Translations under genes and position numbers: made by a program | Notes under the pieces: model-generated | Told to the model about the DNA's origin: nothing | The model's input: the letters and a program-made list of their open reading frames with translations, nothing else | Database searches by the model: none | IMG/VR virus record: IMGVR_UViG_3300020463_000106 | Location: 1-28,047 of that record | Length of the DNA: 28,047 nucleotides | From: a virus | Direction: 5' to 3' (one strand) | Shown here: positions 1 to 28,047 of the stretch, piece after piece | How positions within the stretch are numbered: the stretch's first letter is position 1 | How the letters are laid out: every line of letters begins with the position of its first letter

Positions 1-36
1 AGCTTCTGATATTTGAAAAGATTTGAAATCAAACAT
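1..36 (-). CDS. 5' end of a truncated gene (12 codons visible)
   Basis: An ATG at 36 reads leftward for 12 codons (MFDFKSFQISEA) to the window edge without a stop. An AGGA Shine-Dalgarno element lies about 6 nt upstream, and a TATAAATA late promoter sits at 63-70. The late promoter suggests a virion or other late function. Twelve residues are too few to name a family. Confidence 0.6.
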   Translation of the reverse strand, partial: MFDFKSFQISEA

Positions 37-62
37 AGTAGTCCTTTTTTATTATACACTAC

Positions 63-70
63 TATTTATA
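63..70 (-). promoter_or_regulatory. T4-type late promoter (TATAAATA)
   Basis: The minus strand reads TATAAATA, the exact consensus -10 box recognised by gp55-bound polymerase in T4-like phages. It lies in the short gap between the stop codon at 83 and the ATG at 36, pointing at the truncated gene. gp55 itself is encoded at 27086-27655. Confidence 0.7.
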
Positions 71-82
71 ATATATAATAAC

Positions 83-280
83 TTAAATTTTTGTTTTTTC
101 TTTTGCTTTATAAAAATCTGGATTTGGAATAACATTACCATTAAAATCCATTTTTATAATATCAGTATTTTCAAGCATAACTAACATATTTTCACTACCT
201 TCACGTATACCAATTCTATAAGATGAATATCCTACACCAATTATGCATATTGAAAATATAAGTAAATATTCTAAAACCAT
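83..280 (-). CDS. Small membrane-anchored protein, unknown function (65 aa)
   Basis: The protein is 65 aa. Residues about 3-21 are hydrophobic (LEYLLIFSICIIGVGYSS), so a single N-terminal membrane anchor is likely, followed by a short polar tail. The ATG at 280 has an AAGGA ribosome site 7 nt upstream, which overlaps the end of the preceding 51-aa gene; that gene stops only 1 nt before this start, so the two are probably co-translated. No family is recognised. It is the last gene of a run of small unknown genes before the late promoter at 63-70. Confidence 0.6.
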   Translation of the reverse strand: MVLEYLLIFSICIIGVGYSSYRIGIREGSENMLVMLENTDIIKMDFNGNVIPNPDFYKAKEKTKI

Positions 281-281
281 T

Positions 282-437
282 TTATATCCTTGTTAGTTCT
301 GAATGTAATCCTTTTCCAACCATAGCTGTATGAAACTTTAAAGCTTCTTTAGCTGATTCAAAAAGGTATTCAGCAACCAATTTTTTTGTTTTTTTATTGG
401 TTGCAATAACTTTATATATTTTTTTATCATCTTTCAT
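282..437 (-). CDS. Small basic protein, unknown function (51 aa)
   Basis: This short frame runs from an ATG at 437 to a TAA at 282-284 and encodes 51 aa beginning MKDDKKIYKVIATNKK. The N-terminal half is lysine-rich with beta-strand-like alternation (IYKVIA, LVAEYLF), followed by a helix-like segment (SAKEALKFHTAM). It overlaps the end of the 105-aa gene by 11 nt and leaves 1 nt to the next gene, filling what would otherwise be a coding gap. Support is the tight packing and clean frame; no family is recognised. Confidence 0.55.
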   Translation of the reverse strand: MKDDKKIYKVIATNKKTKKLVAEYLFESAKEALKFHTAMVGKGLHSELTRI

Positions 438-744
438 GTACATATACATCCAATCTTTCGGCGTGTCTTAATGGAAGTGATTGATCATAACCTCTAAATC
501 CTCTACCATCTAAAATAGAAGGTTTAGTTCTAGGACCTCTTCCTTGTAGTTTAACTCTATATCTAGGTAATTTTGGAGCCGGTGCATCTGACCAACCTGT
601 ATTATACCTATATTCAGCAATTTGTTCATTTGTTTTATTAATTTTATTTATTGAACTAATTGTTTTTCTAATTGTTTCTATTTCTAACATATCACCAGCA
701 CATTTTACAGATGCTGTCATTATATAACTATTACTTCTTCTCAT
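427..744 (-). CDS. Hypothetical protein (105 aa)
   Basis: The frame runs from the ATG at 744 to a TGA at 427-429 and encodes 105 aa. The C-terminal half is rich in arginine, glycine and proline (for example LPRYRVKLQGRGPRTKPS), which would suit a nucleic-acid-binding or disordered tail. No signal peptide or membrane segment is evident. The ribosome site upstream of 744 is weak, and the preceding 48-aa gene stops 1 nt before the ATG, so coupling is likely. No family is recognised. Confidence 0.55.
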   Translation of the reverse strand: MRRSNSYIMTASVKCAGDMLEIETIRKTISSINKINKTNEQIAEYRYNTGWSDAPAPKLPRYRVKLQGRGPRTKPSILDGRGFRGYDQSLPLRHAERLDVYVHER

Positions 745-745
745 A

Positions 746-892
746 TTAATACCCAGATGTTATATGTGCATATTCATCTGAGCAATTAATTACTCCACAT
801 ACACATTCATTTTTTTCTAATCGAGTTTTTTCCTCGAGCTCCTCTTGCCATGTTGGTGCACCCACCATATCTCTAATCATATCTTCATTCAT
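746..892 (-). CDS. Small cysteine-containing protein, unknown function (48 aa)
   Basis: The ATG at 892 overlaps the TGA of the preceding gene in an ATGA junction, the usual coupling arrangement in this genome, and the frame runs to a TAA at 746-748. The 48-aa product has an acidic helical N-terminus (TWQEELEEKTRLEKN) and then a CVCGVINC cluster with three cysteines close together. This could be part of a small metal site, but a fourth ligand is not obvious. It fills an otherwise empty gap between two genes. Confidence 0.55.
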   Translation of the reverse strand: MNEDMIRDMVGAPTWQEELEEKTRLEKNECVCGVINCSDEYAHITSGY

Positions 893-1101
893 CTTGACAT
901 CTCCTCAAACCTTTTCATTACAAGTTTTTCTTTTAATGCATCCATATCTGCGAATGCAAAAAACTCATCCCATGAGTCAGAATTTGGTGATGGAGACCCT
1001 GCAGGTCTGTTAAATACTTCATTTACAACCATCATACCTGATAGTTCGTTTACCTCTCCAGCTATTTGCTCGAGGATTTGATCATTTACTATATTACTCA
1101 T
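889..1101 (-). CDS. Hypothetical protein (70 aa)
   Basis: The start is placed at the ATG at 1101, because AGGAG lies 5 nt upstream. The GTG at 1107 overlaps that ribosome site and is unlikely to be used. The product is acidic and mostly helical by appearance: an N-terminal helix (VNDQILEQIAGEVNELSGMM), a Ser/Pro/Asn loop (PAGSPSPNSDSWDEF) and a C-terminal helix. It is the first gene behind promoter 1130-1158 and is coupled to the next gene by an ATGA overlap. No family is recognised. Confidence 0.6.
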   Translation of the reverse strand: MSNIVNDQILEQIAGEVNELSGMMVVNEVFNRPAGSPSPNSDSWDEFFAFADMDALKEKLVMKRFEEMSR

Positions 1102-1129
1102 TTTCACTCCTTTTTAATTTTATAATATT

Positions 1130-1158
1130 ATTATACCATAGTTTTACTGATTTGTACA
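1130..1158 (-). promoter_or_regulatory. Early sigma70-type promoter, extended -10
   Basis: On the minus strand, TGTACA (1153-1158), 17 bp, then TATAAT (1130-1135) preceded by ATGG, an extended -10. It lies in the gap upstream of the 70-aa gene and belongs to the family of near-identical promoters described in the findings. Confidence 0.75.
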
Positions 1159-1167
1159 CAGTTTTTT

Positions 1168-1473
1168 TTATTTAATTGCTTGCTTGATTTCATCTCTTAT
1201 AATTCCAGACATTTGAAATGCATTGAAATCACCTGAAGCTGATATACCAAAGTCATTATCATTAATTACTAGTTTGTAATATTTTGAACCACTCATAAAT
1301 TCTTTAAATGCGTTTTCAATATATTTACCACTAACCCAAAACTTATTAGATTGACCTTGAACTGGATTTAGATTATATCCTAATTCATGTCTTAAGAAAT
1401 CTTTTATCTTATCTACTGAAAAAGATTTTTTATCTTGGTTATTCGACTTTGCTATTATATTATAATTTTTCAT
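1168..1473 (-). CDS. Hypothetical protein (101 aa)
   Basis: The ATG at 1473 is chosen because AAAGGAGT lies 4-5 nt upstream; an in-frame ATG at 1491 would sit before this site. The 101-aa product begins MKNYNIIAKSNNQDKKSF and alternates short hydrophobic strands with charged helices (SVDKIKDFLRHELGY, EIKQAIK at the end). No membrane segment, signal peptide or known motif is visible. It is flanked by its own promoter (1503-1531) and by the next promoter downstream (1130-1158), so it probably forms a single-gene unit. Confidence 0.65.
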   Translation of the reverse strand: MKNYNIIAKSNNQDKKSFSVDKIKDFLRHELGYNLNPVQGQSNKFWVSGKYIENAFKEFMSGSKYYKLVINDNDFGISASGDFNAFQMSGIIRDEIKQAIK

Positions 1474-1502
1474 ATTTACTCCTTTTATCATATTATAGTT
1501 AT

Positions 1503-1531
1503 ACTATACCATAGATTAGAGTAAATGTAAA
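1503..1531 (-). promoter_or_regulatory. Early sigma70-type promoter, extended -10
   Basis: Minus strand: TTTACA (1526-1531), 17 bp, TATAGT (1503-1508) with ATGG directly upstream. The -10 differs by one base from the other copies. It lies between thyX and the 101-aa gene and points at the latter. Confidence 0.7.
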
Positions 1532-1572
1532 CAGTTTTATTGAAATTGTTACACAATTGTAACAAAACTATG

Positions 1573-2232
1573 CTAAATTACATCATCTAGAGGAAATAAT
1601 TGATAAATTGATTCAGCACAAGCCTTTGCAATATCAATGTGTTCCTTTTGAGTACCATTTTCAGATCTTAATTGAATGTAATGAATCCAAGATCTTAAGG
1701 TTCCATTTACATACATACGTGACATTGTTAAACCTTCTGGTAAAACAGCTCGAGCTTGTTCTTTTGCAATACCTGCTTTTATTGCCCAGTCGTATGCATG
1801 TTTGCATCTTTCAATAATAACTTCTTGATAAGATTCCCATATATGATTTATTGAATCTTCCATAGGAATTTCTATTGAGTTTTGACGATTTTTAGTATCT
1901 TGTAATCTAGCTGGTCTAGTTACAAAGTTTAAATCTTCAGTAGGATCGGCATATCGCTGACTGAACTCTTGAAATGAAAAAGATCTATGCCTTAAGATCT
2001 GTCGAGCGATATCCCGTGTTGTTTCAATTTCCATACAAACATTGGCCATCTCAAGAGGTGACCAATGCTTATTTTTAATCAAATATTTAATCAATTTTTC
2101 GGCGGTCTCATTATTGTTTTGATTGCCAGGATTTGAAACCCTAGCACAATAAGCAACCAAATTTATCAAATCATCATCTAAATTTTCATCAATCATTGAT
2201 TTACTATATGAGACCACACGAACATTAAACAT
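1573..2232 (-). CDS. thyX: Flavin-dependent thymidylate synthase ThyX
   Basis: ThyX methylates dUMP to dTMP using methylene-tetrahydrofolate, NADPH and FAD. The 219-aa length is normal for the family, and the signature RHRxxSxxxxSxR is intact at residues 81-93 (RHRSFSFQEFSQR). Other conserved features include the substrate region around EQARAVLPEGL and MYVNGTLRSW. This matters for reading the rest of the genome: dTMP is supplied here, so the ThyA-fold enzyme at 9113-9784 is free to be a dCMP hydroxymethylase. The gene follows the 60-aa membrane peptide by a few bases at the end of the gp41 cluster. Confidence 0.95.
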   Translation of the reverse strand: MFNVRVVSYSKSMIDENLDDDLINLVAYCARVSNPGNQNNNETAEKLIKYLIKNKHWSPLEMANVCMEIETTRDIARQILRHRSFSFQEFSQRYADPTEDLNFVTRPARLQDTKNRQNSIEIPMEDSINHIWESYQEVIIERCKHAYDWAIKAGIAKEQARAVLPEGLTMSRMYVNGTLRSWIHYIQLRSENGTQKEHIDIAKACAESIYQLFPLDDVI

Positions 2233-2235
2233 TCA

Positions 2236-2418
2236 TTAACCCTCAGATTTAACTAGAGTATATATTCCATATCCTAAACCGACCCATGCTGCTAGTTTAG
2301 CTAAGCCACCGAATAAAATAACTGATCCACAGACTGCAATCAATGCAACACCATCAAGTGATGTTCTTTCACCGATTCTATCCATAACCCAGTTTTTTGC
2401 GTTTAGTAACATATCCAT
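2236..2418 (-). CDS. Small membrane protein (60 aa)
   Basis: The 60-aa product has an amphipathic N-terminus (MLLNAKNWVMDRIGERTS) followed by two closely spaced hydrophobic stretches (VALIAVCGSVILFGGLAKL and AAWVGLGYGIYTLV). One or two membrane spans are likely. The ATG at 2418 has a GGAG site upstream. It lies between gp41 and thyX with short spacers. Similar small membrane peptides are, from memory, common in T4-like marine phages, but no function is known to me. Confidence 0.7.
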   Translation of the reverse strand: MDMLLNAKNWVMDRIGERTSLDGVALIAVCGSVILFGGLAKLAAWVGLGYGIYTLVKSEG

Positions 2419-2429
2419 ATATTTTTCTC

Positions 2430-3830
2430 CTATACTTTAAAATCCGCAAACGTGTCTTTTCTTTCATTATTCCCCCACGTTGCGATTGGTTTATCGGGAA
2501 TACTCATATCTGACATTATGTCCGATTGAGCTGACTCTTCTACATCGTATAACTTCATCCTAGCACGATCAATACCAACGACAAAACGTTTGTATTTGGT
2601 AGGATCATTATAACGATTTTTAAGTTGCTTGACCATCACTTGATTTAGTTCATCCAATTCCTCAGTTGAAATTAAAGCAAACATCAAATCAGCAGTGGCT
2701 GGTAAGCCAAAGGATTCAGAAGTATCTTCAAGTCCTACGTCAGTATTACTAAAACCTGACCTTGTTGTTTGTGTTGCCGACATAATCGGTAATTTAAACT
2801 CAATGGCCAAGCCACGTAATTCTTCAGCAATTGCTTTTACGTAAGTATAACTATTTATACTTCCACCCATACTTTTCATCCTAGATGATGCACAAATATT
2901 TAAATAATCGATATAAATCATATCAGGACTAAAGTTCTTTTTTAGTTTAAGTTCTTTTAATAAAGCCCTGAAGTGACCTGCATGTGCAGCACCTGTTGGA
3001 TATTCTTTTACAATTAATTTACCAATTGTTCCTTTCGCGATTTTACTTATTTTTTCATTGAATACATTTTTTGGCAAATTGGATAATTGTTGAATTGGTA
3101 AGTCCATTAGATTAGCATCGATTCTTTCCGCGATTCTTTCTTCAGCCATTTCTAAAGTAATGTATAAAACATTCTTGCCTTGTGTTAATACTGACGCAGC
3201 ATTATGACACATAAACAAAGATTTACCTACACCAGTACCAGCCAAACAAATATTTAATGTTTTGTTTGGTATACCACCTTTTGTAATTTTATTGAAATAA
3301 TCTAGATCAAATGGTATTCTTTCTTCTTTTCTATTGTAAAAATCAAAACGGCCATCAGAATCATCAATATAATCATGACCTATTGCTTGATCGAATGAAA
3401 CACCTAACGCATCAGATAATATTTCTGGTATTGCACCTTCAGTTTTTTCTTTGTCTTTACCATCTATTATTTGAATTGATTCCATAATCGCATTATATAC
3501 CGCGCGATCACGACACCATTTTTCAGTTTCCTCAATTAAATAATCAGTATCAACGTCAGTTTTTAAATTAATTTCACTAATAAGATTGGAAGCCAGATTT
3601 AATGAATCTTCTGGCGCAGAGATTTTTTTAAGTTCTAACTCAAGTATTTTACCTGTAGGTAGTTTATTATGCTTAGATACAAACCCTACTATAAGGTCAA
3701 ATACTAATTTATGTACGCCTTCAAAATAATTCTTTTCAATATATGGAATTACTCTTCGGCAATAATCTTCATTATTAAGTAAATGACTCAGTACGTGAGT
3801 CGGTAGTTGATTTTCCAATTGTTCCCTCAT
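2430..3830 (-). CDS. 41: Replicative DNA helicase, T4 gp41 type
   Basis: This is a DnaB-superfamily hexameric helicase that unwinds duplex DNA at the fork and pairs with the primase. The 466-aa product has an N-terminal domain beginning LSHLLNNEDYCRRVIPYIE, typical of gp41, then a RecA-like core with Walker A GTGVGKS, a Walker B region ending MIYIDYLN and a glutamine sensor segment (PIMSATQTTRSG). The start at 3830 lies inside the end of the preceding gene (56-nt overlap) and lacks a strong ribosome site, so it probably depends on upstream translation. It follows uvsX as in T4. No gp61 DnaG-type primase is seen in the window. Confidence 0.93.
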   Translation of the reverse strand: MREQLENQLPTHVLSHLLNNEDYCRRVIPYIEKNYFEGVHKLVFDLIVGFVSKHNKLPTGKILELELKKISAPEDSLNLASNLISEINLKTDVDTDYLIEETEKWCRDRAVYNAIMESIQIIDGKDKEKTEGAIPEILSDALGVSFDQAIGHDYIDDSDGRFDFYNRKEERIPFDLDYFNKITKGGIPNKTLNICLAGTGVGKSLFMCHNAASVLTQGKNVLYITLEMAEERIAERIDANLMDLPIQQLSNLPKNVFNEKISKIAKGTIGKLIVKEYPTGAAHAGHFRALLKELKLKKNFSPDMIYIDYLNICASSRMKSMGGSINSYTYVKAIAEELRGLAIEFKLPIMSATQTTRSGFSNTDVGLEDTSESFGLPATADLMFALISTEELDELNQVMVKQLKNRYNDPTKYKRFVVGIDRARMKLYDVEESAQSDIMSDMSIPDKPIATWGNNERKDTFADFKV

Positions 3831-4083
3831 TAATAATATGCTTTAATAAATCACCTAGATAATTATTAAAGTCTTCATCTTTTCTTAAATCATCGTGATC
3901 AAAATCACCTGGATCAACAATATTATATGTAAACTGTAATGTTGCCATATCTAATTGTTGATCTTCTAATATTTTTACTGTTCCATAAATTACCATTACG
4001 TTTTTGTATGGTGATTCTTTTGTAAACTTTAGAGCGTAAAAATCTGAATCAGGATGTTCTTGTGTAGTGTAATGATTATTCAT
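3775..4083 (-). CDS. Conserved small gene between uvsX and gp41, unknown function (102 aa)
   Basis: The start is set at the ATG at 4083, with an AGGAG element just upstream inside the end of uvsX. The gene overlaps uvsX by 8 nt and the gp41 start by 56 nt. The product has alternating strands (YALKFTKES, NVMVIYGTVKIL, ATLQFTYNIVD) and an acidic helical segment (DHDDLRKDEDFNNYLGDLLKH). It occupies the place of T4 gene 40, but I see no similarity to gp40 that I could defend. The context suggests a recombination or replication accessory role. Confidence 0.65.
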   Translation of the reverse strand: MNNHYTTQEHPDSDFYALKFTKESPYKNVMVIYGTVKILEDQQLDMATLQFTYNIVDPGDFDHDDLRKDEDFNNYLGDLLKHIINEGTIGKSTTDSRTESFT

Positions 4084-5131
4084 CTTCTCCTTCCACATCA
4101 AGTTCAATATCTAATAATGGCTTATGACCAATTTGATAATATGACTTTAAGAACTTTTTGAAATCAGTTTCTTTAAAGATTGGATCCCAAAACTCTTTTG
4201 TAAGTGTATCTTTTTCTCTAACTTTTGGATCAATCATTTCACCCGTGGCGTGATCCACTTTTGCGTACCAACCCATAGATGGCTTAGTAACATAACCACC
4301 AGCCAAGGCAACATCAAGCAAGCCAGAATAAGGTTCAATACCACCTTCCCAGCTACAACTAATAGGTACTTTCGATTTTTCTTTAACAAATCTAGATTTT
4401 TCGACATTAATAACAAAATTATATCCTTTTACTTCGGTTCCTTTTTTAACTTGTTGTCTACCAAGAATCCAAATGTTATCAGCTGAGTAATAAATACCTG
4501 TACCACCTGAAACAATTGCTTTTGGAAACAGTCCAATTTCTTGATATGTATGATTTACTGCAAGCAATGGAATATTTTTCATAGTTAAATAAGGTGTAAC
4601 CATTCTAAATAGACCTTTTAATGCTTTAGCCCTTGACATATCTGCAACAGATTTTTCGTTAAGAGCATCTTCTAATTCTTTCTTAGAAGCAAGGTTACCA
4701 ATAGAATCGATAACAATAACAACTTTATCTCCTCTATCAATATTATCTAGTTGACTTACTAGATCAAATTTTAATTGTTCGACATCAACAATAGGTGTAT
4801 GTAGCACTCTTGAAGTATCGATACCAAATGCTTCAAAATATGATTGTGGTGAACCAAATTCTGAATCATAAAATAATAACACTGCATCTTCGTGTTCTTT
4901 TAAATAAGCTGCAGCCATAAGTAATGCAAATGATGTTTTAAAGTGTTTACTTGGGCCGGCTAATACCGTTAGACCTGAAGTAAGACCACCATCTGGATCA
5001 CCTGACAGCGCAACGTTTACCATAGGTACATCTGTTGATACCATATCTTTTTCAGTAAAGAATTCTGATTTATTAAGTTCTTTTGTAAACTTAATTTTAG
5101 AATTCTTTTTAAGTTTATCCATTACTGACAT
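4076..5131 (-). CDS. uvsX: RecA-like recombinase UvsX
   Basis: UvsX forms a filament on single-stranded DNA and drives strand exchange, supporting recombination-dependent replication. The 351-aa product has Walker A GPSKHFKTS, Walker B VVIVIDSIGNL and the conserved IPLLAVNHTYQE segment, followed by VVSGGTG-like loop residues (IVSGGTGIYYSADN). The acidic C-terminus (DVEGEDE) is typical of RecA-type proteins. The ATG at 5131 has AAGGAG 6 nt upstream and overlaps the TAA of the S21 gene (TAATG), so the two are coupled. Confidence 0.95.
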   Translation of the reverse strand: MSVMDKLKKNSKIKFTKELNKSEFFTEKDMVSTDVPMVNVALSGDPDGGLTSGLTVLAGPSKHFKTSFALLMAAAYLKEHEDAVLLFYDSEFGSPQSYFEAFGIDTSRVLHTPIVDVEQLKFDLVSQLDNIDRGDKVVIVIDSIGNLASKKELEDALNEKSVADMSRAKALKGLFRMVTPYLTMKNIPLLAVNHTYQEIGLFPKAIVSGGTGIYYSADNIWILGRQQVKKGTEVKGYNFVINVEKSRFVKEKSKVPISCSWEGGIEPYSGLLDVALAGGYVTKPSMGWYAKVDHATGEMIDPKVREKDTLTKEFWDPIFKETDFKKFLKSYYQIGHKPLLDIELDVEGEDE

Positions 5132-5400
5132 TATCTTCTCCTTGGCTCAGGATAGCCATTTAGTTTAAGCATTCTTTCTTTTTTCTTCCATCTGGCAATA
5201 GCTTCTGCTTTTTTTCTTTTGCGCTTGGCAGTTGGCTTTTCATAGAATTCTCTTTTACGAACTTCTTGAATAATACCAGCTGCTTCAACGGATTTTTTAA
5301 ATTTTCTTAAAGCGACATCAAAAGGCATTGGCCCTTGAGGCTTTTTATTATTTTTTCTCCACTTATTTTGTGGAGGTTTGTTTAAATTAATACTTGGCAT
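5131..5400 (-). CDS. rpsU: Phage-encoded ribosomal protein bS21
   Basis: The 89-aa product contains the bS21 core: [16 protein letters not shown], then [19 protein letters not shown] and a basic C-terminal helix. In bacteria bS21 sits on the 30S platform near the anti-Shine-Dalgarno end and helps initiation. Phage copies are known from marine and huge phages and are thought to exchange into host ribosomes. The N-terminal 25 residues (proline- and lysine-rich) are an extension relative to a typical bS21. The gene is first behind promoter 5426-5454 and is coupled to uvsX by a TAATG overlap. Confidence 0.9.
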
Positions 5401-5425
5401 AGTTCTCCTTTAATAATATAGTTAT

Positions 5426-5454
5426 ATTATACCATAAAATCAGTGATTTGTAAA
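5426..5454 (-). promoter_or_regulatory. Early sigma70-type promoter overlapping a stop codon
   Basis: Minus strand: TTTACA (5449-5454), 17 bp, TATAAT (5426-5431) preceded by ATGG. The stop codon of the C5 methyltransferase gene (5427-5429) is the TAA within this -10 box. The promoter points at rpsU and uvsX. A seven-A tract lies just upstream of the -35. Confidence 0.8.
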
Positions 5455-6614
5455 CAGTTTTTTTCATAATTATACGATTGTTTTCTATTATCAAATATTA
5501 AATAATTTGTATCAATCATATCTAAATTACCTTCTAAATATTTTTTTATCATTTTAGCTGGCCATTCAGCAGTTGTTACAGGCACATTTTGACACATGTG
5601 ATTTAAATTACGTTTAGGATCTAATAATTGAAAATCTTTAGGTAATTTCATAAGTGATAAAGCTTCCCTTACTGTTAGATAGCGATCTTCATCGGGATGA
5701 CTTAATGATGTTGGCATATGTCCTACAAAAGCTCCTATTTTATCTTTAGGAATCTCTGTAGTTTTTCTCATTATATTTCCACCAGATTTAAGTTTATGGT
5801 ATTGTCTATCACATTTTTTTGCAGTAGATTCGTAACCATTTTCTCGCATCCAGTTTGCTACTTCTTTATACGTAGTTCTTTCTTCAATGTAATCCATTGG
5901 ATTAACTGTTTTTTCAATTTTGTTTTGAAACTCTTGGTGTGTAATACCGCCTTCTAAAACTTCTAATACATATTTATAATATGGATTGTCAGTAGGTTTA
6001 CCATCATTACATAAAATTTGACTCATAGGATCATCATCACGTTTTTCAACATTACGAATATCTTCAGCGATATTTCCTGGTGGTTTATAGTGATAATTAA
6101 ATAATGGCACTTTATCATCTTTCCAAAAGAAATAAAATGTTCTATCTCTTACTTGTGATAATCCATGTAATATTGATTTTGTTTTAATTATTGAAAATGT
6201 ATAACCATTTTTTTCACCAATTTTTCTAAGTCTTTTTACAACTGGTTCACCCATTGCTGAAGCTAATCTTGGTGCGTTTTCACCCCAGAAAACTTTAGGT
6301 TGTATTTGTTCTAATACGTATTCAGCAGACGTATACATCCAATCGTTTGCTTCATTATTACTAGAAGCTGAAGGTGATAATGAACTTAATCCAGCGCATG
6401 GACATACTGTATTCACTACATCTACAGAATGCGGATGCTTTTCACCTTCAGACAAATTTAAATATGGTACTTCATTATTATAATAATTTATTAAGTGTGT
6501 TTCGTTAGCTTGAAATCCATCAAAGGTTAACATATAATCTGGTCTTTTACCAAATACATTTTCCATAGCTATCGTTTCGCCACCTATTAATGGTACAATA
6601 CTAGCGTAATTCAT
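5427..6614 (-). CDS. Cytosine-C5 DNA methyltransferase homologue, divergent
   Basis: The 395-aa product has the ordered motifs of C5 methyltransferases: motif IV with the catalytic cysteine (CPCAGLS, C73), motif VI (GENAP, 112-114), motif VIII (QVRDR, 154-158), and C-terminal motifs IX (LTVREALSLMKLP) and X (NVPVTTAEW). Motif I is atypical: PLIGGETIAMENVFG replaces the usual FxGxGG. The ATG at 6614 has GGAG 8 nt upstream and overlaps the previous stop (TAATG). The gene ends in ITDFMV, its TAA lying inside a promoter. It shares an operon with a dCMP hydroxymethylase and a glycosyltransferase, so its substrate could be ordinary cytosine, a defined sequence, or something less usual. Confidence 0.85.
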   Translation of the reverse strand: MNYASIVPLIGGETIAMENVFGKRPDYMLTFDGFQANETHLINYYNNEVPYLNLSEGEKHPHSVDVVNTVCPCAGLSSLSPSASSNNEANDWMYTSAEYVLEQIQPKVFWGENAPRLASAMGEPVVKRLRKIGEKNGYTFSIIKTKSILHGLSQVRDRTFYFFWKDDKVPLFNYHYKPPGNIAEDIRNVEKRDDDPMSQILCNDGKPTDNPYYKYVLEVLEGGITHQEFQNKIEKTVNPMDYIEERTTYKEVANWMRENGYESTAKKCDRQYHKLKSGGNIMRKTTEIPKDKIGAFVGHMPTSLSHPDEDRYLTVREALSLMKLPKDFQLLDPKRNLNHMCQNVPVTTAEWPAKMIKKYLEGNLDMIDTNYLIFDNRKQSYNYEKNCLQITDFMV

Positions 6615-7285
6615 TATCTTTCTCCAATATAAACCATAGACCAATTAAATTGTGTCCAATTTTTAGAATTATCCTTTAAAACTTTTGGAAACTGTTCTTT
6701 AATAGATGTATATAATCTATAAGGTTTACCTTCTTTAGGATTTTTTAAATCACCCCAACCTTTCCAATCTATTTCTATAGCTATTCTTTTTACTGAAGCT
6801 GGAAGTTTTTTATTTTCTAAATTTAAAAAATACTCACCACCTTCAATATCTATCTTTAAAATATCAGGTTGTTCTTTTTCAATAATTTTCCAAAAATCAT
6901 ATGATTTAACCTTGATTTCTTTACGGCCTCTTCTTTTTACCATAGAATGTAATCCATGGTTTTTACCTTGATTTATATAAAAATTATTTTCGCCATCATT
7001 ACATGAAGCTATTCCTTCATATAGTGTTACATTACTTAAATTTTTAGTGTTTTGTTTATAATACTTTATATTAATTGGATCTGGTTCAAAAGAAATAATT
7101 CTATTTATGCCGTATGTAGAGGCTAACAAACTAGTATAACCTTTATTACCACCCAGCTCGAAAAAACATTTAGGATTATTTTCAAAAAGTTTTTGATAAC
7201 CACTTTGTTCTGCAATTATTTTAAGATCAAATGTATTTGGAATATAATACACTTTTTGACCATAATATTTTTCAGTATATTCCAT
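6614..7285 (-). CDS. FkbM-family SAM-dependent methyltransferase
   Basis: The 223-aa product has a Rossmann SAM-binding core: FELGGNKGYTSLLAS (motif I, residues 42-56), ISFEPDP (65-70) and LKIDIEGGEY (143-152), the FkbM hallmark. FkbM enzymes usually O-methylate sugars or small-molecule hydroxyls. The ATG at 7285 lies in a TAATG overlap with the glycosyltransferase stop, and the stop overlaps the next ATG in the same way, so three enzymes form one tightly coupled unit. By context it may methylate the sugar or hydroxyl that the glycosyltransferase adds. That is inference; a virion glycan is an alternative target. Confidence 0.85.
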   Translation of the reverse strand: MEYTEKYYGQKVYYIPNTFDLKIIAEQSGYQKLFENNPKCFFELGGNKGYTSLLASTYGINRIISFEPDPINIKYYKQNTKNLSNVTLYEGIASCNDGENNFYINQGKNHGLHSMVKRRGRKEIKVKSYDFWKIIEKEQPDILKIDIEGGEYFLNLENKKLPASVKRIAIEIDWKGWGDLKNPKEGKPYRLYTSIKEQFPKVLKDNSKNWTQFNWSMVYIGER

Positions 7286-8097
7286 TAAAAAAAATCCTCC
7301 AACGAGTTCATTTGACTTGATTGATACGCTTTTTTATGATATATTGTAACAACAAGTTTCTTTTTACCTTTCCATGGACCTGATACTACATCTTTTTCTT
7401 TTACTTTTACAAACTCTGGCCACAAATTAGCAAGATCTTGTTGAGCTTGGTTAGCAACTTCTAATGTGCGCCATGTAGAACATCCACCATCAGCATTAGT
7501 TTCAGAACAACCAACCATATATTTAGCTGATATTCTATTTTTAAAACCTCGTGTTAGCAGTTGTAAGTTTACATCAAAGTCTTCACCTGCATGTAATCTA
7601 TTCCATTCAATATCTCTTGGTATTTTTGGACCATTGTAAAATACATTAGTCATTATTCTTTGACATTCTCTAATAGGCCATTGTCTTAAATCAGGAATTA
7701 CCCAAACTGGTAAAAACCCACCATAACAAATACCTTCATTAATCCATTCATTTATTAAATTAAATGCATCATCAAAATCTTCATTAGTATACTTACGACT
7801 TAACCATTTTGTTCCTTCACCAGGATTTGGTTCTTTTACAACAAATTCTAAATCATCATCAAATACAAAGTGAATTGAATCTTTAAACTCATTAAATATC
7901 CACTCTCTAGTAGGTGCAATACGATTTATATTTTCAGGCAAACATAAAACTTTATCACCATACTTGGATTTCATTTCTTCAAATTCATGAGTTTGTACTA
8001 CAAACTTTGTTATATCTTGATATTTTTTTGGAAGAGCATTATATGTTAATTGTTTATCCATTCTTCCCAAGGTTGGTATTATAATATGTTCTATCAT
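7285..8097 (-). CDS. Glycosyltransferase, TAGT-like (candidate DNA-base glycosyltransferase)
   Basis: The 270-aa product looks like a GT-A glycosyltransferase. It begins IIIPTLGRMDKQLTYNALP, has APTREWIFNEF (61-71), a DDD metal motif in HFVFDDDLEF (80-82) and GED at 171-173 as a likely acidic catalytic site. This pattern (PTxGR, TR-WI, DDDL) fits my recollection of the TET-associated glycosyltransferases that decorate hydroxymethylated bases in phages. No TET/JBP oxygenase is seen here, but a dCMP hydroxymethylase lies about 1 kb upstream. The last six residues, SLEDFF, resemble the clamp-binding tail of gp43 (TLDDFFG). An eight-T run spans the final codons. Assignment to GT-A is firm; the DNA target is inferred. 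Confidence 0.75.
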   Translation of the reverse strand: MIEHIIIPTLGRMDKQLTYNALPKKYQDITKFVVQTHEFEEMKSKYGDKVLCLPENINRIAPTREWIFNEFKDSIHFVFDDDLEFVVKEPNPGEGTKWLSRKYTNEDFDDAFNLINEWINEGICYGGFLPVWVIPDLRQWPIRECQRIMTNVFYNGPKIPRDIEWNRLHAGEDFDVNLQLLTRGFKNRISAKYMVGCSETNADGGCSTWRTLEVANQAQQDLANLWPEFVKVKEKDVVSGPWKGKKKLVVTIYHKKAYQSSQMNSLEDFF

Positions 8098-8104
8098 TTT
8101 TATT

Positions 8105-8398
8105 TTATCCTGTTAGAGTTGCTACTAAATTATTAGCTAAAAATATTAAACCTACACCATTTAGTAGTATTAATGCTCTATCTTTCCATATTACTGATAC
8201 AATCAACCATAAGAAAATTCCTATAATGGAAAGATATAAGTCATATATTTCCATTCCTTCAACACCTCTAATTGACATAGCCATTAGTATAAAAGCAGAT
8301 GCTATCCACTTACAATACCAGCTAACATCGTATTTAGGCGTAGCTGATTTAAATATTCTTTTACTATTTTCTAATTCTTTTTTATCGTATTTTGTCAT
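8105..8398 (-). CDS. Membrane protein, three predicted spans (97 aa)
   Basis: A charged 25-residue N-terminus is followed by three hydrophobic segments: WIASAFILMAMSI, LYLSIIGIFLWLIVSVIW and ALILLNGVGLIFLANNLV. The likely product is an inner-membrane protein. It sits between a 56-aa gene and the glycosyltransferase, with short spacers on each side, in the same transcription unit. No family is recognised. Its place in a modification operon does not by itself imply a modification role. Confidence 0.7.
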   Translation of the reverse strand: MTKYDKKELENSKRIFKSATPKYDVSWYCKWIASAFILMAMSIRGVEGMEIYDLYLSIIGIFLWLIVSVIWKDRALILLNGVGLIFLANNLVATLTG

Positions 8399-8404
8399 TT
8401 AAAT

Positions 8405-8575
8405 TTATTTTTCCTTTTTTATAAACATAATTTGGCCTTGTGATCCTAATTTTAATACAAAAGTATCACCTTCTTTAAGACCAGTGTTTTCAACTTTAAT
8501 CATCTCATCTGGATCAACATCAGCCATTGTTAATCCATTTTCATTTAAAACAAATGTAAAATCTGCGTAAAACAT
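8405..8575 (-). CDS. Small hypothetical protein (56 aa)
   Basis: The ATG at 8575 is chosen because AAGGAG lies 6-7 nt upstream. An in-frame ATG at 8602 would run through this site and through the 3' end of the tRNA gene, so it is unlikely. The 56-aa product is acidic and beta-rich by appearance (MFYADFTFVLNE, DTFVLKLGSQGQIMFIKK), perhaps a small barrel. No family is recognised. Confidence 0.6.
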   Translation of the reverse strand: MFYADFTFVLNENGLTMADVDPDEMIKVENTGLKEGDTFVLKLGSQGQIMFIKKEK

Positions 8576-8590
8576 TTTTATCTCCTTATC

Positions 8591-8667
8591 TGGCGCACCC
8601 ACCAGGAGTCGAACCTGGAACCTACAGCTTAGAAGGCTGTTGCTCTATCCAATTGAGCTATGGGCAC
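8591..8667 (-). tRNA. tRNA-Arg (anticodon UCU)
   Basis: A 77-nt cloverleaf reads on the minus strand from GTGCCCA to an encoded CCA. The acceptor stem is GTGCCCA/TGGGTGC with two GU pairs. The D arm contains AGCTCAATTGGATAGAGC, the anticodon stem ACAGC/GCTGT encloses CTTCTAA (anticodon TCT), and the T arm contains GGTTCGACTCC. UCU reads AGA and AGG; AGA appears frequently in these AT-rich genes, so the tRNA may supplement the host supply. It lies in the gap between dCMP deaminase and the 56-aa gene. Confidence 0.95.
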
Positions 8668-8670
8668 AAA

Positions 8671-9123
8671 CTATATAGTAGTTATATATTCGTATTTTAT
8701 CCCAGCCTCTTTAAATAAAGCTTTGGTTAATCTAGTGGACACTGCCCACTGCTCAGGTGTTCCATTTGTAACTGGTGTTGATACAACTCTTTTTACACCA
8801 ACTTGTATCAATCCCTTAGCGCATTCACTACAAACCGGTAATCCATAAATGTATATTGTACTTCCATTTAAAGATACACCATTATAGGTAGCGTTGTATA
8901 TGCAATTCATTTCTGCATGAACTACATACTTATATTTTTCTTCTCTATTAGTTAAACGTTCTTCTTTATCTTCAATACCACGTGGAAATCCATTATATCC
9001 CTGTGCTAAAACTTGGCCCTTTTTACCAATAGCTACAGCACCTATTTGTGTACTTGGATCTTTTGACCAAGTAGATATCTCTCTAGCTAGTCTAATATAT
9101 TTTTTATCCCAATCATTTGACAA
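8671..9123 (-). CDS. cd: Deoxycytidylate (dCMP) deaminase
   Basis: The enzyme deaminates dCMP to dUMP, feeding thymidylate synthesis. The zinc site is intact: HAE at 69-71 and C98 and C101 in LPVCSEC, in a 150-aa product of family length. The start is uncertain. Family members usually begin MSNDWDK..., which here corresponds to a TTG at 9123 with AGAGG about 10 nt upstream; ATG codons at 9141 and 9147 would add 6-8 residues. It overlaps the end of the hydroxymethylase gene by 11 nt with the TTG start. Both enzymes use dCMP, so their balance could set the ratio of hydroxymethyl-dCMP to dUMP. Confidence 0.93.
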   Translation of the reverse strand: MSNDWDKKYIRLAREISTWSKDPSTQIGAVAIGKKGQVLAQGYNGFPRGIEDKEERLTNREEKYKYVVHAEMNCIYNATYNGVSLNGSTIYIYGLPVCSECAKGLIQVGVKRVVSTPVTNGTPEQWAVSTRLTKALFKEAGIKYEYITTI

Positions 9124-9784
9124 GATTAAAATGCCTCTCATATACATGCAAGTTTTGTACTTGCCAATAGATACTACCTACATCTACATCGAGTTCAGTA
9201 GCTAATTCAGCAAGAACATATTCTTGCCAAGCGTAATCGTTACGATAACCAAATATTACGTCATTTGAACGCATTTGTACTACACAATGTAATTCACCAT
9301 TACGAATATAATACGTTACTGAGTTTGTACAAATAAAATCATTTTTACCGTTTTCATTATATTCTTCCCATATTGAAGGCCTAGTATAAATCATCGATGC
9401 TCGACGTGAATCAGGATTTCTAGTTAATTCTAAAACTACTTGTTCAAATTGTCCATAATATTTTTCTGACCAAATTAAATGGCCATAATTAGAATTGATT
9501 TCACCATGCTCATTTGCAGTAAGTTTCCAAGCCATTGGCGGTTCTTTATCTGTATCATAACGGCCGTTATCGTATATATCAAAAATATTTGTAGATTGAG
9601 ACCTATACCATTCGATTTCATCTCTAATATATTCATCATTTGGCTCACCAAATATAGCTGGTTCATTAGCACAAAATGAAGCACCAATCAATTCAATTGT
9701 TTTTGCACCAGTTCTATCAATAGTAAAGCGTTTATTACTTAATTCATTAATAAAATATTGCTGAATTTGACTAATCTCTAACAT
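9113..9784 (-). CDS. 42: dCMP hydroxymethylase, T4 gp42 type
   Basis: The 223-aa product has the ThyA fold and matches T4 gp42 closely as I recall it: TGAKTIELIGASF, EINSNYGHLIWSE, NPDSRRASMIYTRPS and MRSNDVIFGYRNDYAWQ. The catalytic cysteine is C152 (ICTNS). D183 in GYRNDYAWQ occupies the position where thymidylate synthases have asparagine; aspartate there marks dCMP specificity. The expected reaction is dCMP plus methylene-tetrahydrofolate to 5-hydroxymethyl-dCMP. ThyX elsewhere supplies dTMP. The C-terminus stops soon after the LHVYERHF motif and is roughly 20 residues shorter than T4 gp42. It overlaps both neighbours slightly. Confidence 0.9.
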   Translation of the reverse strand: MLEISQIQQYFINELSNKRFTIDRTGAKTIELIGASFCANEPAIFGEPNDEYIRDEIEWYRSQSTNIFDIYDNGRYDTDKEPPMAWKLTANEHGEINSNYGHLIWSEKYYGQFEQVVLELTRNPDSRRASMIYTRPSIWEEYNENGKNDFICTNSVTYYIRNGELHCVVQMRSNDVIFGYRNDYAWQEYVLAELATELDVDVGSIYWQVQNLHVYERHFNLVK

Positions 9785-10115
9785 TTGATTTCCTATTTAA
9801 AAGATCTTTGTCAATAGCGTCTTGACCAGGAATACCACCACGAAGATACGCAACTAAAAACGAAGCATAATTAATAAGATCTTTACCTGAATCTTCGAGT
9901 GATTCAAAATTAGGTTCATAATCTGGATCAGATTCCATTGCTTCTAAAACACTCCACATACGTAAAGTTTTTGCGTTTATAATATCAAGAATAGAAGCAA
10001 TACCTCTAGGATAATAATCTGCTTGTTGTATTCTTGAGTTTTCGTTTTGATAATCTTGTGACTTACGTGTTTGTAATTCAGCACATTCTTGTAAAACTTT
10101 TAATGATTCTTTCAT
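9771..10115 (-). CDS. Nmad1/DUF1599-like nucleotide-modification-associated protein
   Basis: The 114-aa all-helical product has KSQDYQ at 18-23, a central helix (ILDIINAKTLRMWSVLEAM) and EDSGKDLINYASFL at 74-87. These resemble the KNxDYG and DLxNYA motifs of DUF1599, named nucleotide modification associated domain 1. The assignment is from motif memory and is moderate; a helical NTP-pyrophosphohydrolase-like fold is the alternative. The ATG at 10115 has AAGGA 7 nt upstream. It is the first gene behind promoter 10142-10170 and leads into the hydroxymethylase, with a 14-nt overlap. Confidence 0.6.
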   Translation of the reverse strand: MKESLKVLQECAELQTRKSQDYQNENSRIQQADYYPRGIASILDIINAKTLRMWSVLEAMESDPDYEPNFESLEDSGKDLINYASFLVAYLRGGIPGQDAIDKDLLNRKSNVRD

Positions 10116-10609
10116 AGTTGATTCCTTATTTTATAGTTATTATTATACCATAGTTCTGGTGTAATGTAAACCATTTTTTGCATTTTTTTATCATATTCAT
10201 ATATACCATGTAGTTTATAATCACCTTCTAAAGCATCTCCAATCCAACCATATACTCTATGATTTAATTGTCTTTTAGGCCAATTAGTTCTTTCTTGTTT
10301 CATTATTCGCCACATATATTCATCAACTCTTTGATTTAATTTATATCTAGAATAACTTACTTTATGCTCAGCTTCAATATTATCTTGGTCAATTGTATCA
10401 AAATATTCTTCTGGATTATCAGTTTGACCAAGATGTGTCATAGCAATCCATTCAGCATAATGTCCTTTTATGGTATTTGGTAATATATCTGTATCAAAAC
10501 ATCGATGGGCATCTTTTTTATTACTTTTTATTAGTCGTGCTTCATATGTAGCTCTTTCTTTTACTAATTTCTCATCTAATCCTATTTCGTATATATTCCA
10601 ATTAAACAT
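10112..10609 (-). CDS. Hypothetical protein, possible nuclease-like fold (165 aa)
   Basis: The ATG at 10609 has AAGGA 5 nt upstream and follows the nuclease stop by 1 nt; an in-frame ATG at 10639 lies inside the nuclease gene. The segment GHYAEWIAMTHLG... EYFDTIDQD... EHKVSYSRY has the spacing of a PD-(D/E)xK nuclease (G-AE helix, D, then ExK-like EHK), but this is only suggestive. The C-terminal codons (LWYNNN region) run across promoter 10142-10170, and the stop overlaps the next ATG (ATGA). No family is firmly recognised. Confidence 0.65.
   Translation of the reverse strand: MFNWNIYEIGLDEKLVKERATYEARLIKSNKKDAHRCFDTDILPNTIKGHYAEWIAMTHLGQTDNPEEYFDTIDQDNIEAEHKVSYSRYKLNQRVDEYMWRIMKQERTNWPKRQLNHRVYGWIGDALEGDYKLHGIYEYDKKMQKMVYITPELWYNNNYKIRNQL
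10142..10170 (-). promoter_or_regulatory. Early sigma70-type promoter inside a coding region
   Basis: Minus strand: TTTACA (10165-10170), 17 bp, TATAAT (10142-10147) preceded by ATGG. It lies within the last codons of the 165-aa gene and is the nearest promoter for the Nmad1-like, hydroxymethylase, deaminase, tRNA-Arg, glycosyltransferase and methyltransferase genes. An A-rich tract lies upstream of the -35. Confidence 0.75.
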
Positions 10610-10610
10610 A

Positions 10611-11027
10611 TTATCCTTCGTATATAATTCCTTGATCATTTAATGCTTTTCTATTATCTAAATGATGCTTTTCAGTTAAGTCTTTTGAACTACCATAATA
10701 TGGAACTGCATGATAATTTTGTATCATCATTTGATTAACAGATAAAGGTTCTCCCTCAAAAAAAAGTTCACCTAATATTCTACCAAATTTTCCTTTGTCA
10801 TGTGATACTAATTCAACTTCTTTATCTTTTAATAAACTTTCTAAAAAATATTTAGATTGTTTACCATAAAATTTTTCTTCTAAATCACGAGTACGAGATT
10901 CAGGTGTATCTATTCCCATCATTCTTACTCGTTGTTTTTTATAAGTCATACCAAATCCTAAATCGATATCTACATCGACTGTATCTCCATCTACGACTCT
11001 AGTTACATCTACTTTATACGTATACAT
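10611..11027 (-). CDS. Staphylococcal-nuclease-family thermonuclease
   Basis: The 138-aa product begins with VDVTRVVDGDTVDVDIDLG and continues RVRMMGIDTPESR, the SNase signature. The catalytic arginine R35, E43 and a second arginine R83 (GKFGRILGE) are present, together with calcium-binding aspartates in DGDTVD. The family cleaves DNA or RNA. There is no clear signal peptide, so it probably acts inside the cell, for example on host nucleic acid. The ATG at 11027 has a GAGG site upstream. It is followed by the 165-aa gene after 1 nt. Confidence 0.9.
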   Translation of the reverse strand: MYTYKVDVTRVVDGDTVDVDIDLGFGMTYKKQRVRMMGIDTPESRTRDLEEKFYGKQSKYFLESLLKDKEVELVSHDKGKFGRILGELFFEGEPLSVNQMMIQNYHAVPYYGSSKDLTEKHHLDNRKALNDQGIIYEG

Positions 11028-11036
11028 TTTTTTTCC

Positions 11037-11588
11037 TCATTTATAAAACAAGTGATTATCAATAGTAACCACATGTTCAAGTTGTTTTGACCAATATGGT
11101 TCTACAAAATCTGCATGATACCATAGTGATCCTTCAGTTATATCAGGATATTTTCCTGTTAATACTAAATTTGCTATCCACACAGATGTTAACCATGTGT
11201 CTGAATCTTTAGGTACATCAGGTTTACCATCACAATACCAACTAAATTGACATTGATTTTTAATGGGAACCTCGTTACCTTTCCAGTTAATTTTTGTTTT
11301 TGACTGATAAATTACATCACATACATTGTTTGGAAATAATTCTGAGTGCTGTCTATTTATTGCAACATGTGCTACTGCAACTTTACCCGCAAATGATTGA
11401 TTTGCAGCTTCGAAGTAAATATTTTTTGCTATGCATATTACTGGTTCATTTTGCAAATAAATTTGGTGGCCATGATATGTTATATTATGATCATCACCAT
11501 AAGCTTTTCCAGCTGCAAGGAATAACCACATCAATAATATAAACCAACCTAGGTATAATATTCCTTTATCTACTTTATCATCCTTCAT
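11037..11588 (-). CDS. SleB-type cell wall hydrolase (Hydrolase_2) with N-terminal membrane segment
   Basis: The 183-aa product has an N-terminal hydrophobic segment (ILYLGWFILLMWLFLAAG, 10-27) that would act as a signal anchor or cleavable leader. The Hydrolase_2 domain follows: CIAKNIYFEAANQSFAGKVAVA (catalytic glutamate E60), INR, QFSWYCDG, and the C-terminal LWYHADFVEP and HLFY. SleB-like enzymes cut peptidoglycan glycan strands. In a phage this suits lysis or spanning of the wall. The ATG at 11588 has AGGAG 7 nt upstream and overlaps the end of the cytidylyltransferase gene by 11 nt. It lies among replication genes rather than with lysis genes, which is unusual. Confidence 0.87.
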   Translation of the reverse strand: MKDDKVDKGILYLGWFILLMWLFLAAGKAYGDDHNITYHGHQIYLQNEPVICIAKNIYFEAANQSFAGKVAVAHVAINRQHSELFPNNVCDVIYQSKTKINWKGNEVPIKNQCQFSWYCDGKPDVPKDSDTWLTSVWIANLVLTGKYPDITEGSLWYHADFVEPYWSKQLEHVVTIDNHLFYK

Positions 11589-12000
11589 TTTTTTCTCCTA
11601 ACATAGAATTTCTTAGTGTTGTACTACTAAATCTATGAGCTCTATTATTAAAGTATAATTCAATATCTCTTTCACGACATATTTCTTTACCAGTAAAATC
11701 TTTGTATCTATATTCTTCACCAAGTATACGAACATTAATTGTATACAATTCTAATATATCCATTAGATCTCTTTCAGTTGAATATGGAATTATTTCATCG
11801 ACGTATTTTACGGCTTTTAGTTGAGTATATCTTTCAACTACTGTTTGTATTGGTTTATTCTTACTATCAGATCTATCTATTGTTGGATCAATTTGTAATC
11901 CACATATCAAATAATCACATTGTTGTTTAGCTTCTCTTAACATTTGTACATGCCCCGCATGTAATAAATCAAATGTGCTACATGTAAATCCTATTTTCAT
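11578..12000 (-). CDS. Cytidylyltransferase, glycerol-3-phosphate cytidylyltransferase (TagD)-like
   Basis: The 140-aa product has the nucleotidyltransferase motif GFTCSTFDLLHAGHVQML (HxGH at 14-17) and the C-terminal RFSSTTLR, both needed for CTP binding. TagD-type enzymes make CDP-glycerol from CTP and glycerol-3-phosphate; related enzymes activate other alcohol phosphates or heptose phosphates. The substrate cannot be told from sequence alone. It starts in an ATGA-type overlap with the primase-like gene and overlaps the wall hydrolase. A role in making an activated donor for glycan or DNA decoration is possible but unsupported. Confidence 0.88.
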   Translation of the reverse strand: MKIGFTCSTFDLLHAGHVQMLREAKQQCDYLICGLQIDPTIDRSDSKNKPIQTVVERYTQLKAVKYVDEIIPYSTERDLMDILELYTINVRILGEEYRYKDFTGKEICRERDIELYFNNRAHRFSSTTLRNSMLGEKNEG

Positions 12001-12914
12001 AAATTATTCTTAAAAACAAATTCGATAGCTCTATCGGCTTCTTTTTCGAAATCACGTTTGGCATACCAGTTGCCTGTATCATTATCTAAATCTTGGCATA
12101 TCCACGCGATTTCTTTAGCTGTAATTGGATAACCACGGGCCACTGCATTACCTGCAGTTGATACCATTATTTGGTACATTTTAGAATACCAGCCACTACC
12201 ACTTATTGTTCTATATTCTTCAACGTGTGATTTATTTACAAAAGGGCAGTCTCTATATCCCGTCCATGAAAAGTCAGTTTTATTGAGTGTTTCTTTTCTG
12301 TGTTTGATAAGTCCTTCTTTGATTGCGTCTGGAAGCTTATCGAAAAACGATTCATTTGGTATGACATATCTGTGTTTCTCCATGAGAGCTTTTGGATCCA
12401 TGACGCTTCCTTCATGGGAAAATATAAAGTTGTAAGAGCCTTTGTATTTACTAGGGATGTAGTACATCCTACTAAGATCTTTTGTTTGAGCATCAGCGAT
12501 GTCTCCTATTTCTTTGTTAAGTGCGAACCAAAAGTGTTTAATATTATCAACATCTACATGTTCTGTTAATGGAAATACTAATCTAAATTTTGGATGTTCT
12601 TTTGTAGATGACGCTGTCGAATAACAAACATATCGATATTTAGAATATTTATTATGTATTTCTTCAATATCACCTTCGTAATCATCAACATCAATGATGC
12701 CGAAACCACCCCAGCCGGTTACATTGGAATTTGCTCGGGTGGTCTCGGTCTTATAAATTGCTGGTGAAATTAATGGTGCATCCGTTTTTTTAGGATACTT
12801 ATCACTTTCTGCTAGCTTATATAATATACTTTCAAATTCATCGAATGAATTATAATCCATTCTTTTTTCTGTTTTATTATCGTATATAGAATCAAATATC
12901 GTTAAACTTACCAT
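11997..12914 (-). CDS. Putative archaeo-eukaryotic-type primase/PrimPol-like protein
   Basis: The 305-aa product carries a pattern typical of AEP-superfamily phage and plasmid primases: IIDVDD at 73-78 (metal-binding DxD), YSTASSTKEHPKFRLVFPL at 98-116, and DLSRMYYIPS at 146-155. The histidine usually seen in motif II (SxH) is not obvious; a serine occupies that area. The C-terminal half (about 215-305) is helical and may be a primase-C or DNA-binding domain. It is flanked by MazG-like and cytidylyltransferase genes, with gp43 nearby. No DnaG-type gp61 is in the window, so this could serve as primase or gap-filling polymerase. Confidence 0.65.
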   Translation of the reverse strand: MVSLTIFDSIYDNKTEKRMDYNSFDEFESILYKLAESDKYPKKTDAPLISPAIYKTETTRANSNVTGWGGFGIIDVDDYEGDIEEIHNKYSKYRYVCYSTASSTKEHPKFRLVFPLTEHVDVDNIKHFWFALNKEIGDIADAQTKDLSRMYYIPSKYKGSYNFIFSHEGSVMDPKALMEKHRYVIPNESFFDKLPDAIKEGLIKHRKETLNKTDFSWTGYRDCPFVNKSHVEEYRTISGSGWYSKMYQIMVSTAGNAVARGYPITAKEIAWICQDLDNDTGNWYAKRDFEKEADRAIEFVFKNNL

Positions 12915-13293
12915 GATTACCTTTGTGTGATGGTGCCTCCCAATCTTCTGGTTTAACCAGATCTGGTAGTCCTAGTGGATTAGGTCTTTCTGCTTTAACA
13001 CCTACGTTTTTTCTCATATTTGCATAAAGTACTTCATCCCATGCTTTATATGGATCAACTCCAAATGCATCAAGTGTACCAATTGCAACGACACATAGAT
13101 CAATAAGACCATCAACGACTTCTTCTGCGTCGTTTAACATATATGCTTGTCTTGTTTCATCTAATTCTTCTTGTAAAAATGCTATCCTAAACTTTAAAAA
13201 TTCTTTTAGTTTTTCAGGATTATTTTCAACCCAGTCTCTTGTTCGATATTTACTTTGCATTTGGTAAATATCATCTACCCAGTCTTTACTCAT
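12892..13293 (-). CDS. MazG-like all-alpha NTP pyrophosphohydrolase
   Basis: The 133-aa helical product has EELDE at 42-46 and EEVVDGLID at 57-65, the paired acidic motifs that bind magnesium in the MazG/dUTPase-like all-alpha superfamily, followed by the hydrophobic helix LCVVAIGTLDAFG. Such enzymes hydrolyse (d)NTPs to monophosphates. T4 gp56, the dCTPase that excludes normal cytosine, belongs to this superfamily, so a dCTPase role here is a testable idea given the hydroxymethylase. The gene overlaps the primase-like gene by 23 nt and follows the Sm-like gene in a 1-nt overlap. Confidence 0.82.
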   Translation of the reverse strand: MSKDWVDDIYQMQSKYRTRDWVENNPEKLKEFLKFRIAFLQEELDETRQAYMLNDAEEVVDGLIDLCVVAIGTLDAFGVDPYKAWDEVLYANMRKNVGVKAERPNPLGLPDLVKPEDWEAPSHKGNHGKFNDI

Positions 13294-13565
13294 TATGTAA
13301 TTACCTTTTTATCTGGTACAACCAGACCACTTGTCATACTTCTAACTTGATCAACTAATTCGTCTACCGGATCACATACCATGATTACATGTCTTTTATT
13401 AATTACATGACTATCACCTTTAGCATAAGCCATAAATGGAATGAATCCAATTTTACCTGGTTCAGTTGCTACCATATTAAAAGCATCGCTAATTTCTATT
13501 TCATCTGATCTTTCGATCACCTTTCCAATTATTTCCTCTTGTGAGGTTAATCTTACTAATTTCAT
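13293..13565 (-). CDS. Sm-like small beta-barrel protein (90 aa)
   Basis: The ATG at 13565 has GGAG 7 nt upstream; the frame is also open to a TTG at 13577 that overlaps this site. The product begins MKLVRLTSQEEIIGKVIER, followed by strands EIEISDAFNMVA, GKIGFIPFMAYA and KRHVIMVCDP. This order resembles the Sm/Hfq-like proteins of marine T4-like phages (a cyanophage-type Sm-like structure has been reported), which may bind RNA. The assignment rests on pattern memory. It is first behind promoter 13586-13614 and leads the MazG/primase-like operon. Confidence 0.65.
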   Translation of the reverse strand: MKLVRLTSQEEIIGKVIERSDEIEISDAFNMVATEPGKIGFIPFMAYAKGDSHVINKRHVIMVCDPVDELVDQVRSMTSGLVVPDKKVIT

Positions 13566-13585
13566 TTTTTTCTCCAATGTTATAT

Positions 13586-13614
13586 ATTATACCACAAAAT
13601 GTAGTATATGTACA
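13586..13614 (-). promoter_or_regulatory. Early sigma70-type promoter, extended -10
   Basis: Minus strand: TGTACA (13609-13614), 17 bp, TATAAT (13586-13591) preceded by TGTGG. It occupies the gap after the gp43 stop codon at 13622 and points at the Sm-like gene. Confidence 0.78.
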
Positions 13615-13621
13615 CCGTTTT

Positions 13622-16159
13622 TTATCCAAAGAAATCATCTAGTGTTGCGATTTCCTTAGATGACCAACCCACAGCATCAAGAATTGGTTCAATAGGATCA
13701 AGAAAAGTTTTTTGAAACTGTGTTTCGTAATCAATATACTTTTCAAGTCCAAACTCACGAGGCAGATAATCGATAAACGAAATAACGTTTTCATGAATTT
13801 TGTTGGGTTTACGTAGATAAACAAATTTGAGTTTATCGCCGTTTTTGATTTGTTCGTATCTTTTTTGTAATGCTAGGTCTATAACTTGTTTATTGTATAG
13901 TAATGCACCACGTACATGAATTGGTGTACCCTTTCTGTAAATTAGGTTGTTGTCTTTAAATTCTCGAACTTTGGTAGCACCTCGAGGAAAAGCAATATCA
14001 TGAGCAGACAATGTATCAAAGTGTTGTTTAAAGGCTTCAATTGATTTTTGAGTTTCTGATTCATTACCCTGAATAATTACTTTAAATATTTGTTTTAAGG
14101 CATCACGACATGGCGCCGGTGTAGACGATTTAATAGCTTCGATACCCATGATTTTGAGTTTTGGTTCAGCGTAACGAACACCTTCGTTATCTTGAACATT
14201 TAGAATATATCTTTTCTTAGCTGTCCATATACCACGATCGGCAATAGCTTCACGTTTCATAACCATGCGATTAGATATCCCGCCAAGTTGAGAATATAAA
14301 TTATCATATGCTTTTGCAAGTACTGGTTCAAACTTATCTTCACATACAGTATCTAAGAAGTCAGTAGTATTGTTTGGTTGAACTGCTTTAGTTAAGTCTT
14401 CTAGACCTACATAAAGAGAATCAGTATCGATTGCAAGAACATAATCTTTAAAAGTTTGATCTTTGCGTAATATTTTATTTAGGTAATCATTAAGAGCATA
14501 TTCAGCCCAGCGTATTGTAAGTTGACCTGTTAGTGTAATAGCTTCAGCTACTCGTTGATCAAAGAATCTAAAGTATTGATTACCCATTGCACCGTAAAGT
14601 GAATTAAGTAAAATCTTAATAGACATTTGCTGGTTTTCTGCGATTGCAATATCACGTTCAATAGCATATAATTCTTGTTTATCTTCTTTATCAACTTTTT
14701 GTAATTTAATTTGTGATTGAATCATTTGGTTTTTGATTTCAACACGTTCACTGTACATTTCATCAATAATAGTTGGAATAATACCTTTGAATTCAGTGTT
14801 AAAGTATTGACCGTTTGCAGCAAGTGCTTTACCTTTGTTGTTAGGTTTATAAGAACCTGCAAGCATTCCTTCTAAGTCAAAGTTAGTTATTTCACCTTCA
14901 GCAATAGTTTCGGGTGACATATTGTATTGCATAATAATAGAAGGATATAGCGAGTTTAAGTCAAAGCTGACAATGTTTTCGTGTATTCCAACCTGCGGAT
15001 CTTTTACATAACCACCAGGATAAAATGTTTTGTTTTGATCACGTTTTAGTGGTACTGCAATTTTGTGTTCGAACAATTTACGATAAATGATTGTGTCCCA
15101 TATATTAGTTGTACCAAATGTGTCGTTGTAATTTACACCAGCCTTATAAGCCATAGTCATACATAACGTAATTAATCCAAGCTTATCTTCGAGACGATCA
15201 ACTAATTCAACATCTTTAATGTTATAGTCAATAAATTTTTGATGGTCGGTTTGATATAAAGTATGTAGTGAACCAGCTTCTTCGTAAGATAGTTTTCTTT
15301 CACCAAGCACAACGTTAGCAATATGATCGAGTTTGTATGTTTCTTGTGGACCATATGAATAACCAAACTTTTTAAACAAATCAAGATAATCTAGATTAGA
15401 TAAACCCATGATTGTATACCGCTTACCATTACGAGCAGTTTGTTTACCAGGGATGACATCAATACGCATTGCATTACGATTTTGATGATATGGTGAAAGA
15501 CGTTTAGCATAAGCTTCGCCAATTACTTTACACATACGATTGTACATATAAGGAACATCAAAGAATGATGTATTCCAACCCGTAATAACATCTGGCATAT
15601 TAGATGGTTTTGACCACCAGGTTATAAAGTTAATCAATAGATCTGCTTCAGTATTAAATCGAGAATATACAACTCTATGAGATTTCATATAGGATATTGA
15701 TGTATCATATTCACCGAGACCCCACACATAGTATGTATTATCAATATTATTTTTACATGTAATAGATATAATCGGACTATCGGCCTGTTCTGGCTCGGGG
15801 AAACCATTGTCAGACGCAACCTCAATATCGATAGTAGTGACATTTATTTTGTTACGATCGAATTGAATTTGACCAGGAAAATAGTCATTGATAAACGCAG
15901 CGGTATAGTTGGTATTACCAAATATGTGGAGCCCGGCTACTTGTTTGTTGTTATTCATCCACTCTTTTGCTGAATTCATAGAATCAAATTTGACTTGACC
16001 AACTGGTGTACCGTCGAGTGCTTTCCACGCAGATGGCTTATTTGTCGCGACAAAAAGTGATGGTTCGTATTTTACTGTTTCTTTGATTTTTTTGTTATGG
16101 TCATAACCACGGTAGTAGATATAATTACCGTATTTTGTGACATGCGTATAAAATTTCAT
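13622..16159 (-). CDS. 43: DNA polymerase gp43 (family B)
   Basis: The 845-aa replicative polymerase is somewhat shorter than T4 gp43 (898 aa). The exonuclease domain has TTIDIEVASD (DxE at 111-113). The polymerase domain has motif A SFDLNSLYPSII, motif B KILLNSLYGAMGN and motif C AIDTDSLYV, all intact. The protein ends IATLDDFFG, which matches the sliding-clamp-binding tails of T4-like polymerases. It has its own promoter (16189-16217); the ribosome site is weak. In T4, RegA represses its own message and several early messages, and gp43 represses its own, but no operator could be assigned with confidence here. Confidence 0.97.
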   Translation of the reverse strand: MKFYTHVTKYGNYIYYRGYDHNKKIKETVKYEPSLFVATNKPSAWKALDGTPVGQVKFDSMNSAKEWMNNNKQVAGLHIFGNTNYTAAFINDYFPGQIQFDRNKINVTTIDIEVASDNGFPEPEQADSPIISITCKNNIDNTYYVWGLGEYDTSISYMKSHRVVYSRFNTEADLLINFITWWSKPSNMPDVITGWNTSFFDVPYMYNRMCKVIGEAYAKRLSPYHQNRNAMRIDVIPGKQTARNGKRYTIMGLSNLDYLDLFKKFGYSYGPQETYKLDHIANVVLGERKLSYEEAGSLHTLYQTDHQKFIDYNIKDVELVDRLEDKLGLITLCMTMAYKAGVNYNDTFGTTNIWDTIIYRKLFEHKIAVPLKRDQNKTFYPGGYVKDPQVGIHENIVSFDLNSLYPSIIMQYNMSPETIAEGEITNFDLEGMLAGSYKPNNKGKALAANGQYFNTEFKGIIPTIIDEMYSERVEIKNQMIQSQIKLQKVDKEDKQELYAIERDIAIAENQQMSIKILLNSLYGAMGNQYFRFFDQRVAEAITLTGQLTIRWAEYALNDYLNKILRKDQTFKDYVLAIDTDSLYVGLEDLTKAVQPNNTTDFLDTVCEDKFEPVLAKAYDNLYSQLGGISNRMVMKREAIADRGIWTAKKRYILNVQDNEGVRYAEPKLKIMGIEAIKSSTPAPCRDALKQIFKVIIQGNESETQKSIEAFKQHFDTLSAHDIAFPRGATKVREFKDNNLIYRKGTPIHVRGALLYNKQVIDLALQKRYEQIKNGDKLKFVYLRKPNKIHENVISFIDYLPREFGLEKYIDYETQFQKTFLDPIEPILDAVGWSSKEIATLDDFFG

Positions 16160-16188
16160 AATGTAACCATTTCCAATATATAGTATAT

Positions 16189-16217
16189 ATTATACCATAG
16201 TTTTATCATAATGTAAA
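16189..16217 (-). promoter_or_regulatory. Early sigma70-type promoter for gp43
   Basis: Minus strand: TTTACA (16212-16217), 17 bp, TATAAT (16189-16194) preceded by ATGG. An A-tract element (ATGAAAAAAAGTG) lies about 10-20 nt upstream of the -35 and recurs before other copies. It isolates gp43 transcription from the late hsp20 unit upstream. Confidence 0.8.
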
Positions 16218-16239
16218 CAATTATTTTCACTTTTTTTCA

Positions 16240-16268
16240 TAAAGTTGAGGGGATGTTTCCATCCCCCC
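16240..16268 (-). terminator. Hairpin terminator of the hsp20 unit (weak U tract)
   Basis: The minus strand folds as GGGGATG-GAAA-CATCCCC (stem 16249-16255 with 16260-16266), extended by a GU and a GC pair, with a GNRA-type tetraloop. Only a weak U-containing tail (CAACUUUAU) follows. It lies just after the 45-aa gene and before the gp43 promoter, which suits a terminator or an mRNA 3'-end stabiliser. Confidence 0.6.
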
Positions 16269-16283
16269 TGAGTCTTACAGATC

Positions 16284-16421
16284 CTAACCAGATACGGTTA
16301 ATAACATTATAAATGGAGCCATTCCTAAAACTGCTCCCATAGTAATGAGCATAACGAGTATTCCACTTAGGGTCTCTGCAATGTCCTCGTGCTTGTGCAC
16401 ATAATGCATCAATGTTTTCAT
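16284..16421 (-). CDS. Small membrane protein downstream of hsp20 (45 aa)
   Basis: The frame runs from the ATG at 16421 (GGAG 7 nt upstream) to a TAG at 16284-16286. The first 17 residues are polar and histidine-containing (MKTLMHYVHKHEDIAET); the remainder is a continuous hydrophobic span (LSGILVMLITMGAVLGM and on to LLTV). It is bounded by hsp20 upstream and the hairpin at 16240-16268 downstream, so it is probably expressed late with hsp20. A lysis-related role such as a small holin is conceivable, but nothing specific supports it. Confidence 0.65.
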   Translation of the reverse strand: MKTLMHYVHKHEDIAETLSGILVMLITMGAVLGMAPFIMLLTVSG

Positions 16422-16474
16422 TGCTGTTCTCCAGTAAAAAAGTTTATTACTAATCTACCGGGTGTTCGCTGATA

Positions 16475-16930
16475 CTAGCCTTTCAAAAAAGATTTTTTCT
16501 TTGATGCCCCAGCAGACCCTATCTCGATCTTCCTAGGACGCCTCTCTTCCGGAAGTTCAACTCTGGCATAAACCACGAGTATTCCATTCTCTAAATCGGC
16601 ACCATCTATTACGACAAATTCTGAGAGACGGAAGCTCTTCTCAAACTTGCGGGATGATATACCTTTCCAAGCATATTCACGTGCATCGCTTTCGATTTTT
16701 CCACGCACTTTGAGGATACCTTCTTTGACTTCAACGTCAATATCTTCTTGTGTGAAACCAGCAACAGCCATTTCGATGAGAAATTTTTCATCATCGATTT
16801 TTACAATGTTGTGTGGTGGGTAGTTGTCATTACCAGATCTAGCGGAATTATGTATTCCCTCTAGCTCATCAAAAAGGCCTTCGAAGCCTACGAATAGCGA
16901 ACGCGGAACGTTCAAAGTATTTCTAACCAT
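16475..16930 (-). CDS. hsp20: Small heat shock protein Hsp20 (alpha-crystallin family)
   Basis: The 151-aa chaperone contains an alpha-crystallin domain: NIVKIDDEKFLIEMAVAGF, IDVEVKEGILKVRGK, EYAWKGISSRKFEKSFRL and the GILVVYARVELPEE strand. Hsp20 is a common gene of marine T4-like phages and is thought to help virion protein folding. The ATG at 16930 has AGGAGG 6-7 nt upstream. Transcription is probably late: TATAAATA lies at 16994-17001, with a stable leader hairpin between the promoter and the gene. Confidence 0.96.
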   Translation of the reverse strand: MVRNTLNVPRSLFVGFEGLFDELEGIHNSARSGNDNYPPHNIVKIDDEKFLIEMAVAGFTQEDIDVEVKEGILKVRGKIESDAREYAWKGISSRKFEKSFRLSEFVVIDGADLENGILVVYARVELPEERRPRKIEIGSAGASKKKSFLKG

Positions 16931-16962
16931 GTTTTCCTCCTATTATTAAGCAAGGTTAATTT

Positions 16963-16990
16963 TTGAGGCCCGACCTATTCGGCGCCTCAA
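16963..16990 (-). promoter_or_regulatory. Structured 5' leader hairpin of hsp20
   Basis: On the minus strand TTGAGGC (16984-16990) pairs with GCCTCAA (16963-16969), then, after one bulged G, CCGA (16979-16982) pairs with TCGG (16970-16973) around the 5-nt loop ATAGG. It starts about where a transcript from the late promoter would begin. A closely similar element is found in the leader at 19634-19646. Confidence 0.65.
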
Positions 16991-16993
16991 TAT

Positions 16994-17001
16994 TATTTAT
17001 A
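16994..17001 (-). promoter_or_regulatory. T4-type late promoter (TATAAATA) for hsp20
   Basis: The minus strand reads TATAAATA in the non-coding gap between regA and hsp20, about 65 nt upstream of the hsp20 ATG. The start site would fall at the base of the leader hairpin. Confidence 0.82.
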
Positions 17002-17090
17002 CTAGTTTATATTCTAGTTAACAAATAAGTTTTACAACTTTATTTATTCTACCTGATTTCATAATTTTATGAATATATTCCAGGGTTTTT

Positions 17091-17477
17091 TTAATTCTTA
17101 TCATTGTTACTATTTCCTATGTTGTACTTTGGACATAACTGCCATTCAGACTTTTCTTTAAAAGGTATAACCTTAATTTGTCTAAGTGGGGCAATGTCTT
17201 TAGCCTCTTCAGGATCTACTAATGTAATTAGTCCCCAATCGGCCAGCAACGTAGCAATAGTGTTTCTTCTTTGAATATCATTCAAAAGTAAGTTAGATGG
17301 TTTTCCATCTAATAAGAATAGTTCTTTAAAATGTACTATAAAGTATCGGCCTTGTTTATGTAATATGTGGCATGATTGATATAATTTTAAATCTTTTCTT
17401 GATGCTACACCGATACGTGTTAATGTTTCTCTGATTTTTAAAAAATCATCAGGTTCGTTGAGTGTGATCTCCAACAT
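17091..17477 (-). CDS. regA: Translational repressor RegA
   Basis: RegA binds initiation regions of early phage messages and blocks ribosome loading. The product matches T4 RegA throughout as I recall it: MLEITLNEPDDFLKIRETLTR near the start, LYQSCHIL, YFIVHFKELF, LLADWGLI and the C-terminal PKYNIGN. The start is uncertain. Alignment to T4 RegA favours the ATG at 17477 (128 aa), though no ribosome site is clear there. A GTG at 17525, with AAGGA 9 nt upstream, would add 16 residues and overlap gp62 by 20 nt. Confidence 0.93.
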   Translation of the reverse strand: MLEITLNEPDDFLKIRETLTRIGVASRKDLKLYQSCHILHKQGRYFIVHFKELFLLDGKPSNLLLNDIQRRNTIATLLADWGLITLVDPEEAKDIAPLRQIKVIPFKEKSEWQLCPKYNIGNSNNDKN

Positions 17478-17505
17478 TGAGGCTGGTGACCATGAGACTT
17501 CTATA

Positions 17506-17889
17506 TTATTGTTTTCGTTTTCCACCTTTGTAAATCCTTTTTTTCAGTTCATTTATTTGATCATTTCCAAATAATGACAATACAGACTTAGCCTTTTCAT
17601 CGCTATATCCATAATATTCTTTTATAATTGAAAGATTTTCAATTTCAGTAGCTTTCAACCACTTAGAAAATCTTCGTTTCTTCTTAATTATATTTATAAG
17701 AAAATCGAATTGAAGACGGCTTTCTAGGTGATGATTTATGTTCATTTCATTTGCCATTAAAATAGTATCAGAAAAATATGATAGACCTCGATTTACCATA
17801 AAAGCGTTATAATCTTTTTCAGCAATATCATCTATCATAATATCTTTTTTAGTATTGTTAATAGAGTTTAAATAATCAAATGGGTTCAT
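17506..17889 (-). CDS. 62: Clamp loader small subunit gp62
   Basis: gp62 is the single small subunit of the T4-type clamp loader and works with four gp44 subunits to open gp45. The 127-aa product is shorter than T4 gp62 but keeps recognisable segments: DIAEKDYNAFMVNRGLSYF, TILMANEMN, QFDFLINIIKKKRRFSKW and IKEYYGYS. The C-terminus is highly basic (KKRIYKGGKRKQ). The ATG at 17889 forms an ATGA overlap with the stop of the 56-aa coiled-coil gene. Confidence 0.92.
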   Translation of the reverse strand: MNPFDYLNSINNTKKDIMIDDIAEKDYNAFMVNRGLSYFSDTILMANEMNINHHLESRLQFDFLINIIKKKRRFSKWLKATEIENLSIIKEYYGYSDEKAKSVLSLFGNDQINELKKRIYKGGKRKQ

Positions 17890-18056
17890 TTTTTCATCAA
17901 CTTATCATAAACTAAATCATCTAGCAGTTTAGCTCTTCTTTTTAGATCTATATTTTCATCTACAAGTTCAGAGACTCTTACTTGCAAGTTATGTATTTGT
18001 TTTTGCATTTCTTTAACTTCATGTTTTAACGCTTGTTCTATATCATATGTTTTCAT
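17886..18056 (-). CDS. Small coiled-coil protein between gp44 and gp62 (56 aa)
   Basis: The ATG at 18056 overlaps the gp44 TGA (ATGA), and its own TGA at 17886-17888 overlaps the gp62 ATG in the same way, so the frame is locked between two clamp-loader genes. The 56-aa product is almost entirely a charged amphipathic helix (EMQKQIHNLQVRVSEL, ENIDLKRRAKLLDDL) with heptad-like leucines and valines, hence a likely coiled coil. Exact overlaps at both ends argue strongly that it is translated. No T4 homologue is known to me; a clamp-loader-associated role is inference. Confidence 0.75.
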   Translation of the reverse strand: MKTYDIEQALKHEVKEMQKQIHNLQVRVSELVDENIDLKRRAKLLDDLVYDKLMKK

Positions 18057-18988
18057 TTAAATTGTACACCCGCCATAACTTCAGTTAAACACGCAACCGT
18101 ATTCAATTCATGATCAGCTGCAAAAGAATTTTTATATTGATAATCTGCTAAAATAAGAACAAGCTGTGGAATAGATGCTGGTTCTACATATGTATACATA
18201 TTATCGTATAACTTTCTAAAAATAGCAACCGGTTCAGAATCAATATTGTTTACAACCCATTGTCGCATTTCTTTAAAGTTTTTTTGTTTTAAGTGTATAA
18301 TTAAATCATTAAATGTTTTTTCTGAAAGCGAAACTAGTATTCCAGTATCTATTACACCAGATACAGAATATCTTTGTAATTCATTTATTACTTTACGCCA
18401 ATCTGGCATGTATTTCATTATAAGTTCAGCAAGTACTTGTCTTTCGTATTTAATACCTTCAGCTTCTAATATTATCATTAAGCGTTCCATCATAACAGAA
18501 CATAATTTTTCTGCATCTTTTTTTGGAATATTAAATTCGATTGTTGTACATCTTGAATGAAGTGGTTCAATAATTCTGTTTTTAAAATTACACGTTAAAA
18601 TAAATCTGCAATTTGCAGAAAATTCTTCAATAAAGCCGCGTAATGCAGGCTGCGTTGATTGAGCATTAAGGTAATCTGCTTCATCTAGGATAACTACTTT
18701 GTAGCCTCCCTGGAGTGAGATCGATGAAGCAAATTGTTTAATTTTATTTCTTAGTGTATCAATACCAGATTCTTCAGAGCCATTTATAAGTAAATAATCA
18801 AGATTTAATTCATTACATAAAGCTTTAGCAACTGTGGTTTTACCTAGACCGGCTGTGCCAGTCAGAAGCATATTGTGTAATTCACCTCCGTTAACAATAT
18901 CTTCAAGTGTAGTTTTTATATGTGCAGGTAATACACAATTTTTAATTTTTTGTGGTCGATATTTTTCAACCCATAAGAATTCATTCAT
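18053..18988 (-). CDS. 44: Clamp loader ATPase subunit gp44
   Basis: gp44 is an AAA+ ATPase of the RFC/DnaX group that loads the gp45 clamp. The 311-aa product begins MNEFLWVEKYRP, the standard RFC opening, and has Walker A GTAGLGKT (44-51), DEAD-box Walker B LDEADYLN (DEAD at 102-105), the sensor segment ILTCNFKNRIIEPL and the SRC arginine-finger motif (HSRCTTIEF). The ATG at 18988 is chosen because GGAGG lies 7 nt upstream; an earlier ATG at 19003 overlaps that site. It overlaps the previous stop by 1 nt. Confidence 0.96.
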   Translation of the reverse strand: MNEFLWVEKYRPQKIKNCVLPAHIKTTLEDIVNGGELHNMLLTGTAGLGKTTVAKALCNELNLDYLLINGSEESGIDTLRNKIKQFASSISLQGGYKVVILDEADYLNAQSTQPALRGFIEEFSANCRFILTCNFKNRIIEPLHSRCTTIEFNIPKKDAEKLCSVMMERLMIILEAEGIKYERQVLAELIMKYMPDWRKVINELQRYSVSGVIDTGILVSLSEKTFNDLIIHLKQKNFKEMRQWVVNNIDSEPVAIFRKLYDNMYTYVEPASIPQLVLILADYQYKNSFAADHELNTVACLTEVMAGVQFK

Positions 18989-19245
18989 TATAGTACCTCC
19001 CATCCTAAGACTGTACTAACACGAAATGACCTCCATGCGCTTTTATCTAGAGCCCACACAGCAACATGGTCTGTGTTAGGATTGACACCTTCAATTACAA
19101 TATCAACACCATTAGCTTTTAGAACTTTGGGATTTAATGTACAATGCATGACTCGTATTTCATCTGAGTCAATTTTTTGAAAGGTTACCGTTGCAGTACC
19201 TTTTTGTAGTGCTTCTAATAAAAGTGATAATTCATTTTTATTCAT
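18988..19245 (-). CDS. Small Sm-like/WYL_2 (DUF2693)-type protein (85 aa)
   Basis: The ATG at 19245 has GAGG about 9 nt upstream; a TTG at 19260 precedes that site. The product has an N-terminal helix (NKNELSLLLEALQKG), then strands TATVTFQKIDSDEIRVMHCTL and VAVWALDKSAWRSFRVSTV. The TVTFxK...RxMxCTL...WRSFR order fits a family of small SH3-barrel phage proteins (DUF2693, WYL_2) from memory. It sits between the late 96-aa gene and gp44, coupled to gp44 by TAATG. Its function is unknown. Confidence 0.68.
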   Translation of the reverse strand: MNKNELSLLLEALQKGTATVTFQKIDSDEIRVMHCTLNPKVLKANGVDIVIEGVNPNTDHVAVWALDKSAWRSFRVSTVLGWEVL

Positions 19246-19263
19246 AATATAATTCCTCAATAT

Positions 19264-19294
19264 AATAAAAAGTGCAGGGGAATTTCACCCCCAC
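19264..19294 (-). terminator. Rho-independent terminator of the 96-aa late gene
   Basis: On the minus strand a GTG-GGGG stem pairs with CCCC-(TG)-CAC around a TGAAATT loop and is followed directly by TTTTT (19267-19271). It lies 10 nt after the stop of the 96-aa gene, isolating it from the 85-aa and gp44 genes downstream. Confidence 0.72.
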
Positions 19295-19304
19295 AATAAG
19301 AAGT

Positions 19305-19595
19305 TTAATTAACTTCTTCAGCTTCTACCTCTTCTGGTAGATCAGCACCTGCTGGTGTTTCAGGAACAAGCCCTTCTGGAGCTTCTTTCCCTTGAGATTC
19401 AGAGGCAGCATTTAAAAATGCTACTACTCTATTTCTCAAACCACCAATAGCTTCTAGCTCTTGCCCTTCGAAACCACCACGTCTTGATACAATATCTATG
19501 ATTTGTACAAACGTCGCGATATCTTGCAGCGAAAGCTGTGGAGCTTCAGGTTGTTCGCCTCCCTCAGGAAGGACTTTATTATCTAATTCAGCCAT
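19305..19595 (-). CDS. Late-expressed acidic protein of unknown function (96 aa)
   Basis: The ATG at 19595 has AAGGAG 6 nt upstream. The 96-aa product has three parts: an acidic N-terminus (AELDNKVLPEGGEQPEAP), a helical core (LSLQDIATFVQIIDIVSRRGGF, then ELEAIGGLRNRVVAFLNAA) and an acidic proline-rich tail. The core pattern is one I associate with small conserved proteins in marine phages, of unknown function. A TATAAATA late promoter (19700-19707), a structured leader and its own terminator make it a single-gene late unit within the replication block, which favours a virion or assembly role. Confidence 0.75.
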   Translation of the reverse strand: MAELDNKVLPEGGEQPEAPQLSLQDIATFVQIIDIVSRRGGFEGQELEAIGGLRNRVVAFLNAASESQGKEAPEGLVPETPAGADLPEEVEAEEVN

Positions 19596-19633
19596 TTTCT
19601 TCTCCTTTGCAAAGTAGACTAATTTTGAGAGAC

Positions 19634-19684
19634 CCGAACCATTCGGCATCTTCTCGTATTATCCTCATAATATTATGAGAATAC
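19634..19684 (-). promoter_or_regulatory. Structured 5' leader of the 96-aa late gene (two hairpins)
   Basis: The first hairpin is a 16-bp perfect palindrome, CTCATAATATTATGAG (19664-19679), extended by GTATT/AATAC (19656-19660 with 19680-19684). The second is CCGAA/TTCGG (19642-19646 with 19634-19638) with a 3-nt loop and a bulged G before CCGAA. The second closely resembles the hsp20 leader hairpin. Confidence 0.62.
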
Positions 19685-19699
19685 TTACTGTGCATAATA

Positions 19700-19707
19700 T
19701 ATTTATA
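19700..19707 (-). promoter_or_regulatory. T4-type late promoter (TATAAATA) overlapping the gp45 stop
   Basis: The minus strand reads TATAAATA across the gp45 stop codon (TAA at 19703-19705). It lies about 105 nt upstream of the ATG of the 96-aa gene, with the two leader hairpins between. Confidence 0.8.
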
Positions 19708-20413
19708 CACCGTAACTTGACGATTTTTCAAGAGCAATAAAATATTCAACTGGAATATCATTGTTTTTCCAATTGGATATTAGCCTTGAAGAAATCGAAA
19801 CTTTATAATCGCCATGTAGCATTTTTAAATTTGAAATACTAAAGACGAAATCAAATGTTTCTGTTGAAGTTGTATCAAGTGTGATATTAAATGTATTTGC
19901 AGTAGCGTCTCTTTCATCAAAGACTTTTGCAACAACTTCAGCGCTATCACGTGGTGATCCACCACTGTCACAGCTAAACATTAATTCTGTATGTCCAAGA
20001 ACTGCAGCAGCTTTTTTGATTCTATCTAAATCATCAGATGATAAATCAAAGCTTACTTCACATTTTGGCATGTTGATATCTTTACTTGGTTGTGTTAGAA
20101 TATCAAGTTCAGAGTAATAGTATCTTACCTTTGTTGAATTTGGTCTTTTAACACCACCTGCTGTATTTGAAACAAGAACAGACTTGTCTTCAAATGTTAA
20201 AACTGGAGCATCGACTAAATTCATTACAGATAAGAATTCATTCAAATCGTATACACCAAATTCATGATCAAAGTTTTCAGCAATAGAAGCTTTTGCCATA
20301 ATAGTTTTAGCTTCTGATATAGTTGAAAGTGATTGACCAGGTTTAAATACTAGATTAGAATTAATACCCGCAAAGTTTTTGAGGATATTAACCGTATTTT
20401 CAGATAATTGCAT
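19703..20413 (-). CDS. 45: Sliding clamp gp45
   Basis: gp45 is the trimeric processivity ring for gp43 and also activates late transcription through gp55 and gp33. The 236-aa product matches gp45 in length (T4: 228 aa), start (LSENTVNILKNFAGINSNLVFKPGQ) and internal features such as EFGVYDLNEFLSVMNL, the KVRYYYSELDIL segment and a C-terminal ISNLKMLHGDYKVSIS followed by VEYFIALE. It is followed by its loader genes. The ATG at 20413 has AGGA 7-8 nt upstream, and its stop codon is part of the late promoter at 19700-19707. Confidence 0.94.
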   Translation of the reverse strand: MQLSENTVNILKNFAGINSNLVFKPGQSLSTISEAKTIMAKASIAENFDHEFGVYDLNEFLSVMNLVDAPVLTFEDKSVLVSNTAGGVKRPNSTKVRYYYSELDILTQPSKDINMPKCEVSFDLSSDDLDRIKKAAAVLGHTELMFSCDSGGSPRDSAEVVAKVFDERDATANTFNITLDTTSTETFDFVFSISNLKMLHGDYKVSISSRLISNWKNNDIPVEYFIALEKSSSYGV

Positions 20414-20427
20414 AATATTTTCCTTTT

Positions 20428-20715
20428 TTATTTTTCATTTTCTTCATCATGTACGTGTAATGCAATAATAGCGTAATGTAGTATTTTTAATAGATCTTTT
20501 CTATTATAACCTTCTTTTTTGCCGTATCTTTGCGTATACTTCAATACATTCCCTAAAGCGAAACCCATGCCATGTCCACAATCAATAATAAATTCAGTTG
20601 ATTGAAAATTACTTTTACTGTAATGACCATCATAGGTTGCACTAACATAATTTAAGAGCTCTTTAATAAGAGCTCCTTCATTAAACTTAAAGTTCGTTTG
20701 TTTGTTCTTCGACAT
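20428..20715 (-). CDS. DUF3310 (SaV-like) protein
   Basis: The ATG at 20715 has GAGGAG 4-5 nt upstream; an ATG at 20727 precedes that site. The 95-aa product carries HYSKSNFQSTEFIIDCGHGMGFALGNVLKYTQRYGKK in segments typical of DUF3310 (HY..., GF-xGN-xKYxxR, then DLLKILHYA). The family includes T7 gp1.7, which has nucleotide kinase activity. Here a nucleotide-related role is possible but not shown. It overlaps the end of the MoxR-like gene by 29 nt and precedes gp45. Confidence 0.75.
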   Translation of the reverse strand: MSKNKQTNFKFNEGALIKELLNYVSATYDGHYSKSNFQSTEFIIDCGHGMGFALGNVLKYTQRYGKKEGYNRKDLLKILHYAIIALHVHDEENEK

Positions 20716-21823
20716 TATTCTCCTCATTATCTAATGCACCTGAATCTACTTTTGTATATAGATCTAAGAATGCTTCTTTTGTATCATCATCAAATCTAGC
20801 GATACATAACTCAATTGCTTTTATTTTATTTTTAAAGATAGAGAATGATTGTACAATATGACACAATCTTCTTGTTGATACTACTTCATCAACACCATCA
20901 TCGTAAAAAGTTTTTCTAATAATATCAGCCCATGAAACTAATTTTTCTGCAAATTCTTTATCTACTGCACCAAATTTTTCCATGTGATTTAAAACAATTT
21001 TAGTTTCAATGGAAGGCGATGGAAACTTTTGATCTACTGCAATAGTAAATCTTTCTAAGAAAGCTTCATCAATTATTGATGCCGCAGTAAATCTTCCATC
21101 TTCAGAACCTTTACCTTTTGTATTAGCTGTTGCTATAACATTAAATCCAGGCGCCGGAGTAATCGTTTCACCCGTTTTCTTAACGAGTACAGGCTTACCT
21201 TCAAGTATACCTTGAAGACACATAATTTTATTTGTAGCTCTATCGATTTCATCGAGAAGTAAAACTGCACCGTTCTCCATTGCTTTAAGAACTGGACCTT
21301 TAGAGAATATAGTTTCTCCGTCAATAAGTCTAAAACCTCCGAGTAAATCATCTTCATCTGTCTCCGGGTTAATTTGTACTCTAATAAATTCTTTGTTTAG
21401 TTTTGAACATGCTTGTTCAACCATAAAGGTTTTACCATTACCAGATAGCCCTGATATATATACAGGATAAAACATACCACATTTTACAATTTTTACTATA
21501 TCATGGAATGGTCCCCATGGTACGAATGTGGGATCTGACTTAGCAAATGTTTTTTCTTGGTTTACAATAGATTGCATTTTTGCAATAGACCCTTTTGGTA
21601 AATCAACCACATTAGATTCATATGGTTGAATAAGTGCGCTTAGATCATACGTACCTATTTTAACTCTATTGTCAGGGGTAATAAGATCTTTCCAATCTTT
21701 ACCGGTATAGCCTAAGCTTTTACCGGTTGTTTCAATAATATTTTTTCTAAACTGTTTTTGGTCAGGAAAATTCTTGGCCAGTTCTTTCAAAATATTTTGC
21801 GTTGATATTTTCAATTCATTCAT
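20687..21823 (-). CDS. cobS: MoxR/CobS-type AAA+ ATPase
   Basis: The 378-aa product has a 120-residue N-terminal region, then an AAA+ core with Walker A GLSGNGKT (125-132), Walker B VLLLDEID (187-194), sensor 1 NVIATANT and an ISxxRxL-like sensor 2 region (VVSTRRLCHIV). Marine T4-like phages carry genes called cobS for resemblance to the cobaltochelatase subunit. MoxR ATPases act with VWA-domain partners to remodel proteins, and a VWA protein is encoded immediately upstream (21930-24104). It has its own promoter at 21863-21891. A metal-chelatase or protein-remodelling role are both possible; no CobN is seen. Confidence 0.88.
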   Translation of the reverse strand: MNELKISTQNILKELAKNFPDQKQFRKNIIETTGKSLGYTGKDWKDLITPDNRVKIGTYDLSALIQPYESNVVDLPKGSIAKMQSIVNQEKTFAKSDPTFVPWGPFHDIVKIVKCGMFYPVYISGLSGNGKTFMVEQACSKLNKEFIRVQINPETDEDDLLGGFRLIDGETIFSKGPVLKAMENGAVLLLDEIDRATNKIMCLQGILEGKPVLVKKTGETITPAPGFNVIATANTKGKGSEDGRFTAASIIDEAFLERFTIAVDQKFPSPSIETKIVLNHMEKFGAVDKEFAEKLVSWADIIRKTFYDDGVDEVVSTRRLCHIVQSFSIFKNKIKAIELCIARFDDDTKEAFLDLYTKVDSGALDNEENNVEEQTNEL

Positions 21824-21862
21824 AATATATTCACTCCGTTATCATTATCAAATTATAGTACT

Positions 21863-21891
21863 ATTATACCACAGTTTTACTGTATTGTAAA
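21863..21891 (-). promoter_or_regulatory. Early sigma70-type promoter for cobS-like and clamp genes
   Basis: Minus strand: TTTACA (21886-21891), 17 bp, TATAAT (21863-21868) preceded by TGTGG. An upstream A-tract element (GAAAAAAGTGCAATTATTTTAC) matches that before the promoter at 24133. It lies between the VWA gene and the MoxR-like gene. Confidence 0.8.
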
Positions 21892-21929
21892 CAGTTTTTT
21901 GTAAAATAATTGCACTTTTTTCATATTTT

Positions 21930-24104
21930 TTATGCAACTGCAGCTCCAAATTTAGTCATAAGAACTTTATTTAATTTCTTACTTTTTGAATACTTTTTAA
22001 AAGCATTTCTAATTTGGCCATTAGATGCATTATCCTCGATATCAAAATCATCTGCTGAAGTATCAAGGTTTTTATTACCTTTTACAAGATAAAAATTATT
22101 GTATCCGCCAAAGTTTTTAACTTCGACACATTTGTTTTTTCTATATTCTTTATTAGATTCTGGCTTATAATCATACCAATCATAATTTTTTTCATGAGAT
22201 ATTTGACCAAGTTTATTATTCCAATGGTGATTATCATCTGCCATAAAGAATCCAATTGTATTTACTTGAAATTGTTTTTTAATATTTTCTAGTATAGCTT
22301 TAGTCATCTGAGCTCTGTTTTTGGCTTCAATATACTTACCATCAACAAAAACTCTAATTTTACTACTATAAGCGTATGTGTTAAATTTATTCTCAGCATA
22401 TTTTGGATCTTGCATTACTCTCATGGAGTTTGCGTCACCATCTGTAAATGTTATTAAATTCATTTTTTCAATATTATTTTTAACTCTAAACTTTTTAATA
22501 AGATGTCTTGCTACTAATAAAGATTGGTTTAAAGGTGTTGATCCCCAATCTTCATATTTAGAATTAAATCTTTCTGAACCCCAGCCTTCATAATCAATTC
22601 TAGTCCACATATGTCTAATAGACTCTTCAAAATCTTTTTTACTTAATGATGATGAACATAACATTGGCATAGAAATATCATCAAGTTCAATATCACCATC
22701 TTTAAATTTTCTCCATGAATCATACAACTTTTTGTTAGTTGTACTAAAACCATAAACTTCAAATGGAATATTTACAGCTTTACAAAACATAATTGTATGT
22801 AAAACTTGATTCAATACGTATCTTATTGATGAGCTCATTGATCCCGAATAATCTACTATTAACATCATACCATGATTTTTTGCATCAGCTAGTTTTGTAG
22901 TTCTTAGAAAAATATCATCACTAGTTTTGTATGACCATAATTTATTTATGTCAATTACACCCGTTTTTGCAGTTGAAGCTTTTTGCCATTGTGTTGCAGC
23001 TTTTCTTTGTTCAAATTCTTTTACTGAAAAGTTTACGTTTTTCTTAATGTCTTTTATACCTTGCTTAAATCTAGCTTGTGAAGCTTCATATTCTCTTATT
23101 AACCAATCGTTTTCATCTGTATCACTATAAACATCACTCTTTCTTTTATTTCTATCTTGAGCAAGTTCATTATAATTAATTACAATATCATCCATAAATT
23201 CTTTACTAATATCTTGTGCTGCAATTGGTTGACCATCTTCAGGTACTTCAACTAAACCTTTTTCCATTTCTCTAAATATTGTATCAGTTATTGATTGATC
23301 AACATCACCTTTATGAACGGGTTCAGATGAAAATACTGGTGATTCGACATCTTCTTCGCTTGAGCTCTCAGTCTCATCGTTTGAGCTTGAACCTTCACTT
23401 GTATCTTCATCTTTGCCGTTTAACTCTTCGCTGTTGTTTCCCTTTGGTTGTTGTGTATCTGATTCTAAATCATCATGACCCATATTATCTGTAGGATCAA
23501 ATTGATCTCCCTCAGATTCGTTTTGATGATCACCATCAGTAAATTGTGGTGGTTGCATCAATTCTTCTTGATTTTCTTTAGTATATGCTAATATATCTTT
23601 TACTAATTCTAATACTTCAGAAAAATCATCTGTATTCATAGCTCTATCATAAAAAACTTTTTCAGCTGGAATCATTGGTACATCTAATAAATTACCAACT
23701 TTAGCTTTTAGATTAATTTTATCGATAAGTTTTATTTGGCTCCAATCTTCGATACCATCACCAAAAAAACCATCATCATAAAGTTTTTTGTAACCTCTAG
23801 CAAATGGACCAACTAAACCAGGATATCTATTTTTTATTTTTCTTTCGATCCTAGCATCTTCAATAACGTTAATATACGACCTAGGGCATCCTTCTAATTT
23901 TTCAGGGCTATCATGCCAACCTTCATAAGGTGTTTCTAATGCATGTCCAACTTCGTGACCAATAAGTAAATCATATACATCTTTACCCTTGTCTTCCCAC
24001 ATAGGTAGGCCTAGCACACGATTCTTAATATCAAACCAGGCAGTCTTATAATTGCCGTGTGAGATTGTTATATTTTCCTTTGCTAGTAATTTAGGTAATT
24101 GCAT
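21930..24104 (-). CDS. CobT-like protein with HExxH metal motif and VWA domain
   Basis: The 724-aa product has three parts. The N-terminal region contains HEVGH (50-54) with a downstream NVIEDARIE segment (79-87), a zincin-like metal site. Residues about 185-265 form a highly acidic, Ser/Asn-rich linker. The C-terminal part is a von Willebrand A domain with the MIDAS motif DYSGS (418-422) and a later TFTDGD. CobT of aerobic cobaltochelatase has the acidic linker plus VWA layout. The neighbouring MoxR/CobS-like ATPase completes a MoxR-VWA pair. The HExxH histidines and glutamate look intact, so proteolysis is possible but unproven. Confidence 0.87.
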   Translation of the reverse strand: MQLPKLLAKENITISHGNYKTAWFDIKNRVLGLPMWEDKGKDVYDLLIGHEVGHALETPYEGWHDSPEKLEGCPRSYINVIEDARIERKIKNRYPGLVGPFARGYKKLYDDGFFGDGIEDWSQIKLIDKINLKAKVGNLLDVPMIPAEKVFYDRAMNTDDFSEVLELVKDILAYTKENQEELMQPPQFTDGDHQNESEGDQFDPTDNMGHDDLESDTQQPKGNNSEELNGKDEDTSEGSSSNDETESSSEEDVESPVFSSEPVHKGDVDQSITDTIFREMEKGLVEVPEDGQPIAAQDISKEFMDDIVINYNELAQDRNKRKSDVYSDTDENDWLIREYEASQARFKQGIKDIKKNVNFSVKEFEQRKAATQWQKASTAKTGVIDINKLWSYKTSDDIFLRTTKLADAKNHGMMLIVDYSGSMSSSIRYVLNQVLHTIMFCKAVNIPFEVYGFSTTNKKLYDSWRKFKDGDIELDDISMPMLCSSSLSKKDFEESIRHMWTRIDYEGWGSERFNSKYEDWGSTPLNQSLLVARHLIKKFRVKNNIEKMNLITFTDGDANSMRVMQDPKYAENKFNTYAYSSKIRVFVDGKYIEAKNRAQMTKAILENIKKQFQVNTIGFFMADDNHHWNNKLGQISHEKNYDWYDYKPESNKEYRKNKCVEVKNFGGYNNFYLVKGNKNLDTSADDFDIEDNASNGQIRNAFKKYSKSKKLNKVLMTKFGAAVA

Positions 24105-24132
24105 TCTGTAAACTCCTTATCAATATATGTAT

Positions 24133-24161
24133 ATTATACCATAGTTCTACACCATTGTAAA
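24133..24161 (-). promoter_or_regulatory. Early sigma70-type promoter for the CobT-like gene
   Basis: Minus strand: TTTACA (24156-24161), 17 bp, TATAAT (24133-24138) preceded by ATGG. Upstream lies GAAAAAAAGTGCATTTATTTTAC, nearly the same as before the promoter at 21863. Confidence 0.8.
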
Positions 24162-24190
24162 CAGGTTTATGTAAAATAAATGCACTTTTT

Positions 24191-24228
24191 TTCACTCAGA
24201 ACGAAATACTCAATATAACTTGAGTGAA
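24191..24228 (-). other. Two alternative hairpins between tRNA-Ala and the next promoter
   Basis: On the minus strand, ACTCAA (24220-24225) can pair with TTGAGT (24208-24213) around a 6-nt loop, or TTCACTCA (24221-24228) can pair with TGAGTGAA (24191-24198) around a 22-nt loop. The two share bases and exclude each other. No U tract follows on this strand (an A tract does), so neither is a standard terminator. They may form part of the tRNA 3' trailer. Confidence 0.4.
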
Positions 24229-24231
24229 TAA

Positions 24232-24307
24232 TGGTGGAGCTGATAGGAATCGAACCTACGACCTACTGGATGCAAACCAGTCGCTCTCCCTACTGAGCTA
24301 CAGCCCC
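24232..24307 (-). tRNA. tRNA-Ala (anticodon UGC)
   Basis: A 76-nt cloverleaf on the minus strand runs from GGGGCTG to an encoded CCA. The acceptor stem is GGGGCTG/CAGCTCC with one GU pair. The D arm has AGCTCAGTAGGGAGAGC, the anticodon stem ACTGG/CCAGT encloses TTTGCAT (anticodon TGC), and the T arm has GGTTCGATTCC. UGC reads GCA and, by wobble, other alanine codons. The 5' end lies 1 nt after the gp46 stop codon, so it must be cut from the gp46 message. Confidence 0.95.
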
Positions 24308-24308
24308 C

Positions 24309-26024
24309 TTATTTTATTTTAGAAAAATTCTTTTCTTTAATAAATTCTATTTTTGATCTAAACTTATTTTCTAATATATCACCTTTATGAGAGATGATGA
24401 ATACATTCGTTCCATCTTCAAGGGTATTTAATATCTTGGTAAGATTATCAATACCATCATGATCTAAACTAGAATCGAATGTTTCATCAAGAACTAATAA
24501 GTTTGTAGCCGCACTATTTTTCATTTTAGCTATTTGCCTCCATGTAAATAGTAATGATAAATCAATTCTTTGTTTTTCACCCTCAGAGAACGATGCATAG
24601 TTAAATGTATCTCTATGGCGAGATCTAATTGTTTCGTTAAAGCTTTCATCTAAATGAAATGCAACAAAGAAATCTAACACTTGCAGATACTGATTTATAA
24701 GACGATTCATAACAGGCAAATATTGTTTTATCACTTTAGTCTTAATGCCAGTGTCTTTAAGCATTTCTCCTATAACTTCATTGTATGTCCTTTCCTCAAC
24801 ATATTCAAGTTTCTTTTCTGTAATTGTTTCTTTTCCATCTCTCAAAGAATTCATTTCTTTCTTAGCAGTTTTTATATCACCACTTGATTGTAATAAGGTT
24901 CCAATTTCTTTTTGGGTACTATCAATTTCTTTTTGAATCAAAGATATTTTATCATTATTAGAAATAATTTTTCTTTGTCTTTCTAATAATAATATCATTG
25001 CATTTTTTGATTCTTCGATATCAGACATATTTTGATTGACTTCTTCACTTAACTTTTCCATACCCTGCTGAACTTCAGCCGCTGATTTTTTAATACCACT
25101 AATTTTTGATTCTTTAATTAACTCATCGATTTGTTGATCACAGGTTGGACATTGATCATGATCTTCAAAAAACTTTGATTGTTGTACTAAGTCTTTAATT
25201 TTTGCATTGAACTGTAGATCATACGATTTGAGTTGAGTAGCTTTTGATTTTAAATTATCAGACTTTTTAGTTTCGATATCAATATGACTTTGAAGATTTT
25301 CATTTAGTTTAGATGTTTTATCTATCAAACTTTTAATATCATCTTCATAGGTTTTAATACTTTCTTTCTTGTTTTCAACCATATCTTTATTGATTGATTG
25401 CAAATCTTTAATATATTTCCCTTGGCTATCAATTTTAGTTTTAAACAAATCAATTTGATGATTAATGTCGGTTAGTTCATCTCTAATTTTAGCATTTCTT
25501 TCTTTTAATAAAGTATTCATTTTAGAAAAAATATTAATGTCTAATAAATCTTCAATAACAGATCTTCTTGACCATGCAGGAAGTTGCATAAATGGAATGA
25601 ATGAACTACTACCTAATACAACTACCTGATGAAATGATTTATGATTTAACTTTAATATATTTTGTTCTAAGAATTTTTGATAATCTCTTGCGTTAGAAGC
25701 TTGATTAATCATTTTATTATTTTGAAAAATTTCAAATTTACCTGGCTTAATACCTCGAATAATTTTAAAGTCCGAGTCACCAATTTTAAATTCAACTTCA
25801 ACTATAGTACCCTTTTTATTAATACTATTAATCATTTGATCTTTCTTAATATCTCTATGTGGTTTACCAAATAAACCAAAAGAAAGTGCATCTAACATAG
25901 TTGATTTACCAGTACCATTTGATCCTACGATTAACGTTGAAGGTGTTCTATCTAAATCGATTTTGATTGTATCATTTCCAGTTGAAAGAAAATTTTTCCA
26001 ACTTACACTTTTAAAATGTATCAT
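24309..26024 (-). CDS. 46: Recombination endonuclease ATPase subunit gp46 (SbcC/Rad50-like)
   Basis: gp46 is the SMC-like ATPase of the gp46/gp47 complex that resects DNA ends for recombination-dependent replication. The 571-aa product has Walker A GSNGTGKS (34-41), long coiled-coil arms, a zinc hook CPTC (292-295), the ABC signature SFSEGEKQR and Walker B LLVLDETFDS. All key motifs are intact, and the length is close to T4 gp46 (560 aa). The ATG at 26024 overlaps the gp47 stop (ATGA). Confidence 0.97.
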   Translation of the reverse strand: MIHFKSVSWKNFLSTGNDTIKIDLDRTPSTLIVGSNGTGKSTMLDALSFGLFGKPHRDIKKDQMINSINKKGTIVEVEFKIGDSDFKIIRGIKPGKFEIFQNNKMINQASNARDYQKFLEQNILKLNHKSFHQVVVLGSSSFIPFMQLPAWSRRSVIEDLLDINIFSKMNTLLKERNAKIRDELTDINHQIDLFKTKIDSQGKYIKDLQSINKDMVENKKESIKTYEDDIKSLIDKTSKLNENLQSHIDIETKKSDNLKSKATQLKSYDLQFNAKIKDLVQQSKFFEDHDQCPTCDQQIDELIKESKISGIKKSAAEVQQGMEKLSEEVNQNMSDIEESKNAMILLLERQRKIISNNDKISLIQKEIDSTQKEIGTLLQSSGDIKTAKKEMNSLRDGKETITEKKLEYVEERTYNEVIGEMLKDTGIKTKVIKQYLPVMNRLINQYLQVLDFFVAFHLDESFNETIRSRHRDTFNYASFSEGEKQRIDLSLLFTWRQIAKMKNSAATNLLVLDETFDSSLDHDGIDNLTKILNTLEDGTNVFIISHKGDILENKFRSKIEFIKEKNFSKIK

Positions 26025-27082
26025 ACTACCTCTAAATTTTGAGCTTCTGTATAAAGCTTTCTCAATTCAATTTTTAAATGATCTTTATCTAGATCAGTAT
26101 CAACAGCTTCAACATAAGAATCTAAAAGTTGTGTTGTATCTTCTAAAGATATTTTTTCGTCTTCAACACTATCTCCTAAATATTCTTCGAAGCTTTCAGC
26201 AATTTTTAGTTCATAAGTTTCTATGCTTTGTAACTTATCAACAAACTTATCAAACATATACAAATCATTTTTACTTAATACTATAAGTTTAATAAATTTA
26301 TGTTTGCAATCACTAAAATCATAATTATTATAATCATTATTTGTATCGTCATAAATGATTTTTTTAAATATAGTAATTGGATTTCTTACAGGTTTTACTT
26401 CTCTTGTTTCTGTATCTAACACATGGAAATATTTAGGATCGTCTACATCAGCCCAAGTAAATTCAAATTGTGAACCTAAATAGTCTACATTACCTTGACT
26501 TGATTTTGTATGGAAATGTCCTGATAAAACTCTTTCAAATCTAGAAAAAATATCAGCATTCATACCATGTGGATTTGTTACACCAGCCATCAATTCAAAT
26601 CCTTTTAATTCTAGATGCGCGCCAAGAAAAGGAGCTTTGCAGTTTAAAGCAAAATCAACATATTCTTTATAATTACTATTATTAATCCATGGAATAACAG
26701 CAACTCCTAGACCATTATAATCTAGTACAGTTGGCTTCATTATAATATTTACATTGCTGGTAAAATAACCCAACAACTCTTTGAGGCTGCACAACTCATT
26801 TGTATTTTTGAAGTATACATCATGATTTCCGGGTATAATATCCATGGTAATACCAGCATCACGCATAGGCTCAAGGAAATGCTTACGATTAACATTGAGT
26901 GCTTTAAAGTTGACGAATTTTCTATGTTCATAGTAATCACCTAAGTGAAGTATTTGTGTTATATTGTTTTCTTTTAGATAAGGAAAAAATATATTTTCAT
27001 AAAATTTTTCTTGATATTTTAAAAATATATCTGAAGAATTGCGCACACCACAGTGCGTATCATTCAATATTGCTACTTTCAT
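26021..27082 (-). CDS. 47: Recombination nuclease subunit gp47 (SbcD/Mre11-like)
   Basis: The 353-aa product is a calcineurin-like metallophosphoesterase with the Mre11 motifs in order: DTH (8-10), GDYYEHR (48-54), GNHD (85-88), AHLE and SGHFHT (187-192). With gp46 it processes DNA ends. Its start lies 3 nt after the gp55 stop codon and downstream of an extended -10 element (27085-27090). Coupled by ATGA to gp46. Confidence 0.96.
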   Translation of the reverse strand: MKVAILNDTHCGVRNSSDIFLKYQEKFYENIFFPYLKENNITQILHLGDYYEHRKFVNFKALNVNRKHFLEPMRDAGITMDIIPGNHDVYFKNTNELCSLKELLGYFTSNVNIIMKPTVLDYNGLGVAVIPWINNSNYKEYVDFALNCKAPFLGAHLELKGFELMAGVTNPHGMNADIFSRFERVLSGHFHTKSSQGNVDYLGSQFEFTWADVDDPKYFHVLDTETREVKPVRNPITIFKKIIYDDTNNDYNNYDFSDCKHKFIKLIVLSKNDLYMFDKFVDKLQSIETYELKIAESFEEYLGDSVEDEKISLEDTTQLLDSYVEAVDTDLDKDHLKIELRKLYTEAQNLEVV

Positions 27083-27084
27083 AT

Positions 27085-27090
27085 ATTATA
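27085..27090 (-). promoter_or_regulatory. Possible extended -10 element overlapping the gp55 stop
   Basis: The minus strand reads TTTATGGTATAAT with the -10 TATAAT at 27085-27090, the same extended -10 as in the full promoters, but the position 17 bp upstream (27108-27113) reads AGAAAA, not a -35. It sits 3 nt from the gp47 ATG, so a transcript would be leaderless or nearly so, or the match is partly due to the MV-stop codons. Weak candidate. Confidence 0.3.
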
Positions 27091-27655
27091 CCATAAAGAG
27101 TTCTAGTTTTTCTTTCTCTTTTTCAACCTTTTTAAACTCTTTAAGGGCCGCATCGCTTGTTCGAACTCTACTAATTCTTTGTCTTAACGTATCAACATAA
27201 GCCATAGTTTCTTGAGCTCCAGCATCGTCCATACCCATTTGTGTAAAGTCTTCAATACCCATTTTTTCTATAAACTTAAACTTAATATCTTGTTGCTTTT
27301 TCTCTTTAGTGATTCTACGTATAAATGCAAAATAACATATTTGTGTAAAATAACTAAATGCATTCGGTTTACCAGTTCTTGTAGTAGTACTGATATTGTA
27401 ATTACCAATTGCTCTTAAACAATTTTCTACTGCATCCATAACCATTTCTTCTCTATAAGTATACCTTACAAAGTTTGGTCTATGAGATAGTCCTTCTGCG
27501 ATTTTTATAAAACAACGGGCAATGTAGTCGGTCACCTTTGGTGGTGTTTCTTCTTTTGCTTTTGCTTCTTGAGCTATTACTGCATAATCATATACAGCTT
27601 CTGAAAACTCTCTATTATTGACATAGTGAGGTTTTTGTTTAGCTTTCATATTCAT
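27086..27655 (-). CDS. 55: Late-transcription sigma factor gp55
   Basis: gp55 replaces the host sigma factor to direct host RNA polymerase to TATAAATA late promoters, with gp45 and gp33 as coactivators. The 189-aa product resembles gp55 from T4-like phages: an early YVNNREFSEAVYDYA, the conserved KIAEGLSHRPNFVRYTYREEMVMDAVENCLRA region in segments, and TGKPNAFSYFTQICYFAFIRRI. The C-terminus ELFMV is hydrophobic and acidic, as expected for clamp contact. The ATG at 27655 has GGAG 7 nt upstream. Three TATAAATA sites in the window are its likely targets. Confidence 0.95.
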   Translation of the reverse strand: MNMKAKQKPHYVNNREFSEAVYDYAVIAQEAKAKEETPPKVTDYIARCFIKIAEGLSHRPNFVRYTYREEMVMDAVENCLRAIGNYNISTTTRTGKPNAFSYFTQICYFAFIRRITKEKKQQDIKFKFIEKMGIEDFTQMGMDDAGAQETMAYVDTLRQRISRVRTSDAALKEFKKVEKEKEKLELFMV

Positions 27656-27679
27656 TCATTTTCTCCATATATTAGATAT

Positions 27680-27708
27680 ATTATAACACAATTTGAGCTA
27701 AATGTACA
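27680..27708 (-). promoter_or_regulatory. Early sigma70-type promoter for gp55-47-46
   Basis: Minus strand: TGTACA (27703-27708), 17 bp, TATAAT (27680-27685) preceded by TGT. A tract of nine or more A residues lies upstream. It is back to back with the rightward promoter at 27741-27769. Confidence 0.75.
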
Positions 27709-27740
27709 CACATTTTTTTAACTTTTTTTTCATAAAACTG

Positions 27741-27769
27741 TTTACAAATCACCAAAAGTATGGTATAAT
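27741..27769 (+). promoter_or_regulatory. Rightward early-type promoter, antisense to the neighbouring gene
   Basis: On the plus strand, TTTACA (27741-27746), 17 bp, TATAAT (27764-27769) preceded by ATGG: a full match to the promoter family, yet facing right. The transcript would start near 27776 with GTGTAC-CGGGGAGGGTGGA-GTATAC, which can fold into a 6-bp hairpin, and then run antisense into the gene ending at 27803. No rightward gene of useful length starts within the window. Confidence 0.7.
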
Positions 27770-27802
27770 AATATAGTGTACCGGGGAGGGTGGAGTATAC
27801 TA

Positions 27803-28047
27803 TTAATGTATTGTAGGTTCTTTTGATGTGTTTTGATACAGATCATATTCATCTATGAGATCATCATCATGTAAGGGATCTATATTTTGTTCTTTTAAAA
27901 TTTTATCAAGTACTTCATTAAAGGAAGGTGTTCTTTCAGCATTCTCCTTTTTATTTACACTATAGTTTATATAATGTTTTTTTGATTCATCATCTATTTC
28001 AACGTGATTAATTACATGTCTTTTAAACAATTTAAATATTTTTTTCT
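27803..28047 (-). CDS. 3' part of a gene of unknown function (truncated by window edge)
   Basis: The reading frame is open from the right edge of the window to a TAA at 27803-27805. The only candidate start inside is a TTG at 28030 with no ribosome site, so this is more likely the C-terminal 80 or so residues of a longer protein. The visible part is polar, with a helix (SFNEVLDKILKEQNI) and an acidic stretch (DPLHDDDLIDEYDLY). No family is recognised. Its 3' end faces the rightward promoter at 27741-27769. Confidence 0.55.
   Translation of the reverse strand, partial: KKIFKLFKRHVINHVEIDDESKKHYINYSVNKKENAERTPSFNEVLDKILKEQNIDPLHDDDLIDEYDLYQNTSKEPTIH

Follow-up and report, generated by a model that had tools for sequence, protein, structure and literature searches.

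A minus-strand gene unit of a marine T4-like phage probably encodes a cytosine hypermodification system, in which a gp42-type enzyme would supply hydroxymethylcytosine (hmC), a TAGT glycosyltransferase held on the sliding clamp would add a sugar, an FkbM enzyme would act further, and the decorating genes would sit in a slot that can be refilled. The window, the whole stretch of virus DNA analyzed here, comprises 28,047 nt (positions 1 to 28,047 of IMG/VR record IMGVR_UViG_3300020463_000106) and is a fragment of a genome. An earlier note, a model's reading of the sequence alone, had placed the unit at 5427 to 10115, and the open reading frame (ORF) listing contains all of the genes that it named, on the minus strand and in the order it gave. 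The features discussed below, all on the minus strand, are as follows.

10142 to 10170, minus strand: promoter of the unit, TTTACA, 17 nt and TATAAT with a TATG extension (extended -10)
9771 to 10115, minus strand: small DUF1599/Nmad1-like protein, first gene of the unit
9113 to 9784, minus strand: dCMP hydroxymethylase of the T4 gp42 type (C152, D183, D149, E56, S98, Y100), by profile, phmmer and alignment
8671 to 9147, minus strand: dCMP deaminase (PF00383, E 1.6e-18)
8591 to 8667, minus strand: tRNA-Arg (TCT) within the unit
8405 to 8602, minus strand: small ORF, found in the closest relatives only
8105 to 8398, minus strand: DUF6552 protein of 97 aa, bordering the slot on its left in many relatives
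7285 to 8097, minus strand: TAGT glycosyltransferase (DDD 80-82, D173, NAxGGC 201-206; PF20691, phrog_842)
7288 to 7305, minus strand: SLEDFF C-terminal tail of TAGT, resembling the putative clamp-binding tail of the polymerase
6614 to 7285, minus strand: FkbM-family methyltransferase (PF05050, TIGR01444), inserted at the junction of the TAGT and C5-methyltransferase genes
5427 to 6614, minus strand: C5-cytosine methyltransferase homologue, catalytic motifs (C73, E112, QxRxR) invariant across relatives
5426 to 5454, minus strand: second promoter, which starts the uvsX unit and whose bases also encode the end of the C5-methyltransferase homologue (LQITDFMV)
4076 to 5131, minus strand: uvsX, right flank of the slot
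1573 to 2232, minus strand: ThyX, a separate thymidylate synthase (PF02511, E 4.9e-43)
11578 to 12000, minus strand: cytidylyl/adenylyltransferase (HldE/TagD-like), candidate for making the activated donor, within the slot in some relatives
12892 to 13293, minus strand: MazG-like (PRA-PH) pyrophosphohydrolase, candidate dCTPase replacing T4 gp56
13622 to 16159, minus strand: DNA polymerase gp43, C terminus TLDDFFG
19703 to 20413, minus strand: gp45 sliding clamp (PF09116, E 1.2e-12)

The tRNA gene and the two small ORFs lie between the dCMP deaminase and TAGT genes. The Nmad1 label given to the first gene stands by way of relatives: the window copy falls below the DUF1599 profile (PF07659), but syntenic homologues in two of them (L007 and L050) score above its cut-off (E 3.6e-9 and 6.3e-8). 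The promoter proposed for the unit is real, as the 12-mer TATGGTATAATA occurs in 7 exact copies in the window against 0.02 expected. Allowing one mismatch, a copy precedes the first gene in 37 of 73 relatives and none of 119 inner genes (dCMP deaminase, the inositol-phosphate synthase MIPS, and TAGT). In the window, the unit's end is marked by another copy, at 5425-5436.

The proposed starting enzyme is closest to T4 gp42 (phmmer E 8.3e-70, 54% identity; PF00303 E 6.5e-18), and the residues on which the gp42 assignment had been based, C152 and D183, have C148 and D179 as their aligned counterparts in T4. In the alignment, T4 E60, W82, S94, Y96, R123, R124, D145, C148, and D179 are all kept in 78 of 78 homologues, while I81 and R59 are not kept in the window enzyme. 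D145, S94, Y96, and D179 are tied in T4 to dCMP and hydroxymethylation (PMC6400193). Given this closeness to gp42 and the presence of the hydroxymethylase-specific D145 with S94 and Y96, the predicted conversion of dCMP to 5-hydroxymethyl-dCMP is strongly supported. It is very improbable that the product is 5-methyl-dCMP or dTMP instead. The superfamily is the same, "thymidylate synthase" is the name used by Pfam and NCBIfam, and Ala replaces T4 I81, but T4 gp42 is the nearest solved relative (E 8e-70, against only 2e-11 for the best thymidylate synthase), the cytosine-specificity Asp and D145 occur in all 78 homologues, and with ThyX present the phage has no need of another ordinary thymidylate synthase.

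The supposition that T4-like marine phages usually lack gp42 proved wrong: 165 IMG/VR stretches encode close relatives of the enzyme, and gp42-bearing marine T4-like phages are common. To our knowledge, gp42 is absent from the well-studied cyanophages. Homologues of gp1 and gp56, a check named by the earlier note, were found neither in the window nor in the contigs of five larger relatives (84-113 kb, all fragments) with family profiles that do match T4 as a positive control, so complete replacement of cytosine is only putative. The PRA-PH family has been linked to modified contigs (PMC8670742).

The TAGT assignment was borne out by the Pfam profile (PF20691, E 2.1e-20, 74 bits against a cut-off of 27.5) and by a match to phrog_842, "beta-glucosyl-HMC-alpha-glucosyltransferase" (E 7.6e-41). 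The DDD, the catalytic D173, and the GGC motif are common to the TAGTs of the window, Serratia phage PS2, and Acinetobacter. The predicted structure is of moderate confidence (pLDDT 77), with best PDB matches that include the GT-A enzymes TarP and TarS as well as nucleotidyltransferases, at TM values below 0.5; a PDB sequence search gave no match. As had been suspected, the protein is unrelated to the T4 alpha- and beta-glucosyltransferases, yet it belongs to a family that acts on phage hmC DNA. There is no TET/JBP dioxygenase among the unit's proteins, so hmC would come from gp42 instead.

In T2 and T6, TAGT adds a second sugar onto an already attached first one (PMC13216743), and direct transfer to hmC is therefore only putative for this family. 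The enzyme might likewise act here after another glycosyltransferase encoded elsewhere in the genome, of which the window is only a fragment, and in one relative (L123) a TAGT-like gene adjoins an AGT gene. We regard this as unlikely: neither the window nor a 97.9-kb TAGT-bearing relative has an AGT or beta-glucosyltransferase profile match (the beta search being one without a positive control), the place that a-gt takes in T4, between genes 47 and 55, is empty in the window, and TAGT is the sole recognized glycosyltransferase of the slot in the relatives' TAGT intervals.

Judged by gene content, marine T4-like relatives use the interval bounded by gp42/dCMP deaminase and uvsX as a slot for exchange, as do T4 and RB69. 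Among 59 complete hydroxymethylase-to-uvsX intervals, TAGT occurs in 9, AGT (PF11440) in 3 (with an AGT-like gene in L116), MIPS with HMUDK_hel (PF18723) in 24, the UDP-galactopyranose mutase GLF (PF03275) in 6, and a nucleotidyltransferase with a second glycosyltransferase in 7 each. Several of the slot families are known DNA-modifying families.

The slot enzymes also share an ending. The tail motif LE(D/E)FF, learned from the relatives' DNA polymerase alone and then sought at the C termini of other ORFs, ends 13 of 16 TAGTs, 3 of 4 AGTs, and 36 of 46 proteins of c0, a third slot family unrelated to these (52 of 66 together). Among 1,731 other ORFs it was present in 2, each encoding a modification enzyme, and it occurred in none of the hydroxymethylases (0/82), deaminases (0/75), or MIPS proteins (0/35); HMUDK_hel ends in LTEFFE. 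The window TAGT tail is a short acidic and hydrophobic extreme C terminus like that of the same phage's polymerase and of the same type as the clamp-binding peptides of gp43, gp55, and gp33 (T4 gp43 and gp55 end in SLDFLFG and SLDFLYEAND). C termini of that kind are exchangeable gp45 clamp-binding motifs in T4 (PMC2988020). Comparison supports a tail that would tether TAGT to the gp45 clamp, and the occurrence of the polymerase's tail on unrelated slot enzymes suggests decoration at the replication fork. We think it reasonably likely that unrelated decorators (TAGT, alpha-glucosyltransferase, an SGNH-like protein, and a hydroxymethyl-DNA-kinase-like helical protein) each gained the polymerase's putative clamp-binding tail, with one peptide thereby linking an exchangeable cassette to the fork; the cassettes' precursor-making enzymes lack it. 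The exchange in marine relatives and the polymerase-like tails are, as read from sequence, what is new here.

The tails could alternatively be a by-product of the next gene's ribosome-binding site, GAGGA being read as Glu-Glu/Asp, and codons GAG GAN do stand just ahead of the next start in TAGT, AGT, and most c0 genes. This source was largely rejected and seems rather improbable: the motif ends only 1 of 291 other ORFs with a ribosome-binding-site-like sequence in their last 24 nt, that one being AGT-like; the polymerase often encodes it without such a sequence (GAT GAA, GAA GAC); several synonymous Leu and Phe codons are used; and LTEFFE in HMUDK_hel uses ACT GAA. A clamp-binding peptide is the preferred explanation, but its effect may be small. 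The T4 alpha-glucosyltransferase binds gp45 without the tail, and in T4 the modification ratio was not determined by this binding (PMC13216743). The tail is also absent from T-even-type and Manatee Spring TAGTs.

Cassette exchange in relatives and the polymerase-like tail together support action on DNA, and so back the glycosyltransferase part of the earlier claim that both TAGT and FkbM decorate the hydroxymethyl group. The FkbM part is weaker. The family is confirmed (PF05050, E 1.9e-8, 35.1 against a cut-off of 22.7 bits; TIGR01444, 59.6 against 37.7 bits), but the substrate is conjectural. The gene is a recent insertion in one lineage, missing from the sibling L004 and therefore accessory, and homologue searches of viral contigs and bacterial genomes returned no close relative. 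Both enzymes might instead modify host-surface lipopolysaccharide against superinfection, as the authors of a pelagimyophage study read the glycosyltransferases of such phages (PMC7029224); polysaccharides are often substrates of FkbM enzymes. Against this, TAGT has its family and phrog membership, a unit shared with dCMP hydroxymethylase, and the polymerase-like tail, and the relatives' slot carries a T4-type DNA alpha-glucosyltransferase. For the pair we consider a surface role quite improbable; it is a stronger candidate for FkbM, to which the family, slot, and tail arguments do not extend.

In the mechanism that we propose, the gp42-type enzyme would convert dCMP to 5-hydroxymethyl-dCMP while, to judge from their families, dCMP deaminase, ThyX, and the MazG-like pyrophosphohydrolase would steer the dCMP/dCTP pool. 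Replication would bring hmC into DNA, as in T4. TAGT would then attach a single sugar to the hydroxymethyl group. Because its SLEDFF tail would hold the enzyme to the gp45 clamp, the new strand would be coated near the fork. FkbM, a recent gain, may O-methylate the sugar. The cassette slot would set the decorating enzyme, with relatives refilling it with unrelated chemistries. Monoglycosylated hmC made near the fork, optionally O-methylated, is the most likely product; the final base could be a new one, and glucose is also possible. We know of no chemistry for the virion DNA of any such phage.

Phage DNA decoration determines which restriction and CRISPR defenses fail. If our reading of the tail is true, it is a portable signal marking which modification-cassette genes act on DNA, and the last residues of proteins could lead to unknown DNA-modifying enzymes, of which the c0 family would be an example. 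The tail would also explain simply how decorators of different descent come to replace one another at a single locus. A further suggestion is that, in some marine T4-like phages, the genes for a "second thymidylate synthase" and for sugar enzymes serve to modify DNA rather than acting in metabolism or on surfaces.

Known systems show parts of this arrangement. T4 has dCMP hydroxymethylase, a DNA glycosyltransferase, and then uvsX (42/b-gt/uvsX), makes hmC with a sugar (here predicted from genes), and has a gp45 clamp with proteins bearing C-terminal binding motifs, to which the tails here are similar by sequence. The T4 enzyme, however, is a GT-B glucosyltransferase rather than TAGT, T4's own glucosyltransferases lack the tail, and the interval here also holds dCMP deaminase, FkbM, and the C5-methyltransferase homologue. 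Serratia phage PS2 carries a TAGT with the same catalytic residues between gp42 and uvsX, but it also has b-gt, and its TAGT is 26% identical to that of the window and lacks the LE(D/E)FF tail. RB69 places decorating genes in the polymerase-uvsX interval (PMC6024577). Shewanella phage Thanatos encodes gp42 and dCMP deaminase together with a 561-aa glycosyltransferase/phosphotransferase protein (PMC12838424). To judge by its length and domains, that protein resembles the fused protein in the slot of phage XG4. The pentose modification of RB69 and Thanatos involves other enzymes and another sugar, and neither phage is known to us to have a C5-methyltransferase homologue. The MetaGPA 5-carbamoyloxymethyl-cytosine clusters (eLife 2021) likewise join a thymidylate-synthase-family enzyme with a specificity-site Asp, dCMP deaminase, and PRA-PH to a variable decorating enzyme, there a carbamoyltransferase (PMC8670742).

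For the last gene of the unit, the ATG at 6614, which overlaps the stop of FkbM, is the most likely start; this corrects an upstream TTG start. Its product matches PF00145 (DNA_methylase, E 9.3e-18), and its model (pLDDT 91) matches the M.HhaI/M.HaeIII class (E 1e-11 to 1e-9); a PDB sequence search gave no match. With PC, EN, and QxRxR motifs intact and invariant in relatives, it is probably active on DNA. Because hmC cannot accept a C5 methyl by the usual reaction, the earlier view of this protein as a mere further decorating step is not supported; most simply, it may methylate, at specific sites, cytosines that escape replacement. It ends in a pattern of its own, LQ(L/I)(T/D)(D/E)FM(V/L), which we set aside as a clamp motif because the next unit's promoter overlaps its codons.

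The modification unit described in the earlier note is confirmed: the window carries a system of a known kind, cytosine hydroxymethylation with likely glycosylation, in a new variant. The record (28,047 bases, virus) is part of a T4-like phage, with Pfam matches to polymerase gp43, the clamp loader, the gp45 clamp, gp46, and uvsX; gp41 and gp47 were assigned because DnaB-type and phosphoesterase matches fall where these genes are expected, and gp55 by position and sequence only. The nearest annotated relative of the polymerase, from phage C48C1 (Kyanoviridae), is 51% identical. On the minus strand, the unit spans a strong promoter (10142-10170) to a second one (5426-5454) and encodes, in order, a DUF1599/Nmad1-like protein, the dCMP hydroxymethylase, dCMP deaminase, a tRNA-Arg, two small ORFs, a TAGT glycosyltransferase, an FkbM methyltransferase, and a C5-methyltransferase homolog. 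The tRNA-Arg (TCT, 8591-8667) lies directly behind the deaminase gene.

The window contains seven copies of the promoter 12-mer TATGGTATAATA, where 0.02 would be expected. Allowing at most one mismatch, it sits where the C5-methyltransferase gene ends in 66/77 relatives and upstream of the unit's first gene in 37/73, and never upstream of the inner genes for dCMP deaminase, inositol-phosphate synthase, and TAGT (0/119 in relatives). Because it marks the borders of the unit and is absent before inner genes, the genes are very probably cotranscribed. At 5425-5436 and 27084-27095, the 12-mer overlaps the preceding gene's stop and therefore encodes the C-terminal FMV of the C5-methyltransferase homolog and gp55.

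The hydroxymethylation claim is well borne out. The hydroxymethylase (9113-9784) is 54% identical to T4 gp42 and matches it at E 8.3e-70 in phmmer, versus about 1e-11 or worse for thymidylate synthases. In an alignment of T4 gp42 with 78 homologs from the phage group of the window, T4 residues E60, W82, S94, Y96, R123, R124, D145, C148, and D179 are kept in 78/78; the exceptions are I81, replaced by Ala, and R59, which is not conserved. T4 gp42 selects cytosine through D179, and its hydroxymethylation site is lined by S94, Y96, and D145 (PMC6400193). In one survey, viral contigs with modified cytosine were associated with the Asp variant, dCMP deaminase, and a PRA-PH pyrophosphohydrolase (PMC8670742), and all three are present in the window (the last at 12892-13293). 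ThyX (1573-2232) is an independent dTMP route. The "two different thymidylate synthases" reported with dCMP deaminase in pelagimyophage group C (PMC7029224), set beside the window by description, may be the same pair of ThyX and a gp42-type enzyme. The supposed rarity of gp42 in marine T4-like phages did not hold, as 165 stretches encode gp42 relatives. Profile search of the window and of five contigs measuring 84-113 kb, all of them fragments, turned up neither T4-type dCTPase gp56 nor dNMP kinase gp1; both family profiles match T4 as a positive control.

Glycosylation is likely right as well. The product of 7285-8097 belongs to the TAGT family (74 bits against PF20691, cut-off 27.5) and matches phrog_842, "beta-glucosyl-HMC-alpha-glucosyltransferase"; its DDD, catalytic Asp, and GGC recur in the TAGTs of Serratia PS2 and Acinetobacter, to which it is 26% identical. 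Its AlphaFold model (pLDDT 77) bears a weak likeness to GT-A enzymes such as TarP/TarS (TM below 0.5). Among 753 phage genomes encoding glycosyltransferases of this sort, 288 carry only TAGT, according to a study that proposed new transferases (PMC13216743); as far as the fragment shows, the window unit is of this solitary kind. No alpha-glucosyltransferase match was found in the window or in a 97.9-kb TAGT-bearing relative, and the window interval between 47 and 55, the place of a-gt in T4, is empty.

The decorating genes occupy an exchangeable slot before uvsX. In T4, 42, b-gt, and uvsX are consecutive; Serratia PS2 has 42, an unknown gene, TAGT, b-gt, and uvsX; RB69 likewise carries novel genes between polymerase and uvsX (PMC6024577). 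We examined 59 nonredundant marine loci with a complete hydroxymethylase-to-uvsX interval, the proportions of which are not a survey because the loci came from three protein queries.

Slot content in the marine loci (c0, SGNH-like family; c9, another slot family; AGT, T4-type alpha-glucosyltransferase, PF11440)
TAGT: 9/59 intervals
AGT-family enzymes with epimerase or nucleotidyltransferase: 3/59, plus an AGT-like enzyme in locus L116
Nucleotidyltransferase and a second glycosyltransferase, phage XG4-like: 7 intervals with each
Epimerase, c9, and UDP-galactopyranose mutase: 6/59
Inositol-phosphate synthase, HAD, HMUDK_hel, and c0: 24/59
PLP-enzyme cassette with c0

Several of these families are already known to modify DNA. 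The C5-methyltransferase homolog is common in the slot, not obligatory, since it closes 48/59 intervals overall and is present in 19/30 of those entering via the hydroxymethylase query. The model of this C5-METHYLTRANSFERASE homolog has a confident C5-methyltransferase fold (pLDDT 91), and the catalytic Cys, Glu-Asn, and QxRxR are invariant across 47 sequences.

The commonest cassette among the intervals examined, found in loci L050, L158, L172, and others between dCMP deaminase and the C5-methyltransferase homolog, comprises inositol-1-phosphate synthase, a small HAD-like protein, a 5-hmdU-DNA-kinase helical-domain protein, and c0 (motif GDSHS ... FGNIDIRHH); the last two carry a clamp-like tail. 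This cassette may decorate hmC with inositol or an inositol derivative. Loci such as L014, L070, L072, L128, and L171, where the slot contains an epimerase, the unknown c9, and UDP-galactopyranose mutase, suggest a galactofuranose-type decoration. Seven further loci (L108, L109, L110, L112, L118, L129, and L162) combine families u1, u6, u4, and c0 variously, without the C5-methyltransferase homolog; the u4 representative has a weak PLP-enzyme match.

The FkbM gene lies precisely where the stop of the TAGT gene meets the start of the C5-methyltransferase gene; in the sibling locus L004 (85-87% nucleotide identity), these two genes are joined directly, with no FkbM between them. The G+C content of FkbM is 26% versus 30-32% for its neighbors, and no close relative was found in the viral contigs and bacterial genomes searched. 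A distant FkbM occupies the slot of seven inositol-type cassettes. These two separate appearances favor an enzyme that acts on the decoration, most likely by O-methylating the sugar, so the methylation earlier proposed is plausible.

The window TAGT ends in NSLEDFF and the window polymerase in TLDDFFG; in T4, gp43 ends in SLDFLFG and gp55 in SLDFLYEAND. Such short acidic-hydrophobic T4 C termini bind the gp45 clamp and are freely exchangeable (PMC2988020). A motif learned from 52 polymerase C termini alone, then applied to all other ORFs, was found in 13/16 TAGTs, 3/4 AGTs, and 36/46 c0 proteins, and in 2/1731 remaining ORFs excluding HMUDK_hel (the L116 AGT-like enzyme and a C5-methyltransferase homolog in locus L145); the Fisher value of 1e-84 is inflated by kinship. 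HMUDK_hel proteins, with the variant LTEFFE, score 0/36 with this motif and 21/36 with a wider one drawn up after examples had been seen. Three TAGTs do not fit the motif: one ends in LEAFF, one is from Manatee Spring phage, outside the group, and one (locus L012) probably has a broken frame. Small-molecule enzymes lack the tail: hydroxymethylase 0/82, deaminase 0/75, inositol-phosphate synthase 0/35, mutase 0/7, and epimerase 0/14. A ribosome-binding site was largely rejected as its source, as only one of 291 other ORFs with an RBS-like sequence in the last 24 nt, the AGT-like enzyme, ends in the motif.

The tail is thus common to the polymerase and at least three unrelated families. It looks to have been gained within the phage group of the window, since T-even-type TAGTs, the Manatee Spring TAGT, and T4's own glucosyltransferases have none. 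That decorating enzymes are plugged into the replisome through this shared tail is a new, testable idea, its novelty provisional because subscription journals lay outside our literature search; the literature covered describes a clamp link for T4 alpha-glucosyltransferase only.

In cyanophage S-TIM54 (L093), Asp occupies the specificity site of ThyA (GVPLDMF); together with an AGT-like gene and the C5-methyltransferase homolog, this makes it a candidate hmC or mC cyanophage.
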